From positions 62,001-126,000 of the forward strand of contig NZ_CP015987.1 of NCBI RefSeq assembly GCF_001658005.1: a stretch of 64,000 nt of DNA. Reading direction: 5' to 3'. Numbering within the stretch: position 1 is the stretch's first letter; each line of letters opens with the position of its first letter. Below, piece by piece: positions 1 through 64,000 of the stretch. Below the pieces are notes generated by a model. The model made no database searches. It saw only the letters and a program-made list of their open reading frames with translations, and had not been told where the DNA came from. This DNA comes from Sphingobium sp. EP60837. GTDB lineage: Bacteria > Pseudomonadota > Alphaproteobacteria > Sphingomonadales > Sphingomonadaceae. The position numbers were made by a program, and so were the translations under genes.

Positions 1-267
1 AGCTGTTGACCTGCATCGGTCCTAAGTCGACGGAGCCATCCCTGTTCCTTACCTCCGCACCAATCCATCCCCCCTCCTGCCTCCTCAAGGCCCGCAGGGT
101 TTGGGTGAGCCATGGTCGTCCAGAATCTGCCCGACGGATGCATTGATCGATCGCCGTCTCCGCCCTCAGCATGTCACCGTTCCTCGCCACACCATAAACT
201 GCCGTTCCCTGAACGCTCAGCATCGAAGCGAAGCCGCCGGCCAAGAGCGTTACACGACACCGCCCGA

Positions 268-3195
268 TCATCGATCCCGCCCTCGCTCCAGGCGCACCTC
301 GGTCGTCCGGTCCGGCTCTTTGGGCTGGGAGATTTCTGGCTGCGACTGGTTCCGAAGCACGCGCTCGATAAGTGCAGTGAGAGTTTCGGTCGCGCGAAGC
401 CCCGCGCCGGCCAGCCCCTTGCGGTCGCTCCCTCGATCACGGCCTCTGCTTTCGGAGCGCCGGAGAGCCAATCCACGCCGCTGCACGTCAAAGAGGTCGC
501 GTTCCTTCTGGATGCGGGCAGCTTCCCTTTCGAGGCGCGCTTCCGTCCCGCTTGGCTTGATCAGGTCCAGCCCTTCTAGGGATGACGTTTTCTGGCCGGA
601 ATTACGCTTCAATTTCTCCACGAGGTCCGCCCGGTTCTCGGTCCAAAGCGTCACGCCAGATTCGGCACGAGTGATCGCGGTGTAGAAATTTTGTCCCGTC
701 ACCAGGGGAGAGTCGACGGGAGCGAGAACAAAGACCCGCGGGTAGGTTTTTGACTGCGAGGAGTAGACCGTCTCGGCATAGCCGTGATCCCATGTCTTGT
801 GTTTCGAGAGGTCGATCTCCTGTTGTTCGCCGCGATCCCATCGGATCGTGGCCCGCTCGTTCTCCAATCGCTCGACCGTCCCCCGCTCGGCATTTTTAAG
901 TCCCAGCTCCTTCGTCGCCAGACGCCATTGGATTCGATCCGCCGCCGCAAGGCCGCGGTCCTGTACGTTGAAGACGCTTACCATGGTGGCGCGCGTTCGG
1001 CGGGGGTCCCAAAGGATGATTCGGCCCTGCTGATCCTCCAGCCCGACTACTTCGCGCCCGCTCTCTTCTTTCCTGAAGCCGACGACTGCATATTCCGCCT
1101 GCCGGACTATTCCAAGCTTATTGACATCGCGGTTGAACATTACAACCTGACCCTTGGAATAAAGGCGGGCCATTCTACGCTCCTCACTCGAAAGGCCCGC
1201 TGGCGCCAGAATTTTCAACGGCACTTCCTCGCGACCGATGACACCTTCCTTCTGAAGCCCGCGCCGGACATTCGCGTTGACGGTGATCCGAGTGGCATTG
1301 TCGAGCACGAGGATGTTCGTCGAAGCGCGCATTTCTGGGGTCAATTGCATCCATCGATCGACAAGATTTTTTGCAAGCTTGCTCGCTTTGTCCCCGCTCA
1401 CGACGCAGTCCAAAAAGCCGATCGCCCGCGCATATTCTCCAAGGCGCGCCTCCTTTACCGCCTTCATCATCCTTTCATTGTTCTGCTGACGCAGCGACTC
1501 AGGGAGCTCTGCCTTGGGCAATCCAAGCTCCTGAAGCAGCCAGAATGCCTTCCCTTGCTCAATCGCTCCGGTCTGCTTGTTGTCGCCGAGAAAGAGAATC
1601 CGAGCGCCTGTATCCCGACTGAGTTCTAGGAGCCTCAGTGCCTGGCGGTTGCTGAGCTGCCCGGCTTCATCGACCACCAGAAGATCGTGAGCGTCTAATT
1701 GGCGTCCGCCCGAGACGATCAAATTCATGACCGTCTGGGAGGGAATTTTCGCTTTCTTCCCCAGTTCTGCTGCAGCGGATGAGGTCGGCGCGAGGGCCTG
1801 CACCCGGACATCCGCATCCACCGCTGCGACCAACGCCCTAACCAGGGTCGACTTACCGGAACCCGCCACCCCATGGATTCCGATGAAGCGGTCGCGAGAT
1901 GTGGCGAGCTTGGCGAGCGCGCGCTCCTGCTGAGAGGAAAGCTCCTCTGCCTCCAGAACCGAGAGCAGCCGGTCAGTGGAGGCGAGCGGCCGAGTATCAT
2001 CCAACGCCAGGGCCAGGTGCTTCGACAAGGCAATCTCAAGCCGGGCGGTCGCGCGGCTTGTGCGGCCGCGCGTCAGGACAGCATCTCCGGTCTGGGTCCG
2101 CGTAGCCAGGAGCTTTTCCCGCTCTTCATGTTCCCTCACAAATGGGAGGACATCACGGAGGCTCACTTCTCCGACATGTACTGCGAGACCGGTGCGGATC
2201 AACTGCCCTTGACTATTCACCGCCTCGCGTGTTTCCATATTTCGGATACCGAACAGAGTGGCGCGCCCCGCGATGGCTCGACTACCCTCATGGTCGATCA
2301 CCCCATCTCGATCGGCGGCATCCTTAACTTTATGGAGCATTTCGAGGAGAGGTCCCGCCTCCTTGTTCCAACGCTCGCGAAGCCCTTCTATGGTCGTTTT
2401 CTGTTTGGCCTTGCGCGTCTGATAGAAGGATGCGACGCGAGCTGCCTGTCCCATGCGGCCATGGTCCTTCGCGTGGGCGTCGATCTGCTCGGCTCGCTTG
2501 GACCACTCCGCGATCAGGCTCTTAGGTACGCCTCTGATTTCGAACAGTCCCCGGTGCGGATCAGTTTCGACTTCGAAGCCATGGGCATGAAGCCTCTGGG
2601 CAAGCCCATTGCGATAGATCTGCCCGGCGACCATCTGCTCGGCGAACATCGCCCGACTTTCCATGCTGGTCAGAGGCGCGCCGTCCTCACGACCGGTGAT
2701 GTTCATCAAGACGACATGGGTATGGAGGTGGGGATCGAGTTCCCGACTGGCATGCTCGGTGAAGCGCGCTGCAATGATCCGGCCGGTCGTCTCATAGACG
2801 ATCTCGCCCTGCCGCCGAAAACGATAGGCGGCATGCTCCTCCAGCCAAGAGATTGCCTCGCCGACTGCCTGCTCGTGCGCTTCGAGCACGCGCTGATCCT
2901 GCGCCACCAATGCCATGATCGAGACGGACTTCGGGGCGTTGACCGCAAAGTCCCATCCAGGGTGATGCTGGATGGTACCATCGGCGCGCCCGCGGCCAAG
3001 TTGCCGTCCGGCTACCCTGCCCGCCAGGAGCTCCTTGAACATGGTCGGGTCGACGGGCCCCTCAAGACCAAGCTCCGCTGCGATCTTCCCCGCCCACTCG
3101 CTTGGTTCGTCGGAGCCCTTCGTATAATAGTCGCCAACCGTGTAATAGCGGGCGATGTTGCCGGCCAAGCCGGACAGGCGGCGGGGATGGATCAC
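268..3195 (-). CDS. MobF-family relaxase-helicase (TrwC/TraI type)
   Basis: Nicks the transferred strand at oriT, stays covalently attached to it through tyrosine, and unwinds the plasmid during conjugation. The 975-residue protein is close to the size of R388 TrwC. The N-terminal relaxase domain shows paired tyrosines (Y17/Y18 and Y23/Y24) and the metal-binding histidine cluster HLHTH at 156-160. A RecD-like SF1 helicase follows, with Walker A GVAGSGKST (442-450), Walker B DLLVVDEA (504-511) and a late motif NFYTAITRAE. The start is GTG, overlapping the traD stop as GTGA, so the two are translationally coupled. The arginine-rich C-terminus ends at 268; bases 1-267 downstream hold no gene I can support. 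Family assignment is firm; the exact plasmid group is not determined. Confidence 0.93.
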   Translation of the reverse strand: MIHPRRLSGLAGNIARYYTVGDYYTKGSDEPSEWAGKIAAELGLEGPVDPTMFKELLAGRVAGRQLGRGRADGTIQHHPGWDFAVNAPKSVSIMALVAQDQRVLEAHEQAVGEAISWLEEHAAYRFRRQGEIVYETTGRIIAARFTEHASRELDPHLHTHVVLMNITGREDGAPLTSMESRAMFAEQMVAGQIYRNGLAQRLHAHGFEVETDPHRGLFEIRGVPKSLIAEWSKRAEQIDAHAKDHGRMGQAARVASFYQTRKAKQKTTIEGLRERWNKEAGPLLEMLHKVKDAADRDGVIDHEGSRAIAGRATLFGIRNMETREAVNSQGQLIRTGLAVHVGEVSLRDVLPFVREHEEREKLLATRTQTGDAVLTRGRTSRATARLEIALSKHLALALDDTRPLASTDRLLSVLEAEELSSQQERALAKLATSRDRFIGIHGVAGSGKSTLVRALVAAVDADVRVQALAPTSSAAAELGKKAKIPSQTVMNLIVSGGRQLDAHDLLVVDEAGQLSNRQALRLLELSRDTGARILFLGDNKQTGAIEQGKAFWLLQELGLPKAELPESLRQQNNERMMKAVKEARLGEYARAIGFLDCVVSGDKASKLAKNLVDRWMQLTPEMRASTNILVLDNATRITVNANVRRGLQKEGVIGREEVPLKILAPAGLSSEERRMARLYSKGQVVMFNRDVNKLGIVRQAEYAVVGFRKEESGREVVGLEDQQGRIILWDPRRTRATMVSVFNVQDRGLAAADRIQWRLATKELGLKNAERGTVERLENERATIRWDRGEQQEIDLSKHKTWDHGYAETVYSSQSKTYPRVFVLAPVDSPLVTGQNFYTAITRAESGVTLWTENRADLVEKLKRNSGQKTSSLEGLDLIKPSGTEARLEREAARIQKERDLFDVQRRGLALRRSESRGRDRGSDRKGLAGAGLRATETLTALIERVLRNQSQPEISQPKEPDRTTEVRLERGRDR

Positions 3196-5246
3196 GCCGG
3201 ATCAGCCTCGCCCGGGGTTTCGTTGACCCGGCCGTGACTCAACAGCGGAACTGTTCGCGCGCCAGCCCGAGCCCCGAGCATGGATGGACTCGGTGAAGTT
3301 GCTGTCTCTGGCTTGCGGTCCGGGGGTGATGCCTCAGGCATTTGCCCGATGGGCAGCTCAGGCTTAGACATCTCGGAATGAGGAGAGTTCGGTGGCGGCG
3401 GCGCCGATCCGCTTTTGCGGGCAGCTTTCGTCCGGCTGCGGCTCCCTGGTTCATCGCTTTGCGCAGCCTGTTCTTGCGCTGCGGCGCGAGCGGCCTGAAT
3501 GATCTCATCGGCCAGCGGGAGCCGAATGGGAGGTTTGGTGCGCTCGACGAATGCGGGTGCGACATTCGCGATCGGATTGAACCGATCGGCGAATCGGATG
3601 ACGGGAAGGTCGCGACCGAAGCGGAGAAAGCCAGACAAGTTGGGGAGGTTCGTCACCTCTGTGTGCATGACCAACGGGCGGGTCACCTGCATCCGCGAGA
3701 GGTTCACCCCGTCGCGCATGTCATTGACGCCGTAGGACATGCCTTCATTCGCCTCGATCTGCTCCACCTGCCCAAGATTTTCGGAGACATGCTTCGCCGT
3801 CGGGGTGTCGTTGGCGCGCAGTGCTATCCAAGTTGAGCAGTAGCCGGTGATCGCGGCGGCATCCTGGATACCGTAGGTGGCCTCAAGCTGGGGATAGGAT
3901 TGAAAGCCCAATATGCCGCAGCCCCCATATTTGCGCGCGCGGGCGAGGAAGTCGCTGAGCGAAGGAAGCCGCTGGAGCGACGGTAGCTCATCGATGATGC
4001 AATAGAGCCGCCGCTCGCTGTCGGGCTTCATGCTCATGATCGCCCCGATGGCGATGTCGATCCAGACAGTTATGAGCGGCCTCAGGGAAGGTAGCTGATC
4101 CGCCTTCACCGTGATGAACAGCCAGCTATCATCCGTCTCATTCTCTACCCAACGACGAATCGAAAAGCCGTTGGTGGTGTCGTCTAGATAGGCAAAGCTG
4201 CGCATTACCGAAGCAAGTTCCGCTTGGATGCCGGCGGAGGTCCGGTCCCCTTCCATGCTGATGAAGGCAGCGGCCTCGGTCCCCTCGGCGAAGGCGACGA
4301 GGTCCTTTAGCCCCGAGCGAAGAAGGCGATCGAGCAGGATGGAGACCAGCGTATGTTGCTGCCTGGCGAGCTTGCGCAGAACGCCGACCAGCGTACCGCG
4401 TGCGGCCTTCGCCCAGAAGGGATCGCCCGCCTTGTCGGGGATCGTGGACTGAGCGATCTGGTCGTAATGATATTCCCGAGGAACATCGACCCAGGGCGAC
4501 CAATGGTCGGTTCGCTGATCTAAGGGATTGAGGAGGATGTCCTTCCCTGGCCGATAGAATTTCTCCACAAAGGAGCCGGCGGTATCATAGACGATGGCGC
4601 GCTTTCCGTTTTTCCTGATGCCCTCCAGCATCGTCGTGATGATGTTAGTCTTACCGGTCCCAGGCGCGCCGCAAAGGACGATATGCTCCGGCTCGAATGC
4701 ATGCGGCATTGTCACGCCGGCGATGGTGAAACTCCCCTTACGGTACCGGCGCAGGAGCCGCCGGATCGATCTGACGGTGCCGAACCGGGTGCCCCGCAGG
4801 AACTGGTTCGACCCCAGACCCCGCCCGGTCCGCGTGAAATAATACCAGGCCGAGCCGAGCGCGATGGCGGCGCCGATCCCGCCGATCAGGGAGCCCGTGA
4901 TGAGCGCGGCTTCGCCCGCCTCTAGCGTCTTTCTCGCCACGCCGGAATTCAGCAGAGCCTCGGCCGTCGTCCAATATTTGTAACCACCAGGTGTCTGAAA
5001 CTGGACCAGGTCGGCGGCGCCCCGCGTCGCATCCTTCCGGAATTCGGCGAGCGCCAGTTGAACCAGCACATAACGCTGGTAGGCGGTCAGGGTCTCGAAA
5101 CAATACCAGATGATACCCATAACCCAGAGCACAAGACAGGCGGACATGGTCTGGAAAAAGACCTGGGTGGTCATTCGAACATTGTGGACGATGGCCTGGC
5201 CGCCGCGAGTCCAAGAGCCCAGCGTATCGTTGCGAAAGATGCTCAT
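3192..5246 (-). CDS. traD: type IV coupling protein TraD (VirD4-like ATPase)
   Basis: Inner-membrane ATPase that delivers the relaxase-DNA complex to the type IV secretion channel. Two hydrophobic segments lie near residues 27-48 and 112-134. The motor domain has Walker A GAPGTGKT (193-200) and Walker B RRLYCIIDE (412-420) followed by LPSL, typical of the VirD4/TraD family. The last 100 or so residues are proline- and serine-rich and look disordered. Its 684-residue length fits MobF-associated coupling proteins. It overlaps the upstream ribbon-helix-helix gene (ATGA) and the downstream relaxase (GTGA) by 4 nt each, so the three form one operon. No channel genes (VirB-like) are present in the window. 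Confidence 0.92.
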   Translation of the reverse strand: MSIFRNDTLGSWTRGGQAIVHNVRMTTQVFFQTMSACLVLWVMGIIWYCFETLTAYQRYVLVQLALAEFRKDATRGAADLVQFQTPGGYKYWTTAEALLNSGVARKTLEAGEAALITGSLIGGIGAAIALGSAWYYFTRTGRGLGSNQFLRGTRFGTVRSIRRLLRRYRKGSFTIAGVTMPHAFEPEHIVLCGAPGTGKTNIITTMLEGIRKNGKRAIVYDTAGSFVEKFYRPGKDILLNPLDQRTDHWSPWVDVPREYHYDQIAQSTIPDKAGDPFWAKAARGTLVGVLRKLARQQHTLVSILLDRLLRSGLKDLVAFAEGTEAAAFISMEGDRTSAGIQAELASVMRSFAYLDDTTNGFSIRRWVENETDDSWLFITVKADQLPSLRPLITVWIDIAIGAIMSMKPDSERRLYCIIDELPSLQRLPSLSDFLARARKYGGCGILGFQSYPQLEATYGIQDAAAITGYCSTWIALRANDTPTAKHVSENLGQVEQIEANEGMSYGVNDMRDGVNLSRMQVTRPLVMHTEVTNLPNLSGFLRFGRDLPVIRFADRFNPIANVAPAFVERTKPPIRLPLADEIIQAARAAAQEQAAQSDEPGSRSRTKAARKSGSAPPPPNSPHSEMSKPELPIGQMPEASPPDRKPETATSPSPSMLGARAGARTVPLLSHGRVNETPGEADPA

Positions 5247-5569
5247 CGCCGCACCTCCCGCGCACCCGGATCTGATTCCAGTTCCGGATCAAGCAAGCCC
5301 CTCTCAGCAAGGAGAACGCGGGCCTCGGCCATACCCTGTTCGACGGCTTCCGGAGAGCGCCGCCCCACCGCGACTACGAGGATGGAAAGGATCTGAATGC
5401 TGGTGGCGAGGATCTCATCCTTGGACGAGAAGATATAGCCGCGATTGGGTTCGGCAGCCTGGGCCAGTACCAGCCGGACAAACTCCGACAGGCTGAGGTC
5501 GGCGGCAGCAGCGCGCCGGAAGAGGCGCTCATGGAGCCCCTCTTCGATACGTAAACTAAGTCTAACCAC
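5243..5569 (-). CDS. ribbon-helix-helix relaxosome/regulatory protein
   Basis: A 108-residue protein that opens with a beta-strand and two helices typical of ribbon-helix-helix DNA-binding proteins (MVRLSLRIEEGLHERLFRRA, then LSLSEFVRLVLAQ). A short hydrophobic stretch, ATSIQILSILVVAVG, sits in the middle, and the tail is acidic. As first gene of the operon with TraD and the relaxase, it most likely binds oriT or its own promoter as a relaxosome accessory factor; that role is inferred from family and context. The start is GTG at 5569, preceded by GGAG at good spacing. The Shine-Dalgarno lies inside a small inverted repeat (5576-5592), suggesting translational or operator control. Confidence 0.7.
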   Translation of the reverse strand: MVRLSLRIEEGLHERLFRRAAAADLSLSEFVRLVLAQAAEPNRGYIFSSKDEILATSIQILSILVVAVGRRSPEAVEQGMAEARVLLAERGLLDPELESDPGAREVRR

Positions 5570-5575
5570 AGGTAA

Positions 5576-5592
5576 GCTCCATTAGCTGGAGC
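5576..5592 (-). promoter_or_regulatory. inverted repeat covering the RBS of the ribbon-helix-helix gene
   Basis: GCTCCA (5576-5581) and TGGAGC (5587-5592) are perfect complements around a 5-nt loop. On the minus strand the arm next to the GTG start contains the GGAG Shine-Dalgarno, so in mRNA the hairpin would hide it. It could instead be a short DNA operator. The repeat is visible; the function is inferred. Confidence 0.4.
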
Positions 5593-5629
5593 CCTGCGGA
5601 TGTCGGGAAGCGCTGCCTTTATACCTTTG

Positions 5630-5682
5630 TTTTCAGTTGGGTGCAATTCGATCGACTGGATGACATGTCATACAGCTGAAAA
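5630..5682. promoter_or_regulatory. nested palindromes, candidate operator or oriT-proximal protein site
   Basis: An outer inverted repeat, TTTTCAGTTG (5630-5639) with CAGCTGAAAA (5673-5682), matches at 9 of 10 positions. It encloses a perfect 12-bp palindrome ATGACATGTCAT (5660-5671). The region lies between divergent transfer genes, where ribbon-helix-helix proteins commonly bind. I infer an operator or relaxosome assembly site. Confidence 0.4.
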
Positions 5683-5799
5683 TGGCGGATTTCTAGGATT
5701 CACATGGCAACCGTGGGCAGGCTGTCCGACATGGGTGACAAAACCTGGGGTCGGGCGAATACCCGTATTCGACCATAAAGCATTGAACTTAAACAGGAC

Positions 5800-5882
5800 T
5801 TTGTCGCAGCATCCGTGCGTAGGGTGCATTTCACCGGCCCGGGGGCCGAGCGTCCGCCCTTCGCAGCGCTCGGTCGCTGCGC
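5800..5882. other. candidate oriT segment between divergent transfer genes
   Basis: The 460-nt gap at 5570-6030 has no supported gene. Besides the palindromes nearer the operon, it holds an imperfect hairpin GCATCC-GTGCGTA-GGGTGC (5809-5827), a GC-rich GGCCCGGGGGCC tract, and a perfect hairpin GCAGCG-N6-CGCTGC (5863-5880). Location beside the relaxosome operon and hairpin density are what one expects of a MobF oriT. I cannot identify a nic site by comparison, so this is a location-based guess. Confidence 0.25.
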
Positions 5883-6030
5883 CCGTCATCAAATGGCGGA
5901 GGCGGCCTCTTGAAAACGGGGTAGACGCCGCGCGTTAGCGCGGCCGATCGGTTAACAGCGTTGCAGGCGTCTGCTCCCTGGGGAATAATCAGGGGTGGCG
6001 GGCAGACCCCTTGCAATGAGGAGTCGATAC

Positions 6031-6372
6031 ATGCCCAAGATGACAGATCGCGAGCGGCTCGCGAAGATAGAGGCAGACCAGCAAAGCCTCGCCCAAGAGG
6101 CGGAATCGGTGCGGCGGGCTTTACGTGCGCATTATGGAAAAGTCGCGACGGAACTTGCCGTCGAAAGGTTGAGCGAGCGTGAATTTCGGGACGTGCTTAG
6201 CCACGCTATCCGGGTCGGCGGCGCTGCGATAGCAGCGCTCAAGACATTTTCACGGGCCAGCGCGCCTCCTGAACAGACGCCGCTAAAGAAGCCTGCCGAG
6301 GCGCGACGCAAACTGCCGCAAGGCGGTGGAGCGAATGGAGAAGGGGAGGCGCTGTTTGTCGTACAGCTATAG
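6031..6372 (+). CDS. small coiled-coil conjugation-associated protein (TraC/TraD-small-like)
   Basis: A 113-residue basic, helical protein. Residues 4-35 (TDRERLAKIEADQQSLAQEA and onward) form a probable coiled coil, followed by an alanine-rich helix (HAIRVGGAAIAALKTF) and a disordered Lys/Pro/Gly tail. The ATG at 6031 is preceded by GAGGAG at 7 nt, which favours it over the upstream in-frame ATGs. It is divergent from the transfer operon and resembles the small TraC/TraD-type proteins found beside relaxase genes in alphaproteobacterial plasmids. The family link is weak and the function unknown; an accessory relaxosome role is inferred from position. Confidence 0.55.
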   Translation: MPKMTDRERLAKIEADQQSLAQEAESVRRALRAHYGKVATELAVERLSEREFRDVLSHAIRVGGAAIAALKTFSRASAPPEQTPLKKPAEARRKLPQGGGANGEGEALFVVQL

Positions 6373-6403
6373 CAATATGGGACTGTGCCGCAGGCACCAG
6401 AAA

Positions 6404-6433
6404 GGGACCGGCGCGCATTGGTGGGCCGGTCCC
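6404..6433. terminator. bidirectional hairpin between convergent genes
   Basis: GGGACCGGC (6404-6412) and GCCGGTCCC (6425-6433) are perfect complements. The stem extends outward with one mismatch into AGAAA/TCTCT, giving pyrimidine- and purine-rich flanks. It sits between the convergent small transfer gene and the DUF2493 gene. Confidence 0.6.
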
Positions 6434-6453
6434 TCTCTCTTCTGTCGTCGGGT

Positions 6454-7467
6454 CTAGGCGGGTATCACGCGCCGCCTGCGTTTGAAGGGAATGTCCGGTG
6501 CCTGTTCGCTCTTCAAAAAGACATGTGTCGGCACGCGATGCCCCCTCTGCGGGTTGAACAATTCATAGAGACTCGCCTGAATGCCTGACCCTTCGCACAG
6601 GATCGCCTCAACCGGCATGAGCGCGGCAATGTCGCGATTTCGTTTGAAGCCTGCGTCTTTTCCGCGCCCATAGATGCCGAAGGTCACGCATGGCACGCCC
6701 CTTTGCGCAGCCCATGCGGAGGCGGCGGCATCCACTCCCAAGCGCTGCCCGGTCGTGACAAGCACCATGCGGGGGATGCGCGTCCTAATCTGGTCGAGGC
6801 GGTTCCATATGATGCGCCCGTCATGCCAGTTCTGCGGGCCCGACACGACTACGATCGGGCCTTGCGGTTCATAGCGCTCGCGCCGCTTTTCCGCTCTGAC
6901 GCGCAGGAAGTCGAGCGCAGAAATCTGGCTTGCGGTCGTGACATGGGAGGCCCGGGACCCGCGCGCCGGGGACCATGGGCGGCCGGAGCAGGTGCGGAAC
7001 ATCGCGGCGGCATAGTCTCGCATTGCCTCGATGGCGGCGCGCTGTTCCGCTATAGACTGGCATTCAAGCTGCGTGTCCTCTAGCTCCTTCATGAAGACTT
7101 CCCCTGGCTCTAGCCGCCTCGCCATATCGCGGATGTTGTCGGCAAGCTGGTCCTCGCGCCGCTCCAGTTTTCCGGCCACAAAGTGCAGCGAATTCACGAT
7201 GCCCCATGCGACTTCCGGTGCCAGCGCTTCAAGGCGAGTGTCGGTGAAGAGTTCGAAAATCGATGCGATGATGCCGCCGCATTCGGCCTGCGCCGCGATG
7301 GGTTCGGGCATCTCGAGTTCGGCGGGTTCCGCGCCGCGTTCCATGATGGTGAGCGGGATCGGATCGCCAAAGGACGCCTGAAAATCAGGCGTGGCGATGA
7401 GTTCGGCATAAAATTCCGGCAGGTCGCCAAAGCTGCTAACGCTCCGGGAGGCGGTTGGCTTGCTCAT
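6454..7467 (-). CDS. DUF2493 (SLOG-superfamily) protein
   Basis: A 337-residue protein whose C-terminal part (about 205-320) is a DUF2493 domain: VVVSGPQNWHDGRIIWNRLD, then LVTTGQRLGVDAAASAWAAQ and VPCVTFGIYGRGKDAGFKRN. This is the Rossmann-like SLOG fold that binds nucleotides or nucleotide-derived ligands. The N-terminal 200 residues are helical and acidic. Such genes are frequent on alphaproteobacterial conjugative plasmids beside DUF736 and ArdC-like genes, where they are suspected of roles in DNA or nucleotide metabolism or anti-defence. It ends in a basic tail (FKRRRRVIPA). It is followed upstream by DUF736 on the same strand with an 81-nt gap. The biochemical role is unknown. Confidence 0.8.
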   Translation of the reverse strand: MSKPTASRSVSSFGDLPEFYAELIATPDFQASFGDPIPLTIMERGAEPAELEMPEPIAAQAECGGIIASIFELFTDTRLEALAPEVAWGIVNSLHFVAGKLERREDQLADNIRDMARRLEPGEVFMKELEDTQLECQSIAEQRAAIEAMRDYAAAMFRTCSGRPWSPARGSRASHVTTASQISALDFLRVRAEKRRERYEPQGPIVVVSGPQNWHDGRIIWNRLDQIRTRIPRMVLVTTGQRLGVDAAASAWAAQRGVPCVTFGIYGRGKDAGFKRNRDIAALMPVEAILCEGSGIQASLYELFNPQRGHRVPTHVFLKSEQAPDIPFKRRRRVIPA

Positions 7468-7548
7468 GAGGTTGCTCCTTCCTGAGAGGATGACCGTTCA
7501 GGGCCGGGAGAGCGTGGCGGCGCGTCCCGGCCCGTTTTGCAAAGCGCC

Positions 7549-8055
7549 TTAGAACGGCACCTCATCATCAAGGTCACTGCGCCGGCCGCCGGTATATTCG
7601 CCGCCTGCCCCTGCGGTGCTGCCGTCCGCAAAGCCGCCACCCTGCCGTCTGCCAAGACCGCCAGCGCCTGCTTCTTGGCGCTGGCCGCTGCCAGACCGTC
7701 CGCCAAGGCCGCCGCTTTGCGCGTCCCGGTCGCGGCCGCGCCGCCACTGGACATCGAAGCCATTGCGCTCATCGCCGAAAAGGGCGATCGACAGCGGCTC
7801 GGGGAAGCTCGGATCATCGATCATCCCGGAGAGAAACGTATCGCCGCTGCGGTTCATCTTGCGTTCCCAGACCGCGCCGATCTGGATTTCATCGCCTGCG
7901 CGGTTCGTCTCGAAGACCTCATAGAGCGGAGTGGCGTCACTCTGTCGATCCGTTACCTTGCGCATGATGAGATAAGGGAAATGCAGTTCCCGCGTGGCGA
8001 TCTTGCCGACAATATCGTTGATGCGTTCATCAAACTTGAAGTTTCCGATCTTCAT
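7549..8055 (-). CDS. DUF736 protein with Gly/Arg-rich linker and SSB-like acidic tip
   Basis: Residues 1-105 form a DUF736 domain (opening MKIGNFKFDERINDIVGKIA, with the family signature IGAVWERK and the DDPSFPEPL...LFGDE segment). DUF736 proteins are common on alphaproteobacterial plasmids and have no settled function. The protein is longer than the usual 100-residue family member. It continues with a low-complexity Gly/Arg/Gln linker and ends in DLDDEVPF, strikingly similar to the protein-docking C-terminal tip of bacterial single-stranded DNA-binding protein (DDDIPF). That architecture (folded domain, flexible linker, acidic tip) suggests an SSB-like protein acting on transferred DNA; this is inference from the tail. 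Confidence 0.8.
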   Translation of the reverse strand: MKIGNFKFDERINDIVGKIATRELHFPYLIMRKVTDRQSDATPLYEVFETNRAGDEIQIGAVWERKMNRSGDTFLSGMIDDPSFPEPLSIALFGDERNGFDVQWRRGRDRDAQSGGLGGRSGSGQRQEAGAGGLGRRQGGGFADGSTAGAGGEYTGGRRSDLDDEVPF

Positions 8056-8222
8056 GATTTCATCCTTTCATCTAAAATGCGGCTTAGGTTTTCTTCCCTG
8101 TCCGCATTTTTAACTTAGCCCCTTCCCTGAATTTCTTCCATCTCATTGATTTCTTGACAGATTTCCCATCGCACCTGGTGAGCCCGCGCACAAAGACCGC
8201 CGCGTAGCGGCCAAAATGACGC

Positions 8223-8242
8223 ACCGGCCGCCCGCGGCCGGT
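8223..8242. repeat. GC-rich perfect hairpin upstream of the DUF736 gene
   Basis: ACCGGCCGC (8223-8231) and GCGGCCGGT (8234-8242) are perfect 9-bp arms with a 2-nt loop. It stands 168 nt in front of the DUF736 start. No T-run follows on either strand, so a transcription terminator is possible but not clear. Confidence 0.45.
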
Positions 8243-8370
8243 TCCTTATCGAAGGAGAGGGAGCGTGGGCCGGCTTACAAGTCATCGCACCCGGAGCCGC
8301 CCTCGCAGGTCTGAAGGCGCAGGACCGGGCTCTTGGCTACAACAGGCACGGGAGGGGCTTAGCGTAGCCT

Positions 8371-8560
8371 GGTGAAAAGGGGCCGGCTCCGCCGCTGAAA
8401 CGGACAAACGCTGCCGGCCCCTTTTCGCCTGGCGGAGCTTGGCGCCGACGCAACTCGTTGTGGCCGAAACCGGTTCTGCAACGCGCAGAACCTGCGAGGG
8501 CGGCGAAGGGGGTGATAGCTTGTCCGCCGGCTCCACGAACCACATCGCGCGTAGCGCGAT
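8371..8560. repeat. array of three hairpins in a non-coding plasmid segment
   Basis: Bases 8243-9000 contain no gene I can support, though several open frames exist by GC bias. Within this stretch are three stems: a 17-bp stem with one mismatch (8371-8387 with 8413-8429, core AAAAGGGGCCGGC), a perfect 8-bp stem GGTTCTGC/GCAGAACC (8472-8492) and a perfect 7-bp stem ATCGCGC-GTA-GCGCGAT (8544-8560). Such stacking suggests a structured RNA, a single-strand origin or a replication/transfer regulatory site. The repeats are seen directly; the role is unknown. Confidence 0.5.
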
Positions 8561-9000
8561 TCCATAGGCGGAGCCTGAAATGCGCAGGTTGCGCACCAGA
8601 CAATGACGTCAGCGGGAGGGAGCAGACCTATCACCAACCTCGCGGGAGGGATCGTCACGACACCAGCAGCCAGGATCCCGTAGAGGGCTTGGTTGGAGCG
8701 GAGCGGAGATAGAGTCCGGTGCCCTGCAAAAAGGGGCCTCAGGGCCGCCGTGCGGCTCGGCCCAGGGCGTAGCACCGACGGAGCGAGAAGCTCTCAATCC
8801 GCGGGCACATTTAATGGCGACAGTGATCGAAGTGATTCGACCGTACACGGTTCAGCGATCAGGTAAACGCAGTGGGAGCATTACGCGCAAGCTTGATCTA
8901 TGTGCCGAAAGCGGTGCTCAGTCGGGCCGGGCGAGGGAACGCCCAGCCCGCCTTCCGGAGAAGATACAATCTGCAACCGATAGACCGCTCGACCTAAATA

Positions 9001-9270
9001 TTGGAGCAAATCCCGATCGCGTTCCGGCCAGCCGATGCAAACGCTCTTGAGGAGCCGTTCACGCCCGTGGATTGGGAATGCAGTCTGGGCCATCCATTCT
9101 CGATGTCGCCCAATCTTTATCTGGCGGGTGGGCATTGGTGTCCCGCCTGTCAGACCGACCTCGAAAGCCATCCTAGAGTGGCAGCGTCAAATCCATTTTT
9201 CGCGCAGGTGTGGCCAGTCCCGTCCGCTCAGGCATCGGCTATCCACACCGCTTTGGCCAGACTGAAGTAA
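9001..9270 (+). CDS. possible zinc-ribbon protein or fragment
   Basis: An 89-codon frame starting with TTG. It holds one suggestive motif, CSLGHPFSMSPNLYLAGGHW followed by CPAC, which has the C-x3-H...C-x2-C spacing of small zinc ribbons seen in alphaproteobacterial hypothetical and nuclease-associated proteins. No Shine-Dalgarno is obvious, and the rest of the frame is not family-like. It could be a remnant of a larger gene at the edge of the plasmid backbone. Low confidence that it is expressed. Confidence 0.3.
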   Translation: MEQIPIAFRPADANALEEPFTPVDWECSLGHPFSMSPNLYLAGGHWCPACQTDLESHPRVAASNPFFAQVWPVPSAQASAIHTALARLK

Positions 9271-9369
9271 CACTGGTTTCGCACCGGCAACGGCGTTGCC
9301 ATCTCGACCATCCCGCATCACAAGGTGATGATGGCATGCCGAAGCACCAGCCCTGCAAAACTGACTCTA

Positions 9370-9874
9370 AATAGGGGACGTCCTAGTTCGACAGAGATGG
9401 CCCTGATCGAGCAGGCGATCCTTGCGACGGCGAGATGCATGTTTCTGACCGATGGCTTACGACGGCGTATCGATGGAGAAGATCGCCTCAGAAACCGGCC
9501 TCGCCCGTACAACGCTTTACAGCCGTTTCCGACGAAATCCGACCTGTTCCGTTCAGTCGACGGGCGACGTCAAAGACATAGGCGAGGTTCTGTGCCTGCG
9601 CGTGGCGGACATGGCTTCGCTGCTCGTCGATCCGCTGTTCGGCGGCCTTCATGCGCTGATCCTTCTGAACCGCCGTCGATTTCCCGACCTTGCACCACTG
9701 ATGCATGAACTCGGTTATTTGAATGCGCTTCGGCTGCTGGCGCAAGACATCCGAGCCGCCGCGCAACGGGACGGCACTTCGCAACCGGAAGCCGTGGCTG
9801 AACATATTCTGACCGCCGAAGCGTATCGGAGGAAGGTGGTCGATCTCATGCTCCTCGACCGCGATCTCTGGTGA
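9370..9874 (+). pseudogene. TetR-family regulator broken by frame switches
   Basis: Pieces of one TetR protein are spread over two frames. The first helix (RGRPSSTEMALIEQAILATA) is in one frame. The helix-turn-helix (YDGVSMEKIASETGLARTTL followed by YSRF) is in another from about 9452. PTKSDLFRSV returns to the first frame near 9530, and the ligand-binding part (from about 9575, with FPDLAPLMHELGYLNALRLL) is again in the second. At least three small indels are needed, so no functional repressor is made. It faces the GH106 gene across a hairpin terminator. It may be the former regulator of this end of the glycan block. Confidence 0.75.
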
Positions 9875-9906
9875 TGCGGAGCGGCAGCCGGCGCCAATAG
9901 GAGCTT

Positions 9907-9928
9907 GCGAGCGGGGGACCCCGCTCGC
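9907..9928. terminator. hairpin between TetR pseudogene and GH106 gene
   Basis: GCGAGCGGGG (9907-9916) and CCCCGCTCGC (9919-9928) are perfect 10-bp arms with a 2-nt loop. It is placed just after the GH106 stop codon on the minus strand and after the TetR remnant on the plus strand. There is no strong T-run, so the termination role is inferred from stem and position. Confidence 0.55.
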
Positions 9929-9936
9929 GCCTGTGA

Positions 9937-12804
9937 TCACCGGCTCGCCTCCAGCCGCCCTGCGGCAGCCCATCCCGCCGCGACCGGTTTCAACTTTTTG
10001 AGCGCGGGATTGCCCGGATCGATCATGCCGTTCTGCGGCACATTCTCCACAGATACCTTAAGCATGTTCGGACCTGGTCGCAGCGCATCCGTGACATCGA
10101 TGCGGAACGGCGCCGCGATGACCGGAGGTAAAGTGCGGCCGTTGATCGTCACTGTCGCCATGTCATACACCTGGCCCAGATCGAGACTGACGCGCGTACC
10201 TGGCTTGAGCCACGATGAATCGACGCTGATCGAACGACTGTAGATGGCTTCCCCGGAGAAGCCCGCCAGCTCCGACACCTTGCTCCAGTCCTGCAGCGCG
10301 ACCTTGCCGAAATCATGAGCATAGGGCTTGCGGGCCACATGACCGGACACCGACAGTGCCCAGCCTTCGGCGGGCAAGGCTGCCGATCCCACTACCTCCG
10401 AGGCCGCGACGGACTGCGGACGGGTTCTGGGATCAAGAACGAGAAGCACGCTCTCGCCAGCGGAAAGCGACAGAGGCACCTGGGTCATGTCCGCCGCAGC
10501 ACTGGCGGTGACAGGATTTACGCTACCGTCCATTGCGTTCCAGCGCGTGACGCCGCCCACACCCGGTAGGGACACCGTCAGACTCCGCGCGGCATCAGCC
10601 CGATTGTGAATGAAGGTGACCGGCTGCCCATCCACAATGCGCTGAACGAAAACAATATCAGAAGCATCGCCCTCGAAACGCAGATTGCCTGCGACGCCTG
10701 CTGCGCGGATCGCCTCTGGCAGCTCCACTGCAGGCACGATCTTGGCGCCCGCCTTCATCGCAGCAGCCACAGCTTTCTTCACGCGGGCGTCGCGCGCCTT
10801 CGCGTCGGCCAGTCCTTCATCGCGGCGGGGTGCGTGATCGGTGAAGAAGACGGGCAGGCCCGCCTTGGCAAAGCCTGCTATCGCTTCCATCGTGTCGGCC
10901 CGGATGCCCTCGATCGGCGGCAGCACGAGCACGCCATATTCGTGCCCGCCCTTTGAGATAAGACGGCGGCCCTCGACCCTCGCCTGCGCTATGGAGTCAG
11001 GATTGATCCGGTCGAAATCATATCCGGCGGCAAGGAACGCCTTCTCGCCGGCCTGCTTGCCCGCGCCCCTATCCTCGATACCGATATAGTAGCCGTAGCG
11101 GCCATAGAACCAGGCGACGGGAACGACAGACTTTCCCGCCTGCATGACGGCCTGCAACCGGCCCATATAGGCGGCAAGCGGCTTCATGGCTCGCCAGACG
11201 GGGTTCGTCTCATTGATGGGTCCGCTAAAGCCCAGAGAGAAGGGGCTCGGCTGGAAGGCGTGCCAGCCCGGCCAATCCTCGGCGTGGAAACGGTAGTTCA
11301 TTCCGTGCAGGATCATGCTGTTGACCCCGCCGGCCATGATGAGGTCGATGCGCCGCCGCATATCGGCCGGCGTGACGTTATAGGCCCGGTCGGGCCATAC
11401 GAGGCTTTCGGCCGAGATGATGTGGTGTCCATAGAGATTGGCGGCAGAACGGGCGAGGCGCATGAATAGCGGATCACCGCTGTGAACAAGATCCTCGGTT
11501 TCCGGTATGTCGGCAAGCCCATAGCCGCGAATGGTATCGAATGCGCCGCCATGCGCCTGGAACTTGGCCTTCAGGCCATGGGCATGGTTCCACGCGACGA
11601 AGGGTTCAATGAAGCCCTCAATCATCATGTCAGACACGGTACGGCGATAATCCGCCCTGACACGCTCTGCCAGGTCGCTGTTCGCGGCTTCGAAATAGGG
11701 CGACGAATAATGTTCGTCCCATGCCTGCATCCATCCCGGCTGGAGCACAAAGGGAAGATAAGGCGTCAGATCATATCCGCGCCGCTTCCTGAATTCCTCG
11801 AGCAGTTTTGGCCCCCACTGAATATCCTGCATCAGCTCAAGGGAATCGACGAAGGTCGAGCGGACGCCCGGCGGGTTCTTGCCCAGCGGATCGCCGGCGC
11901 GCGCAGCATGTGCTGCAAATGCTGAAGGATCCGTGTGATCCAGGATCAGTTGCGGTCCCCGTCCGGCCGCTCCCAGCACACCGACATCGGAAGCAAATTG
12001 CCGAAATACGAAGACCTGCCACTCACCAGCCGGCGGCGTCCAATCGAGCGTGCCGTCCTCCCGCAGCTTGTCGGTCAGGACAATGCGGCTGGCTGGATCG
12101 AGCGTGCCGGAGGTCAGCACATCACTCCAGGGAGAAATGGTCATCCCGTTCATGCCGCTGCGCTTCTTCAGGTCAGGCGCGCTGCCCTTCATCGCAACCA
12201 CCGCGACGGTACGGGCGCGGGCATCCAACCGCTTACCCCAATCCGCATATTTGGGATCTTTTGTACGCGGATCGAAAAAGTTGAGGGCGCCCAGCCTCTT
12301 GGTCCGCTTGGGCAGTTCGACCTTGATCGGGCCGGACGTGCCGCCCTTCACCGCGGTACGCGCCATGGCCAATTCCGTGAACGCCTTTTCCGGCGGAATT
12401 GCTTCGCCGCCGCCGGACGGCCAGGCAGACCCCAAGGTATAGTCGAGACTGAGACCGGCGCTCTTCGCGGCATCCGCCGCCGCGCGCAGGTGCGCGAAGA
12501 AGCTGGGTTCGGCATAGTCGTTGACCACCGCCCGCTCCTCCGGCGTCAACGTCACGAAATTCGGTGAAAAAGATTGCACCTCGGCGCCGCCGAAGCCCAT
12601 TTGTGCCATCAGTTGGACCTCGCGTCGCAATTCCCCATCAGTGACAGCGTCCCCCGGCCACCACCAACGCAGGCGGGGCTTAGCCTCCATCGATGGCGAC
12701 TTGAACGCCTCCGACAAGGACTGCGCCCAAGCCTGCACGTTCAGAACGGACAAAGCCATTGCGGTGGCTGCCAGAAGCTTTGCCGTTTTCCTCTTGGCGA
12801 ACAT
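9937..12804 (-). CDS. GH106-like alpha-L-rhamnosidase
   Basis: A 955-residue exported enzyme predicted to release terminal L-rhamnose from glycans in the periplasm. A clear Sec signal peptide (about residues 1-28, ending VQAWAQ) is followed by the family hallmark PRLRWWWPGDAV and ELRREVQLMAQMGFGGAEVQ. Later come a TIM-barrel region and a galactose-binding-like C-terminal domain (VSLDLGQVYDMATVTINGRT). Length and domain order match large GH106-type glycoside hydrolases of Bacteroidetes and sphingomonads. Catalytic carboxylates cannot be assigned by eye. It is the last gene of the leftward block and is separated from the pseudogene upstream by 131 nt with no obvious copy of the shared 22-nt promoter motif. 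Substrate is inferred from family only. Confidence 0.82.
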   Translation of the reverse strand: MFAKRKTAKLLAATAMALSVLNVQAWAQSLSEAFKSPSMEAKPRLRWWWPGDAVTDGELRREVQLMAQMGFGGAEVQSFSPNFVTLTPEERAVVNDYAEPSFFAHLRAAADAAKSAGLSLDYTLGSAWPSGGGEAIPPEKAFTELAMARTAVKGGTSGPIKVELPKRTKRLGALNFFDPRTKDPKYADWGKRLDARARTVAVVAMKGSAPDLKKRSGMNGMTISPWSDVLTSGTLDPASRIVLTDKLREDGTLDWTPPAGEWQVFVFRQFASDVGVLGAAGRGPQLILDHTDPSAFAAHAARAGDPLGKNPPGVRSTFVDSLELMQDIQWGPKLLEEFRKRRGYDLTPYLPFVLQPGWMQAWDEHYSSPYFEAANSDLAERVRADYRRTVSDMMIEGFIEPFVAWNHAHGLKAKFQAHGGAFDTIRGYGLADIPETEDLVHSGDPLFMRLARSAANLYGHHIISAESLVWPDRAYNVTPADMRRRIDLIMAGGVNSMILHGMNYRFHAEDWPGWHAFQPSPFSLGFSGPINETNPVWRAMKPLAAYMGRLQAVMQAGKSVVPVAWFYGRYGYYIGIEDRGAGKQAGEKAFLAAGYDFDRINPDSIAQARVEGRRLISKGGHEYGVLVLPPIEGIRADTMEAIAGFAKAGLPVFFTDHAPRRDEGLADAKARDARVKKAVAAAMKAGAKIVPAVELPEAIRAAGVAGNLRFEGDASDIVFVQRIVDGQPVTFIHNRADAARSLTVSLPGVGGVTRWNAMDGSVNPVTASAAADMTQVPLSLSAGESVLLVLDPRTRPQSVAASEVVGSAALPAEGWALSVSGHVARKPYAHDFGKVALQDWSKVSELAGFSGEAIYSRSISVDSSWLKPGTRVSLDLGQVYDMATVTINGRTLPPVIAAPFRIDVTDALRPGPNMLKVSVENVPQNGMIDPGNPALKKLKPVAAGWAAAGRLEASR

Positions 12805-12935
12805 GATCTGATCTCTTTCTCAACGATGTGCTCGGGACACTTCAGGTGCAAAACTCTATCACGTACAGCAGACATCCGCGGCCGCCCTCATTCGGCGCGA
12901 TCACTGATGTAGCCGAATGATTATCCCTCCCAGGA

Positions 12936-13612
12936 TCACACAGCCTCGATCAGCGCTACGCCCTCTGCAGGTAGATCCAGGGTGATTTCGCCACGACCAT
13001 TGAGCGTTCGCAGTTCAGGCGCAGCCAACTCTGCAGATTTGCGGATGATGTCCATTTGCTCTCGTGTGGGATATTGCGGAGACCCCATGGCCCGCCATGC
13101 AGGATAAGGGGAGCCGCGCTCCTGATCGACATAGGTGACCTGTAGGCGGCCACACGCCAGTTCCCGCTCATCGGATCCTCCGTCACCCAAATGTGCCGGG
13201 TGTCCTCGCTGGTGGCGAGATACAGCTTGCCGTCAATGGCCGAATTTGTCAGCCGGATATCCGGTGGGCTGGACAAACTCCCATCGCAAAAGGTCCGTCG
13301 AGTGCCAGTAGCCGCTCGAGTGCGAAGCAAAGAGCCAGTAGCGGCCCTTGAACAAGACAATGGTGGGATCTGCCGCTTCCCGGAACGCCTCTTTCGGTCG
13401 CGGCTGAAGCGGGCGAAACGGCGAAGCACCTGATAGCGATAGGGTAGATCGACCGGGTTCGCATAGGTCGCAAATCGATCAGCACCAGCTGCTTGCAACG
13501 GATGGGTGGATGAGAATATCGCGCCAGCGACAATCAGGCAGGCAAACCGGACCATATTCGGCCTGGCGGTGGCATCGCGACCCGGAATCATTTTGCAGAC
13601 TCTATTTGCCAT
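12936..13612 (-). pseudogene. chimeric remnant: GH43-like N-terminus joined to GH39 C-terminus
   Basis: Reading leftward, a signal peptide (NMVRFACLIVAGAIFSSTHP) leads into YANPVDLPYRYQ. A different frame around 13400-13260 then reads EAADPTIVLFKGRYWLFASH followed by SGYWHSTDLLRWEFVQPTG, which is a GH43-type blade. Another frame gives DGKLYLATSEDTRHIWVTED. Near 13145 this switches to VTYVDQERGSPYPAWRAMGS and PAEGVALIEAV, which matches the last 65 or so residues of the intact GH39 protein at 21.6-23.1 kb. So at least two frameshifts and an internal deletion or recombination fused two glycosidase genes. No functional enzyme can be made. Confidence 0.8.
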
Positions 13613-13730
13613 GTTGCGCTGGCCCCCTCGAATTTGGAAATCTATTTTCTTGTTGTTAGAAAGCGGGCTGCATTTTGGCGCTACTTTGTGCACCGCCAAG
13701 GCGGGTCCAGGACCTGTGACAAGGACCCAT

Positions 13731-15335
13731 TCAGTAGGTCGAGAGCTTCACCCGAAGCAGCGCAGGCTGCTCGTTGAAGTTGAAGCCATAGGAGATTTGA
13801 TCACCATTCCAGCGACGGCTGGCTTGCCAACGGCCATTGATGAACGTCCCCTCTTCCGCGCTCATGATCTGTCCGTTCGCGGCCGGATCGATGGGCGTGA
13901 ATTTGAAGCGGCTATACTGTCCGGCGACCAGGAATTCATTAGGTCCCAGTTGGGCAACAACACCACCCCCAACGGGCTCCTTCGCCCATGGCGGCGACTC
14001 CTGGTTGGGCCAGGGGATGTCGAAGCTGTTGCGGCCATAGGCGACGGAGATCTTCCAGCTGCCCATGGACGTTGAGTCTTCTCCCGCGCTGTTTTTGGCG
14101 GTGCCCCAGGTCGGATGCTTGCTGGCGATCGCGGCCCAGTCGCCCGCGATCGGCCGGAATAGGCGGTAAGGGGCGGCAAATGCCTCGATTGCGGCGGCGT
14201 CCAACTTTCTCGTACCGAGCGGGTAGTTGGAGTAGTTGGTGCCATCCATGCCAAAAGGCGCCCAGCCGATAGCCCCCCGCCCCAGCGCCGCCCAAAAGAA
14301 ACGAGCAGCCCAGACCGCGTTGCTCGTCTCGGGGACAAACAGCGCATTGTCCGACCGGGCGTAGCGATCGAGCAGGCCCAGATAGGTTTTTTCGAGCGGC
14401 AGGTAGAGGTCAGGACCAATGAGGTCGAGCGCAGGCGCGGCAGTCTTCCAGATTGGCAGCACGTTCCAATTGGGACCACCGCTCGCGACCGAAGAGGCCA
14501 TGGCCGTGCCCGTCGCATCGAAGACCGCAGCGTTAGTATAGAGGGGCAAGTTCTTCTCTGCCTTGCCGGCGGCAGCCACTTCTTGCACGAACCGCGCATA
14601 GGTCCACGCGGCAAATGCCTGGTCTGCTTCCTTACCGAACGCCTCCGCCCACGTCCCGGCCTGCTTTCCCGACGCGCGGCGGATGTCTTCGGGCACTGAC
14701 TGGGCAAATAGCTGCTCGGCTGCAGGAGAATAGTCCCGAGCAACGCCATGGCTCCCGATCTCATTTTCAACCTGGACCATGATGACCGTGTGCTGGCGAT
14801 CGGCTTCGCGCAAATGCCGCATCAGGGCCACAAAAGCCTTCCGATCGGCAGCGAGCGTCGCTTCGCCCAGTGGGGAAAGCGTGTTTGTGGGGCGGCCGTC
14901 CCTCTTATGCAGACGGGGGAAGCGCTTCGTATCGGCCTTCACCCATTCCGGCGTGTAGGTTGACTCGCCGTTCTTCCAGCTCCCAAACCAAAGCAGCACG
15001 ACACGCATGTCATTTTTGCGCGCCTGGGCCAGCAGCGTGTCCACCCAGCTATAGTCGAATCTGCCCTCTATAGGCTCAAACTGCTCCCACGCGACAGGCA
15101 CTTCGATCGTGTTGGCGTTCAACGCCTTCATCACCGGCCACACCTCAGGAAGTGCTGAGGGGTAATTGCTCGAATTATGCACCTGTGCGCCCAGCATCAG
15201 ATAGGGCTTGCCGTCCACCAGGAATGCATGCCGCCCATCTTCCGTGCGAAGGCGTGGTAACTCACCCGCCAGGGCGTGCCCTGCCAGAACAGCGCACGAG
15301 AGCAGGAGCGCCGGAAAGGAAATAGAGTGGTGCAC
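13731..15335 (-). CDS. GH35 beta-galactosidase-like protein (DUF5597 type)
   Basis: A 534-residue exported glycosidase predicted to remove beta-galactosyl or related residues from oligosaccharides. The signal peptide ends near residue 23 (HALAG). The TIM barrel shows LMLGAQVHNSSNYPSAL, then NTIEVPVAWEQFEPIEGRFD. The likely acid/base is E192 in VQVENEIGS and the nucleophile E336 in LFVPETSNAV. The C-terminal region resembles the DUF5597 extension found in this GH35 subgroup. I chose the GTG at 15335 because AGGAG lies 5 nt upstream and because the more distal ATG at 15401 falls inside the shared promoter motif (15381-15402). It forms its own transcription unit downstream of CE7. Confidence 0.85.
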   Translation of the reverse strand: MHHSISFPALLLSCAVLAGHALAGELPRLRTEDGRHAFLVDGKPYLMLGAQVHNSSNYPSALPEVWPVMKALNANTIEVPVAWEQFEPIEGRFDYSWVDTLLAQARKNDMRVVLLWFGSWKNGESTYTPEWVKADTKRFPRLHKRDGRPTNTLSPLGEATLAADRKAFVALMRHLREADRQHTVIMVQVENEIGSHGVARDYSPAAEQLFAQSVPEDIRRASGKQAGTWAEAFGKEADQAFAAWTYARFVQEVAAAGKAEKNLPLYTNAAVFDATGTAMASSVASGGPNWNVLPIWKTAAPALDLIGPDLYLPLEKTYLGLLDRYARSDNALFVPETSNAVWAARFFWAALGRGAIGWAPFGMDGTNYSNYPLGTRKLDAAAIEAFAAPYRLFRPIAGDWAAIASKHPTWGTAKNSAGEDSTSMGSWKISVAYGRNSFDIPWPNQESPPWAKEPVGGGVVAQLGPNEFLVAGQYSRFKFTPIDPAANGQIMSAEEGTFINGRWQASRRWNGDQISYGFNFNEQPALLRVKLSTY

Positions 15336-15380
15336 ATGATCTCCTGTCAACTGCCGACCGCTATACCTATATTCTCGACA

Positions 15381-15402
15381 AAGTAAACAGCCTCGTTTCA
15401 TT
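15381..15402 (-). promoter_or_regulatory. shared 22-nt motif, site A (GH35 promoter)
   Basis: Plus-strand core GTAAACAG-CCT-CGTTTCAT, nearly identical to the sites at 20426, 25646 and 62002. In the gene direction it ends in TTTACT, which with TATAGC 16 nt further on makes a plausible -35/-10 pair upstream of the GTG start at 15335. It is either a conserved -35 region or an operator abutting it. Confidence 0.7.
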
Positions 15403-15744
15403 GTTCGGGTGCGTCCGCTTGGCCGCTCACTTGTCAGGCATCTCGCTTACGGGCCATTTTCATCTGGCATCACTGCCGTTTGTCGCGAGGCCCGCGCAAG
15501 GACCAGGAGTCCTTTGTTCGCAGCAGATATCGAATCCGCCTGGTCAAGTGACGCCGCAACTTGCCTGTGCTTCTCTTGAGATGGCAAAAGTTGAAGCGTG
15601 AAGGAGCGCGGGGCATGCCGATCCCCTGCATGTAGGCAGACGCGTCCTATTGCCGAGGCCGGCTCAGCGGCCCGGGGCACCCACAGTCATAGCTTGTCGA
15701 CTGCCGCCGCTCGCTGATCTTGGAAGCAGAATAGACTAGAACAC
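15403..15744. other. intergenic stretch without a supported gene
   Basis: Between the GH35 promoter and the end of the CE7 gene. I see no convincing coding frame, no strong hairpin and no repeat here. Upstream promoter DNA of GH35 is the only likely content. Confidence 0.5.
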
Positions 15745-17073
15745 CTAGCGATGAGGCGTTGCATCAACCTTTACTTTTGCCGTTCCGCCCCAAGACTTCT
15801 TAATGGTCAGACGGCCCATCCGACGAAGTTCTGCTAGAGCCTCATCGACGCGTCTGTTTCCGTTGATGTGATTGAGCGTGTGATCGGCTTCGACCATCAG
15901 CACGGCCTCCTTTGGCGCCTTTATGCGATTGACAGCGGTAACAATTCCAGCTGGGGGCGCGACGATATCGGCTAGCCCCACCGCCGCGACCGTGGGAGCC
16001 CTGATGCGTGGCGCGAAGTTGATGATGTCGAAATATCGGCCGGTTTGCACCACGGCGGGGTCGGTGCTTGTCCAACTCGGATAACCCTGGCGACGACCAT
16101 AGCGATCGCCGGTTATGTCCGCTCCCGCGGGAACGATCACCACCACCGCGGTGATCTTGCCAGGGTTCAAGCCAGCTGCGGCGAAGCTCTGTTGCCCCCC
16201 TTGGCTAGCCCCCGTCACCACGATTGTACGGCCATCCCATTCCGGGCGGGAGCGGAGATAATCCACCGCCCTGCTCGCGCGCAGATACATGCCGAGGAAG
16301 TAGGATGTTTCCCGGCTACGATTGCCCCTAAGAAAATAGTCGGAAGGAGCCGTCGCTTCATCGGGCGCCATGTCATGCGCCTGGATGTTCAGCACCAGCC
16401 AACCCTCCTTGGCTCGCTTGGCGGATTCGCTTTTCGGCAGCTTATAGACGCCGGCATATTGGAATATGATGAGGGCAGGATACTTCCCCGGTCCGCTCGG
16501 TTTGGCGAGATAGCCGTGTGCCTTGGACCCCAGGGCATCGAATGTGACGCTGGACATCTCGATCCCGGCTGTGGTCGCCTCCACTGGTGTCTCAGTAGCG
16601 TTCAGGGGCACTGCGGCCTGCGCCTTTAATTTGCGCGACCAAAATGCATCAAAGTCTTCCGGTTCAGCTTCACCGGGACGTATCCGCTCGGGCGCAACGG
16701 CCGCTCCAATGGTCAGTTTATTGCGCACAGCCGTGCTCAAAAGGGGGGTCGGCAGTGTTGGGGTGAGGCGCACGAGCAGCATGCCGGGATGGTTCAATTC
16801 TGTTGTGATCCTCCCCTCGCCCGACGAAAGATCCAACTCACCACTGAGCAGCTCGCGCTTGTTGTTTTCACGCACCGCATAGGTGTAACGGCGCGCCGCG
16901 CTACCGGACGCGGCGAACGTCCACCCAACAGGCTCTCGCACAGCATACACGCCCGTTGCGTGATCCGGCGTTACCTTCAGCGCCTCCGCTGTAGCCTGTG
17001 TCGCCTCTTGGGCACTGCCCGCAGTGGACAGGCAGACGGCCAAGACGGCCATTGTGATGACGCGCAACATCAT
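15745..17073 (-). CDS. CE7-type acetyl xylan esterase (cephalosporin-C deacetylase family)
   Basis: A 442-residue exported alpha/beta-hydrolase predicted to strip acetyl groups from decorated oligosaccharides so that glycosidases can act. The signal peptide ends near residue 21 (STAGSAQ). The nucleophile elbow is GASQGG with S290, followed by a candidate acid in GLADIVAPP and a histidine in EADHTLNH. The barrel-entry segment PEDFDAFWSRKLKA is typical of the AXE1/CE7 family. An N-terminal domain of about 130 residues precedes the hydrolase fold. AAGGGG stands in front of the start. It lies 47 nt after the GH3 gene, making it third in a ThuA-GH3-esterase operon. Confidence 0.85.
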   Translation of the reverse strand: MMLRVITMAVLAVCLSTAGSAQEATQATAEALKVTPDHATGVYAVREPVGWTFAASGSAARRYTYAVRENNKRELLSGELDLSSGEGRITTELNHPGMLLVRLTPTLPTPLLSTAVRNKLTIGAAVAPERIRPGEAEPEDFDAFWSRKLKAQAAVPLNATETPVEATTAGIEMSSVTFDALGSKAHGYLAKPSGPGKYPALIIFQYAGVYKLPKSESAKRAKEGWLVLNIQAHDMAPDEATAPSDYFLRGNRSRETSYFLGMYLRASRAVDYLRSRPEWDGRTIVVTGASQGGQQSFAAAGLNPGKITAVVVIVPAGADITGDRYGRRQGYPSWTSTDPAVVQTGRYFDIINFAPRIRAPTVAAVGLADIVAPPAGIVTAVNRIKAPKEAVLMVEADHTLNHINGNRRVDEALAELRRMGRLTIKKSWGGTAKVKVDATPHR

Positions 17074-17120
17074 TTTGCCCCTTTACGGCCTGCAATGTAA
17101 TGACCTGATTTAGAGCAGGA

Positions 17121-19379
17121 TCAGGAAACCTCGAACTCTCCGGCGAGACCGGCATCTTCGGCGGAAGGCGCGATCCACAGCTTGAACTTGCCCCCTTCGA
17201 TGACGGGCTTCAGATCAACACCAAGGAAGGCAAGATCAGTAATCGCGAGGTCAAATGTGACCTGCTGCGAGCGCCCTGGTGCCAGATCGACATGCTGATA
17301 GGCCTTCAACTCCCGGATCGGCTGGGTGACGCTTGCCACCACGTCCTGGACATATAGCTGGACCAATTCCTTGGCAGCATATTTGCCGTCGTTCTTGACC
17401 GTGACGCTCACGCGTAAGCGGCCATCTTTCGGGATCTGCTTGGACGACAGGACCAGATCGGCATAACCGATTTTCCCATAGGTCATCCCATGACCGAATG
17501 GAAACCGCGCCTCATATTTGGATGTAATATATCGTGCGTTGGTGGGTCGACCCGGCCGGCGATGCGCATAATAATAAGGCACCTGTCCGGCTGAAATGGG
17601 AAAGCTGACGGGGAGGCGCCCCGATGGGCCTGTAACTCCGAATAGGATATCGGCGACGGCATTGCCCATTTCCGAACCCAGGAACCAGGTGACCAGTATT
17701 GCCGGGGCATTAAGGATCGCGCCTTCCAGCGCGAGTGCGCGGCCGTTGCGCAGGGCGACGACCATTGGCTTACCCGTCGCGGCCACTGCCTCGGCCAGCG
17801 CCTGTTGTGGGGAGGGGACCACGATCAGATCACGCGAGGCGCCCTCGCCCGACATCGCCTCGCGCTCGCCCACCGCAAGGATAATGATATCCGCCGCGCG
17901 GGCGGCCGCCACGGCTGCATCGATCCCGCCGTCAATCGGCGCCGTAATCTCGCTACCCTTCACCACGGTAACGAGCGAAGGGTCGCTGACCGCAGACCGC
18001 GCGCCGCTGGCCAGATCAACCGCTTCCTTGTTGTCGGCGAAGAGTGTCCAAGGACCGTGGAGATTGCTGGGTCCTTCAGCGAAGGGACCGATGATCGCGA
18101 TGCGCTTGCCCTTGCGCGGCAAAGGCAACAGGTCGCCGTCATTCTTGAGCATGACGATCGAGCGCTGAGCCGCCTCACGTGCGAGCGAGAGCGCCGGCTT
18201 CGTGCGCATGCGCGTCTGCTGGCGCTTGAGGTCCATGCGGCGGAAAGGATCTTCGAACAGACCAAGGCTTTCCTTGAGCGCGAGGACGCGGCCGACCGCC
18301 TCGTCCACGCGCTCCATCGGTACTTCCCCCGCCTGTACCAGCGAAGGCAGATGATCGCGGTAGATGCCACTCGCCATGCTCATGTCGAGCCCTGCCATGA
18401 TGGCGATCCGTGCCGCGTCGCGCGCGTCGGCCGCAAGGCCGCGCGCTGCGATTTCCACATCGCCATTATAGTCGCCGACGACCAGTCCGTCGAAGCCCAT
18501 CTCACCGCGCAATATGTCGGTCAGGAACTCACGGCCGCCATGGATTGGACGACCCGCAATATCCTCGAACGCGGCCATGACGGTGGCGCAACCTGCATCC
18601 ACGGCAGCCTGGAACGGCGGCAGATAGACTTCGCGTAGCGTGCGTTCCGAAATGTCCGCCGTGTTATAGTCCACCCCGCTTTCCGCCGCGCCATAAGCCA
18701 CAAAATGCTTCATGCAGGCGGCGACCGAAGCGTCATCGGCAAGAGACCGGCCCTGAAAACCCCGGGTCCGCGCGCGAGCCATGTCGCGTGACAGCAGCAC
18801 ATCCTCGCCCGCGCCTTCGACCGTCCGGCCCCAGCGTGCGTCGCGCCCTATGTCCACCATCGGCGCGAAGACCCAATCGATACCGGTCGCCGCCATTTCC
18901 ACTGCCGCCGCACGGGCGGTGCGCTCGGCAAGGTCCGGGTCGAAGCTTGCCGCTTCGCCAAGGGGCACCGGAAAAACCGTGCGGTACCCGTGGATCACAT
19001 CGCCCGCGAAGATCATGGGAATTCCAAGCCGCCCCTTCATCGCTGCCGTCTGAAGCTTGCGATGCGCTTCCACTCCGAAACCGTTGAACACGCCGCCCAG
19101 CCGCCCGGCCTGCGCGTCGCCCGTCAAATTCTCGACGTTGCGCAAGGCCGCCTCCGGATTGATCTTGGCCGCTGCGGCCGACGTCCAAGGTGTCGGCATG
19201 AGCGTGAGCTGCCCCGCCTTTTCTTCGATCGTCATCTGCGCGATCAACGACTTGACCCGGCTGGAGAGCGGACGGCGAACAGCGGCCATCGCCGCCGGAA
19301 TGCCCGAGGCCTGCCATGCGAACAGGCAGGCGGAGCTGATCAGGACAGACCTGCGACTGAAATTGGTTTCGCGCAACAT
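17121..19379 (-). CDS. GH3 beta-glucosidase-type glycosidase (BglX-like)
   Basis: A 752-residue periplasmic glycosidase. The N-terminus MLRETNFSRRSVLISSACLF resembles a Tat/Sec signal. Domain 1 has KHF near residue 224 and the nucleophile D303 in VVGDYNGD. The alpha/beta sandwich domain (from about residue 400) contains AVGEREAMSGEG as the acid/base region, and the C-terminus is a fibronectin type III-like domain (LVQLYVQDVVASVTQPIREL). I chose ATG 19379 rather than the distal ATG 40 codons upstream because the signal peptide begins there. It follows the ThuA gene by 46 nt. The preferred sugar cannot be told from sequence; BglX-like beta-glucosidase is the closest general match. Confidence 0.87.
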   Translation of the reverse strand: MLRETNFSRRSVLISSACLFAWQASGIPAAMAAVRRPLSSRVKSLIAQMTIEEKAGQLTLMPTPWTSAAAAKINPEAALRNVENLTGDAQAGRLGGVFNGFGVEAHRKLQTAAMKGRLGIPMIFAGDVIHGYRTVFPVPLGEAASFDPDLAERTARAAAVEMAATGIDWVFAPMVDIGRDARWGRTVEGAGEDVLLSRDMARARTRGFQGRSLADDASVAACMKHFVAYGAAESGVDYNTADISERTLREVYLPPFQAAVDAGCATVMAAFEDIAGRPIHGGREFLTDILRGEMGFDGLVVGDYNGDVEIAARGLAADARDAARIAIMAGLDMSMASGIYRDHLPSLVQAGEVPMERVDEAVGRVLALKESLGLFEDPFRRMDLKRQQTRMRTKPALSLAREAAQRSIVMLKNDGDLLPLPRKGKRIAIIGPFAEGPSNLHGPWTLFADNKEAVDLASGARSAVSDPSLVTVVKGSEITAPIDGGIDAAVAAARAADIIILAVGEREAMSGEGASRDLIVVPSPQQALAEAVAATGKPMVVALRNGRALALEGAILNAPAILVTWFLGSEMGNAVADILFGVTGPSGRLPVSFPISAGQVPYYYAHRRPGRPTNARYITSKYEARFPFGHGMTYGKIGYADLVLSSKQIPKDGRLRVSVTVKNDGKYAAKELVQLYVQDVVASVTQPIRELKAYQHVDLAPGRSQQVTFDLAITDLAFLGVDLKPVIEGGKFKLWIAPSAEDAGLAGEFEVS

Positions 19380-19425
19380 TCTTGGGCAACTCCAGTAAAA
19401 AGACACGCGGTCTGTAAACCGCTGG

Positions 19426-20364
19426 TTATGAGGTAAATTCCTTGCCGCTTGCGCAACGGGGCCCTTGCAGCCCGGCTGCCCAGCTGATCGCCCCGGCAAT
19501 CATTTCACGGTGCTGCGGCTCCTGGTAAGTGGAGGCTGCGTGCCCCAGCGCGGAATAAAATGCACGCCCATCCTTCACGCAATGTGTCCAAACCATTGGA
19601 TGATCGGGGCCCATGCGGATGTTCTTAGGCTTTGTGAAAGGCAGCAGCTTTTCCTCGGGGCGGTAAGTCCCCTCATCGATCGTCACAAGAATGTGGTAGC
19701 CCTTGTCGCGGGGGTTCGTCGCGAAGGAATACCATTCGTCGGAGCGGCGCCATGTCCGGCCCATATGACGGGTCGCGGGGTGGTCCCGATCCTCGACGTT
19801 GAGCGTCGCCATCTGGAATTGCGGATCCATGATATGGCCTATGAACTGGGTTCCGATCAGGTCATCCACATACCATCGCCAGGCATATTGCGGATCGCCG
19901 CCCGCTCCGTGCAGCCCGACAAAGCCACCACCCTTTTCCAGCCACTTGCGGAACGCGTCACGCTGTTCCTCGGTCAGCACATCGCCGCTCACGCTATTCC
20001 ATATTACGGCTTTAAAGCGGCCAAGCTGGGCCGGGTTGAAAATGGCGGCATTCTCGGTCGTGTAGCTGTCCCAGCCGTGCTGACGCGCGATTTGCTCCAA
20101 CGCGCGGTTGGCCGCAACGATCTGCGCGTCGTCGCGAAATCCATTCGTCTTGGAAAAGATGAGAATGGCAGGGCCATGCAGCCGAGCAGGTATGGGAGGC
20201 GGCGTCTCATCATAGCTGCTGCCGATGCCCAGCACCAACCGGCCGAAATTACCAGGTCCCACAGCCATCATGAACATTATGGAAAGGCCGACCAGAGTGA
20301 GGATCAGGGCCGCCGCGAGCACAGCCAGGACGCGGAGCACCTTCCTCTTCGCGATTGCCTTCAT
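19426..20364 (-). CDS. ThuA-domain protein, membrane-anchored
   Basis: A 312-residue protein with an N-terminal membrane anchor or uncleaved signal (residues about 12-38) and a ThuA-like domain: AILIFSKTNGFRDDAQ, GRFKAVIWNSVSGDVLTEEQ, and KGGGFVGLHGAGGDP. ThuA folds resemble class I glutamine amidotransferases. In trehalose utilisation (ThuA/ThuB) and in 3-keto-sugar pathways they act on oxidised disaccharides; a role in keto-sugar processing here is inference. The ATG at 20364 has AGGGTGAGG upstream and is preferred to a TTG at 20382. It is the first gene of the operon with GH3 and CE7, and site B of the shared motif lies about 60 nt upstream. Confidence 0.8.
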   Translation of the reverse strand: MKAIAKRKVLRVLAVLAAALILTLVGLSIMFMMAVGPGNFGRLVLGIGSSYDETPPPIPARLHGPAILIFSKTNGFRDDAQIVAANRALEQIARQHGWDSYTTENAAIFNPAQLGRFKAVIWNSVSGDVLTEEQRDAFRKWLEKGGGFVGLHGAGGDPQYAWRWYVDDLIGTQFIGHIMDPQFQMATLNVEDRDHPATRHMGRTWRRSDEWYSFATNPRDKGYHILVTIDEGTYRPEEKLLPFTKPKNIRMGPDHPMVWTHCVKDGRAFYSALGHAASTYQEPQHREMIAGAISWAAGLQGPRCASGKEFTS

Positions 20365-20425
20365 CACCTCACCCTTGGTCAACGTTGTTCAGCAGCTGGC
20401 AAGGTATAGCCCCTTATGACGAGAG

Positions 20426-20447
20426 AAGTAAACAGCCTCGTTGCATT
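20426..20447 (-). promoter_or_regulatory. shared 22-nt motif, site B (ThuA-GH3-CE7 promoter)
   Basis: Plus-strand core GTAAACAG-CCT-CGTTGCAT. In the ThuA direction TTTACT is followed after 18 nt by TATACC, a plausible promoter. The site lies midway between the divergent ThuA gene and the small secreted-protein gene at 20498, so it could control both. Confidence 0.7.
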
Positions 20448-20497
20448 TATACGAGATCCTGCTAGAGAGTTTGCCACTCATTGATGGAGAGAAGAAG

Positions 20498-20782
20498 ATG
20501 AAGAAATTGATCCTGGCAGCGGCGGTTTTCGCGATGGCGCCCCTGCCCGCTTTTGCTCAGGCGACCTATTCGAGCTCGACGACGGAAATCGGCGCCCTGC
20601 TTGACGATCCGGCAGCAAAAGCCGTTCTGGAAAAGCACGTTCCCGGCATGACCACCAACGATCAGGTCGATATGGCTCGTTCGATGACACTGAAGGACAT
20701 TCAGCAATATTCGCCCGATCAGATCACCGACAAGGTGCTTGCCGAGGTTGACGCGGACCTCGCCAAACTGAAGGCCAAGTAA
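20498..20782 (+). CDS. small secreted protein resembling a CAZyme C-terminal module
   Basis: A 94-residue protein with a clear Sec signal peptide (KKLILAAAVFAMAPLPAFAQ) and a 70-residue helical domain: TTEIGALLDDPAAKAVLEKH, PGMTTNDQVDMARSMTLKD, and YSPDQITDKVLAEVDADLAK. I recall similar modules appended to the C-terminus of secreted hydrolases in sphingomonads and Caulobacter; here it stands alone. The ATG at 20498 follows a GGAGAGAAGAAG Shine-Dalgarno region. It is divergent from ThuA and convergent with the TetR gene. Function is unknown; a free-standing accessory to the secreted glycosidases is a reasonable guess. Confidence 0.7.
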   Translation: MKKLILAAAVFAMAPLPAFAQATYSSSTTEIGALLDDPAAKAVLEKHVPGMTTNDQVDMARSMTLKDIQQYSPDQITDKVLAEVDADLAKLKAK

Positions 20783-20844
20783 GCTTCAGGCGGCTGGCCG
20801 GCTATCATATGCTCCGGCCAGCCGCGTCAGGCGCGCCTGCGCCT

Positions 20845-21534
20845 CTACCAACTGTCTCTGCCGCGCAACAGCACATCTACCGCCTGGGACGCAAATTCCG
20901 CCGCCTCCTCAGGGCTGATCGTGCGCACCGTTTCCTCGGTCCTGCGCCAACCCTGGATCATGCTCAACAACTGCAGCGCCACGCGTCTGGGCTCCTTAGG
21001 AGGCACCGCATCGTCCTGAGTTCCTCTGATGATTTCGTTGGTGAGGAAACCGAGCTCGTAATTGTAGCCTACGTTGTAAAAAGTTTCAGCGATTTCAGGG
21101 AAGCGCTGCGCAGTCGTCATGATTAACCGGTCGAACTGCCGAACTTCAGGGTTAGCGAGCATGTGGACAAAGGTCTGCGCGTGACGCTTCAGGCTGTCCG
21201 GAAATTTCTCCGGCACGTCACTGTTTCGGGCACTTGCTTCATTGGACCAGTTGCGGACGCGATCTTCCACGACTGACTTTATCAGCGCTTCTTTGGTCGA
21301 GTGACGGATATAGAGGGTTCGTTTGGAGACACCAGCCGCCTGCGCCACCGCTTCCATCGAAGTCGCTTCATAACCGAGCGACAGGAACAGTTCCTTCGCG
21401 GCCGATAGAATGGCTTCCTCTATCTCGCCCGCCCTTTTGCTCGGTGGCCGGCCCATGCGCCGAACCCGCGTCGCTTTAGGTTCAGGTTTTGCGTCAACCC
21501 GCGAACCGCGCTTCTTGGCTTCCTTCACCCACAT
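20845..21534 (-). CDS. TetR-family transcriptional regulator
   Basis: A 229-residue repressor. A basic N-terminal tail leads to the TetR DNA-binding domain: AILSAAKELFLSLGYEATSM, EAVAQAAGVSKRTLYIRHST, then KEALIKSVVEDRV. The C-terminal ligand domain (about 95-229) is of the AefR/TetR_C type with a long helix RFPEIAETFYNVGYNYELGF. It lies 83 nt downstream of the GH39 gene on the same strand and is the only intact TetR gene in the glycan block. It is therefore the nearest candidate to read the 22-nt motif found upstream of three transcription units; that link is inferred. Confidence 0.87.
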   Translation of the reverse strand: MWVKEAKKRGSRVDAKPEPKATRVRRMGRPPSKRAGEIEEAILSAAKELFLSLGYEATSMEAVAQAAGVSKRTLYIRHSTKEALIKSVVEDRVRNWSNEASARNSDVPEKFPDSLKRHAQTFVHMLANPEVRQFDRLIMTTAQRFPEIAETFYNVGYNYELGFLTNEIIRGTQDDAVPPKEPRRVALQLLSMIQGWRRTEETVRTISPEEAAEFASQAVDVLLRGRDSW

Positions 21535-21617
21535 GTCCCGTCTTCGTTAGGCATGTCTCACTTATGGATATATCGTCTGAGCTGCAAGCCGCCCGAACAC
21601 GCCAATTCCGGCGCCGG

Positions 21618-23135
21618 TCATTCGGATATTTCAACAAGTGCGACGCCTTCTGGCGGCAGGTCCAGCGTCAAGACACGCTGATCATTTAACCGGCGCGTTT
21701 CCGGTGGCGCGAGTTCGGCAGCGCGGCGGATCTGCTCAATCTGATCCTTATTGGGATATTGCGGCGAACCTAATTCCCGCCATTTGGGGAGGGGCGAGCC
21801 CCGTTCCTGATCGACATAGCTAACGCGCACGCTCTTTCCTGGAGCAGCGCCTGTCAGTTTGACCTCGATCTTTTTGCGTTCTCCCGTAACGATCCGCTCC
21901 TTGCTCATGCCTGGTATCCCCGAAGGCTGCTTCACTTCGGCCAGGTTCCATATTAGTGCGGCTGCGCCGGTCCTGGTCTTGCTGGCAAGAGCTGGGCCGG
22001 TGGCTGCCAGCCGGCGCGGCCCGAGCCGGTGCAGCAACTTATAGGTGTTGAACGACGGGCGCGGGATGCCGCGCTGGGCAATCATGCCCCAGCCCCCATC
22101 GCCTTCCTTGAGGATGAAATTCGGGAAGTTGATCTCCTCAAACACATTGCTGATGCACCATTGCGACATGGCATGGCAGTAGGGCAGGCAATTGTTGATG
22201 ACATGGGCGATCATTGCGGGGCTGTCGGACGACCATTCCGATAGCCACAGCTCGGCGCCCTTATACCGCGTCGCGTCGATCTGGCTCCGTACCTTGGCCA
22301 TGGCTGCGGGGATCACATCCTTGTGGGGATATAAATTCGCCTGACCGAACAGCTCCTTCTGGTCGTCACCGGCATAGATATGCGTCGATACGAAGTCGAC
22401 GGGCAAATTTTCCTGAGCGCAAAAGCCCAGGAACTCCGGCATCCATTGCGCTGCGGCGGTGGAAGGGCCTCCAACGCGCAGCTTTGGATCCACCGCTTTA
22501 ATTGCGCGCGCCGCAGCCTTGTACATTGCAAAATAGTCGGCCTGGGTTCCACTGAAGAACCAGGTCAGGTTCGGCTCATTCCAGACCTCGAAATACCATT
22601 GGCGTACGGCACCAAGACCATAGCGGTCGACGAGGTGACGGACGAAAACGCCGATAAAATCACCCCAGGCCTCCGGCGAGGCAGGCGGAGTAATATTAGC
22701 GTTATAGGTGAAGTTGAGCTTTGTGTTCCCGCTGGCCAGCTTCTTGGGCATGAAGCTCAGTTCGACAAAGGGTTGCACCCCTCTCGCCAGCACGCCGTCA
22801 TACACATCATCGACATTCTGGAAGTTTGGGTCCTTGCCGTTCATGCCACCGGGCCAAACGCCAAGATCATCGTTGAAAATGCCGTGGAACCGCACGCGTT
22901 CCAGCCCCGTCTCGGCACGGAACCGCTCTAGATCATGCCGCCAGCTCTCGCGCATCGTGGCGGACGCCCGATCCGACCCGGCGCAACGCGACCAGATGTG
23001 GTCCAGTGCGCCCGTCTCGCGGCGCAGGTCAATCTCCACATGTTCAGTGGCGGTCTGGCCAAAGGCAGGCTTCGCAAGAGCGGAAGCAGCCAAGGCTGCT
23101 GCTCCGGCACCGATGATTTCGCGGCGATCCCACAT
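21618..23135 (-). CDS. GH39 beta-xylosidase-like glycosidase
   Basis: A 505-residue exported enzyme predicted to release beta-xylosyl or similar residues. The N-terminus MWDRREIIGAGAAALAASAL carries a twin-arginine-like export signal. The TIM barrel has the acid/base E187 in YFEVWNEPNLTWF and the nucleophile E300 in LWLSEWSSDS, both classic GH39 features. The last 80 residues (VSYVDQERGSPLPKWRELGS to the end) form a small beta domain. The same tail survives in the pseudogene at 12.9-13.2 kb, showing that a second GH39 gene once existed. It lies 54 nt downstream of GH3 and probably shares its promoter (site C). Confidence 0.88.
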   Translation of the reverse strand: MWDRREIIGAGAAALAASALAKPAFGQTATEHVEIDLRRETGALDHIWSRCAGSDRASATMRESWRHDLERFRAETGLERVRFHGIFNDDLGVWPGGMNGKDPNFQNVDDVYDGVLARGVQPFVELSFMPKKLASGNTKLNFTYNANITPPASPEAWGDFIGVFVRHLVDRYGLGAVRQWYFEVWNEPNLTWFFSGTQADYFAMYKAAARAIKAVDPKLRVGGPSTAAAQWMPEFLGFCAQENLPVDFVSTHIYAGDDQKELFGQANLYPHKDVIPAAMAKVRSQIDATRYKGAELWLSEWSSDSPAMIAHVINNCLPYCHAMSQWCISNVFEEINFPNFILKEGDGGWGMIAQRGIPRPSFNTYKLLHRLGPRRLAATGPALASKTRTGAAALIWNLAEVKQPSGIPGMSKERIVTGERKKIEVKLTGAAPGKSVRVSYVDQERGSPLPKWRELGSPQYPNKDQIEQIRRAAELAPPETRRLNDQRVLTLDLPPEGVALVEISE

Positions 23136-23189
23136 GATCTGTACTCCTTTGGACGGTCGCATGCATAGGCCGCCCTTACCATATGATTG

Positions 23190-25559
23190 TTAGGCGACCG
23201 TAAGCTTTACCGACTTCAGATCGACCGAGTTCGGCCCGGCATGGATCGTGAAGGTTCCCGGCTCCACCACATAGTTCATGTCGATGTTCCAGAACGCCAG
23301 GCTGTCGGGATCAAGGCTGAACTGCACGGTGCGCTTTTCCCCCGGCTTCAAGGTCACACGCTCGAAGCCGCGCAACTCCAGCACGGGGCGCGGCACAGAA
23401 CTCACATCGTCGCGAACATAAAGCTGGACCACTTCGTCGCCAGTCCTTTGCCCAGTGTTGGTGACGTCGACTTCCACAATCACCGTCTCGCCTACCGCGA
23501 TGGTGGACTTGCCAAGGCGTGGCGCGGACATTTCGAACGTCGTGTAACTCAGGCCATAGCCGAAGGGAAAAAGCGGTGTTGGCTTCGCCTCTACATATCG
23601 CTGGCCGATCCTTGCCGAAGAATGCTTGTTGTAGAATATTGGCAGGTCGCCAACCGAACGGGGAAAAGTGATCGGCAATTTGCCCCCCGGATTGACTTTG
23701 CCGAAAAGGATGTCGGCAAAGGCGTTTCCGCCCTCCTGGCCGAGATACCAGCCCTCCACCAGAGCGTTGGCCTTGTCCGCAAGGCGATTAACGGCGAGCG
23801 GACGTCCGTTGATCAGCAAGGCGACAATCGGCTTGCCCGTCGCAATCATCGCATCCACCAACGCATCCTGATCGCCAAACAGATTGAGACTGTTGCGATC
23901 GCCCGGAGCGCCTGCGTGAATTGCCTCGCGGGTGATTTCCGGCACGTCGCCAACGACCAATAGGATGACGTCCGACCGTTTCGCGACCTCCACAGCCTGG
24001 GCTATGCGCACCGCATTTTCCGCCGCATCGGCGTAGCGCGCCGCGCGGGCCGGCAGGTGCTGACCGGTGGGGTCCGGTTTGACGATCTGGACACCTTCGG
24101 CATACTCGATGGAGATCGCCTGCCCGGCAGCTGCTTTCACGCCCGCCAATATCCCGACGGCCTGCGCGTTGACGGAGGAATAGCCCCCAAACAAAGGTTC
24201 AACCGCATTAGGCCCAACAACCGCAATTTTTCGCGGCTTAGCCGGATCAATCGGCAGCAAACCGTCATTTTTGAGCAGCACGAGCGACTTTTGCGCAACC
24301 TTGCGCGCAAGCGCCTTACTAGCGGGGGCATTGACCTGACGCAGGGCGCGAGATTTGTTCAGATAGGGATTCTCGAACAGGCCGGCCTCGAACTTGAGGG
24401 CCAATATGCGGGACACCGCGGCGTCGATACTTGCTTCGGGAATGCGGCCAGCGCGCACCAGCTCGGGCAATCGGGCATAGGCCTGACCCTCCGGCATTTC
24501 TGCGTCGACGCCTGCATGGATTGCCAGCACAGCGGCATCATCGTCATTCGCCGCCATTTGATGATGCGTGACCAAATTGGTGACACCGCCATAATCACTG
24601 AAATACGCGCCGCGAAAGCCAAGCCGCTCCCGCCCGGTACGTTGAAGCAGTTGATAATTAGCGTGGGAAGGAACGCCCTCGAGCTCATTGTAGGACGGCA
24701 TGATAACAGCAGGATCGGCCTTCTTGATCACCTGCGCGAAGGGCACGAGGAAATTCTCGCGCAGCGTCCGCTCGCTCATGTCAGCCGGGCCGATGTTGAG
24801 CCCGCTCTCTGGCGCGCCGTGAATGAAGTGCTTAAGCGTCACGAAGACCTTGTCCGCCGCCAACGGCCGCTGTCCTTGCTGACCGCGGACAGACGCAATG
24901 CCCATCTGGCTGACCAAATAAGGGTCTTCACTGAAAAACTCCTCGACCCGCCCGAAGCGGGGATCACGGGCGAGGTCCAGGACCGGACTGAGCGCGACGG
25001 TAGCGCCACGCATGCGGGCTTCACGCCCTGCCAGTTCGTAAGCCTGCTGGACCAGCTTGGGGTCCCAGGTGCTACCAAGCCCGAGCGGGATCGGGAAAAT
25101 GGTCGCGTCCCGCGCCTTGAGGCCATGGGCTGTTTCCTCATGGAACAATGCGGGGATGCCGAGGCGGGTATTATCAACCAGGTGCCGCTGGATCGCGTTC
25201 ACCAGGTCGATCGTTTCCCCAACGGCGCGATAGGCGTCCTTGGCAACACGCGCCGTACCATTGGTATCGCTCGGATTGCCGATCTGCCCGATGCCGTTGA
25301 CGAAGACCTGCTTTGCCTTCTCGGGCGAGAAATTATCGCCCTCGAGGAACCGGGATTTCGTGTAGGCGATCGACCGCATCTGCGCGGCCTTTTCCTCCAG
25401 GGTCATCCGGCTTAGCAGATCGCGGACGCGATCTTCGATCCGCGCCTTGGGATTGCGATATAGCGCTTTGCCCGCACCTTCAGCCATTGCGACCACAGGC
25501 ATCGCCAGAGCGGTTGAAACGATGAACATACGCCGCGTAACGGCGAGCCGATCAGCCAA
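23190..25559 (-). CDS. GH3 beta-xylosidase/beta-glucosidase-type glycosidase
   Basis: A 789-residue periplasmic GH3 enzyme. The signal peptide FIVSTALAMPVVAMAEG is followed by the barrel domain with KHF (about 243), DYGG with nucleophile D322, then the sandwich domain (LVVGDVPEITREAIHAGAPG) and a fibronectin-like C-terminus (DEVVQLYVRDDVSSVPRPVL). The start is TTG at 25559, chosen because a strong GGAGG sits 5 nt upstream; the in-frame ATG at 25529 lacks one. It is first in an operon with GH39. Its promoter and first 30 codons are duplicated in a decayed copy at 61.8-62.0 kb. Xylosidase activity is suggested by the GH39 partner, not proven. Confidence 0.87.
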   Translation of the reverse strand: MADRLAVTRRMFIVSTALAMPVVAMAEGAGKALYRNPKARIEDRVRDLLSRMTLEEKAAQMRSIAYTKSRFLEGDNFSPEKAKQVFVNGIGQIGNPSDTNGTARVAKDAYRAVGETIDLVNAIQRHLVDNTRLGIPALFHEETAHGLKARDATIFPIPLGLGSTWDPKLVQQAYELAGREARMRGATVALSPVLDLARDPRFGRVEEFFSEDPYLVSQMGIASVRGQQGQRPLAADKVFVTLKHFIHGAPESGLNIGPADMSERTLRENFLVPFAQVIKKADPAVIMPSYNELEGVPSHANYQLLQRTGRERLGFRGAYFSDYGGVTNLVTHHQMAANDDDAAVLAIHAGVDAEMPEGQAYARLPELVRAGRIPEASIDAAVSRILALKFEAGLFENPYLNKSRALRQVNAPASKALARKVAQKSLVLLKNDGLLPIDPAKPRKIAVVGPNAVEPLFGGYSSVNAQAVGILAGVKAAAGQAISIEYAEGVQIVKPDPTGQHLPARAARYADAAENAVRIAQAVEVAKRSDVILLVVGDVPEITREAIHAGAPGDRNSLNLFGDQDALVDAMIATGKPIVALLINGRPLAVNRLADKANALVEGWYLGQEGGNAFADILFGKVNPGGKLPITFPRSVGDLPIFYNKHSSARIGQRYVEAKPTPLFPFGYGLSYTTFEMSAPRLGKSTIAVGETVIVEVDVTNTGQRTGDEVVQLYVRDDVSSVPRPVLELRGFERVTLKPGEKRTVQFSLDPDSLAFWNIDMNYVVEPGTFTIHAGPNSVDLKSVKLTVA

Positions 25560-25645
25560 GAAATCCTCCGTCCGAATGTTTCGCCGATCCCCCGCTTTGC
25601 AACTGAGGGCCGCTATCCGCGCGTCTTACAACAGGACGCAACTAT

Positions 25646-25667
25646 AAGTAAACAGGAACGTTGCATT
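25646..25667 (-). promoter_or_regulatory. shared 22-nt motif, site C (GH3-GH39 promoter)
   Basis: Plus-strand core GTAAACAG-GAA-CGTTGCAT. In the gene direction TTTACT is followed after 17 nt by GTAAGA, a weaker -10. Conservation against sites A and B is confined to the two half-elements while the three central bases differ, as expected for a bipartite binding site. Confidence 0.7.
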
Positions 25668-25761
25668 ATTGGTCTGAACGGCTGGCAAGATGCTTTATCA
25701 GTTTCCGTGCGATGGAGGATGGCCAACGGCTCAAGATCGGGAGGCGTGAATGGGTGATTGG

Positions 25762-25833
25762 ATGCGGATAGCGGAACTGCTGCCTTCCGGAATAGACGCA
25801 CGGACGATAGGTGATCAGGCCGCGAATGATCGG
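25762..25833 (-). pseudogene. scrap of TonB-dependent receptor C-terminal barrel
   Basis: The minus strand translates to PIIRGLITYRPCVYSGRQQF and RYPH, which matches PFIRGLITYRPSVFSERQQF and RFPH of the receptor at 62.2-64 kb, at DNA level as well as protein level. Only about 24 codons survive. It lies upstream of the GH3 promoter in the same order and orientation as the intact receptor at 62 kb lies upstream of the duplicated promoter. Together they mark an old segmental duplication. Confidence 0.75.
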
Positions 25834-25837
25834 CAAA

Positions 25838-26286
25838 GGTCATTCGCCCGAGCATGCTCTGCTCCATTGTCCCGAGATGAAGTTGCTGATTTCTGGAAAT
25901 CAGGTACCGCCTGAAATCTCATCGAATGTTTCGGTACAGCCTCTAGAGCCCGCGGCAGATCCGCTCACTGACTGGCTGGAGACCCTTGAGGCGATCCGCC
26001 AAAAAGTATCGGACAATGTGCTCGTTCTTCCAGCCCATGGTAAACCGTTTCATGGTCTGCATGCCCGCATCGGTGCCTTGATCGAAGGCCATGAAGTCGG
26101 CCTCGCACACTCACGCTCGTTGAAACGCCGGAACGGGCGATCGACGTTTTTCCAGTCTTGTTCAAAGGCCAGACCGATCGAAGCGTTCTTGGTCTTGCCA
26201 CGGGCGAAAGCCTTGCCCATCTCGCCTGCCTTCGAAGCCGAAGGCTTGTGACGGACGAGGTCGAGGCTGCCGATGAGCCCGATTGA
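25838..26286 (+). pseudogene. C-terminal fragment of an MBL-fold metallo-hydrolase, frameshifted
   Basis: From 25838 the plus strand reads HSPEHALLHCPEMKLLISGN, then SVQPLEPAADPLTDWLETLE and VLVLPAHGKPFHGLHARIGA, which is the distal half of a metallo-beta-lactamase-fold hydrolase. The family position usually D in LISGDQ is N here. Near 26110 the frame changes to TLVETPERAIDVFPVLFKGQ and SVLGLATGESLAHLACLRSR, ending at 26286. The N-terminal half with the main zinc-binding HxHxDH motif is missing. It abuts the receptor scrap within 5 nt, so the junction near 25835 looks like a recombination point. Confidence 0.75.
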
Positions 26287-26432
26287 TCGGATTCTGCTCT
26301 AGCAAAACTCGCAGGACTGCCTGAAAGTATGGGATCCTTCTCCAGACAAGGGACGCGGCGCAGGCTCGCGGGTTGGAGACGATCCAACATCATGCCCGGT
26401 TCCTGCGCGCAACGCCGAATCGCCCCGATTTG

Positions 26433-28637
26433 TCATCCAAGATCGACGGCGATCACCTCATGGTAATCAATGAGCGGCACATCGACGATGACGCGCTCGC
26501 CATCGACCTGAATTGGAACATGGTCGCCACTAGATAGCCTGCGCACCTGCAAGGGCCGCGTGCCAGCCGGAAGCTGAAGGGCGACTCGATAAGGGCCTGT
26601 CGGGATCGCCGCACGATAGCTGCCCCGCATCGTCATGGGATTGTTGAGGCTAACCAGGTGCGCGGTGACAGAGTTTTTTTGACGCCAGTATGCGATGTCC
26701 ACCAACCCCGGCCCGTCAATCTGTAGCGGCTGCTGCTCGTCGTGCGCCCAGTCCACCATTGATTGCAGCAGGGTCAGATGATCACCATGCGACAGTTCGG
26801 CGAATGTGCGATCAATATCCATTGGCAGATAGACAACGCGGCCCTTACCGGCTTGGCGACAGATCGCCATGGGGATGTTGCTTTCCGTGCGGTCAGTATA
26901 GACCCGCTCCATCGGCAGGTCAGGGTAGGATGGCACCAGCGTCAGCGCCACCTCCGACGCATTGCGCGCCTTGACCGGTTGCCGCCGGATTGGGCCGATC
27001 GTCCGGCTGATCTCTGGCAACTTCGCCATCGCAGGGTGCGCGTGGTGGATTGTCAGATAGGCATTGCGGAGCGGTCCCTCCTCCTCACCTGTGATGGAGC
27101 AACCGAACAGGTCGGCCAGTGCAAAGTCTGGACGGCGCTGTCCATCGCCGTCGAACAGCGAGGTCTGATGCGTTGCGATCACGCAACCGCCGCGGGCGAC
27201 GAAGGCGCGGACTTGCTGGCACTGGGTATCGGAGAGCACGGCAGCATTGGCGAGGATCAGCGTTCTGAAGCGGGAGAGGCTTGCCTCGTCGAGGAAGCCG
27301 TCGTCGATCATGTCGAAAGGAATGCGGGACTCCAGCAGCGCCTGATAGAAGCCGCGCAAATGCCCATCCAAATCGTGCCGTTGCTTCCATCCGCCAAGGA
27401 AAGGTGGCGTGCGGGTCGATAGCACCAGCCCGACTCGCGCGAGATTATGCGTATTGCGCAGATAGCGGTCATTGGCGTGATGCCATTGATAGAGATCGCG
27501 AGCCACGTCCATCCAGCGCTTGTCCAGCGGCTTGCCGTTGAATTTAGTGATCCAGGGACGCGCTCCTTGCGCAATCGCGCCGGCTGCCCAGATACGGATT
27601 TCAGGCGCAGCCTGCACCGAATCCTTCCAGCGATAGGATTCCTCCACGCCGACGGAAATGATATGGCCGACAGGCTTGTCCTGCATGAACGCGCGCAGTT
27701 CGCGCGTATATCGGCCGGCACCCCATGCTTCAGGTCCTGGTGCCCATGGTGAGTTTTCGACCGATCGGGCCTGGCGGTCACAAAAGGCGATGGGAAGCCG
27801 TTGCGACAGACCGGGGCCATTCAGTTCGACCAGGCCGCGCCGGTCGCTGCCGGGAATGAAGCTGGCCGAAGGGCGATGCTTGCGCGCTGCAGCGTTCCAA
27901 CGGTCGATCAGCGCGAAAAGGCGGGTCTCCACCCAGGCGGCATAGCGGCGCCCCGCGGGTGTCGATGGATCCGGATCAAGCGGTATGTCCAGCCCCGACG
28001 CGGCCCGGTATTGCGTCCGGCAGCTTTCACAATAGCAGGTACCGCTTCCGTTCCAGCGATTGCCGAAAACGCCGTCAATGGGATAGCGCCGGGCAATCTC
28101 TTCAATCACCTTGGGCATCAGTTCGAAATTATAGGGGCCGTAAGCGCAGGTCAGCGTCAGATCGGGCGCGCTGCCGTGGCGCTTGCTCTTGCCATCTGGA
28201 CCAGTGAGTGCCCATTCGGGATGCGCGGCGGCAGCCGCTGCATTCATCGCGTGGGGATCGATGCGGGCAAGCACGCGCAGGCCCATCTTCTTGCAGGCGA
28301 AGACCATGTCGCCGAACGGGTCCTGCCCCCTGTCCACCCCTGGAGCCATGCCGTGATAGGCGATCGCCGTCGGATAGAAAGCGATCCCGCCACCAGCGCT
28401 CAGACATACCCCGTCGGCATGGATGTCCCGGAAATAATCGGTCCAGAATTTGGGATCGAAATGGCCGACGTCATCCTCTGTGAAGGCGAGCTGGAACCAG
28501 CGCATCGGTTCTGTCGCCCAGTCCGGCGCGACATCGCGGCTTGCGCGTGCGGCCATGGCGGGGTCGAGGCGGGAGAGAAGCGCTCCGCCGCTCAGTGCCA
28601 GCGCGGTGCGTCGGCTGACTGGCATGATGTCCGGCAT
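26433..28637 (-). CDS. GHL6-type putative glycoside hydrolase with trimerisation-like domain
   Basis: A 734-residue exported protein. Its N-terminus (PVSRRTALALSGGALLSRLD) is Tat-like. Residues about 45-330 match the hypothetical glycosyl hydrolase 6 barrel: YFRDIHADGVCLSAGGGIAF, FPTAIAYH-type surroundings, RYPIDGVFGNRWNGSGTCYC, and the conserved CYCESC cluster. A beta-galactosidase trimerisation-like domain (about 400-620, AFVARGGCVIATHQTSLFDG) and a C-terminal beta domain follow. The ATG at 28637 has AGGGAGAG upstream. A paralogue lies at 43555-45699. No GHL6 enzyme is confidently characterised to my knowledge, so the substrate is open. It is divergent from the propeller gene across a long palindrome. 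Confidence 0.72.
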   Translation of the reverse strand: MPDIMPVSRRTALALSGGALLSRLDPAMAARASRDVAPDWATEPMRWFQLAFTEDDVGHFDPKFWTDYFRDIHADGVCLSAGGGIAFYPTAIAYHGMAPGVDRGQDPFGDMVFACKKMGLRVLARIDPHAMNAAAAAAHPEWALTGPDGKSKRHGSAPDLTLTCAYGPYNFELMPKVIEEIARRYPIDGVFGNRWNGSGTCYCESCRTQYRAASGLDIPLDPDPSTPAGRRYAAWVETRLFALIDRWNAAARKHRPSASFIPGSDRRGLVELNGPGLSQRLPIAFCDRQARSVENSPWAPGPEAWGAGRYTRELRAFMQDKPVGHIISVGVEESYRWKDSVQAAPEIRIWAAGAIAQGARPWITKFNGKPLDKRWMDVARDLYQWHHANDRYLRNTHNLARVGLVLSTRTPPFLGGWKQRHDLDGHLRGFYQALLESRIPFDMIDDGFLDEASLSRFRTLILANAAVLSDTQCQQVRAFVARGGCVIATHQTSLFDGDGQRRPDFALADLFGCSITGEEEGPLRNAYLTIHHAHPAMAKLPEISRTIGPIRRQPVKARNASEVALTLVPSYPDLPMERVYTDRTESNIPMAICRQAGKGRVVYLPMDIDRTFAELSHGDHLTLLQSMVDWAHDEQQPLQIDGPGLVDIAYWRQKNSVTAHLVSLNNPMTMRGSYRAAIPTGPYRVALQLPAGTRPLQVRRLSSGDHVPIQVDGERVIVDVPLIDYHEVIAVDLG

Positions 28638-28705
28638 GATCTCTCCCTGTCGATATCCGTCATTGCCCTCTCCCTCTAGTCCAAGACGGCGTCGCCACAA
28701 TCAGC

Positions 28706-28746
28706 CATCCCACCATGCGGGAAATGGCTTGCCGCATGGTGGGATG
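28706..28746. promoter_or_regulatory. perfect 15-bp inverted repeat between divergent genes
   Basis: CATCCCACCATGCGG (28706-28720) and CCGCATGGTGGGATG (28732-28746) are exact complements around an 11-nt spacer. It lies between the GHL6 gene (start 28637, minus) and the propeller gene (start 28814, plus), 70 nt from each. The position is that of a shared operator for divergent promoters; no terminator is needed there. A regulator cannot be named. Confidence 0.65.
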
Positions 28747-28813
28747 GGCGCCGCCATTGCTTGACTGGCGATCAATCCCACGCTGGAGCGGGATTGAAAT
28801 AGGGAGAATGACT

Positions 28814-29881
28814 ATGAAGGTAAGCCAGTTTCTGGCAGCGATGGCCGCGCCGATGCTGCTGTCGTCGGCGCTGTCGGCGCAAACATTCACGCGCGGCGAT
28901 CCGGTTCCGGTGACCCTTCCACTCGGCAACAAGCCCGGCAATCCGATCCTGGACATGCCGCCTGGACAGCGCCTGATCTCGGCTTTCGGCGAGCGTCCGG
29001 TTTTCTCGCCAAAGGGAGACAAGCTAGCCTTTATCGGCAAGTCCTATGGCGACGCCTTCGAATATGACATGGCGACCGGTCAGATCCGCAATCTGACCGG
29101 CCACGCGCCAAGCGAGGGTTTTCTGCGGGTCCATTATATCGCGGACGGCAGCTTCGCGCTGCTGGGGCCCCGCATTTTGGGCAAGACGCGCGAGGAAACC
29201 CGTTTCAGCCGGATCGAACTGTTCTGGATGGACCCATCGGCGACCCGCGCGCCCGTGCCATTGGGTGTCACCATATTTGAAGGGATTGCGACCAGCCCGC
29301 GCAGCAACATGATTGCCTGGAGCGAGATGCGTCCTGCGGCGGCGGGAAAGCCCGCCGCGACAACGGTCTATACCGGCCGCATCGCGGTGCGAGATGGCGC
29401 AGCAAAGATGGAAGACAAGCGGGAAATCGTCACGACCACGGATTGTTTTGTGGAAGCCCAGGATTTCCTTCCGGGCGACAAGGGGCTGCTGATGCCCTGT
29501 TATGGATATGGCAAGGGACCTACAGGCGTTGAGACGCAGGTGATTTCCGTTGATTTCGAAACGAAGAAGATCACCCGTTATCCGACACCCACCACCCTTT
29601 ATGGCGAGGTTGAGGGGATTTTCCCGGACGGGCGCCGTGCGCTGGTCGAATGTGCCCAAGATCGCGCAAAGGGTATGGACCTGTGCGTTCTCGATCTCGA
29701 TCCCAGCAAGCCCCGCTACACGCGCATGACCGACATCGTCCAATATGGCGGCTGGAAATACGGTAACCCGGTGGTTCGACCCAATGGCCGCATGATCGCA
29801 GCGCAGGTAGGTTCCGCCGACGTCATCGACGCGGGTGTGGGGCAAGGCATCGTGCTGATGGATTTGGCGCCAGGGTTCTGA
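28814..29881 (+). CDS. periplasmic TolB/WD40-like beta-propeller protein
   Basis: A 355-residue exported protein. The signal peptide ends near residue 22 (SALSAQ). Repeated PD40-like blades follow, e.g. RPVFSPKGDKLAFIGKSYGD, GIATSPRSNMIAWSEM, EGIFPDGRRALVECAQ and NPVVRPNGRMIAAQVGSADV. It resembles the second propeller gene at 52273-53451 (blade order and the LFWM-x-S segment), and such proteins are linked to sugar-acid or oligosaccharide handling, including oligogalacturonate-lyase-like folds. ATG 28814 has AGGGAG at 7 nt, better than the ATG 6 nt earlier. It precedes the permease by 95 nt on the same strand. Enzymatic or binding role is unresolved. Confidence 0.7.
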   Translation: MKVSQFLAAMAAPMLLSSALSAQTFTRGDPVPVTLPLGNKPGNPILDMPPGQRLISAFGERPVFSPKGDKLAFIGKSYGDAFEYDMATGQIRNLTGHAPSEGFLRVHYIADGSFALLGPRILGKTREETRFSRIELFWMDPSATRAPVPLGVTIFEGIATSPRSNMIAWSEMRPAAAGKPAATTVYTGRIAVRDGAAKMEDKREIVTTTDCFVEAQDFLPGDKGLLMPCYGYGKGPTGVETQVISVDFETKKITRYPTPTTLYGEVEGIFPDGRRALVECAQDRAKGMDLCVLDLDPSKPRYTRMTDIVQYGGWKYGNPVVRPNGRMIAAQVGSADVIDAGVGQGIVLMDLAPGF

Positions 29882-29976
29882 ATTGGTCCAAAGGGGGCGG
29901 CGGGGCGGAGCGGTTTACCGGCTCCGTCCCGTTTGCGGCCCCAGGACCGGCATAGGATAGCGCAAAAGGTTTCGGG

Positions 29977-31650
29977 ATGATCTGGTCGCAAAATTATGAT
30001 CCGCTGGGCAGTGGCTGGCTGTCGGCGCTGGTTGCAGCGGTGCCTGTCATCGTCCTTCTTGGGGCGATCGGCCTGTTTCATGTCCGTGCGCATGTGGCCG
30101 CGCTGATGGGCCTGGCCGCTGGATTGCTGGTGGCGATTTTGGTATTCGGCATGCCTGCGGGGCTTGCCCTGCGCGCCGCCGGCTTTGGCGCGGCTTATGG
30201 GTTGTTGCCGATCGGCTGGATCGTGCTCAACATCATCTTCCTGTATCAATTGACCGAAGCGACCGGGCAGTTCCATGTGCTGCGCACAGCCATCACCACG
30301 ATTACGCCCGACAGCCGCCTGCAACTGCTGCTGATCGCCTTTTGCTTTGGCGCCTTTTTCGAAGGTGCGGCTGGTTTTGGAACGCCGGTGGCGGTGACGG
30401 GCGCCATGCTCATCGGGTTGGGGTTTACCCGGCTGCAGGCATCCGGCTTGTCGCTGATTGCCAATACTGCTCCTGTGGCGTTCGGGGCGCTCGGCACGCC
30501 GCTCGTCACTCTGTCCGGGGTGACGGGTCTTCCGCTTCTGGAACTGTCCGCCATGGTAGGGCGACAGATGACGCCTTTCGCCCTTATCGTGCCGATCTGG
30601 CTGCTCGTCGCTTATTGCGGATGGCGCCGGACGATGGAGGTGATGCCTGCCTTGCTGGTGGCAGGGACCAGCTTCGCCGCAGTGCAACTCGCGATATCAA
30701 ATCTGCATGGGCCTTGGCTGACTTCGATCGGCGCTGCGCTTGCCTCCATCGTCGCGCTCATCCTCTTCCTCAGGATATGGCAACCCGCGCGAATCATGGC
30801 AGTGAACGAAGCACCGCTGGCGCCTGGTGATGAGCGTGATGCAGCCGCTACGACCGACAGCGTGAGTGCGCCATCGGCAAGCTATGAGGCTGCGGCCGTC
30901 AAGCGGGCATGGATGCCCTGGATAATCCTGACCGCCTGCGTTTTCATATGGGGTCTGCCATTCGTGAAAGGCTCGCTCGACGACATCTTCGCGCTCCATC
31001 TGTCTTTTGCCGGGTTGGACGGCGTCATCCAGCGGTTACCTCCGGTCGTCACGCATCCTGAGTTCGAAAAAGCCGTCTATAATCTGAACATGCTTTCCGC
31101 CACCGGAACGGCCATTTTGGTGGCGGCGCTGCTGAGCGCAGCGTTGCTGCGCATTTCGCCGCGCCGATTGGGGACTATCTATGCTCGCACTTGGATAATG
31201 GTCCTGCCGTCCCTGTTGACGATCGCAGCGATGCTGGCCCTTGGCTATCTGACGCGTTTCGGCGGTATCGATGCCTCGATGGGCCTCGCATTCGCGGCAA
31301 CCGGGACGCTTTACCCCTTCTTCGGTACGATGCTGGGTTGGGTGGGGGTTGCGGTGACCGGGTCGGACACGGCGTCGAATGTCCTGTTCGGCGGTCTCCA
31401 GAAGGTGACGGCGGAGCAGCTGAACCTGTCGCCGGTGCTGATGGCGGGCGCGAACAGTGCAGGCGGCGTCATGGGCAAGATGATCGATGCGCAGAGCATC
31501 GTCGTCGCTTCGACCGCTACTCAATGGTTCGGGCAGGAAGGACGCATCCTGCGCCATGTCTTTGTGCACAGTCTGGCTCTGGGATCGCTGATAGGTCTAT
31601 TCGTGATGTTGCAGGCCTATGTTTATCCTTTCACCTTGCTTGTACCCTGA
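29977..31650 (+). CDS. lactate/glycolate permease (LctP family)
   Basis: A 557-residue inner-membrane transporter with about 12-14 hydrophobic helices. It carries the LctP signature FFEGAAGFGTPVAVTGAMLI and the downstream NTAPVAFGALGTPLVTLSGV. Family members take up L- or D-lactate or glycolate with protons. Its stop codon overlaps the glycerate kinase start (TGATG), so it is co-transcribed with glycerate kinase, hydroxypyruvate isomerase and tartronate semialdehyde reductase. In this setting a two- or three-carbon hydroxy acid such as glycolate or glycerate is a likelier cargo than lactate; that is inferred. Confidence 0.87.
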   Translation: MIWSQNYDPLGSGWLSALVAAVPVIVLLGAIGLFHVRAHVAALMGLAAGLLVAILVFGMPAGLALRAAGFGAAYGLLPIGWIVLNIIFLYQLTEATGQFHVLRTAITTITPDSRLQLLLIAFCFGAFFEGAAGFGTPVAVTGAMLIGLGFTRLQASGLSLIANTAPVAFGALGTPLVTLSGVTGLPLLELSAMVGRQMTPFALIVPIWLLVAYCGWRRTMEVMPALLVAGTSFAAVQLAISNLHGPWLTSIGAALASIVALILFLRIWQPARIMAVNEAPLAPGDERDAAATTDSVSAPSASYEAAAVKRAWMPWIILTACVFIWGLPFVKGSLDDIFALHLSFAGLDGVIQRLPPVVTHPEFEKAVYNLNMLSATGTAILVAALLSAALLRISPRRLGTIYARTWIMVLPSLLTIAAMLALGYLTRFGGIDASMGLAFAATGTLYPFFGTMLGWVGVAVTGSDTASNVLFGGLQKVTAEQLNLSPVLMAGANSAGGVMGKMIDAQSIVVASTATQWFGQEGRILRHVFVHSLALGSLIGLFVMLQAYVYPFTLLVP

Positions 31651-32972
31651 TGCCAGTGACGATCGATACGGTGCAGGAAGCACGAAGCCTTCTGAAGTTG
31701 CTGTTTGGCACAGCGCTGGACGCGGTGCGAGGCGATCATCTGGTCGAAAGCCTGGGCCCTCCCACTAAAACCGGGTGGTTCATTAAGAAAGACAGGCAGG
31801 CGATCGATTGGCCCATGGATCCCCGGGGGCGTCTGATCGTGATTGGCGCGGGCAAAGCGGCCGCGGCGATGGCGCAGGGCATTGAAACGCTATTCGGCGA
31901 CAGGATAGATGATGGTTGCATCATCGTGAAGCGCGATCATCGCGCGCCCTTGTACCGCATCCGGCAACTCGAGGCCGGGCACCCCCTGCCGGACGAGGCG
32001 GGTGTCGCGGCCACGGAGGAATTGCTGAGGACGGTGAATGGCCTGACCCGGAATGACAGCGTTATCGTTCTCCTCTCGGGGGGCGCGTCCGCCCTGCTTG
32101 TCGCGCCCGCGGCAGGCATCACATTATCGGAAAAGTCTTCGACCACCGAACTCCTGCTTCGGTCCGGCGCCTCGATTGAAGAAATCAATTGCGTGCGCAA
32201 ACAACTATCCCGGGTAAAAGGTGGGCAATTGCTCGACTATATCGCGCCTGCCGCCTGCCTTACGTTGCTCTTATCGGACGTGCCGAGCGGGGACCATGGT
32301 TCGATAGGGTCCGGGCCGACCATCCGCTCATCACCCGGCGGTGACGACCCGCTGGAGATCATCGCACATTACGGTTTGCTCGATCATATCCCTTCAGCCG
32401 TGCGCGCCCTGCTCGCCACGCCGCCAGCCCCTCTTCCGCATCGTGAGGTCAGCAGGGCCGACGTCGTGCTTCTGGGAGACAGCGGCAGCGCACTCGACGC
32501 AGTGCGACATGGCGCTCGGGATGCAGGGCTCGGCTTCCATGTCGTGAATCCAAACATGACCGGCAACACGCATGTGCAGGCCCGGTCGATGGCTGAAGTT
32601 TTGCGTAGTTGTCCTGCCGCGCAACGCCCTGCACTGTTTATATCGGCGGGCGAGACGACCTTGCACGTGACGGGCGACGGAAAAGGCGGACGCAATCAGG
32701 AATTCGCTCTGGTCGCCGCATTGGAGCTGGAGGCGGTCGAACGGGTCGCACTGCTCGCCGCTGGCACTGATGGAACTGACGGACCCACCGATGCCGCTGG
32801 AGCCTTTGCCGATGGCTCTCTGGTCGCGCGGGCGCAAGCTCTTGGCCTCAAGCCGCTCAAAATGCTCGCGCGAAACGACAGCTACACGCTGTTCAACATG
32901 ACACAGGATCTGCTGCGCACGGGTCCCACGGGGACCAATGTGATGGACCTTGTTCTTGGCATTGCATTTTAG
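31650..32972 (+). CDS. glycerate 2-kinase, MOFRL/GckA type
   Basis: A 440-residue cytosolic kinase that converts D-glycerate to 2-phosphoglycerate with ATP. It shows the class II signatures: LIVIGAGKAAAAMAQG, VLLSGGASALLVAPAAGITL, INCVRKQLSRVKGGQL, and the MOFRL-domain segment AGTDGTDGPTDAAGAFADGS. The start ATG at 31650 overlaps the permease stop by 1 nt. The hydroxypyruvate isomerase gene follows after 48 nt. A second kinase of the same family lies at 45843-47141 on the opposite strand, only moderately similar, so the locus has two glycerate kinases. Confidence 0.88.
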   Translation: MPVTIDTVQEARSLLKLLFGTALDAVRGDHLVESLGPPTKTGWFIKKDRQAIDWPMDPRGRLIVIGAGKAAAAMAQGIETLFGDRIDDGCIIVKRDHRAPLYRIRQLEAGHPLPDEAGVAATEELLRTVNGLTRNDSVIVLLSGGASALLVAPAAGITLSEKSSTTELLLRSGASIEEINCVRKQLSRVKGGQLLDYIAPAACLTLLLSDVPSGDHGSIGSGPTIRSSPGGDDPLEIIAHYGLLDHIPSAVRALLATPPAPLPHREVSRADVVLLGDSGSALDAVRHGARDAGLGFHVVNPNMTGNTHVQARSMAEVLRSCPAAQRPALFISAGETTLHVTGDGKGGRNQEFALVAALELEAVERVALLAAGTDGTDGPTDAAGAFADGSLVARAQALGLKPLKMLARNDSYTLFNMTQDLLRTGPTGTNVMDLVLGIAF

Positions 32973-33020
32973 GTGACTTGCCCGGGCGGCGTCCGAGGTC
33001 TGGAATAGGAGTGAATTTTC

Positions 33021-33803
33021 GTGGTTAAGCTTGCGGCCAACCTGTCCTTGATGTTCACGCACCTAGCTTTTCTCGATCGGATCAACGCGGCGGCAGATGC
33101 GGGTTTTCGTGGCGTCGAGTTCATGTTCCCTTATGAGTTTTCCGCCGATGAGATCGCCGCGCGAGCCGCTCGGAACGGTTTGGAGATCGTCCTTTTCAAT
33201 CTTCCCGCAGGTGATTGGGAACGCGGCCAGCGCGGAATCGGGGCGCTACCCGACCAGATCGATGAATGTCGGCGCGGGGCGGCTTGGGCGCTGGATTATG
33301 CGCGCCGTCTCGGGTGCCGCAGATTGCATCTCATGGCCGGGAAAGCGCCCGCCGACCCGCGAAACCGGAGAACGCTGGTCGATAATGTCGCCTTTGCCGC
33401 AGACCTGTTTGCACCTCATGGCATCGATTTGCTGATCGAGCCGATCAACACTCGCGTGGACATTCCCGGCTATTTTTATTCGACCAGCGAGGCGGCTCTC
33501 TCCGTCCTGAGCGAGGTGGGGCGGCCGAACACGAAGCTGCAATATGACATCTACCATATGCAGGTCATGGAGGGCGATCTTGCCCGCAACATCGAGCGTT
33601 TGTTGCCGGAAATTGGCCACATCCAGCTCGCCGACAATCCCGGACGCGCCGAACCGGGGACGGGCGAGATCAATTATGCCTGGCTGCTGCCCCATATCGA
33701 CGCCCTAGGCTATTCCGGTTGGATCGGGTGCGAGTATCGCCCGGCCGGGGATACAGCCGCTGGCCTGGGCTGGGCCGAACCATTTCTGAATCAAACAGGA
33801 TAA
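33021..33803 (+). CDS. hyi: hydroxypyruvate isomerase
   Basis: A 260-residue TIM-barrel enzyme interconverting hydroxypyruvate and tartronate semialdehyde. It opens VKLAANLSLMFTHLAFLDRI and has the family segments FRGVEFMFPYEF, DLLIEPINTRVDIPGYFYST, and QYDIYHMQVMEGDLARNIER, with metal-binding E, D and H residues in those stretches. It starts with GTG, preceded by AGGAG. The next gene, the reductase, begins 5 nt after its stop. Related enzymes decarboxylate 3-oxo sugar acids in apiose catabolism, so a different substrate cannot be excluded. Confidence 0.87.
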   Translation: MVKLAANLSLMFTHLAFLDRINAAADAGFRGVEFMFPYEFSADEIAARAARNGLEIVLFNLPAGDWERGQRGIGALPDQIDECRRGAAWALDYARRLGCRRLHLMAGKAPADPRNRRTLVDNVAFAADLFAPHGIDLLIEPINTRVDIPGYFYSTSEAALSVLSEVGRPNTKLQYDIYHMQVMEGDLARNIERLLPEIGHIQLADNPGRAEPGTGEINYAWLLPHIDALGYSGWIGCEYRPAGDTAAGLGWAEPFLNQTG

Positions 33804-33808
33804 TCGAC

Positions 33809-34693
33809 ATGAAGATCGGATTCATCGGACTAGGCATCATGGGACGGCCTATGGCGGGCCATCTGCTGGCGGCGGGGCACGGCCTTTACAGCTGCATCAA
33901 TCGCACGCCTCTTGCCGAGGAACTGCAAAAAGCAGGTGTCGTCACCTGCAGCGATCCCGCAGCGGTCGCGGCCGAGGTGGAATGCGTCATCCTGATGCTG
34001 CCGGACACGCCCGATGTCGATCATGTGCTGTTCGGTCCCGATGGTGTCACGACCGGATTGAGGCCGGGCACGATCGTCATGGACATGAGTTCGATCGACC
34101 CGATCGCAACTCGTGATTTCGCGAAGCGGATCGAAGATCTGGGCGGCGCCTACATCGATGCCCCGGTATCGGGCGGCGAGGTGGGCGCGCGCAACGCAAG
34201 CCTGACCATCATGTGCGGCGCGAAGGCCGAGACGTTCGAGAAGGTGAAACCGCTGCTCGAAGCCATGGGCAAGAATATCACGCTGGTCGGCAATGTGGGC
34301 GCGGGGCAGATCACGAAGGTCGCGAACCAGATCATTGTCGCGCTGAATATCGAAGCGGTGGCAGAAGCGTTGCTATTCGCATCGCGCGCCGGCGCCGATC
34401 CCGCCCGTGTGCGCGAGGCACTGATGGGCGGTTTCGCCGCGTCCCGTGTGCTGGAGGTGCATGGCCAGCGGATGATCGACCGCAGCTTTGCGCCCGGCTT
34501 CCGCCTCAGTCTGCATCAGAAAGACCTCAACCTGGCTCTGTCGGGCGCTCGCACGCTAAGCCTCTCCCTACCCGGCACGGCTTCTGCACAGCAGTTGATG
34601 AGCAGCTGCGTCGCGAACGGCGGTGGTGACAAGGACCATTCAGCTTTGGTCGAGGCGCTGGAACTGGCCGCCAATCACAAGGTCAGCGGTTAG
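33809..34693 (+). CDS. glxR: tartronate semialdehyde reductase
   Basis: A 294-residue beta-hydroxyacid dehydrogenase that reduces tartronate semialdehyde to D-glycerate using NAD(P)H. The Rossmann start is MKIGFIGLGIMGRPMAGHLL. The substrate-binding motif is DAPVSGGEVGARNASLTIM and the catalytic lysine lies in GAGQITKVANQI. Length and motifs match GlxR/GarR. It follows hydroxypyruvate isomerase directly, which completes a route hydroxypyruvate to glycerate to 2-phosphoglycerate with the kinase. Glyoxylate carboligase, the usual source of tartronate semialdehyde, is absent from the window. Confidence 0.9.
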   Translation: MKIGFIGLGIMGRPMAGHLLAAGHGLYSCINRTPLAEELQKAGVVTCSDPAAVAAEVECVILMLPDTPDVDHVLFGPDGVTTGLRPGTIVMDMSSIDPIATRDFAKRIEDLGGAYIDAPVSGGEVGARNASLTIMCGAKAETFEKVKPLLEAMGKNITLVGNVGAGQITKVANQIIVALNIEAVAEALLFASRAGADPARVREALMGGFAASRVLEVHGQRMIDRSFAPGFRLSLHQKDLNLALSGARTLSLSLPGTASAQQLMSSCVANGGGDKDHSALVEALELAANHKVSG

Positions 34694-34827
34694 ACCGAGC
34701 GTCAAATCTGCTGGCCGGTAAACGCCCGCAGATGTGCGTCACTCAACGGCCAGGGGAGCTGCGCCAATTCCTTATCGACATTTGCCGGCAAACAGGTCAT
34801 ACCAGTTTCAGGGCTGGAGCATTTGTC

Positions 34828-35655
34828 ATGCTGATGGCCCATGCAGGCGAGGATGCAAATGTGAGCAATATCCGCGAAGAGTTGGATGAGGGCGCCTTAG
34901 GTCGGGTGCAGTCCCTGGTTCGCGCATTCGGCTTGATGGATGAACTGGCCAAAAGTGACAGCATGACCCTGAGCGACTTGGCGCGTACGGTCAGTCTCCC
35001 GCGATCAACAGCACATCGCCTGCTGACAACGATGGAAGCGCTGCGTTACGTCACGTTCGATAGAGCGACCAATCGTTGGTCGATCGGGGTACAGGCGTTT
35101 ACCGTCGGAGCCGTTTTCGCGCAGACGCGGGATCTTGGAAAACTCGGCCGGTCAATCATGCGTTCGCTTATGGCCGAAGTAAACCATTGCGTGAATATCG
35201 CCGTGCCGGAAGGGCGGGGCATTTGCTATGTCGGGCAGGTCGCGCAAAATGGCTTCCGTCCGACCGCTGCGCGCCCTGGTGCAGTGCTCCCTCTGCACAC
35301 GACCGCATCGGGGAAGGTGCTGATGGCGCATTGGACGCGCCAGGAGTTCGACGACTATGTCGCTCAGGCCCCCCTCAAGGGACGCACATCCCGCAGCATT
35401 GTAGATGCCGACCGTCTCCGCAAGGAACTGGCGACTATCCGCGACCGTGGCTATGCCATGGATGATGAGGAATATGACGCCGGGCTGCGCTGTGTCGCGG
35501 CGATGGTGCATGATCGTGATGGCTTGCCCAAGGGCGCGTTGTCTGTGTCCGATCGGTCATCGCAGTTGGCGCGGACAAGGCTGTATGAGTTGGGACCGAC
35601 GTTGGTAATGGCCGCCCAGCAGATGAGCAGCGAGATCGCCGCCCAATATTTCTGA
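34828..35655 (+). CDS. IclR-family transcriptional regulator
   Basis: A 275-residue regulator. The winged helix-turn-helix is at about 30-75 (MTLSDLARTVSLPRSTAHRL, LTTMEALRYVTFD), followed by the IclR effector domain (VNIAVPEGRGICYVGQVAQN, PLHTTASGKVLMAHW, GLRCVAAMVHDRDGLPKGAL). I place the start at ATG 34828, with GGAG upstream, and not at the distal ATG at 34732. It lies directly behind the glycerate module and most likely controls it in response to a small hydroxy acid such as glyoxylate or glycerate, as AllR and GclR types do. Effector identity is inferred. Confidence 0.87.
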   Translation: MLMAHAGEDANVSNIREELDEGALGRVQSLVRAFGLMDELAKSDSMTLSDLARTVSLPRSTAHRLLTTMEALRYVTFDRATNRWSIGVQAFTVGAVFAQTRDLGKLGRSIMRSLMAEVNHCVNIAVPEGRGICYVGQVAQNGFRPTAARPGAVLPLHTTASGKVLMAHWTRQEFDDYVAQAPLKGRTSRSIVDADRLRKELATIRDRGYAMDDEEYDAGLRCVAAMVHDRDGLPKGALSVSDRSSQLARTRLYELGPTLVMAAQQMSSEIAAQYF

Positions 35656-35863
35656 GATTTGTTCAGACCGGCTGTCCGGACGTCGGTTGCACGTCGCGTG
35701 AGCCGTTCGGGTCTTTGGGGACAGCCATCCACCATCGAAAAAGCGAACAGATTTGCCGGGTCGATGAACAGCTTTCGGGTGGCGACCTGGTCAAAAATCA
35801 AGCGATAAAGAAGACGGTAATTTGGGAGCACGCGGGCGATAAGCACTGCGGCAGGAGAGGGTG

Positions 35864-37105
35864 ATGAACGCCACATGGCGCCAAGGCGGAAGACGCCCTT
35901 ATACAATCAGGCGGATCGCGTTTATTTCAGTGCTTGCGATAGGTGGCTGCCTGACGGCAAGTCCATTGCCCGCAGCGCCGGCGCCTTTATCCTTCGCACT
36001 GACCAACATCTACGTGCCGTCTTATGAGGACGACAAGGCATGTCGTGCCTTGTCGCTCAGTTCCAGCGACATATTCCTGCAAAGCCTGCCGCCTGCCGAG
36101 CGGACGAAATATGAAGCTCCCGAAAAGGTTCAGGCCCTTCACAGGCTGATGAGCGACAAACTCGGTTTCAAGATGGTGCCCACCGGTCACGCGTCGGGAG
36201 CAAATGGGAGCATGGCGGCGGTTCCGGAGACGGAACAAGAGGCGCTCCGGCAGAAATATCATATCCCCAAGGGCAAGGGCGTATTGTCGTTCCTCGGTAC
36301 GCGGCTAGCCTATGATAGTTGCACCAATCCCGAGGATTTTCCGTTCCTGGCCAAAGGCAATGAACCTTATCTGGGAAAGGTCGCCTATGGGATCGACCTG
36401 GACGGTCGTAACGGTAAGAATGACTTTCGGGGCCCCAATGGGGAACAGGGCGTCGACAACGAACTGATCCGCGCGACCGGATGCAACTTCGCCACACGGG
36501 ACTATGGTACGCCCAAGGTGGCGGATGAAGTGATCACGTCGATCGGCTCGCCCACGCTGGTCGAGATCACCGACGTTGACGATCCATTGAACGACGACGA
36601 CGTGACCGTCCATGTCTATGCGAGCGCCAGTCCGCTGGAAGTCTCGGGTTCGGGCAAGGGACTGGGCTGGGCAAGCCTGGATGTCGATCCCGACCCGCGC
36701 TTTCAGACCCAGGTAAAGGGGCGCATCCGCAACGGCGAGCTGAGCACCGAACCGTTCGACCTGCGGGTGCGCCTGCGTGAACAGATCGTCGACAGTTATC
36801 GCGAGGTGCGGCAGGCACAGATCCGCGCGACGATCAAGCCGGGGGAAAGCATCGAAGGCGGGATCTACGGTTACCACACGCTCGCCAGTATCGAGGAAGG
36901 ATATCATCAATCGACGCAGGTCGGCGCCAATCTGACCCGCATGTCCTGTCCCGCCCTCATCAAATCCGTCCGCAGTCACGCTGACGCCTTTCCCGATCCC
37001 AAGAGCGGGCGCAACACGGCGATTTCTTCCGCTCTGCGGTTCCGTGGCATTCCCGCCTTTCTCATCAAACCGGCTCAAAAGGTGGCCCAAGGGTCGCAGC
37101 AATGA
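35864..37105 (+). CDS. unknown exported protein, first gene of the DUF1592/DUF1552 operon
   Basis: A 413-residue protein with a signal peptide that includes a possible lipobox (VLAIGGC), so it may be a lipoprotein. The mature part has the segments YGIDLDGRNGKNDFRGPNGE and VDNELIRATGCNFATRDYG, then a beta-rich stretch with DVDDPLNDDDVTVHVYASA. I recall this pattern from uncharacterised proteins accompanying DUF1592 genes in planctomycetes and myxobacteria, but I know no function. It has no haem motif. AGGAGAGG precedes ATG 35864. Its stop overlaps the next start by 4 nt (ATGA). Confidence 0.75.
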   Translation: MNATWRQGGRRPYTIRRIAFISVLAIGGCLTASPLPAAPAPLSFALTNIYVPSYEDDKACRALSLSSSDIFLQSLPPAERTKYEAPEKVQALHRLMSDKLGFKMVPTGHASGANGSMAAVPETEQEALRQKYHIPKGKGVLSFLGTRLAYDSCTNPEDFPFLAKGNEPYLGKVAYGIDLDGRNGKNDFRGPNGEQGVDNELIRATGCNFATRDYGTPKVADEVITSIGSPTLVEITDVDDPLNDDDVTVHVYASASPLEVSGSGKGLGWASLDVDPDPRFQTQVKGRIRNGELSTEPFDLRVRLREQIVDSYREVRQAQIRATIKPGESIEGGIYGYHTLASIEEGYHQSTQVGANLTRMSCPALIKSVRSHADAFPDPKSGRNTAISSALRFRGIPAFLIKPAQKVAQGSQQ

Positions 37106-38778
37106 ACGATAAGACTTCCAAGGCCATTCGCATCGGTTCGGCGGTGACGGCATTGTGCGCGGTAGGCGCTATCCTGCTTGCCGGCACCGCGGGGCGGGCG
37201 GATCAGCCGGAGGCGGGCGTACCGAAGCTGCGCCGCCTGACCGAAGCCCAGTATCGCGCGACGATCGCCGACATTTTCGGACCGGACATCAAGATCAGCG
37301 GCCGGTTCGAGCCTGATTTGCGGGTGGGCGGCCTGCTGGCCGCCGGAACAAGCGCGGTTTCGCTGACGCCGTCCGGTGCCGAACAATATGAACAGATTGC
37401 GCGCGGCATCGCCGAGCAGGTGGTGGACAAATCGCATCGGGACCGGCTGATCACATGTCAGCCTGGTCCTACCGATCCCAACGGAGCTGCCTGCGCGGAG
37501 AGCTTCTTCGACAGGGTGGGTTTGCGGCTTTACCGGCGGCCTTTGAGCCCTACCGAAAGCCGACTGGCCGTTTCGCAGACATTAGCCTCGGCGCGCACGC
37601 TCAATGACTTCCATGCAGGCGTGGCCGTCATGCTGACGACCATGTTGTCGGATCTGCCATTCCTGTTCCAGATGGACAGGGTGGTGGCTGACCCGGCGCA
37701 CCGTTCGGCCCAGACCCTCGATGCCTGGTCGCGGGCGAGCAAGCTCAGCTATTTCCTCTGGAACAGCACCCCTGACGAGGAATTGCTCAACACCGCCAGG
37801 GATGGTTCGCTGATGACGCAGGCGGGGCTTGCCCAGCAGGTCGGCCGCCTGATGGCCTCACCCCGGTTCGAGACCGGCGTCACGGCCTTCTTCGACGACT
37901 TTCTGCAGCTGGAAGGCATGATGTCCTTGTCGAAGGACTCGCTCATCTATCCCGCTTTCCGGTCTTCCGCCGGTCCTGCGGCGCGAGAGCAGACATTGCG
38001 CACGATCGTCACGCTGCTGGCGCGGGAAAACGGAGATTATCGTGACCTGTTCACGACCAGGCGGGTGGCGATGAATCGCCAACTCAGTCCGCTTTACCGC
38101 ATGCCCTACGCACCGCGCGACTGGTCGATGATCACCCTGCCGGACAGTGATCCGCGCGTGGGCTTGCTGACGCAGATAAGTTTCCTGGCCCTTCATTCGC
38201 ACGAAGGACGATCGTCGCCGACGCTGCGCGGGAAGGCGTTGCGGGAAGTGCTGATGTGCGAGCATATTCCAACGCCCCCCGCGAACGTCAACTTCACCAT
38301 CGTGCAAGATACGTCCAATCCGAGCCTGCGCACCACGCGGGAGCGGCTAAAAGCGCATCTCGACGATGAAGAATGTGCCAGCTGCCACAAACTGACCGAC
38401 CCAATGGGTCTTACCCTCGATAGTTTCGATGGCGCGGGCCAGTTCCGGGCGAGCGAAAATGGCATGGCGATCGATACATCGGGATCGCTCGGCAATGTGA
38501 GTTTCCCAGATGCTGCGGGCCTCGGCAAAGCGCTGCATGACAGCCCGCAAGTGACGCAGTGTCTCGCTCAGTCGGCGTGGCGCTATGCCGTGGGTCGAGA
38601 GGCGCTGGCGAGCGAGGAACCGGTGACCGCCGCGCTTCACAATGGTTTCGCGCAGAGCGGTTTTCGCATCCGGGCGCTGTTCCGGCAAATTGCCACGGAT
38701 CCCCATTTCTTCGCGGCCACATCGCGCGTGCCAACTCGCACCACGGCGGCGCGGCATTCAGCTAGGAAGTCATCATGA
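37102..38778 (+). CDS. DUF1592/DUF1588/DUF1585 haem-binding protein (planctomycete-type cytochrome)
   Basis: A 558-residue exported protein. A hydrophobic signal (about 10-32) is followed by a DUF1587-like start (RRLTEAQYRATIADIFG). Then come DUF1592 (about 130-260, FFDRVGLRLYRRPLSPTESR, SKLSYFLWNSTPDEELLN), DUF1588 (about 320-440, RVAMNRQLSPLYRMPYAPRD, LLTQISFLALHSHEGRSSPT) and DUF1585 at the end. Within DUF1588 is a c-type haem motif CASCH (C425, C428, H429) followed by KLTDPMGLTLDSFD. Families like this are abundant in planctomycetes and are presumed envelope redox enzymes on glycans; no reaction is established. It overlaps both neighbours by 4 nt. Confidence 0.85.
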   Translation: MNDKTSKAIRIGSAVTALCAVGAILLAGTAGRADQPEAGVPKLRRLTEAQYRATIADIFGPDIKISGRFEPDLRVGGLLAAGTSAVSLTPSGAEQYEQIARGIAEQVVDKSHRDRLITCQPGPTDPNGAACAESFFDRVGLRLYRRPLSPTESRLAVSQTLASARTLNDFHAGVAVMLTTMLSDLPFLFQMDRVVADPAHRSAQTLDAWSRASKLSYFLWNSTPDEELLNTARDGSLMTQAGLAQQVGRLMASPRFETGVTAFFDDFLQLEGMMSLSKDSLIYPAFRSSAGPAAREQTLRTIVTLLARENGDYRDLFTTRRVAMNRQLSPLYRMPYAPRDWSMITLPDSDPRVGLLTQISFLALHSHEGRSSPTLRGKALREVLMCEHIPTPPANVNFTIVQDTSNPSLRTTRERLKAHLDDEECASCHKLTDPMGLTLDSFDGAGQFRASENGMAIDTSGSLGNVSFPDAAGLGKALHDSPQVTQCLAQSAWRYAVGREALASEEPVTAALHNGFAQSGFRIRALFRQIATDPHFFAATSRVPTRTTAARHSARKSS

Positions 38779-40121
38779 CCAACATGAACAGGCGCGGATT
38801 CTTGCTGCGCGGGGCCTTTGCCGGGGCCGCGGTGGGCGTGGGCCTACCGTTCCTGGACTATTTCCTCGATGATAACGGCACCGCCTTCGCCGCTGAATAT
38901 GGCGGGGGTCGATTGCCGGTGCGTTTCGGTACTTGGTTCTGGGGTTGTGGCATGATCCCCGACCGCTGGAACCCGAAAAAGCAGGGGGCGGGCTATGACC
39001 TGCCGCCCGAACTGGCGCCGGTCGCGCCTGTGCAGGACAAGGTGACGATCCTGTCGGGCTTCAGCGTCTCGCTGGATGGGAAGAGCAACCAGCCGCATAT
39101 TTCCGGCAATATCGGCCTGCGCACCGGAACGCCGGTGGATTCCTGGCAGCAGATCGTCGCGCCCACGCTGGATACCACGATCGCGGATACTATCGGATCG
39201 GGTTCCTTTTTCCGCAGCCTGGACCTGAGCGCCGATGGAAATGCACGGACGAGCTTCTCCTACCGCAGCGGCACGGAGATGAACGCCAGCGTCGCGTCGC
39301 CGATGGAACTGTATCAGCGCGTATTCGGGGCGGACTTCCACGATCCCAACGCAGCCGAGTTCAAGCCCGATCCGCGCATCATGGCGCGGCGGAGCGTGCT
39401 GTCCGCTGTGACTGACGAGCGCCGCCGGATGATGGGCAAACTCGGTGCGGAAGATAAAGCGAGGGTGGACAGCTATTTCACTGCCATCCGCGAGGTCGAG
39501 ACTAAGCTCGCCCTGCAATTGGAAAAGCCGCCAAAGGCCGAAGCATGCGTCGTTCCGCAAAGGCCCGCTGAAATGGCCCCCAGCACTGACGTGATCGAGC
39601 GTCAGAAGTCGCATAAGCTGATGGCGGATCTGCTCGCAATGGCCCTCGCCTGCAATCAGACCAAGGTTTTCAACATGGTCTTTTCCACCGCGACAGCGGA
39701 CTTGCGCAAAGCGGGTTCGACCACGGCCTATCATCAAGCCACGCATGAAGAACTTGTGGACAAGACCAAAGGCTATCAGCCGACGGTGGATGCCTTTTCT
39801 ACACAGAGCATGCAGGGTTGGGCGGACTTCGTGGCGTCGATGGCGGCGGTGAAGGAAGGCGATGGCACCCTGCTCGACAACATGCTGGTCATGGCCCATT
39901 CCGAAGTCAGCTATGCCAAGAACCATGACGTCAACGGCATACCGGTGATGCTGGCCGGACGGGCAGGCGGCAAGGTCAAGAGCGGAATCCATGTCGCCAG
40001 CCAGGGCGACGCGATCTCCCGCGTGGGGCTGACAATGCAGCAACTGATGGGCGTCCCGCTCGACGGATGGGGCACGGGGTCGATGCGCACAAATCGGTCC
40101 ATTTCGGAGATCATGGTATGA
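38775..40121 (+). CDS. DUF1552 protein, Tat-exported
   Basis: A 448-residue protein whose N-terminus (NRRGFLLRGAFAGAAVGVGL) is a classical twin-arginine signal, implying export folded and perhaps with a cofactor. The body matches DUF1552: RFGTWFWGCGMIPDRWNPKK, VTILSGFSVSLDGKSNQPHI, RRSVLSAVTDERRRMMGKLG, and a sulfatase/DUF1501-like end (MLVMAHSEVSYAKNHDVNGI, PVMLAGRAGGKVKSG). DUF1552 and DUF1592 genes are habitually adjacent, so the two are probably partners. It overlaps the VOC gene by 4 nt. Function unknown. Confidence 0.87.
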   Translation: MTNMNRRGFLLRGAFAGAAVGVGLPFLDYFLDDNGTAFAAEYGGGRLPVRFGTWFWGCGMIPDRWNPKKQGAGYDLPPELAPVAPVQDKVTILSGFSVSLDGKSNQPHISGNIGLRTGTPVDSWQQIVAPTLDTTIADTIGSGSFFRSLDLSADGNARTSFSYRSGTEMNASVASPMELYQRVFGADFHDPNAAEFKPDPRIMARRSVLSAVTDERRRMMGKLGAEDKARVDSYFTAIREVETKLALQLEKPPKAEACVVPQRPAEMAPSTDVIERQKSHKLMADLLAMALACNQTKVFNMVFSTATADLRKAGSTTAYHQATHEELVDKTKGYQPTVDAFSTQSMQGWADFVASMAAVKEGDGTLLDNMLVMAHSEVSYAKNHDVNGIPVMLAGRAGGKVKSGIHVASQGDAISRVGLTMQQLMGVPLDGWGTGSMRTNRSISEIMV

Positions 40122-40597
40122 AGAAACTTTTCATCGCACCGTTGCTGATGCTGCCGCTGGCCATGGCCGCCGCACCGGCACAGGCCGATCCGCAATCTAC
40201 CCCAGCAATGGGGTTTGTTTCGCTTGAGGTGGCGGACATGGCCCGGGCCAAAAGCTTCTATGCCGATACGCTGGGTATGAAGCCGATCCTGACGATCAGC
40301 AAGCCGACTGACCCGTTCCAGAAGATCGCTTACAACTTCTCGGGCAATCCGCAATCGAACGAAACGTTGTTGATCCTCATCCACTATGATCGTCCCAAGG
40401 CGGATCAGAATAAATCATCCGGCGCGAAGATCGGGCTGCGGGTCGCCGACACCCGGGCCATCGCGGCGAAGGTCAAGTCCGCCGGATATCAGCTGGTTAG
40501 CCAGCCGGCTGTGGACGCCAAGGGGCCGGTCCTGAACAGCGTCGTGCGCGATCCGGACGGGGTGATCGTGGAACTTGTCGAGCTTCGCATGCCCTGA
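40118..40597 (+). CDS. exported VOC (glyoxalase-fold) protein
   Basis: A 159-residue protein with a Sec signal peptide (LFIAPLLMLPLAMAAAPAQA) and one vicinal-oxygen-chelate domain: GFVSLEVADMARAKSFYADT, LGMKPILTISK, and NSVVRDPDGVIVELVEL. VOC proteins bind a divalent metal and act as isomerases, dioxygenases or lyases; candidate metal ligands are the E in SLEV, and E in VIVELVE. Export of a VOC protein is unusual. Last gene of a four-gene operon with DUF1592 and DUF1552, so it may finish a periplasmic oxidation or cleavage. Its stop lies 12 nt from the convergent AraC gene, with no terminator hairpin visible. Confidence 0.8.
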   Translation: MKKLFIAPLLMLPLAMAAAPAQADPQSTPAMGFVSLEVADMARAKSFYADTLGMKPILTISKPTDPFQKIAYNFSGNPQSNETLLILIHYDRPKADQNKSSGAKIGLRVADTRAIAAKVKSAGYQLVSQPAVDAKGPVLNSVVRDPDGVIVELVELRMP

Positions 40598-40609
40598 CCG
40601 CCATCGCCT

Positions 40610-41731
40610 TCAACTGGGGTGGGCCGCCGGTTTCATGCTCCGCCGATAATGGGTCGGAGCCATGCCAGTCCAGGCGTGAAATGCCGATCGCAGGGAATCG
40701 GAATCGCAAAAATCCAGGCGTTCGGCGATTTCCTCGATCGGCAGATCGGAGTTGACGACAAGATCGATGGCGATGCCGCGCCGGACTTCATCGCGCAACT
40801 TGTGAAAGGTCGTGCCTGCCGCGCTCAGCCGCCTGCGCAATGTCATGCGACCCAGCACCAGCTCATTCGCCAATTCATCGAGCGACAGCATGCGCGCCTC
40901 TTCCCGCAGGGCCAGCGCCATGAGCTGCCGTGATCGCCGTGCGATTTCCTCCGGATCATTTCCGTCACGCAGGCCGAACAGAAAATTGAGCGTCGGCGCC
41001 GCCTCGCAATCATCCATCGTCCTTAGGACAGGAAGGTCGAGCATGCGTTCGGCAAAGATCAATTCGGATCGCGGCGTCCCAAGACGGAGTTCGAAGGGCC
41101 AGCTGTCATCGTCCAGATAACATGCTGCGGAATCTGGGTAATCCAGCGCTGCGATGCCACCCAGCGGGACGCCGATAAGCCAGCTGAAGATTGAGTGGAA
41201 CATGAGCTCGCCATGAAGCGAGACGATGAAGTCCAGTTCCTCGTCTCCGCTGCGAGCGCCGCGGAGCGTCAGCCGTGCCCAGGAACCGGAGCAGTTGAGC
41301 GAAGCGAACCCCATGCGACCGTCGATCGCCACCAGCAGCTCCTCCATCCGCTGGATCGCTTCGCGCAGGGATTTGCTACCGGTGAGGCAATAGAAGAGCA
41401 ACCGCCAGTCGCCCGCGCGAAAAAGCGCGCGGCCCGCCTTGCGCGATTGCATGTCGGCAGCGACGACGCTCGCGTGGGAGGCGATCGCCCGCAACTTCTG
41501 TTTCTCGACGGCGAGCAATCCAGGACCCAGAAATTCGGCCAGGGGCTGGTCGATGTTCCGAGTAGCCAATACAGACTGCGCATCGCCGCCCCTGCTCTCA
41601 ATTAGGCGGAGCAACCGCGCGACAAAGCGGTGGCCGGTGGCGAGCAGATTTTCATTCGGACGGCGCACTCCCGGGGGCTGCTTCGCCGCCAGCCCTTTTC
41701 CGCGATCCGATGAAAAGGATGGTTCCGTCAT
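40610..41731 (-). CDS. AraC-family transcriptional regulator (OruR/ArgR-like)
   Basis: A 373-residue regulator. The N-terminal two-thirds is the arabinose-binding-like ligand domain of the Arabinose_bd family (LLFYCLTGSKSLREAIQRME, FHSIFSWLIGVPLGGIAALD). The C-terminal 95 residues hold the double helix-turn-helix (MLSLDELANELVLGRMTLRR, then IEEIAERLDFCDSDSLRSAF). I take ATG 41731 with AGGA upstream; a TTG 6 codons earlier is possible. It starts 22 nt after the cyclase gene ends, so the pair is probably co-transcribed. Targets are unknown. Confidence 0.85.
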   Translation of the reverse strand: MTEPSFSSDRGKGLAAKQPPGVRRPNENLLATGHRFVARLLRLIESRGGDAQSVLATRNIDQPLAEFLGPGLLAVEKQKLRAIASHASVVAADMQSRKAGRALFRAGDWRLLFYCLTGSKSLREAIQRMEELLVAIDGRMGFASLNCSGSWARLTLRGARSGDEELDFIVSLHGELMFHSIFSWLIGVPLGGIAALDYPDSAACYLDDDSWPFELRLGTPRSELIFAERMLDLPVLRTMDDCEAAPTLNFLFGLRDGNDPEEIARRSRQLMALALREEARMLSLDELANELVLGRMTLRRRLSAAGTTFHKLRDEVRRGIAIDLVVNSDLPIEEIAERLDFCDSDSLRSAFHAWTGMAPTHYRRSMKPAAHPS

Positions 41732-41752
41732 TTCCTGCTTCCGCGTCAAATG

Positions 41753-42553
41753 TCAGAAGAGCGCGATGGCCCGAATGGGAATACCGGTGGCCTCTGCAAT
41801 GGGAGGTGCGCCCACGAACATTATGGCGCCGGAGGCTGGCGCCCGATCGAGATTGGCGACGGCTTCTAAGCCCCAGCGGCCGCTCCGCAGCCAGCTTCGA
41901 TGCACCGGATAAGCAGGCATATCGCGCCCGGCATCCAGGGAGAGCGTATCGACCGCGATGCCCCGTACATCCCGCTTTAGCAGAAGATCGGCTGCGGCCC
42001 GGCTGAAACCGGGGCTCTTGCGCCGCTCCTCCGGTGATAAGCTGCCATAGCGGGCCACTTCCGCCAGTGGATCCCAGGCTGAGAGCATCGCGACACAGCA
42101 ACCGGCCGGCAAGCTGCCATGCTTCGTTTCCCAAGCGGCCAGGTCTTCTGGTCCCACTTGCGCATCGCGGTCCAACTGGCGCTTTGCCCTGATGTCGATC
42201 ACGACAAGAGGCACGACCAGATCGGCGATTGACAAGTCGCCAACGCTGCGGCCCCCGGGAGAGAAATGGCGGGGCGCATCGAGATGGGTTCCGGTGTGCT
42301 CAACGATCGAAAGTCGGTTAAGCCGCATGCCAGCCCCGGTGCCGGACCCTTCCACCGCTTCCATCGACAGGCGTCCAGGTGTGAAGGCGAAAGCGCGGGT
42401 CAGCCGATGTGTCAGATCGACGATTTCAAGCCTACGCCCATGCAGTTTGATCGTCGCATCATCGGGCGAAACCGCAGATGCAAAGGCTTCGGGGGTCCGG
42501 CTAGCAAAGGCGGTGACCAGGCTTGCAGCCAAAACAGCGCGGCGGTCGATCAT
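41753..42553 (-). CDS. cyclase-family (kynurenine formamidase-like) hydrolase, exported
   Basis: A 266-residue protein with a Tat-like leader (MIDRRAVLAASLVTAFASRT). The cyclase-family metal site is HTGTHLDAPRHF with H86, H90, D92 and H96, which in KynB-type enzymes binds Zn or Mn and hydrolyses amides, lactones or related bonds. Later segments (VRGIAVDTLSLDAGRD, PVHRSWLRSGRWGLEAVANL) fit the family. An exported cyclase-fold enzyme in a glycan locus could act as a lactonase; this is inferred. A TGGTNNNACCA site lies about 130 nt upstream. Confidence 0.82.
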   Translation of the reverse strand: MIDRRAVLAASLVTAFASRTPEAFASAVSPDDATIKLHGRRLEIVDLTHRLTRAFAFTPGRLSMEAVEGSGTGAGMRLNRLSIVEHTGTHLDAPRHFSPGGRSVGDLSIADLVVPLVVIDIRAKRQLDRDAQVGPEDLAAWETKHGSLPAGCCVAMLSAWDPLAEVARYGSLSPEERRKSPGFSRAAADLLLKRDVRGIAVDTLSLDAGRDMPAYPVHRSWLRSGRWGLEAVANLDRAPASGAIMFVGAPPIAEATGIPIRAIALF

Positions 42554-42680
42554 GCTAGCTGCTCCGCGCTAGTAGATGAGCCGTAGAACCTCATCCCTCG
42601 ATAGCCCTTTGGCGTAGGTTCATGCACCATCCCCCTCCTCTCACCTGTAAGCAGCAGAGCATGCAGCCCCATTATTCATC

Positions 42681-42691
42681 TGGTCTTACCA
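42681..42691. promoter_or_regulatory. FadR/GntR-type operator candidate TGGTCTTACCA
   Basis: A perfect TGGT-N3-ACCA palindrome, the consensus recognised by many FCD-subfamily GntR regulators. It lies between the GntR gene's stop and the cyclase gene, upstream of the latter. A second exact TGGT-N3-ACCA lies at 58785-58795 in front of the sugar transporter. Binding by the neighbouring GntR protein is inferred. Confidence 0.5.
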
Positions 42692-42742
42692 CGACGTGAT
42701 GGCGTGTGTTTGCTGTTTTTTGCCTCGCTTTGCGAAACAGCC

Positions 42743-43498
42743 TTAGGACAAGCTGGTCGCCCCCTGCTTGTGCAAGGCTGCGCCGATTGCAAAATGGCTG
42801 AGCATCAGGTCATCAACCAGGCGGGCGTCGCCGGACACTACCGCGTCGAATATTTTCCGATGGTGGTCGATCAGGAAATCGCGAGCCTTCGAGGTCTCCA
42901 CGATCCGCTGCCTCCGTTCGAAATGGGATCGTTCCAGCAAATGGGTAATCGTCCCATAAACGGTGGAAAGGGCGGGCGAGTGCGCTGCTGCGACGAGTTC
43001 CGCGTGGAAACGGAAGTCCGCATCGCCCCCTGACTGCGCGTCGTCGATGGTGGCCAAAATTTCCTCAAGGGCCAAGGCCAGACGCTGAAGATCCTCCTCG
43101 GCCGCACGCTCGCAAGCCAGCCGCGCAGCTTGCCGTTCCAAGGCGATCCGAACTTCGACGATGTCTTCGATGATCGCCGGTTGCTGGGCGAGGGCCAGCG
43201 AGAAAAATTCTCCCAGAACTGTGGCGTCGGGAATGCGTACCGTGCTTGCACGACCGTGGCGCGTTTCAATGACGCCGATCATTTCCATCGCCCGCACCGC
43301 TTCACGCACAGCGGGTCGGCTGACCCCCAATTGCAAGGCGAGTTCGCGTTCACCCGGCAAGCGGTCACCGGTCTGAACCCTACCATTGATCAGCAGATCG
43401 CGCAGGTGCGCGAGCACCCTGCGGTAACCGGAAAATTCCTGTATTTCTGCTGCGGTGCATTCGATTGTCATGACCCCTTCGCGTACAACCAGTTTCAT
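42743..43498 (-). CDS. GntR-family regulator, FCD (FadR) subfamily
   Basis: A 251-residue regulator with the winged helix at about 25-85 (VLAHLRDLLINGRVQTGDRL, PGERELALQLGVSRPAVREA) and a C-terminal all-helical FCD ligand domain (DIVEVRIALERQAARLACER, DADFRFHAELVAAAHSPALS with D-x3-H-type metal ligands). FCD regulators sense sugar acids and hydroxy acids such as lactate, glycolate and uronates. The start is uncertain among ATGs at 43501, 43498 and 43471; I use 43498, with GGTGA upstream. It lies 57 nt downstream of the GHL6 gene. Confidence 0.85.
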   Translation of the reverse strand: MKLVVREGVMTIECTAAEIQEFSGYRRVLAHLRDLLINGRVQTGDRLPGERELALQLGVSRPAVREAVRAMEMIGVIETRHGRASTVRIPDATVLGEFFSLALAQQPAIIEDIVEVRIALERQAARLACERAAEEDLQRLALALEEILATIDDAQSGGDADFRFHAELVAAAHSPALSTVYGTITHLLERSHFERRQRIVETSKARDFLIDHHRKIFDAVVSGDARLVDDLMLSHFAIGAALHKQGATSLS

Positions 43499-43554
43499 CA
43501 TTTCACCAGTGATTACTATTTGGCGCCCTCCGGCGTGAGCGCGACCCGCCAAAG

Positions 43555-45699
43555 CTAACGCGGCAGCAGCCGCAGCACTTCGAAAGCTGCGACGGGTGGT
43601 AGGTCGAACCACTGATAATCATCGCCCGATTTTCTCGCGCCTCGGATCGTGCGGTCCGTGCGTAGCGCTGATCCCGCAGAGCTGAACGAACCGCGCACCC
43701 CCAGCCGCAGTCCGTGAAGAGCCGGCGGCGTGGTGTAAGCGGTGTTCCGTTGCCCCGCATAGTTGATAAGGTGGACCATCAGGGCACCCGTGCCATCCTG
43801 CCGCTGAACGGTCAGTTCGACAGGGCCTTCGCCTTCCAGGCGGATTGACGGTGGCGGCGCGAAGCGGTCGATGATCGCGCCGAACAAGCCTCGGTGCGCC
43901 TGCAGACCGTCCCGATAGTAGAGCGTTTCGGGCATCCAGGGGATGTGGACCGCCGTACCCTTGCCAAACTGGATGGCGACAACGCCGGGGTCAGGACGCG
44001 CCATGGCGTCCGGTTTTGCATAACTGAATTCCGGCGGACCGAAGCGCTGATCGGGCGCGAAGGGGACCAGCGTCGTCGCTCCCTGGCGCTGACGACTATG
44101 GAAGTAGCGGCCGTCAACGGGAATGCGCGCGCCGCCGAAATCCAGTTGAGAGCCATCATCCTTCAACGACCAGCCATGGGCGTCGGACTCCCCGGTGAAC
44201 ATCTCCACCGGGCTGCTCGCCAATATCTGCCGCGCGCGCGGCTGACCTTTCGCATCGAGCGCACCCGTCTTGCCTGTCGTAATCAACAAGCCGCCCGCCG
44301 CGACAAAATTGTCGAGCGCCGCCGCTTCCTCGTCCGAAAGCCGTTGGCCGTCGGACACCAGAACGACGTCGAAATTGTCGGTCAGCGCCCTCCCCTCCTT
44401 CACCAGACGTCCTGCATTGAGGCTGAGAAAGGGCTGACGAAGATCGATCAACGCTTGATAGGCACCCCGCAGGCCGGGTGAAAATCCACGCTCGCCGCCG
44501 GTGAAGCCCGAGGCGGGGGAGAAGAGCCCGACGCGTCCGACGGGTGTCAGGCCCGCATAATGACGTTCGTTGGCTGCATGCCATTTGAAGAGTTGGGACA
44601 CAGGCTGCAGCCAGCTTTGATCGTCTTGATCCGCCAGGGTGCCCATCAGATACAGGTCGAGCTTGCCGCCCGCTCCCAGCGCCTGCGCAAAACGGAGCAG
44701 TTGATTGTCCGCACTCTCGGTCGCTTGTCGCCACGGATAGTCGATATGGGCGGCCGAAGCAGCCGAAAAGGGGCGCTTGGGATTGACGCCTGTGGCCCAG
44801 CGTACCTGTTCCCCCATCGCATAGGGCCATTCGGGCGCTGGACGATCCACCCGCCGCTGTACCTCTCCGCGCGCCACCTGGCCTACGAAGAAATCCATGA
44901 GCGGCACATCGGGCCTGACCGAGCGCACCAGCATAGTCGTCCGTTGGGCCAGTTCCGCCAGCGTCCGGCCTTGAAAAGCGATATAGGGCAGCCAGTTGGG
45001 ATCATCCGCGCCGTCGGTTTTCGGCAGGTCCAGCCCATACATGGCGCGGAACTTCTTCCTGCAATTGTCACAGACGCAAATGCCATGATCGACATTCGCA
45101 TAGTCGGTCCGCGTATATCCCACCATGTTGAAGAACAGGCCGTCTATGTCATACCGCCCTATGCCTTCCTCCAGGATGCGCAGGGCATAATCCTGCGCCC
45201 ATCCGCCATTTGGGCAGACCTGATAGGTACCTTCATATTCGCGCACGGACCCGTCCCGGTTGCGCATGAACCAGTCGGGATGAGCATCGAAGACGGACTT
45301 GGTTGTCTTGGACAGATCGAACCGGCCGATATAGGCGAGGCCGTTGGCGTGTGCCGCATCGACCATCCGCCCCACGAAATCGCCCTTCAGATAGGGGTTC
45401 GCATATTGAAGCGGCAGGGCGGAGGGATAGAAGGCGACGATCCCGCCAATATTCGAAACGATTGCAGTGGCGCCGAAATCGCGGGCTGCGCGGGCGATCA
45501 CGGCCGGATCCTGCTGTGCATCTATCTCGCGCAGGTTTGTCTGCAGGATGCGATATTCGCTTTTCCACCAGTCCTTCGTCATGGCTGATGTCGCGGCGTT
45601 TGCGGAACCCAGGACAGCCGATGTCGCGGAAATTATCGCACTGTGGCCTAAGGCAGCCATCATGTCACGGCGCGAAAGATTGAAATCCCGGCGATCCAT
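43555..45699 (-). CDS. GHL6-type putative glycoside hydrolase (second copy)
   Basis: A 714-residue exported protein with a Tat-like leader (FNLSRRDMMAALGHSAIISA). Residues about 45-340 are a GHL6 barrel: FGATAIVSNIGGIVAFYPSA, RYDIDGLFFNMVGYTRTDYA, and the cysteine cluster CVCDNC, equivalent to CYCESC of the paralogue at 26.4-28.6 kb. A trimerisation-like domain (LDNFVAAGGLLITTGKTGAL) and a beta C-terminus follow, as in the paralogue. Overall similarity between the two is clear but distant, so the duplication is old or the copies were acquired separately. It is followed by the FCD regulator. Substrate unknown. Confidence 0.75.
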   Translation of the reverse strand: MDRRDFNLSRRDMMAALGHSAIISATSAVLGSANAATSAMTKDWWKSEYRILQTNLREIDAQQDPAVIARAARDFGATAIVSNIGGIVAFYPSALPLQYANPYLKGDFVGRMVDAAHANGLAYIGRFDLSKTTKSVFDAHPDWFMRNRDGSVREYEGTYQVCPNGGWAQDYALRILEEGIGRYDIDGLFFNMVGYTRTDYANVDHGICVCDNCRKKFRAMYGLDLPKTDGADDPNWLPYIAFQGRTLAELAQRTTMLVRSVRPDVPLMDFFVGQVARGEVQRRVDRPAPEWPYAMGEQVRWATGVNPKRPFSAASAAHIDYPWRQATESADNQLLRFAQALGAGGKLDLYLMGTLADQDDQSWLQPVSQLFKWHAANERHYAGLTPVGRVGLFSPASGFTGGERGFSPGLRGAYQALIDLRQPFLSLNAGRLVKEGRALTDNFDVVLVSDGQRLSDEEAAALDNFVAAGGLLITTGKTGALDAKGQPRARQILASSPVEMFTGESDAHGWSLKDDGSQLDFGGARIPVDGRYFHSRQRQGATTLVPFAPDQRFGPPEFSYAKPDAMARPDPGVVAIQFGKGTAVHIPWMPETLYYRDGLQAHRGLFGAIIDRFAPPPSIRLEGEGPVELTVQRQDGTGALMVHLINYAGQRNTAYTTPPALHGLRLGVRGSFSSAGSALRTDRTIRGARKSGDDYQWFDLPPVAAFEVLRLLPR

Positions 45700-45842
45700 G
45701 CAACTCTCCCAAAAGTGGTCGGTCTATGATGGCGGCCGACTCCCGTCGCAAGCGGCGCACTATCCTGTCTCACGATGTGGACATTTTCCTTGCGCGAGCA
45801 TTTCAAGTGGCTGTCACATCTTTCGGCGAGAGCGACCCACGC

Positions 45843-47141
45843 TCAGGCTGCGTCGTCGATCAGGATCACCCGGAAGTCATTCACGGTCGTCCGCGTCGGC
45901 CCCGTAAAGACAAGATCGCCCAGCGCTTCGAAAAAGCCGTAGCTGTCGTTCCGCCGCAGCATCCCAGCGGGGGAAATCCCCTCTGCCTTCGCCCGCCGCA
46001 GCGTCGATCCATCGATGATCGCCCCGGCATGCCCTCCTACGCCGTCAATACCGTCTGTATCGCAGGCAATCGCCGAAATCCCCGCGGCACCGTCTAGTGA
46101 AAGGCCGAGGCTGAGCGCATATTCGCTATTGCGCCCGCCCTTCCCCACCTTGTTGCGCACCAGCACCGTCGTTTCTCCACCGGACAGCAACGCCCATTTG
46201 CCACCTTTGCGCCGATGATGCAGCGCGAGGGCGGCGTGCACGATGCCCAGTTCTGTCGAATCCCCTTCCAGATCGTCCCCAAGATAAACCGGCATAAATC
46301 CTTGCGATGCCGCGATCTCGCCCGCGGCCTGCAAGGCCATGTGGTTGCGCGCGACGATATGCGCCTCAGCCCGCGTCATCGCTGCGGCATCTGGCCGCGG
46401 CGTTGCGTGCCGCTCATCCTCAAGAATGCGCCGCACATGATCGGGCACCGGAATTGCGAAACGTTCAAGCACCCGCCGTGCGTCCTGTAACGTCGTTCGG
46501 TCCGCGACGGTCGGTCCGGAAGCGATCAGCGCCGGGTCATCACCTGACACATCGGAAAAGGCGAGCGTCACCACTTCGGCAGGATGCGCCAGCACCGCGA
46601 GGCGCCCCCCCTTGACCTGCGACAGATGCGTGCGGACACAATTGATCTGGGAAATCGTCGCGCCGCACAGCAGTAGCTCCTCCGTCAGTTGGCGTTTGTC
46701 TTCAAGGGAGAGACCTTCCGCTGGCAGAGCGAGGAGCGCTGAGCCCCCCCCCGATACCAGCGCGAGCAGTTGGTCTTCCTCCGTCAGTTCGGACACCGCC
46801 TCGCGGATCATCTTGGCAGCTTCCAGCCCATGCTGATCCGGCAGTGGGTGGCCCCCTTCCAGCAGCATAGCGCTCGAGGGTAGATCGGCCAGCGCGCAGC
46901 CGTGCCCATAGGGAACCAGTATGATCGCACGCGTCTGCGGCGGGGCGTCCCTCAGCGCGACTCTGGCCATGGCTGCCCCAGCCTTGCCCACGGCAACGAC
47001 AAGCCTGCGGCCTTTGGGATAAGGGGGGAGATAGGCGGGCAGGCAACGGTCCGCCGACACCGCGGATAACGCGACCTCCAACATTTCGCTCAGCAATTCC
47101 GCGTGGACGCCGCGACTTCCGGTCCTGATATCCACGCCCAC
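45843..47141 (-). CDS. glycerate 2-kinase, MOFRL/DUF4147 type (second copy)
   Basis: A 432-residue kinase of the same class as the one at 31.6 kb: LVVAVGKAGAAMARVALRDA, LALVSGGGSALLALPAEGLS, INCVRTHLSQVKGGRLAVLA, and CDTDGIDGVGGHAGAIIDGS. It should phosphorylate D-glycerate at O-2. I place the start at GTG 47141 because GGGGAG lies 5 nt upstream; the in-frame TTG further up has no ribosome site. It is divergent from the cytochrome c556 gene. Redundancy with the first copy suggests a different regulator or a different acid substrate. Confidence 0.85.
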   Translation of the reverse strand: MGVDIRTGSRGVHAELLSEMLEVALSAVSADRCLPAYLPPYPKGRRLVVAVGKAGAAMARVALRDAPPQTRAIILVPYGHGCALADLPSSAMLLEGGHPLPDQHGLEAAKMIREAVSELTEEDQLLALVSGGGSALLALPAEGLSLEDKRQLTEELLLCGATISQINCVRTHLSQVKGGRLAVLAHPAEVVTLAFSDVSGDDPALIASGPTVADRTTLQDARRVLERFAIPVPDHVRRILEDERHATPRPDAAAMTRAEAHIVARNHMALQAAGEIAASQGFMPVYLGDDLEGDSTELGIVHAALALHHRRKGGKWALLSGGETTVLVRNKVGKGGRNSEYALSLGLSLDGAAGISAIACDTDGIDGVGGHAGAIIDGSTLRRAKAEGISPAGMLRRNDSYGFFEALGDLVFTGPTRTTVNDFRVILIDDAA

Positions 47142-47470
47142 ACATTCTCCCCAGTTACATCTGCCTGTTCTAATCGGTCTCGTGTGCGGCTGCAAATGCC
47201 CGCCATTCTATTCCGTCCACTGGAACGGTCCAGAACGCTTGCTCCCTGAAACAGGCTTCCGATCGACGCGGAAGATCATACTGTTCGTCCAAAATCGACG
47301 GATTGCTCCAAAAACCCGTGTTCACTGATCCCAAACCGGGTGGTCCATGATCTCGACAGGCGTCATTTGACCATGAAAAGTCACGGATGGTGCCCAAGCC
47401 CTCCGATGCCTACCGACCGGACGAAGCGCTGGCTGACCGACAGGATGTTTTCAGAGAGGACGAAGTGAAG
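47142..47470. other. divergent promoter region, glycerate kinase 2 / cytochrome c556
   Basis: No gene is supported here. It contains a short palindrome TCCACTGGA inside CCGTCCACTGGAACGG (near 47215) that could be an operator. No strong -35/-10 pair stands out by eye. Confidence 0.4.
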
Positions 47471-47932
47471 ATGAAGCTCCCCTATTCGACAGCATTCGTG
47501 GTGCTGGGCATGTTGGCCAGCTATGCGGCCTATGCTGCGGCGCCTGCAGTCACCAACGCGATCAAGGCCCGCCAGGCGAGCTACAAGGAGATCGGCGGAG
47601 CGTTCAAAAGCATCAATGACGAGCTGAAGTCGGGCGCGCCCGACATGAACAGCGTCAAGCCGCTGGCGCGTGACATCGCCGCACGCGCCGCACTGCTGCC
47701 CAAATATTTCCCGAAGGGCAGCGGCCCGGAGGCCGGTCTCAAGACCCGCGCCAAGCCCGAAATCTGGAAGGATAACGCCGCCTTCGTGAAGCTTCAGGGC
47801 GACATGATCACCGCCGCGCGCGCGCTGGACGCTGCCGCCGCGAGCGGCAACGTTGCCGGCCTCAGCGCAGCACGAAACACGCTGGGCGGCACCTGCAAGA
47901 GTTGCCACGACCGTTTCCGCGCGGAGCTTTGA
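47471..47932 (+). CDS. cytochrome c556/c-prime family protein
   Basis: A 153-residue periplasmic cytochrome with a signal peptide (STAFVVLGMLASYAAYAAAP) and a four-helix-bundle body typical of cytochrome c-prime/c556: IKARQASYKEIGGAFKSIND. The haem motif CKSCH (C142, C145, H146) is at the extreme C-terminus, as usual for this family. ATG 47471 is chosen because the signal peptide starts there; the preceding AGAGAGGACGAAG supplies the ribosome site. Its stop overlaps the cytochrome b start (TGATG). It probably passes electrons between a periplasmic dehydrogenase and the membrane. Confidence 0.88.
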   Translation: MKLPYSTAFVVLGMLASYAAYAAAPAVTNAIKARQASYKEIGGAFKSINDELKSGAPDMNSVKPLARDIAARAALLPKYFPKGSGPEAGLKTRAKPEIWKDNAAFVKLQGDMITAARALDAAAASGNVAGLSAARNTLGGTCKSCHDRFRAEL

Positions 47933-48623
47933 TGGCGGAGGCGGACATGAGCAGCGCGCCTGCGCGCCTGCGCATCTGGGACCTGCCAACCCGTCTGTTC
48001 CACTGGACATTGGTGCCCCTGCTGGGGCTCGCCTGGTGGACGGCGGAAGAACGGATGCTCGATTGCATCGGCTCGCAGGATACAGCATCTTGACGCTGCT
48101 GCTCTTCCGCCTCATCTGGGGCGTTGCGGGCAGCAGCACCGCTCTCTTTTCCCATTTCGTGGGTGGGCCCGGAAAGCTGTTCCGCTACGTGCGCGGTCAT
48201 ATGTTCAAGCGGGGGGCGGCTCCGGCGCCCGGCCATAATCCGGTTGGCGGCTGGAGCGTTTTGGCGATGATTGCGCTGCTGGCGACGCAAGTCGGCCTCG
48301 GCTTCTTCTCGGTCGATATCGACGGCATGGAATCCGGCCCCTTCGCCTATCTGGTCGATTTTGACACCGGACGGGTCGCGGCGGAATGGCACGCGTTCGT
48401 CTTTAACATCATCCTGGCGCTGACGGCGCTGCATGTCGTGGCGATCCTCTTTTACCTGATCCATCGCCGCGATAACCTTATCGGCCCGATGATCAGCGGA
48501 TCGCGGCGATGGACTGGCGAACAGCTGGTTTTGCGGTTCGCGTCGAACCGGGTCGCGCTGGCGATCTTCCTGCTGATCGCGGGCGGGTCATGTCTGCTGA
48601 TCGCGCAGTTCGGCAGGGCCTGA
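47932..48623 (+). pseudogene. cytochrome b561-type membrane protein with a one-base frameshift
   Basis: The frame from ATG 47932 encodes LRIWDLPTRLFHWTLVPLLG and LAWWTAEERMLD, then runs into a stop about 10 codons later. The -1 continuation from about 48064 reads LHRLAGYSILTLLLFRLIWG and continues through three more membrane helices (HAFVFNIILALTALHVVAIL) to 48623. Restoring one T at 48063-48064 would give an intact 230-residue di-haem b-type cytochrome with histidines in LFHW, LHRL and helix 4. It is paired with the cytochrome c556 gene. It is either a recent inactivation or a sequencing error. Confidence 0.8.
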
Positions 48624-48734
48624 TTTACGGGCAACTCGCCACGGCGCGTAGCGAAAACGGAACGGCAGATTGGAAAAACAGTCCTCATCGCGAGGGATAG
48701 AAATAGTGCAGCAACCTATTTTGGGAGAAATCAG

Positions 48735-49511
48735 ATGAACAGCAGACTCAAGGATCGCCGCATCATCATATTCGGTAGCGCAACAGGCATCGGCGCCGCA
48801 ACCGTCAAGCGGCTGACCGCAGAAGGCGCGCGAGTCTGTGCGGCCGACATCAACCTAGCCGGAGCGGAGGCAGCGGCGCAGGCGGCAGGCAATGGCGCCT
48901 TTGCCGTCCATGTCGATATTTCTGACGAACAGTCGGTGAACGAAGCGGTCAAGACTGCGGTGGAGCGCTTGGGCGGCCTTGATGGCGCGCATATCAACGC
49001 AGCGGACCTGCGCGTGATCATGGAGGACTCTGACGCCCTGGCGCTCGACCTTGCCGTGTTCGACCGCACCATCGCCGTTAACCTGCGCGGCCACCTGCTG
49101 TGCACGCGCGCCGTGGTGCCGCATCTGCTGAAGAACAAGGAGTCGGCGATCGTCTATACCAGCTCCGGCTCCGCCCATGGCGCGGAACCCACCCGTCCCT
49201 CCTACGCAATGTCGAAGGCGGGCGTGAACGCCCTGATGCGTCACGTCTCATCGCGCTGGGGCAAGGAAGGGCTGACCGCCAACGTCCTCGCCCCCGGCTT
49301 CACCGTGACTGGCGAGATGAAGGCGCAGATGGAAGCTAATGGCCCCGAAGCCGAAAAATGGGCGCAATATTTCATGTCGCGCACGCCCCACACCCGGCTG
49401 GGCGAATCCGAAGATCATGCCGCCGTCGTCGCGCTGCTGCTCTCCGCTGATGGCCGCTGGATCAATGGCTCAATCGTCGACGTGAACGGCGGATCGCTGA
49501 TGCGCGCTTGA
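48735..49511 (+). CDS. short-chain dehydrogenase/reductase
   Basis: A 258-residue classical SDR. The cofactor motif is GSATGIGAATVKRL near residues 14-27, with D39 of CAADINLAG suggesting NAD preference. The active site has S in VYTSSGSAHG and YAMSK (about 157-161). The end, DGRWINGSIVDVNGGSLMRA, is typical. GGGAG precedes the ATG. No cytoplasmic partner is obvious; likely a sugar or alcohol oxidation, substrate unknown. A strong bidirectional terminator follows. Confidence 0.88.
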   Translation: MNSRLKDRRIIIFGSATGIGAATVKRLTAEGARVCAADINLAGAEAAAQAAGNGAFAVHVDISDEQSVNEAVKTAVERLGGLDGAHINAADLRVIMEDSDALALDLAVFDRTIAVNLRGHLLCTRAVVPHLLKNKESAIVYTSSGSAHGAEPTRPSYAMSKAGVNALMRHVSSRWGKEGLTANVLAPGFTVTGEMKAQMEANGPEAEKWAQYFMSRTPHTRLGESEDHAAVVALLLSADGRWINGSIVDVNGGSLMRA

Positions 49512-49522
49512 TCACCCGCTAC

Positions 49523-49575
49523 AGCCAAGGAAAGGCCTCCTTCCCTCGATGAGGGAAGGAGGCCTTTCCTTGGCT
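49523..49575. terminator. perfect 25-bp inverted repeat, bidirectional terminator
   Basis: Arms at 49523-49547 and 49551-49575 are exact complements over 25 bp with a 3-nt GAT loop. It lies between the convergent SDR and TonB-receptor genes. The arm bases include A-rich and T-rich ends (CAAGGAAAGG/CCTTTCCTTG), usable in both directions. Confidence 0.8.
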
Positions 49576-49638
49576 CAAATTCTGATGTGGCCGATTTCAG
49601 TTCAGTGGCGCCCGGATTACTCCAGACGCCACTCCCCC

Positions 49639-52041
49639 TTAGAAACGGTAGTTTGCGGTCAGGCCGAACTCGCGCGGCGCATTGACCGACACGGCGGTAT
49701 ATCCCGAACGGAAAGGCGCAGGATTGCCTGCCGGACCGGGGACCAGGAACCGCGTTGCGACTTGCAGTTCAGCGCGGGACGCACTGGTTATCTGCGTCGT
49801 GTTGAACAGGTTCTTCACAAAAGCCGTAAGTTCCCACCCAGCGTCATGCGAGCGAATACCAGCGAACAGATTAACATTCGTGAACGCCTTGTACCGATAG
49901 TCAGCCGTCTCCGAATAGAAACCGGGCCGGTAATTCACCAATCCGCGGAAAAATGGCTGCAAACTGCCGACCGAGAAGCGGAGTTCGCTGTTCGCGCTTA
50001 GTGCAAAACGCGGAATATTCGCCAAGCGATCGCTCGTCTGGCAGAACGCCACTTGTTGTCCGATCGGCACTGCGGGCTGCCCTGCTGTATCCGGGATGCC
50101 GTCGCCATTGGAGTCACGGCACGGAACGAGCGCGTTATCATAATGGGAATTGGCATAGGACGCGTTTATGGAAATGTCCCAATCGTCGACGGGGCGTGCG
50201 TCGAATTGCATCTCGACCCCCTTGGATATGGCATCGCCGTTGAAGCTGATCGAATTGGCCGACCCGTCGATGACACCGTTTCTCGCCGAAGATGTCGGAG
50301 CGGTCACAAGGCCGACGAAGCCGTCGAACTTCTGATAGAAGGCGGCCAGGTTGAGCGACACGCGCCGATTAAACAGTTGCGCCTTCAAACCGGCCTCGAC
50401 CGCATCGGAACGCTCCGGGTCCAGCACCAGAAGATCGGACGACAATGGCGAGTTCACACCAAGTTGGGCCGATCCACGCCGATAGGAACGGCCATAAGTG
50501 ACGTAGGTCGTTACATCTGGCGTCCAGTCATAGCTGATGCTGGCTGTCCCGGTCAGCGGATGATTGATTTGGGTTACGAAATCGGGATCGACGGTCGCCG
50601 CGCGAGGCACAATCACCCCCGCCGGTACGGGTATTCCCACGCCACCTGTCGTCGTCACCTCCAGAAAGCTTTGCGCCGTTGCGGACACCCGGGTGTAGCG
50701 CGCGCCCAGTTCGACCCTCAGCTTGTCGGTCAATTGCAACCGCGTCTGACCGAAGAAGGCGAGGTCGGTCGTGTTATTGTCGATATCCACGACAGCCAGC
50801 AAAGGCAGCGAGAACATGCTGGCCGGGAACGGCGTGTTCGGAACACGATTGGCGAAGAAGCTGTCTACGCGGATCGATGAAAGGCTATGCGAGGTAGTCT
50901 TGTTGTAGAAGACGCCAAGCGTATAGTTGAACATCCCTTCAAATGCGGATGCGACGCGCGCTTCCGCTGTATAGACATGAGTGGGATTAGGAACGGTCAA
51001 GACTTGGTCATATCCCTGCACCGCATTGCCAACATCTTGATCTGTACGGGAATTGAGGTTGCTATATTGATAACCGCCTAGCACCGAAATCAAAAGACTA
51101 CCCAGGTCGAAGGACGCGTCGGCAGTGACCAGGTGAGTGCGATTTGTGTAAAAGGACTGCCCTTCATGAACGGCTAGGCGATCCGATGCGCTGATCGCCG
51201 GGCCAGTCACAAATGGCGAGAACAGGCTGGGGCGATTACCCGTGCCCATAACCGCGCGGTTCTGCACCAGATCGCTTTCCAGATACTGATACATGATGTT
51301 GCCGCGCAGCCGCTCAGTCGGCGCGAAAGAAAGAGTGGCGCGGACGCTCTCGGTTTCCTGGTTCGACCATTCATCGCGGTTGATATTATAGACGTGGTTG
51401 ACGCGATTGCGATCGACCAGGGCGGCGATGCGAAGGGCCAATTTGTTTTCGATGAGCGGCGTCGAGGCCGCAATTTGGAAATTGCGCGCATGTTTGTTAC
51501 TGACCGTGGCCTGCAGATAGCCGTCGGCAGCGTCGAGATCGGCCCGCCTCGTCGTGAGTGTGATCGCGCCAGCAGGAGCGGTGCGGCCTCGCAAGGTTCC
51601 CTGTGGTCCGCGCAATACTTCTACCTGGCCGATGTCGTAAATCGCCGTCGTCACAGTCTGAATATCGACAGGCACTTCATTATAATAGACGGCTACCGCC
51701 GCCGGACCGCCGATGTCGGGGTTGAATGAAATGCCGCGCAATGTCGCAATGCTGACGCGGCCCGATGTGTTCGCGATCTGGAGGCCCGGCGCCAGGGCGG
51801 GCACATCCTTGAAATCGAACAGGTTGAATTTCTCGATCTGCTCCCCGGTGGCGACATCGACCGCCATGGGAACATCCTTTAGCTTTTCTTCCCGCTTGCC
51901 CGCCGTAACGATGATGTCCGCCGGAAGAGCCTTTTCATTGTCGGACGGTATATCCGGTTGCGCCCAACCCGCAGTGCTGACGCACGCAGCGGCGCTTGCC
52001 ATCAATAAAAGCGCAAGTCTTTTGGAACTGTGCCCAGGCAT
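49639..52041 (-). CDS. TonB-dependent outer-membrane receptor
   Basis: An 800-residue receptor predicted to import oligosaccharides across the outer membrane. The signal peptide ends near residue 28 (TAGWAQ), the TonB box-like ADIIVTAGKREEKLKDVPMA follows, then the plug domain (FKDVPALAPGLQIANTSGRV, GQVEVLRGPQGTLRGRTAPA) and a 22-strand-type barrel. It ends in the aromatic signature REFGLTANYRF. It shares motifs with the two other receptors in the window (RGISFNPDIGG and RGISFNPDSGS). It is last in the long leftward series behind the propeller protein, with a 231-nt gap in which I see no gene. Confidence 0.92.
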   Translation of the reverse strand: MPGHSSKRLALLLMASAAACVSTAGWAQPDIPSDNEKALPADIIVTAGKREEKLKDVPMAVDVATGEQIEKFNLFDFKDVPALAPGLQIANTSGRVSIATLRGISFNPDIGGPAAVAVYYNEVPVDIQTVTTAIYDIGQVEVLRGPQGTLRGRTAPAGAITLTTRRADLDAADGYLQATVSNKHARNFQIAASTPLIENKLALRIAALVDRNRVNHVYNINRDEWSNQETESVRATLSFAPTERLRGNIMYQYLESDLVQNRAVMGTGNRPSLFSPFVTGPAISASDRLAVHEGQSFYTNRTHLVTADASFDLGSLLISVLGGYQYSNLNSRTDQDVGNAVQGYDQVLTVPNPTHVYTAEARVASAFEGMFNYTLGVFYNKTTSHSLSSIRVDSFFANRVPNTPFPASMFSLPLLAVVDIDNNTTDLAFFGQTRLQLTDKLRVELGARYTRVSATAQSFLEVTTTGGVGIPVPAGVIVPRAATVDPDFVTQINHPLTGTASISYDWTPDVTTYVTYGRSYRRGSAQLGVNSPLSSDLLVLDPERSDAVEAGLKAQLFNRRVSLNLAAFYQKFDGFVGLVTAPTSSARNGVIDGSANSISFNGDAISKGVEMQFDARPVDDWDISINASYANSHYDNALVPCRDSNGDGIPDTAGQPAVPIGQQVAFCQTSDRLANIPRFALSANSELRFSVGSLQPFFRGLVNYRPGFYSETADYRYKAFTNVNLFAGIRSHDAGWELTAFVKNLFNTTQITSASRAELQVATRFLVPGPAGNPAPFRSGYTAVSVNAPREFGLTANYRF

Positions 52042-52272
52042 CCCCTACCCCCATTTTTGACCAAAGGATTTTGTCGTCGGGCCGTGTCAGTGAGGGGCCT
52101 CAGCCTTCGCAGCTCCCCTTTCTACCTTTCGGCCCATTAAATATTTGAGGGCTTGATCGGCAATCGACAACGATGTCGCGCCTCTATTCCGCATAGTGGA
52201 ACAGATGTGTTTCGCCGTTGGATGCCGGTATGGATCCTATGGTGGGAACAGTTCGACTGCCCCACCCTCTCT

Positions 52273-53451
52273 TCATTTGCCGAACGTACCCACATACAGG
52301 CCGACGGGGTAGGGCGAAGCGCCATCCTTCGACCCCTTGATGGCAAAGGCGATCTGCCTACCGTCGGGCGAGACGGTCGACTGATGCGCCTGCGCACCCG
52401 ACGGGCTGATGTTCGTCAGCGGCCGCCGCGACTTGCCATCCATGGTGACGACGAAGATGTCGAAGCCCTTATCCGAATTGGCGGCGGCCACTTCCTTCGC
52501 ATTGGCTACGCCGTTCATCTGCAGAACCATTTCGACGCCGCTTTTGCCAAGCCCGCTCACGCCGCGATACTGCCCATCGGGATCGGATGCATAATTGGAC
52601 TCCTCCAGGCCGTAACGCTCATCGGGGAAGAGGTGCGTCTCATTATGCGCTGACGTTGCGTAGACTTTGCTGACCGCCTTGCTCGCGACATCGACCTTGT
52701 ACATTTCACTGTCCACGGTCCTGGGCTCGATCGTCCAGAACATTACGGCGCGACCGCCGTCGATGAACTCATAGGCTTCGGGAAAACTCGTCTCGCCCGG
52801 CTGACCGATCTTATAATCATATAGCAGCTCAACGTCGGAAAATTGCGCAGTGCGGCCATCATTCTTCAACTTCGCCTTGACGAGTTGCAGGCCCTTGTCC
52901 CTCGGCCGTGACCAGGCAACATTGACCGACTTGTCTGCATTGGGCGTGCGTGCGATGGCAATGTCGCCCATGGCTCCCGTACCCAGCGACACCGGTTTGC
53001 CGAGCGATTTCGGCATCCAGAACAATTCGGTGCGCCCTGCATCGCCGCTACCGCCGCTGCCACCAGCCATTCCCGGGGCCGCTTCGATCAGAAAGCTATT
53101 GTCCGGCAGATAGAATATGCGCGTCACAAACTGCGTCTTGCCGAATTTGCAGGTAAGGCAGCGCACCTTCTTCGTCTTCAGGTCGACTTCATAGGCAGGG
53201 CCGTCGACCAAATCGTCCTTGGTAAAGACGATCCTGCGCCCGTCGGGCGACCAGTTGGGCCGGTTGCCCCAATCCAATATTCGCTCCTGTCGGAACGGCG
53301 CCGTCAGATAATCAATCTTGCCAACAACCGCTTCCTGCTCCGCCGCGCGCGCCGGCATGGACGCCAAGGGCGGCAAAATCGCGCCGGCCGCGCCGGCGGC
53401 GAGCACAAGCCGCCACATGTGCATCCGGGATTTTCCGTCGGTCTTCTTCAT
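52273..53451 (-). CDS. periplasmic TolB/WD40-like beta-propeller protein (second copy)
   Basis: A 392-residue exported protein with a signal peptide (WRLVLAAGAAGAILPPLASM). PD40-type blades are visible: RPNWSPDGRRIVFTKDDLVD, QSTVSPDGRQIAFAIKGSKD, and RTELFWMPKSLGKPVSLGTG, the last matching RIELFWMDPSATRAPVPLGV in the paralogue at 28.8 kb. A Cys pair (RCLTCKFG) may form a disulphide. One propeller gene goes with the glycerate/permease module and one with the ribokinase module, so they may serve the same step for two substrates. Function unresolved. Confidence 0.72.
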   Translation of the reverse strand: MKKTDGKSRMHMWRLVLAAGAAGAILPPLASMPARAAEQEAVVGKIDYLTAPFRQERILDWGNRPNWSPDGRRIVFTKDDLVDGPAYEVDLKTKKVRCLTCKFGKTQFVTRIFYLPDNSFLIEAAPGMAGGSGGSGDAGRTELFWMPKSLGKPVSLGTGAMGDIAIARTPNADKSVNVAWSRPRDKGLQLVKAKLKNDGRTAQFSDVELLYDYKIGQPGETSFPEAYEFIDGGRAVMFWTIEPRTVDSEMYKVDVASKAVSKVYATSAHNETHLFPDERYGLEESNYASDPDGQYRGVSGLGKSGVEMVLQMNGVANAKEVAAANSDKGFDIFVVTMDGKSRRPLTNISPSGAQAHQSTVSPDGRQIAFAIKGSKDGASPYPVGLYVGTFGK

Positions 53452-53555
53452 GGAATCAAACTCCTCAAATTGCCTCGCGCAAATATGCAGCGTCGTCGCA
53501 GGTCTTCGCGATCTTTCAACTTAAGCGATCATCGGTTCCAAATGGCGTAACAGCA

Positions 53556-54503
53556 TTACGCGGAACACTGCCTCAACCTTTCAAGAACGGCTGAACGGTC
53601 CGGGATGGAAGCAGCGGCGCCCACTGTCTGGACGGCAATGGAGCCTGCCGCGTTCGCCTCGATCGCTGCGGTTGCAAGATCATCGCCTCGCGCCAGCCCA
53701 GCAGCCAAATAGCCGCAAAAGCAGTCCCCCGCACCTGTGGTATCGATCACATCAACTTTATGCCCTGGGATGCGCAACACCGATCCGCTGCGGACGATGG
53801 CCAATCCGTCAGCGCCTATCGTCGCGACCAGCGCCTGGCGGCCGCTCATTCCCATACGATCCCTGTAGGAAAGAAGCGCCGCATCGTTCAGTCCTTCATC
53901 GGCGCCCGCCAGGAGAAACAGTTCTGCTTCATTGACCACCAATATATCGCATAGAGGCAGTAGCTCCCTGGCCGCCATGCTGGCAGGTGCGGCGTTGAGG
54001 ACGGTGGTCGCTCCAGCGGATTGCCCCATGTTGAAAAATGCCGTCGCTGCCGATACGGGCGTCTCCATCTGAGTAAGGCAAATGTCGCCCGGCATGACTT
54101 CCACGCTTTTTACCAGACCCGCGTCCACCTTGCTGTTTGCGCCAGCCACTACGATGATTTGATTGTCATGTGGAGATGTCGCGACCAGTGCCGCCCCGGT
54201 CGGCGAACCGACCGGGATCATTTTACTTACGTCCACGCCATAGTCTTGCAATGTGGCGGTCATCGTCGCACCTTCAACATCCGATCCGACCGCGGCCAGC
54301 AGGGTGCAGGCCGCGCCGGCCCTCACCGCTCCGACCGCCTGATTGGCGCCTTTCCCCCCCAGTTGGCGCACAAGGCCGCGGCCTTCCACCGTTTCACCCG
54401 CCTTGGGCAGGCGGACAGCGCTGACGATCAGATCGACATTGACGCTTCCCAGCACGACAACCTTGCCGCCATCCTTCAAGCCAGTGAACGGCCGCGACGT
54501 CAT
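53556..54503 (-). CDS. rbsK: ribokinase (PfkB family)
   Basis: A 315-residue cytosolic sugar kinase. The N-terminal signature VVVLGSVNVDLIVSAVRLPK and the GGKGANQAVGAVRAG segment are ribokinase-like. The C-terminal PfkB motif DTTGAGD lies at 254-260 with the catalytic D260. The start overlaps the RpiB stop by 4 nt, so the two are translationally coupled. D-ribose is the standard substrate, but ribokinase/RpiB pairs can also serve allose, allulose or other pentose routes. No ribose ABC transporter is present. Confidence 0.88.
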   Translation of the reverse strand: MTSRPFTGLKDGGKVVVLGSVNVDLIVSAVRLPKAGETVEGRGLVRQLGGKGANQAVGAVRAGAACTLLAAVGSDVEGATMTATLQDYGVDVSKMIPVGSPTGAALVATSPHDNQIIVVAGANSKVDAGLVKSVEVMPGDICLTQMETPVSAATAFFNMGQSAGATTVLNAAPASMAARELLPLCDILVVNEAELFLLAGADEGLNDAALLSYRDRMGMSGRQALVATIGADGLAIVRSGSVLRIPGHKVDVIDTTGAGDCFCGYLAAGLARGDDLATAAIEANAAGSIAVQTVGAAASIPDRSAVLERLRQCSA

Positions 54504-55093
54504 CCGGCAGACAGGTCCGAAGAGCCGGAGGTCGCCAGAGCTTCCTCCAACAGCGCGAGCTTGGCGACACGACGGCGAAAATGTTCTTCTTCGCTAAACC
54601 GCGCGGCCAAAAATTGCCGCACGATGTCGAGTGCGATCTGGGGCCCGGTTATCCATGCACCGATGCAAAGCACGTTGACATCGTCATGCACCACGGCCTG
54701 CCGCGCAACATATGTGTCGTGAGCCACCGCCGCGCGAATGCCCCTGATCTTGTTCGCCGCGATGCACGCCCCCGCGCCGGTCCCGCACAACAAGATGACG
54801 CGATCCGCCTCGCCTTCCAATATCGCCCGCACGGCGCGCTGCGTGATGTCGGGAAAATCCACCGGCTCTTCTGACCGGGTGCCCACATCGATGATCCGGC
54901 CGCAATGACGGCTCAGCAGTTCGAGCACGGGAACGCGCAGGTTAAATCCCGCATGATCGTTCGCGAAGCCGATCCTTTCACGGAAGGGAATAGCCTGTTC
55001 GTCGGCTGCCAAAGTTTCCGCAACTGCCATCTCAATAATCCCCACTGTCCCCGCCGACGCGGAATTTCCAGTTCCAATCATCACGAAGCTCAT
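54500..55093 (-). CDS. rpiB: RpiB/LacA/LacB-family sugar-phosphate isomerase
   Basis: A 197-residue isomerase. The core has GFANDHAGFNLRVPVLELLS, then IDVGTRSEEPVDFPDITQ, and LLCGTGAGACIAANKIRGIR with the catalytic Cys (C103 from the chosen start). RpiB usually starts close to the first strand; here about 40 extra N-terminal residues precede it. The ATG at 55030 would shorten this, so the start is uncertain. Together with ribokinase it would isomerise ribose-5-phosphate or a hexose-6-phosphate. It sits 16 nt after the FG-GAP gene. Confidence 0.85.
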   Translation of the reverse strand: MSFVMIGTGNSASAGTVGIIEMAVAETLAADEQAIPFRERIGFANDHAGFNLRVPVLELLSRHCGRIIDVGTRSEEPVDFPDITQRAVRAILEGEADRVILLCGTGAGACIAANKIRGIRAAVAHDTYVARQAVVHDDVNVLCIGAWITGPQIALDIVRQFLAARFSEEEHFRRRVAKLALLEEALATSGSSDLSAG

Positions 55094-55109
55094 TCGAGCT
55101 GGGCGATCC

Positions 55110-56417
55110 TCAAGGCGCCTTTGAAAGCAGCAGCCTCGCCTGCGTACCCCAGGTCCCAACGAACAGATCTTCCTTTCCGTCGCCGTTCACATCGCCCTTG
55201 GCCATGCTCCAGCTACGCCCGACGCTTGCAGCAGGAATTACCAAGGCGGTGACGTCAGAAAAATAGCCCTTCCCGTTATTTGCATAAGCCCGCAGTTGCA
55301 GCGGCTTGAAACCAGGCACATCGATCGCGCCGACAATCAGGTCCATCGCGCCGTCATGGTTGAAGTCGATCGGCATGCCCCCCCAGCTGGAAAAGCGGTT
55401 CGCGGGCAGGCGCTTGGCCGTTTCGTCGCGGAATTTCGCTCCGCCCTTGTTGATCAGCAGACGGGCTTGCGGATCCTTGTCCCACGCCTTGTTATTGCTG
55501 GTGAGGTTTAGGAATAAGATGTCCTTCCTTCCGTCCCCATCGACATCGAATACATGGACTTCGCGGGTTTCGATCGGCATCAACAGTTGCAGAGCCTTGG
55601 GCGCTTCACGAAAATGCCCCTTTCCATCATTCAGAAGCAATCGGTTCGGCGGGCTTTCGTTGGCGACGACCATGTCGAGATCGCCGTCTCCGTCGATATC
55701 GGCAAGTGCAATGTCCTGCGCGTCGTCCGCATCGCGGGGCAGATGCGTCGTGGTGACGTCGATGAACGTGCCGGGCTTCTCCGGATTGTTCAGCCACAGG
55801 AAATCCTGGGCTGACGCGCGGGGCTTGCCCGGTCGCTCCTCCGCCGAATTGCCGATAACGATATCGGGAAGGCCATCACCGTTCACGTCGTGGACCGCCA
55901 AGCCATTGCCTTCGCTCATGCTGGGCAACCGATCCGACGCGTCAGTGAAGACACCGCCCGCTCCACCCAGGAACAACTGATGCGCATGGTCCTCCTCCGC
56001 AACGAAGATCAGGTCGGGAAAGCCGTCGCGGTCGAAGTCGGCGGAGAGCACATGTTCGCTGTCATGCGCCTTGGTTGCAAACGCGCCTTGCCGCCAGCTG
56101 AACTGGCCCTTGCCGTCATTGATGTACAGACGGTTCGGCCCCATTTCGACAGCCAGCGCCGCATCGAGATCGCCATCCCCGTCCACATCCACCAGAGCCA
56201 CATCCAGTGCATGAATATATTTTGCCGCCGGAACGTGCGTATCCGTCACATCCTCGAACAGGGTCGGCGCAGCCGCGCTGTCCTGCGCATGAGCGGGGAC
56301 CAAGCTGACAGCCGCGAGCGACGCCATCATCAACGGCTTGTACAGGGCACGGACAGCCCAAACAGCGCTCCGGTTGGTCGAAGATAGTGTCACCGCCACT
56401 TTGCTCCTTTTGATCAT
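55110..56417 (-). CDS. exported FG-GAP/VCBS repeat beta-propeller
   Basis: A 435-residue exported protein with a signal peptide (residues about 14-46, ending VPAHAQ). Seven calcium-binding repeat signatures are visible: DVDGDGDLD, DFDRDGFPD, DVNGDGLPD, DIDGDGDLD, DVDGDGRKD, DFNHDGAMD and DVNGDGKED. This predicts a seven-bladed integrin-alpha-like propeller with one Ca site per blade. ATG 56417 is chosen because the signal starts there and the isomerase gene ends 9 nt upstream. Such propellers bind carbohydrates or partner proteins at the cell surface; no catalytic motif is evident. Confidence 0.85.
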   Translation of the reverse strand: MIKRSKVAVTLSSTNRSAVWAVRALYKPLMMASLAAVSLVPAHAQDSAAAPTLFEDVTDTHVPAAKYIHALDVALVDVDGDGDLDAALAVEMGPNRLYINDGKGQFSWRQGAFATKAHDSEHVLSADFDRDGFPDLIFVAEEDHAHQLFLGGAGGVFTDASDRLPSMSEGNGLAVHDVNGDGLPDIVIGNSAEERPGKPRASAQDFLWLNNPEKPGTFIDVTTTHLPRDADDAQDIALADIDGDGDLDMVVANESPPNRLLLNDGKGHFREAPKALQLLMPIETREVHVFDVDGDGRKDILFLNLTSNNKAWDKDPQARLLINKGGAKFRDETAKRLPANRFSSWGGMPIDFNHDGAMDLIVGAIDVPGFKPLQLRAYANNGKGYFSDVTALVIPAASVGRSWSMAKGDVNGDGKEDLFVGTWGTQARLLLSKAP

Positions 56418-56425
56418 GACTTGGC

Positions 56426-57388
56426 TCAATGGCCGCCGCGCGCGATTGGAAGCGAACGAAGATAGGCGAGGCTCCGCGCCATCGCATCGATGCGCGGTCC
56501 GGTGAAAGGCGGGTCCTGCTCCACAAAATAGCGGTGGACCCCCGAGGTCCTTGCGACCGGCAGGATGCTGTTCCAGTCGATCTTGCCTCCGCCGACTTCG
56601 ACGGGGTCTTGCCGCAAGTGAAAGTTTACGGGTGTGCTCGCCTTGATATCCTTGACGTGCATCTGATTGAACCGGCCAGGATATTTGCGTAACCATGCCA
56701 CAGGGTCGTGACCCGCCGTGACAAGCCAGCCCACATCCATCTCGAAGTCGACCAGCCGGGGATTGGTGCGCTCCAGCAGGATCTGCAGTCCCGTCTTCTC
56801 GCCGATGGGCGCGAATTCGACATTATGGTTGTGATAACCAACGCGAAGGCCATGCTTTTTGAGGGCTGAGCCCGCCTGGTTCAGAAAATTGGCCATCTGT
56901 TCATAGCGTGCCGCCGACAGGGGCGATCCATCGGCACGCATCAAGGATGAGAAGGGCACCGGCTCGCCCCATTTCGGGTCTTTGGGAAACTGAAACAAAG
57001 GCAGGACGGCTTCGCGTGCGCCCAGCGTCGTCAGATCTTCGCCCAGCTTATCCATATCGTCAAAGGTCAGCCCGCTGGCGCCGGGAACGGATGACGACGC
57101 GGCGACATGGACGCTGCGGCAGTATAACCCCGCCTGGTCCAGCGCAGCGCGCATCTGGGCGGCCGTACGACCATGCATCGAAGCGATTTCCACGCTGCGG
57201 AAGCCGAGCTTGGCGACCTGATCCAAAGTTCCGTGCAGGTCTCGCCGCAAATCCGGGTCCAGCGCATAGAGCTGAACGCCGATACCATCCGTACCCCAGA
57301 TGCCGCCCGACTTCGCGATCGCAGGCATGCTCGCCCCCAACATCATGATTGCGGAGCTTTTCAGCATCTCACGGCGGTTCATTGGCAT
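56426..57388 (-). CDS. TIM-barrel sugar isomerase/epimerase-like protein, Tat-exported
   Basis: A 320-residue AP-endonuclease-2-type TIM barrel (IGVQLYALDPDLRRDLHGTL, LGFRSVEIASMHGRT, HGLRVGYHNHNVEFAPIGEK, VDFEMDVGWLVTAGHD, FNQMHVKDIK) with metal ligands in the H, E, D and H positions of those segments. The N-terminus NRREMLKSSAIMMLGASMPA is a twin-arginine signal, so it works in the periplasm. There, free sugars or 3-keto-glycosides are likelier substrates than sugar phosphates. Related exported proteins act in keto-glycoside lyase/hydratase pathways; that function is inferred. It lies between the transporter and the FG-GAP gene. Confidence 0.82.
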   Translation of the reverse strand: MPMNRREMLKSSAIMMLGASMPAIAKSGGIWGTDGIGVQLYALDPDLRRDLHGTLDQVAKLGFRSVEIASMHGRTAAQMRAALDQAGLYCRSVHVAASSSVPGASGLTFDDMDKLGEDLTTLGAREAVLPLFQFPKDPKWGEPVPFSSLMRADGSPLSAARYEQMANFLNQAGSALKKHGLRVGYHNHNVEFAPIGEKTGLQILLERTNPRLVDFEMDVGWLVTAGHDPVAWLRKYPGRFNQMHVKDIKASTPVNFHLRQDPVEVGGGKIDWNSILPVARTSGVHRYFVEQDPPFTGPRIDAMARSLAYLRSLPIARGGH

Positions 57389-57437
57389 TTTACTTTCCTG
57401 AAGGAGAATGAAGCTCTCGTGGGTGGCGAGGCGGCGT

Positions 57438-58763
57438 TCAGGCCAGGGCAGTCATTCTGGACACCTCCCGTAACCTTTCTTCGGGATAACGGAGCATGCA
57501 CAGCACGACGCACAATGAAAACAGCGCCGGCACCACACCGATCAAGGCGCGCAGCAACCCGGCATTGCGGGGGTCGCCTGCATGCGCGGGGTCGAATTCG
57601 TACCAGCCGAGCAGTAGGAAGGCCAAGCCGACCGCAAGCCCGAGCGCCAGCTTCATAGAGCCATTCAACGTCGCATAGAGGAGACCGGTACGATCGACGC
57701 CGAAGCGCGCCCGACTAGCGTCCGCGACGTCAGCCATCAGCGCCCGGGGAAGGAACCAGGCGATCGGAATGCAAAGCCCCAGCGCCCCGACATTGGCCGC
57801 CGTCAACCAGAAGAACTGCGGCGGCTGGATGGCCATGCCCAATTGCAGCACCGCCTGCAGGAAAGCGCCCGCCTGGAGCGCTCGCGCCTTGCCGATCCGC
57901 CCCGCAAGTTTTGCGAACAGCGGCGTTCCGGCAAAGGCTGCGGCATAGGCGATGAGAATCAACGTACTCGCGGTCGCCCGGTCGAACCCCAACTGGCCCA
58001 TGTAGAAGAACAGAGCCACGGCGTTGGCGACACCAGTTGAGAGTGCGATCAGCAGGTCCGCCAGAACGAGGCGCACCACCGGACCCTGCCGGAACAACGC
58101 GACATAATCCCCGATCGACATGCGACCCTGCTCCACGGAAACGCGCTTTTCAGGCACCGCCCATAACGCCATGATAATCGCACCGGGAACAAGCAGCATC
58201 ATGACCCAACCGGCAGCGCGCATCCCTGCCGCCGGATCATCGGGGTAGGCGCGTGCGACCAATGGCAGGATGGCAAGGATCGAAAACTGGCCTGCCGTCG
58301 CGAATATCTGCCACCAGGCGAAGATGCGGGTGCGGCCCTCGGAATCGGACGATAGCGTTGCCGTCCACGCCAGATGCGACAATACGATCATGGAAAAGCC
58401 CAAAAAGGCGACGAACAGCCATGACCATAAATAGGTCATGCCAACGCCGCGCTCTGCTTGGAACAGCGCGTAGGTTGACAGCATGAGAATGGGAGCGCTC
58501 GCCACCAGCCATGGCCGATACCGTCCCAAACGGCTGCGCGTCGCGTCCATCATGCCGCCCAGCACTGGATCGATCAGCAGGTCAAGCACACGCACCGTCA
58601 TGAACGCAGTGCCGACGGCGGCGACCGGCAGGGCCATGGCGTTGGCGTAAAATTCGGGCAGGAACACTGTAATGAGTGTCGCGAACGCCTGGATCGCGAG
58701 AGCCGTGGCGCAAAAGCCGGCAAGCCGTGACGCAGCCACAGTCTCAATTTTCTCGTGCATCAT
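57438..58763 (-). CDS. GPH/MelB-type sugar transporter (MFS)
   Basis: A 441-residue inner-membrane protein with about 12 hydrophobic helices. GPH-family features are VRVLDLLIDPVLGGMMDATR and RLGRYRPWLVASAPILMLST in loop 2-3, and the central loop FRQGPVVRLVLADLLIAL. Such symporters import glycosides, pentosides or glucuronides with Na or H. ATG 58763 follows GGATGGGATGA. It is the first gene of a leftward series with the isomerase, FG-GAP, RpiB and ribokinase genes. A TGGT-N3-ACCA operator candidate lies 22 nt upstream of the start. Confidence 0.87.
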   Translation of the reverse strand: MMHEKIETVAASRLAGFCATALAIQAFATLITVFLPEFYANAMALPVAAVGTAFMTVRVLDLLIDPVLGGMMDATRSRLGRYRPWLVASAPILMLSTYALFQAERGVGMTYLWSWLFVAFLGFSMIVLSHLAWTATLSSDSEGRTRIFAWWQIFATAGQFSILAILPLVARAYPDDPAAGMRAAGWVMMLLVPGAIIMALWAVPEKRVSVEQGRMSIGDYVALFRQGPVVRLVLADLLIALSTGVANAVALFFYMGQLGFDRATASTLILIAYAAAFAGTPLFAKLAGRIGKARALQAGAFLQAVLQLGMAIQPPQFFWLTAANVGALGLCIPIAWFLPRALMADVADASRARFGVDRTGLLYATLNGSMKLALGLAVGLAFLLLGWYEFDPAHAGDPRNAGLLRALIGVVPALFSLCVVLCMLRYPEERLREVSRMTALA

Positions 58764-58784
58764 GTCATCCCATCCGATCGCAAC

Positions 58785-58795
58785 TGGTAATACCA
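58785..58795. promoter_or_regulatory. FadR/GntR-type operator candidate TGGTAATACCA
   Basis: A perfect TGGT-N3-ACCA palindrome 22 nt before the transporter start. That spacing would let a repressor block transcription of the transporter-to-ribokinase series. It matches the site at 42681-42691 near the only FCD-type GntR gene in the window. Confidence 0.55.
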
Positions 58796-58942
58796 CATCA
58801 AAAATGCTTAGCCAGCGGATTTTGAAATGCCGGCCTGTGGCGGGACGGCGCACAGCAACCGATGGGTTTGAGGCTAACGAAAAATTGCGGCCCGCGCGCT
58901 CAACCGAGCCACGGGCCGCTCTGATATCCTTCAACTCGGATC

Positions 58943-58971
58943 AAAGCGGGATCCTCAAGCGATCCCGCTTT
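58943..58971 (-). terminator. hairpin terminator of the TonB receptor gene
   Basis: AAAGCGGGATC (58943-58953) and GATCCCGCTTT (58961-58971) are perfect 11-bp arms with a 7-nt loop, beginning 5 nt after the receptor stop. A second, weaker stem (GCGGCCCG/CGGGCCGC, 58885-58919) follows. Confidence 0.7.
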
Positions 58972-58976
58972 GTGGC

Positions 58977-61361
58977 TCACCAATTAAAGCGAAGGGTCGC
59001 ACCGAATTCACGCGGCGCTGTAATCGACGCCGTACGATAACCCGAATCGAACGGAATGGTGCCGAAGGACTCGAGGCCCGGCAGCGCACCCGTAGCGACC
59101 TGGGCATTGCCTTGCGACACGCGCTGCGCACGGGTCTGGTCGAGCAGGTTCTTCACGAACAGGTTCAACTCCCAGCGATCCTCGCCGCGAATACCCGCGA
59201 AAACGTCAATCTTGGTAAAGTCGCGGTAGGTGTAGTTGCTGTTTTGCGACGTGAAGCCCGGCCGGTAGGACAACAGGCCGCGGATGAACGGCGTCAGCGA
59301 ACCCATGCCGAAGCGGACTTCACCATTGCTCGACAGGCTGAACTTGGGAACATCGGCGATGCGGTCGTTACGTGGGCAAACTGCGACCTGGTTGGTGCCG
59401 GGAACGCTGGGTGTGCCGATCGAGTCCGGAACGCCGTCGCCATTATAGTCATTACAATAGAGCAGCGCGTCGTCATAATGCGCGTCGGCATAGGTAGCGT
59501 TCACGTTGAAATCGACCCATTCGGACGGCTGGAAGCCCAACTGGACCTCGACGCCCTTGCTGATCGCGTCGCCGAAGGTCGGCAGCGGCGCAGTCGCCGT
59601 ATCTACGTTGCCGGGGATACGCGACGAGTTGGTCGTGAGCGACGCCGCGAAATCCACATAATTTTTGAACTTCTGATAGAAAGCAGCGACATTCAGCGTC
59701 ACCTTCCGATCAAACAAGCTGGATTTCAGACCGACTTCAAAACCGTCCGACGTTTCGTCAGGCGTCTGCAGATATTGCGGGTCCAACGGCGTCGAAACGC
59801 CCGTCGCTGCGACGCCAGGGCGGAACGATCGGCCATAGTTGGCATAAACATTCAGATCCGGATTGATCTTCCAGCTGATCGACGCACCGCCAGTGAGAGC
59901 GCTGGGCTTCACGACGCTGGTGTTGGTGCTGTCGAGGCCGATAGCAGGGATGATCAGCCGCTGCGAGCGGGTGGTCTTGCCCCAAGTCTGACGCAGACCG
60001 CCGGTGATGGTAACCCCATCGATAACCTCATAGCCCAGCAAGCCGGACACGGCATAGGATTCGCTCAGGATCGGCAGGATCACCGAGACGTCGACCGGGA
60101 ACACGAATATCTGCGGCGGCACCGGACCCGGGCCGGTCATGCCGGGGAAGATGGTGCCAAACGGATCGGTGAAGAAGGCGTCGTTGCTCTGATTGACGCG
60201 GACATTGTTGAACTTGCCATAATCATAGTTCGCCGCGATGGCCCAGTTCAGCCGCGAATTGCTGGGCGACTGCAGGCGGACTTCAGCGGTCCAAAGGTCA
60301 TAAGGAGTGTGGACGTGCTGGTTCAGCTGATAGCCGGGCACGGCATTGCCCTCATCCTGGTCTCGCTGCTGTTCGAGGCGGGTTTTCTGATAGCCGCCGT
60401 TGAATACTAGTTCGCCCCAGCCGAGATTATAGTTGGTGTTCAGCGTGATAAGATGCGTTTCATTGGTGAAGCGCAGCGCGCCTTCGCTGACCGCCAGACG
60501 GTCATCAAGATCCATCGCCGGGCCGCTGCGGAGCGGGAAGAAGGAGTTCGGGCTCGGTTGGTTGCCTGAGCCGAATACCGCGCGGAACGGCCGTGTGTCG
60601 GTCCAGAGATACTGATAAACGAGGTCCGCACGGACGTCGGATGACGGCTCCCACGCCAAAGAGAAGCGGCCGCTCATCGTTTCATTGTAGGACTGGCGCC
60701 CGTCGATATTCTTAACCTGGCCGGCACGGTTGCGGTCGTAGAGAAGCGCTCCGCGAACCGCCAGGCTGTCCTGGATGATCGGCACAGAGGCCGCGAGCTG
60801 GAAGTTGCGGGCGTGAAGATCGCTCACCGCCGCCTGAGCATAGCCGGTCGGCTTGCTGAGATCCGGGCGCGCCGAGCCGATGACGATGGAACCGGCCGGC
60901 GAGACCTTGCCGCGGAACAGGCCCTGGGGCCCACGTAGCACCTGAATCTGGCCGATGTCATAGATCGCGCTGAAGAAGGTGTTGGGATCTACGTCGATTT
61001 CGTTGAAATAGACCTGCACCGCATCGCTCGACCCGCTGTCCGGGTTGAACGAAATGCCCCGTAGTGTCGCGATGTTGCTGCGGCCGTCGCTATTTTCCAG
61101 CGTCAGACCGGGAACGACGTTCTGGATTTCCTTGACATCGAACAAATTGAGCTTGGCGACGTCCTGACCCGACACGACATCAACAGCCAGCGGCGTTTCC
61201 TGCAACGTTTCGGCGCGCCGCGTCGCGGTAACGACGATTTCCGCCGTCGGCGGCTCGATCGCGCTTTGCTCAGCCTGCTGCGCAGATGCACCGGTGGCGA
61301 TAGCCAGCCCGCACGCGCAACCCAGCAGCGATATGATGTGACGGCCCCTTGAAACCTTCAT
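58977..61361 (-). CDS. TonB-dependent outer-membrane receptor (second copy)
   Basis: A 794-residue receptor. The signal peptide ends near residue 28 (ATGASAQ), the plug follows (EIVVTATRRAETLQETPLAV, GQIQVLRGPQGLFRGKVSPA) and the barrel ends in PREFGATLRFNW. ATG 61361 is chosen because the signal peptide starts there. It resembles both the receptor at 49.6 kb and the truncated one at 62.2 kb, so three related importers lie within 15 kb. It probably handles oligosaccharides related to those of the adjacent sugar module. It is closed by a hairpin terminator and is independent of the transporter promoter. Confidence 0.92.
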   Translation of the reverse strand: MKVSRGRHIISLLGCACGLAIATGASAQQAEQSAIEPPTAEIVVTATRRAETLQETPLAVDVVSGQDVAKLNLFDVKEIQNVVPGLTLENSDGRSNIATLRGISFNPDSGSSDAVQVYFNEIDVDPNTFFSAIYDIGQIQVLRGPQGLFRGKVSPAGSIVIGSARPDLSKPTGYAQAAVSDLHARNFQLAASVPIIQDSLAVRGALLYDRNRAGQVKNIDGRQSYNETMSGRFSLAWEPSSDVRADLVYQYLWTDTRPFRAVFGSGNQPSPNSFFPLRSGPAMDLDDRLAVSEGALRFTNETHLITLNTNYNLGWGELVFNGGYQKTRLEQQRDQDEGNAVPGYQLNQHVHTPYDLWTAEVRLQSPSNSRLNWAIAANYDYGKFNNVRVNQSNDAFFTDPFGTIFPGMTGPGPVPPQIFVFPVDVSVILPILSESYAVSGLLGYEVIDGVTITGGLRQTWGKTTRSQRLIIPAIGLDSTNTSVVKPSALTGGASISWKINPDLNVYANYGRSFRPGVAATGVSTPLDPQYLQTPDETSDGFEVGLKSSLFDRKVTLNVAAFYQKFKNYVDFAASLTTNSSRIPGNVDTATAPLPTFGDAISKGVEVQLGFQPSEWVDFNVNATYADAHYDDALLYCNDYNGDGVPDSIGTPSVPGTNQVAVCPRNDRIADVPKFSLSSNGEVRFGMGSLTPFIRGLLSYRPGFTSQNSNYTYRDFTKIDVFAGIRGEDRWELNLFVKNLLDQTRAQRVSQGNAQVATGALPGLESFGTIPFDSGYRTASITAPREFGATLRFNW

Positions 61362-61439
61362 AGTCCCCTCCTCTTCTGAGATAACTGACATTTGCCAGAT
61401 ATCGGATGCGCCGTTGCCTTAGAAGAATGGGCGGAGGCT

Positions 61440-61915
61440 CATAAGGGCCCATTCCACCATGCGGGACAACTATGCGCGCGAGATCGTCCTTACGGGCCCC
61501 CTCACCGATCAGCTTGTCAAAGGGGCCTATGAGCTTCGGCGCGTCTTTGACCGGGGCCCAGAATGGGGCAGTGTCAGCATCCCGGACAATGGCGTTGACG
61601 GACGGCTCCTGCGGTTCGACATCCTCGATGCTCCAGTCGTGGGGAAGATCTAACTTGCGCCAGTCGGAGTCATCAAAAGACGGTGCTGAAGCTCCATCGT
61701 CATCGCCGCGATAAAATGTCCATTCCGCATCGAAGGGCTGGTTTCGTGTTCCTGCAGCCAGACTTTCTCCAACCGGCGAAGCGTATCCTAGCCGAGATGT
61801 GGATAACGTGGCCGATGCCACTGCGAGTTGCACCTTCAGCCATTGCGGCCACAGGCATCGCCAAAGCGGTTCAAGCGATGAACATTCGCCGCATAACTGC
61901 CAGCTGATCAGCCAA
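61440..61915 (-). pseudogene. decayed GH3 leader joined to a GH2 N-terminal fragment
   Basis: From the TTG at 61915 the minus strand mirrors the start of the GH3 gene at 25559, including the same Shine-Dalgarno context, and reads MADQLAVMRRMFIA. Codon 15 is then TGA (61873-61871) where the intact gene has TCA. Homology continues through the signal peptide (ALAMPVVAMAEG-like). In another frame the DNA then encodes RNQPFDAEWTFYRGDDDGAS and DDSDWRKLDLPHDWSIED, the sugar-binding domain of a GH2 glycosidase, which stops being recognisable near 61440. A nonsense codon, a frameshift and truncation make it dead. Confidence 0.75.
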
Positions 61916-62001
61916 GACATTCTCCGTCCAAATGGGTCGTCGATCCCCTTTGCTGCTGCTGCGGATCGTAATCCGCGCGTCTTACAACATGACCAAAGCA
62001 G

Positions 62002-62023
62002 AAGTAGACCGTATCGTTGCATT
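62002..62023 (-). promoter_or_regulatory. shared 22-nt motif, site D (relic promoter)
   Basis: Plus-strand core GTAGACCG-TAT-CGTTGCAT, diverged at two to four positions from sites A-C and lying upstream of the decayed GH3/GH2 leader. Homology with the DNA around site C extends about 200 bp (25475-25677 against 61828-62031), so it is a duplicated promoter. Confidence 0.6.
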
Positions 62024-62106
62024 ATTGGTTGGCAACACCTGTTTTTGGCTCGGGATCCCGATGAGTATTCTCGAACAACCTTCTAAAGCACAAAAGCCCT
62101 CAACAA

Positions 62107-62140
62107 GGAAAAAAGACCCGCCAGCCGGAAGGCTGGCGGG
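62107..62140 (-). terminator. rho-independent terminator of the third TonB receptor
   Basis: In the gene direction CCCGCCAGCC-TTCC-GGCTGGCGGG (62140-62117) is a perfect 10-bp stem with a 4-nt loop, followed by TCTTTTTTCC. It starts 13 nt after the receptor stop codon and is the most canonical intrinsic terminator in the window. Confidence 0.85.
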
Positions 62141-62152
62141 AGGTGGAGAGGC

Positions 62153-64000
62153 TTAGAATTTGAAAGTTCCCGAAAGGCCAAACTCCCGCGGATTGGTGAG
62201 GTTCACCGTTCGGTATCCGGAGTCGAAGATCACCCCAGCCCCGCCCAGCACATTGTCGCCAGTGATCGTCGCGTTGTTGAACGAGATATTGGTAATCTTG
62301 TTCTGGTTGAGGAGGTTGCGCACGAACGCCGACACCTCCCACTTATTCTCTTCACCGCGCACACCCACGAACAGGTTGATGAGTTCCCGGTGCGGAAAGC
62401 GGAACTGCTGCCTTTCCGAAAAGACGCTCGGACGATAGGTGATCAGACCGCGGATGAACGGCTGGACAGGCCCGGTTCCGAAACGGAATTCGCTGTTTGC
62501 GGTCAGGCTGAAGTCCGGAACGTCAGCAAGACGTGAGTCACGCTGGCAGTAGCTGACGTTGTTGACACCACCAAACGCCGGATTTGGAACGATCACTGAC
62601 TGACCGGTAACTGGATCCACCGTGTTGCAAGGCAGCACAGCGTTATCATAATGCGCCTTTACGTAGGACGCACTGATCGAAGCATCCCAATTGTCCATAG
62701 GCCTGCCGGAAATTGTCGCTTCCACGCCCTTGACCGTGGCATCGCCATTATAATTGTAATCGGCATTCGTATCGACGGTGCCGTCCGGCGGCCCGACGAA
62801 GACGCCATCAGGAATGCCGTCACCGTTGAAGTCGATATTCGTGCCCTGGTCAGTCGCTATCCCGGTGAAGCGCGAAATGAAATTGTCGAACTTCTGATAG
62901 AAGGCTGCAATGTCGAGCGAGAGCCTGCGATCAAAGAAAGCTGTCTTTAAGCCAATTTCATAGGTGTTCGATCGTTCCGCTTTGCTGATCGCTAGATCCT
63001 GGCTGACATTCTGAGGGATTCCGACGCCGGCTGTGGGTGCACGGAAAGATCGGCCGTAAGCAGCATAGACCGTCAAGTCCGAGGTCGGTTCATATGTCAG
63101 TGTTGCCGATCCGGTAAACGGGTGCAACTTTTTCTCGAAATCGACGATCGGAAAAGTTCCTGCGCCCGGAATCGAGATAGTTGCAAACTGCTTTGAACTG
63201 ATGACTGAATAGCGCCCGGCAGCTTCGAAAGTCAGTTGATCTGTTGGCTGAAGGCGAATGCTTCCGGCCAAGGAATAGGTCTCGGCGCTGACGGGTATAG
63301 AAATCAGCCCTGTCAGGGGGAAGATCGGCGCAACAGGTACCGGGACGCCCGGGACGCTGGGAATGTAGTCTAGCGGGCTATCCACGGTGACATTGCCGGT
63401 TTGCTTGGAGTAGGTCCCGCCGATCGACCAGTTGAAGAAACCATCATTGTTAGACAGCAGGCGAAGTTCAGCTGAGTCCACATTATAAGGCGAACGTGTA
63501 ATCTGCGTCGGCGCGTAGCTGTGGATCGCATTGCCTGGGTCGGATTCGCCATATTGCGTGAGTTTAGTTTCCTGATGACCGCCGATAAAGTCGAGGGTCA
63601 CAGGCCCAAAGTCATATTTCGCGTTTACGGTAACCAGATGACTGTTGTTGATGAAGCGGCTGCGCCCCTCAGCGAGCGTATAGCGGTCATCGAGCCCGAC
63701 CGCCGGATTGCCGATGACCGGATTTCCCGGGCCGAAAACTTGAGGGTAAAGGCGATTATCAGCATTGAGATACTGATACATAACGTTGATGTCGAAACCT
63801 TCCACCGGCTGGAAGGCGACCGACAGGCGGGCGCTTTCCGTGCGGCTTCGCGAACGGTCCCAACGAACGATGTTGCGCACCTGGTTCAGACGGTTGCCAT
63901 CCACCAGCATCGATGCGCGGATGGCGAGCTTGTCCGTAATGAGCGGCAGGGAGACCCCGCCCTGGACGTTGTAACCAGCATCCTCGGTCGCGGTGCCCTG
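62153..64000 (-). CDS. TonB-dependent outer-membrane receptor (third copy, cut by window end)
   Basis: Only the C-terminal 615 or so codons are present; the frame is open through base 64000, so the 5' end with signal peptide and plug lies outside. The barrel region (FDINVMYQYLNADNRLYPQV, TLTYEPTSDLTVYAAYGRSF, FIRGLITYRPSVFSERQQFR) matches the other two receptors, and the C-terminal signature is REFGLSGTFKF. A 24-codon scrap of a close relative survives at 25762-25833. It is the receptor that precedes the duplicated GH3 promoter, suggesting an ancestral receptor-GH3 pairing. Confidence 0.9.
   Translation of the reverse strand, partial: QGTATEDAGYNVQGGVSLPLITDKLAIRASMLVDGNRLNQVRNIVRWDRSRSRTESARLSVAFQPVEGFDINVMYQYLNADNRLYPQVFGPGNPVIGNPAVGLDDRYTLAEGRSRFINNSHLVTVNAKYDFGPVTLDFIGGHQETKLTQYGESDPGNAIHSYAPTQITRSPYNVDSAELRLLSNNDGFFNWSIGGTYSKQTGNVTVDSPLDYIPSVPGVPVPVAPIFPLTGLISIPVSAETYSLAGSIRLQPTDQLTFEAAGRYSVISSKQFATISIPGAGTFPIVDFEKKLHPFTGSATLTYEPTSDLTVYAAYGRSFRAPTAGVGIPQNVSQDLAISKAERSNTYEIGLKTAFFDRRLSLDIAAFYQKFDNFISRFTGIATDQGTNIDFNGDGIPDGVFVGPPDGTVDTNADYNYNGDATVKGVEATISGRPMDNWDASISASYVKAHYDNAVLPCNTVDPVTGQSVIVPNPAFGGVNNVSYCQRDSRLADVPDFSLTANSEFRFGTGPVQPFIRGLITYRPSVFSERQQFRFPHRELINLFVGVRGEENKWEVSAFVRNLLNQNKITNISFNNATITGDNVLGGAGVIFDSGYRTVNLTNPREFGLSGTFKF

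Follow-up and report, generated by a model that had tools for sequence, protein, structure and literature searches.

A conserved DUF1592–DUF1552 gene module with cytochrome partners, and a putative periplasmic redox role, in sphingomonads

Results

Gene content of the locus

The window, i.e., the whole stretch of 64,000 nucleotides analysed here (Sphingobium sp. EP60837, contig NZ_CP015987.1, positions 62,001 to 126,000), holds a run of four genes, g1 to g4, on the forward strand. An open reading frame check found all four present between 35864 and 40597, at the coordinates given below together with the surrounding genes. Type I denotes the kind of neighbourhood in which this copy lies.

26433..28700, minus strand, GHL6 plus ThuA-like protein, type I neighbour
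29977..31650, plus strand, L-lactate permease family, type I neighbour
33021..33803, plus strand, hydroxypyruvate-isomerase-like gene, type I neighbour
33809..34693, plus strand, tartronate-semialdehyde-reductase-like gene, type I neighbour
34732..35655, plus strand, IclR-type regulator, directly upstream and conserved in type I loci
35864..37105, plus strand, g1, exported protein of 413 aa from a family without a Pfam model, relatives with g2-g3 in 24 of 26 stretches
37102..37105, plus strand, g1/g2 ATGA overlap of 4 nt
37102..38778, plus strand, g2, DUF1587-DUF1595-DUF1592-DUF1588-DUF1585 protein of 558 aa with one CxxCH haem motif
38775..38778, plus strand, g2/g3 ATGA overlap of 4 nt
38775..40121, plus strand, g3, DUF1552/HXXSHH protein with a Tat-like signal and conserved His108, His320, His324 and His384
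40118..40121, plus strand, g3/g4 ATGA overlap of 4 nt
40118..40597, plus strand, g4, exported single-domain VOC protein, optional member
40610..41749, minus strand, AraC-type regulator with an arabinose-binding-like domain, relatives in 13 of 26 stretches
41753..42553, minus strand, putative cyclase (PF04199), type I neighbour
45843..47195, minus strand, MOFRL/DUF4147 protein (glycerate-kinase or hydroxypyruvate-reductase family), 37-39% identical relative in type I loci
47381..47932, plus strand, cytochrome c'/c556 (PF01322) of the module, above cut-off
47853..48623, plus strand, cytochrome b561 (PF01292) of the module, above cut-off
48735..49511, plus strand, SDR, 3' of b561 here and in sister locus L003

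Conservation of the unit and its cytochrome partners

The three 4-nt ATGA overlaps by which the initial annotation had joined the four genes were confirmed at every junction. Conservation was surveyed in 26 Sphingomonadaceae stretches, and g1, g2 and g3 were found together in 24 of these. Counting possible start codons rather than proven starts, all 19 scorable g1/g2 junctions place one for g2 4 nt ahead of where g1 stops, and 18 of 21 g2/g3 junctions place one for g3 4 or 1 nt ahead of where g2 stops. Because it recurs at both junctions in these numbers, the overlap pattern goes beyond chance, and the earlier view of a conserved, exported and apparently translationally coupled unit is supported. 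An alphaproteobacterium of a different family (L134) has the 4-nt pattern at g2/g3 but not at g1/g2. The proposed conservation of the full four-gene order holds for the g1-g2-g3 part only, since the VOC gene follows g3 directly in just a subset (6/26). An exported VOC protein also accompanies the module in an alphaproteobacterium of a different family, and this gene is an optional rider of the module.

Cytochrome c' (c556) and b561 genes are present in 19 of the 26 stretches, and in L037 the pair is directly co-directional with the module. In the window the pair stands approximately 7 kb from the four-gene unit, and its c556 segment is 93.6% identical at the DNA level to sister locus L003. Despite the 7 kb gap the pair is a real module member, which bears out the suggestion that these nearby cytochromes are tied to the unit. 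The four genes are part of a larger, repeatedly conserved and putatively redox-active module made up of g1, g2, g3, c556 and b561, with the VOC gene in a subset. The firm parts of this picture are the order and overlap of the genes, their domains and haem motif, the way g3 is predicted to fold and the neighbourhoods in which the copies lie.

Features of the encoded proteins

Neither Pfam nor NCBIfam gave a match to g1 at E ≤ 0.1. It had been annotated as a possible lipoprotein, which is now doubtful because the Cys of its IGGC motif, the candidate lipobox Cys, is shared neither by L033, a relative with 86% identity, nor by L034-L036; g1 is probably not a lipoprotein. The sister loci of the same genome and of TomTYG65 have no adjacent g1, and g1 is therefore not strictly required beside g2-g3.

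All domains of g2, namely PSD3, PSD5, PSD4 (DUF1592), PSCyt3 (DUF1588) and PSD2 (DUF1585), score above their Pfam cut-offs. The haem motif CASCH occupies residues 425-429 within the DUF1588 part, and C425, C428 and H429 are invariant in an alignment of 45 sequences, in agreement with the motif first noted. g2 is a predicted c-type cytochrome, which would hold its haem covalently through the CxxCH motif. Its AF2 model (pLDDT 86.7) had no match among solved structures.

g3 matches PF07586 (DUF1552/HXXSHH) with 168.3 bits against a cut-off of 30. Its export signal is Tat-like: an RR start can be read at the N-terminus, and the score of 15.2 bits with the TAT model falls short of the 16.7-bit cut-off. 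The name-giving motif here reads H320-x-x-T-H324-E; across the family, positions 1 and 5 are His in 12/12 whereas position 6 varies among E, H, R, A and Y, and the four histidines His108, His320, His324 and His384 are nearly invariant. The predicted structure has an alkaline-phosphatase-superfamily fold, which goes beyond the initial annotation and is recognised here from the model, while a profile comparison with nucleotide phosphodiesterases gave no signal. Topology and motif, rather than a residue-level superposition, place His108 at the nucleophile position of the superfamily. Superfamily members typically have a Ser/Thr/Cys nucleophile and a two-metal Asp/His site; in g3 the first-strand Asp is missing, and the nucleophile position and the Asp ligands are apparently replaced by His.

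g4 consists of a single glyoxalase/VOC domain behind a signal-like start (PF00903, 42.4 bits; cut-off 20.6). By the glyoxalase I motif, the expected metal-ligand positions seem to be F, K and only one Glu, and so look largely unoccupied.

Genomic settings of the module

Sphingomonads carry the module next to sugar-acid genes or next to steroid and steroid-saponin breakdown genes, and three kinds of neighbourhood (types I-III) have it in common. Many copies have TonB receptors or catabolic genes nearby, and one genome has its two copies in different pathways. The window copy (type I) keeps company with hydroxypyruvate/glycerate (hydroxyacid) and glycan genes, and no bile-salt side-chain cluster adjoins it. 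The expected co-occurrence with GH106 failed for this type of copy in two relatives, where the best-scoring of the GH106 matches, the one whose position was compared, is approximately 245 kb (TomTYG64) and 330 kb (TomMM7A) away; it held for the sister (type II) copy, which has GH106 at 15-17 kb in 12/12 records.

With its paired acyl-CoA dehydrogenases as the marker, a bile-salt side-chain cluster borders the type II copy at six of 12 loci (own genome, Chol11, L040, L127, L129 and L130), among them Sphingobium from tomatine-treated soil; at the other six (L037, L038, L039, L042/L128, L083 and L084) this pair was not seen within the stretch. The gene order of the Chol11 type II locus recurs in the own genome and in all three tomatine-soil plasmids read. 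With score thresholds picked after viewing the lists, and in counts that ignore phylogeny, strong KshA-type Rieske oxygenases occur in 7/7 genomes with close g1 relatives compared with 11/87 in the genus. The distant, type III g1 holders have no clear KshA_C excess (2/14 vs 9/73 in the genus; 3/8 vs 33/286 at family level, p 0.06), which argues against steroids as the general substrate of the module. At type III loci a two-component system adjoins the module.

Discussion

We tentatively favour, at somewhat less than even chances, a periplasmic redox module in which g3 is a putative metal enzyme oxidising hydroxylated alicyclic substrates. A TonB receptor would bring such a compound, with steroids, steroid saponins and saponin sugars as candidates, into the periplasm, where g1, the fastest-diverging part of the module, may hold or select it. 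g3, exported folded by the Tat route and built on an alkaline-phosphatase-like scaffold, would bind at least one metal ion at a putative site of His320, His324, His384 and probably His108, and would oxidise the substrate. Electrons could then pass from g3 through the c-haem of g2 to c556, b561 and the quinone pool. In the case of the window's type I copy, the lactate-permease-like protein might take up a small hydroxyacid as the product, which hydroxypyruvate isomerase, tartronate semialdehyde reductase and glycerate kinase would then metabolise.

The initial annotation had read the locus as a redox machine for a sugar. In its strict form, in which the module oxidises or cleaves a periplasmic sugar, the VOC protein finishes the reaction and a C3 product enters the type I hydroxyacid genes, we consider this reading rather unlikely. 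The type I neighbours (lactate permease, hydroxypyruvate isomerase, tartronate semialdehyde reductase, MOFRL and GHL6/ThuA) do speak for it, as does the planctomycete plasmid order of DUF1592-DUF1552 followed by DUF1080, which we take to be PF06439, named 3-keto-disaccharide hydrolase in the database. However, the sole PF06439 match of the own genome lies >450 kb from either module copy, the VOC protein is infrequent and its metal-ligand positions, by the glyoxalase I motif, look largely empty; sugar as the only substrate class is further weakened by the sister copy, roughly half of whose examined loci fall within steroid and saponin gene regions. In Verrucomicrobia, PSCyt genes that lie near sulfatase genes, and the carbohydrate-binding modules that some PSCyt genes encode, also fit a sugar (PMC5615132, in the portion available). 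The same sulfatase genes (same portion of PMC5615132), with the predicted fold, would suit g3 as a phosphatase- or sulfatase-like hydrolase, leaving the cytochromes another role, regulatory or protective. Against this stand the constant pairing with a cytochrome and, on the motifs as we take them and the topology, a His in place of the Ser/Thr/Cys nucleophile and the missing first-strand Asp, which make a hydrolase improbable.

Flow in the opposite sense, with quinol electrons reaching g2/g3 via b561 and c556 and a His-ligated metal activating oxygen as in a periplasmic oxygenase, seems unlikely. The conserved haem motif and His set and the coupled cytochromes are compatible with it, but b561-type anchors usually carry electrons from periplasmic enzymes to quinone. 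Present evidence fits either electron direction. The tendency of Verrucomicrobia epilimnion genomes to be richer in PSCyt genes, which the authors relate to oxygen, would also suit an oxygenase (PMC5615132, part of the text). The module could instead be respiratory or stress-related, as an electron sink or in metal handling, and merely be carried along in catabolic loci whose substrates it does not act on. Its presence in three neighbourhoods and the two-component system beside type III copies lean that way; the TonB receptors or catabolic genes that accompany many copies, and the different pathways of the two copies in one genome, lean against it, and we hold it to be quite unlikely.

A broader form of the oxidative reading, which we regard as doubtful, is that DUF1552 proteins form a class of their own, new metallo-oxidoreductases exported by the Tat route with an alkaline-phosphatase fold, a four-His site and a partner cytochrome (PSCyt3/PSD) whose fold is unseen in solved structures; in sphingomonads they would supply a missing periplasmic oxidation step in bile-salt and steroid-saponin breakdown, and in planctomycete families related glycan chemistry.

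Comparison with known systems

That these families have no established biochemistry, as first annotated, is supported for the open-licence literature, in which we found no functional study of DUF1592/DUF1552 (most subscription papers were outside its scope). A DUF1592 protein with CBM2 from Cellvibrio appears in a lignocellulose data set (PMC6004670, as far as the source was available). Exported and polysaccharide-linked like the module, Cbp2D and Cbp2E of Cellvibrio japonicus include a c-type cytochrome domain in Cbp2D (available parts of PMC12542752 and PMC10916295), but their domains are X158, X183 and X132; the main text of PMC12542752 contains no DUF term, and DUF1687 is the single one in PMC10916295. 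PMC12882949 has no occurrence of cytochrome, DUF, unknown function or hypothetical.

The planctomycete and Verrucomicrobia proteins that combine PSCyt3 (DUF1588) and PSD2-5, with DUF1552, share the domain set and the g2-g3 neighbour pair, and on a planctomycete plasmid DUF1587, DUF1592 and DUF1552 genes are consecutive. The sphingomonad module adds a fixed g1, c556, b561, AraC or IclR regulators, TonB receptors and sometimes the VOC gene, whereas none of these is annotated beside the one planctomycete pair seen. g3 resembles the alkaline phosphatase superfamily (NPP, sulfatases) in predicted fold but differs in its apparent His replacements of nucleophile and Asp ligands and in its c-type cytochrome partner. 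The type II module directly adjoins the side-chain cluster of Sphingobium sp. Chol11 (SclA, Nov2c228, Bsa, Scd4AB), whereas the window copy has another neighbourhood and half of the type II loci (6/12) have no such cluster in the stretch. The Chol11 side-chain literature, in the portions available, gives the module genes no role. Chol11 is a bile-salt degrader in which gene deletions have already been made, and the sphingomonad side-chain pathway is described as largely unknown (PMC12175502, in part), which makes the module a candidate beside this pathway. Since the module is kept beside sugar-acid or steroid/saponin genes, its function is testable, and a compact, regulated sphingomonad version with fixed cytochrome partners opens a long-standing question about these families to genetics and biochemistry.

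Four overlapping genes and their conservation

The window carries four forward-strand genes, and the ATGA joins that the initial annotation had claimed for them were found as three 4-nt overlaps, at g1/g2, g2/g3 and g3/g4:

35864-37105, +, g1: open reading frame; no match in Pfam and NCBIfam searches
37102-38778, +, g2: DUF1587, DUF1595, DUF1592, DUF1588 and DUF1585, in this order (Pfam)
38775-40121, +, g3: DUF1552 (Pfam)
40118-40597, +, g4: VOC domain (Pfam)

Residues C425, C428 and H429 of g2 are invariant across an alignment of 45 sequences. The cysteine that had suggested a lipoprotein is absent from the closest g1 relatives looked at, which argues against that reading of g1.

Conservation was assessed in 26 stretches, one of them 24 kb from the window and the other 25 being loci 12-34 kb long (omitting L081 and L082, duplicates of L034 and L036, and the fragment L085); the counts are not independent, as several of the genomes are closely related. 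g2 and g3 occurred together in 25/26 and g1-g2-g3 in 24/26; VOC directly followed g3 in 6/26. Genes for cytochrome c' (c556) and cytochrome b561 were present in 19 stretches, on the same strand as g3 in 17 of these; the seven stretches lacking them are one lone g1 gene and six loci of the type I setting described below. Four type I genomes (G002, G021, G055 and G088) contributed two loci to this set, and their second locus carries the c556/b561 pair; in TomMM7A the pair lies elsewhere on the plasmid.

Searching with g1 gave 97 matches, against 4460 for g2 and 2800 for g3, these latter two each among ~8000 scored candidates with the best 120 listed. Within the genus, g1 relatives occur in 21/94 genomes and PSCyt3 (DUF1588) in 31/94. 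Ten Sphingobium genomes, G069, G073 and G091 among them, have PSCyt3 and no g1 match; in eight it forms part of a longer reading frame (812-912 residues) and in the other two the frame is cut short. A single 968-aa open reading frame of Sphingomonas sp. DBB INV C78 (P0113) comprises g1 and g2, and a CHRD domain precedes the g1 part in the distant relatives P0085 and P0086. The g1 of S. herbicidovorans is annotated in two pieces (L128, 18632-19977), and g2 of L038 is split across two open reading frames (10304-11982).

Three genomic settings

In type I loci (the window, L033-L036, L086 and L087) the surroundings of the module contain IclR, GHL6, cyclase and SDR genes. All of them except L033, whose stretch stops short of that region, also have genes for a lactate permease, hydroxypyruvate isomerase, tartronate semialdehyde reductase and MOFRL protein. 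Type II loci read AraC (usually divergent), g1, g2, g3, c556, b561 and sometimes SDR; L037 reads g1-g2-g3-VOC-TonB receptor-c556-b561-SDR, all in one direction. The more distant type III order is two-component system, b561, c556, a protein that by eye resembles secreted-repeat lipoproteins (without a match in a Pfam search), g1, g2, g3.

The c556-b561-SDR segment of the window (47468-49514) seems to duplicate the end of the type II locus in the same genome (~C2:1086.1-1088.0 kb), given the 93.6% and 84.6% DNA identity between the two. That type II locus (L003) and the one of TomTYG65 (L127) read g2-g3-c556-b561 with no g1 within the stretch; a lone g1 gene at C2:993585-994763 of the EP60837 genome encodes a protein that shares 60-71% identity with the g1 proteins of type II loci.

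Elsewhere in the window, genes for a TrwC-type relaxase and a TrwB/TraD-type coupling protein (268-5246, -) make the contig look like a conjugative megaplasmid or chromid. PfkB kinase, LacAB/RpiB isomerase, FG-GAP protein, MFS_2 sugar transporter and TonB receptor genes (53556-61391, -) form a separate cluster for sugar use, and its receptor has 86-91% identical relatives near the type I modules L033, L034 and L036.

Steroid and saponin neighbourhoods

The module also occurs in the bile-salt degrader Sphingobium sp. Chol11 (PMC5754482), for which the genus name Novosphingobium is used as well. Beside its type II module lie genes for a CoA ligase, amidohydrolase, Rieske/KshA_C protein, amidase, SDR, MFS, two Lrp-type regulators and two acyl-CoA dehydrogenases, Pfam tests covering this run except the SDR and one Lrp-type regulator. 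Their order agrees with the published numbering, which places SclA at Nov2c230, a monooxygenase at Nov2c228, the amidase Bsa at Nov2c227 and Scd4A/B at Nov2c221/222 (PMC8399759, PMC12175502). From order and count, we infer that the run comprises these genes and that the module corresponds to about Nov2c211-215.

The acyl-CoA dehydrogenase pair adjoins 6/12 type II loci (EP60837, Chol11, L040, TomTYG65, TomMM7A and TomTYG46) and was not found within the 12-42 kb stretches of the other six (L037, L038, L039, S. herbicidovorans L042/L128, L083 and L084). Five of these six, the five with a long enough stretch, do contain Rieske, amidase and CoA ligase genes; in S. herbicidovorans the place of the pair is occupied by VOC, flavin-monooxygenase and Rieske genes.

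The following comparisons use score thresholds fixed after the lists were seen and p values that ignore phylogeny. All seven Sphingobium genomes with a g1 match >250 bits had a KshA_C match <1e-40, against 11/87 others (p 3e-6). The family-wide draw (KshA_C at 1e-30) gave 4/4 against 36/294 (p 3e-4), and 3/3 against 35/289 without Sphingobium (p 0.002). Distant type III holders had no clear KshA_C excess (2/14 against 9/73 in the genus; 3/8 against 33/286 in the family, p 0.06).

In 12/12 Sphingobium plasmid records with a type II g2, which are close relatives, the top GH106 match is 15-17 kb away from that gene. The related strain RC1 uses GH3, GH106 and GH78 enzymes to hydrolyse steroidal saponins (PMC10653915). 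At 9937-25559 (-) the window has its own genes for GH106, GH35/42-like, acetyl xylan esterase, two GH3, ThuA and GH39 proteins. Relatives of this GH39 (86-90% identity) and GH106 (70-74% identity) are encoded on plasmids of Sphingobium from tomatine-treated soil, and the region may therefore be a saponin-sugar locus.

Proposed mechanism and comparison with known systems

The module proteins are exported and co-inherited; the steps beyond this are our inference. A TonB receptor would let the substrate in, g1 would present it, and g3 would oxidise it at a His-ligated metal, with electrons passing from g3 to g2, then to c556 and b561 and on to quinone. Tat export of g3 would fit cytoplasmic cofactor insertion. 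Electrons may also run in the opposite direction, which would make the module an oxygenase.

Beyond the sphingomonads, an alphaproteobacterium of another family has the order g1, g2, g3, c556, exported VOC, TonB receptor, with no b561 match within the 20 kb read. Across the phylum, few genomes have DUF1552 (6/299, EP60837 counted), and three holders from other classes instead encode giant DUF1592 proteins, with no c556 or b561 in the stretch. The giant proteins at L135-L137 have 1590-2157 aa and two to four CxxCH motifs. A planctomycete plasmid carries DUF1592-DUF1552 followed by DUF1080, which we take to be PF06439, the family named 3-keto-disaccharide hydrolase; this hints that related pairs may oxidise sugars. 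The module is thus a variant of an already known, unexplained kind, in a genomic context richer than in the settings we found described.
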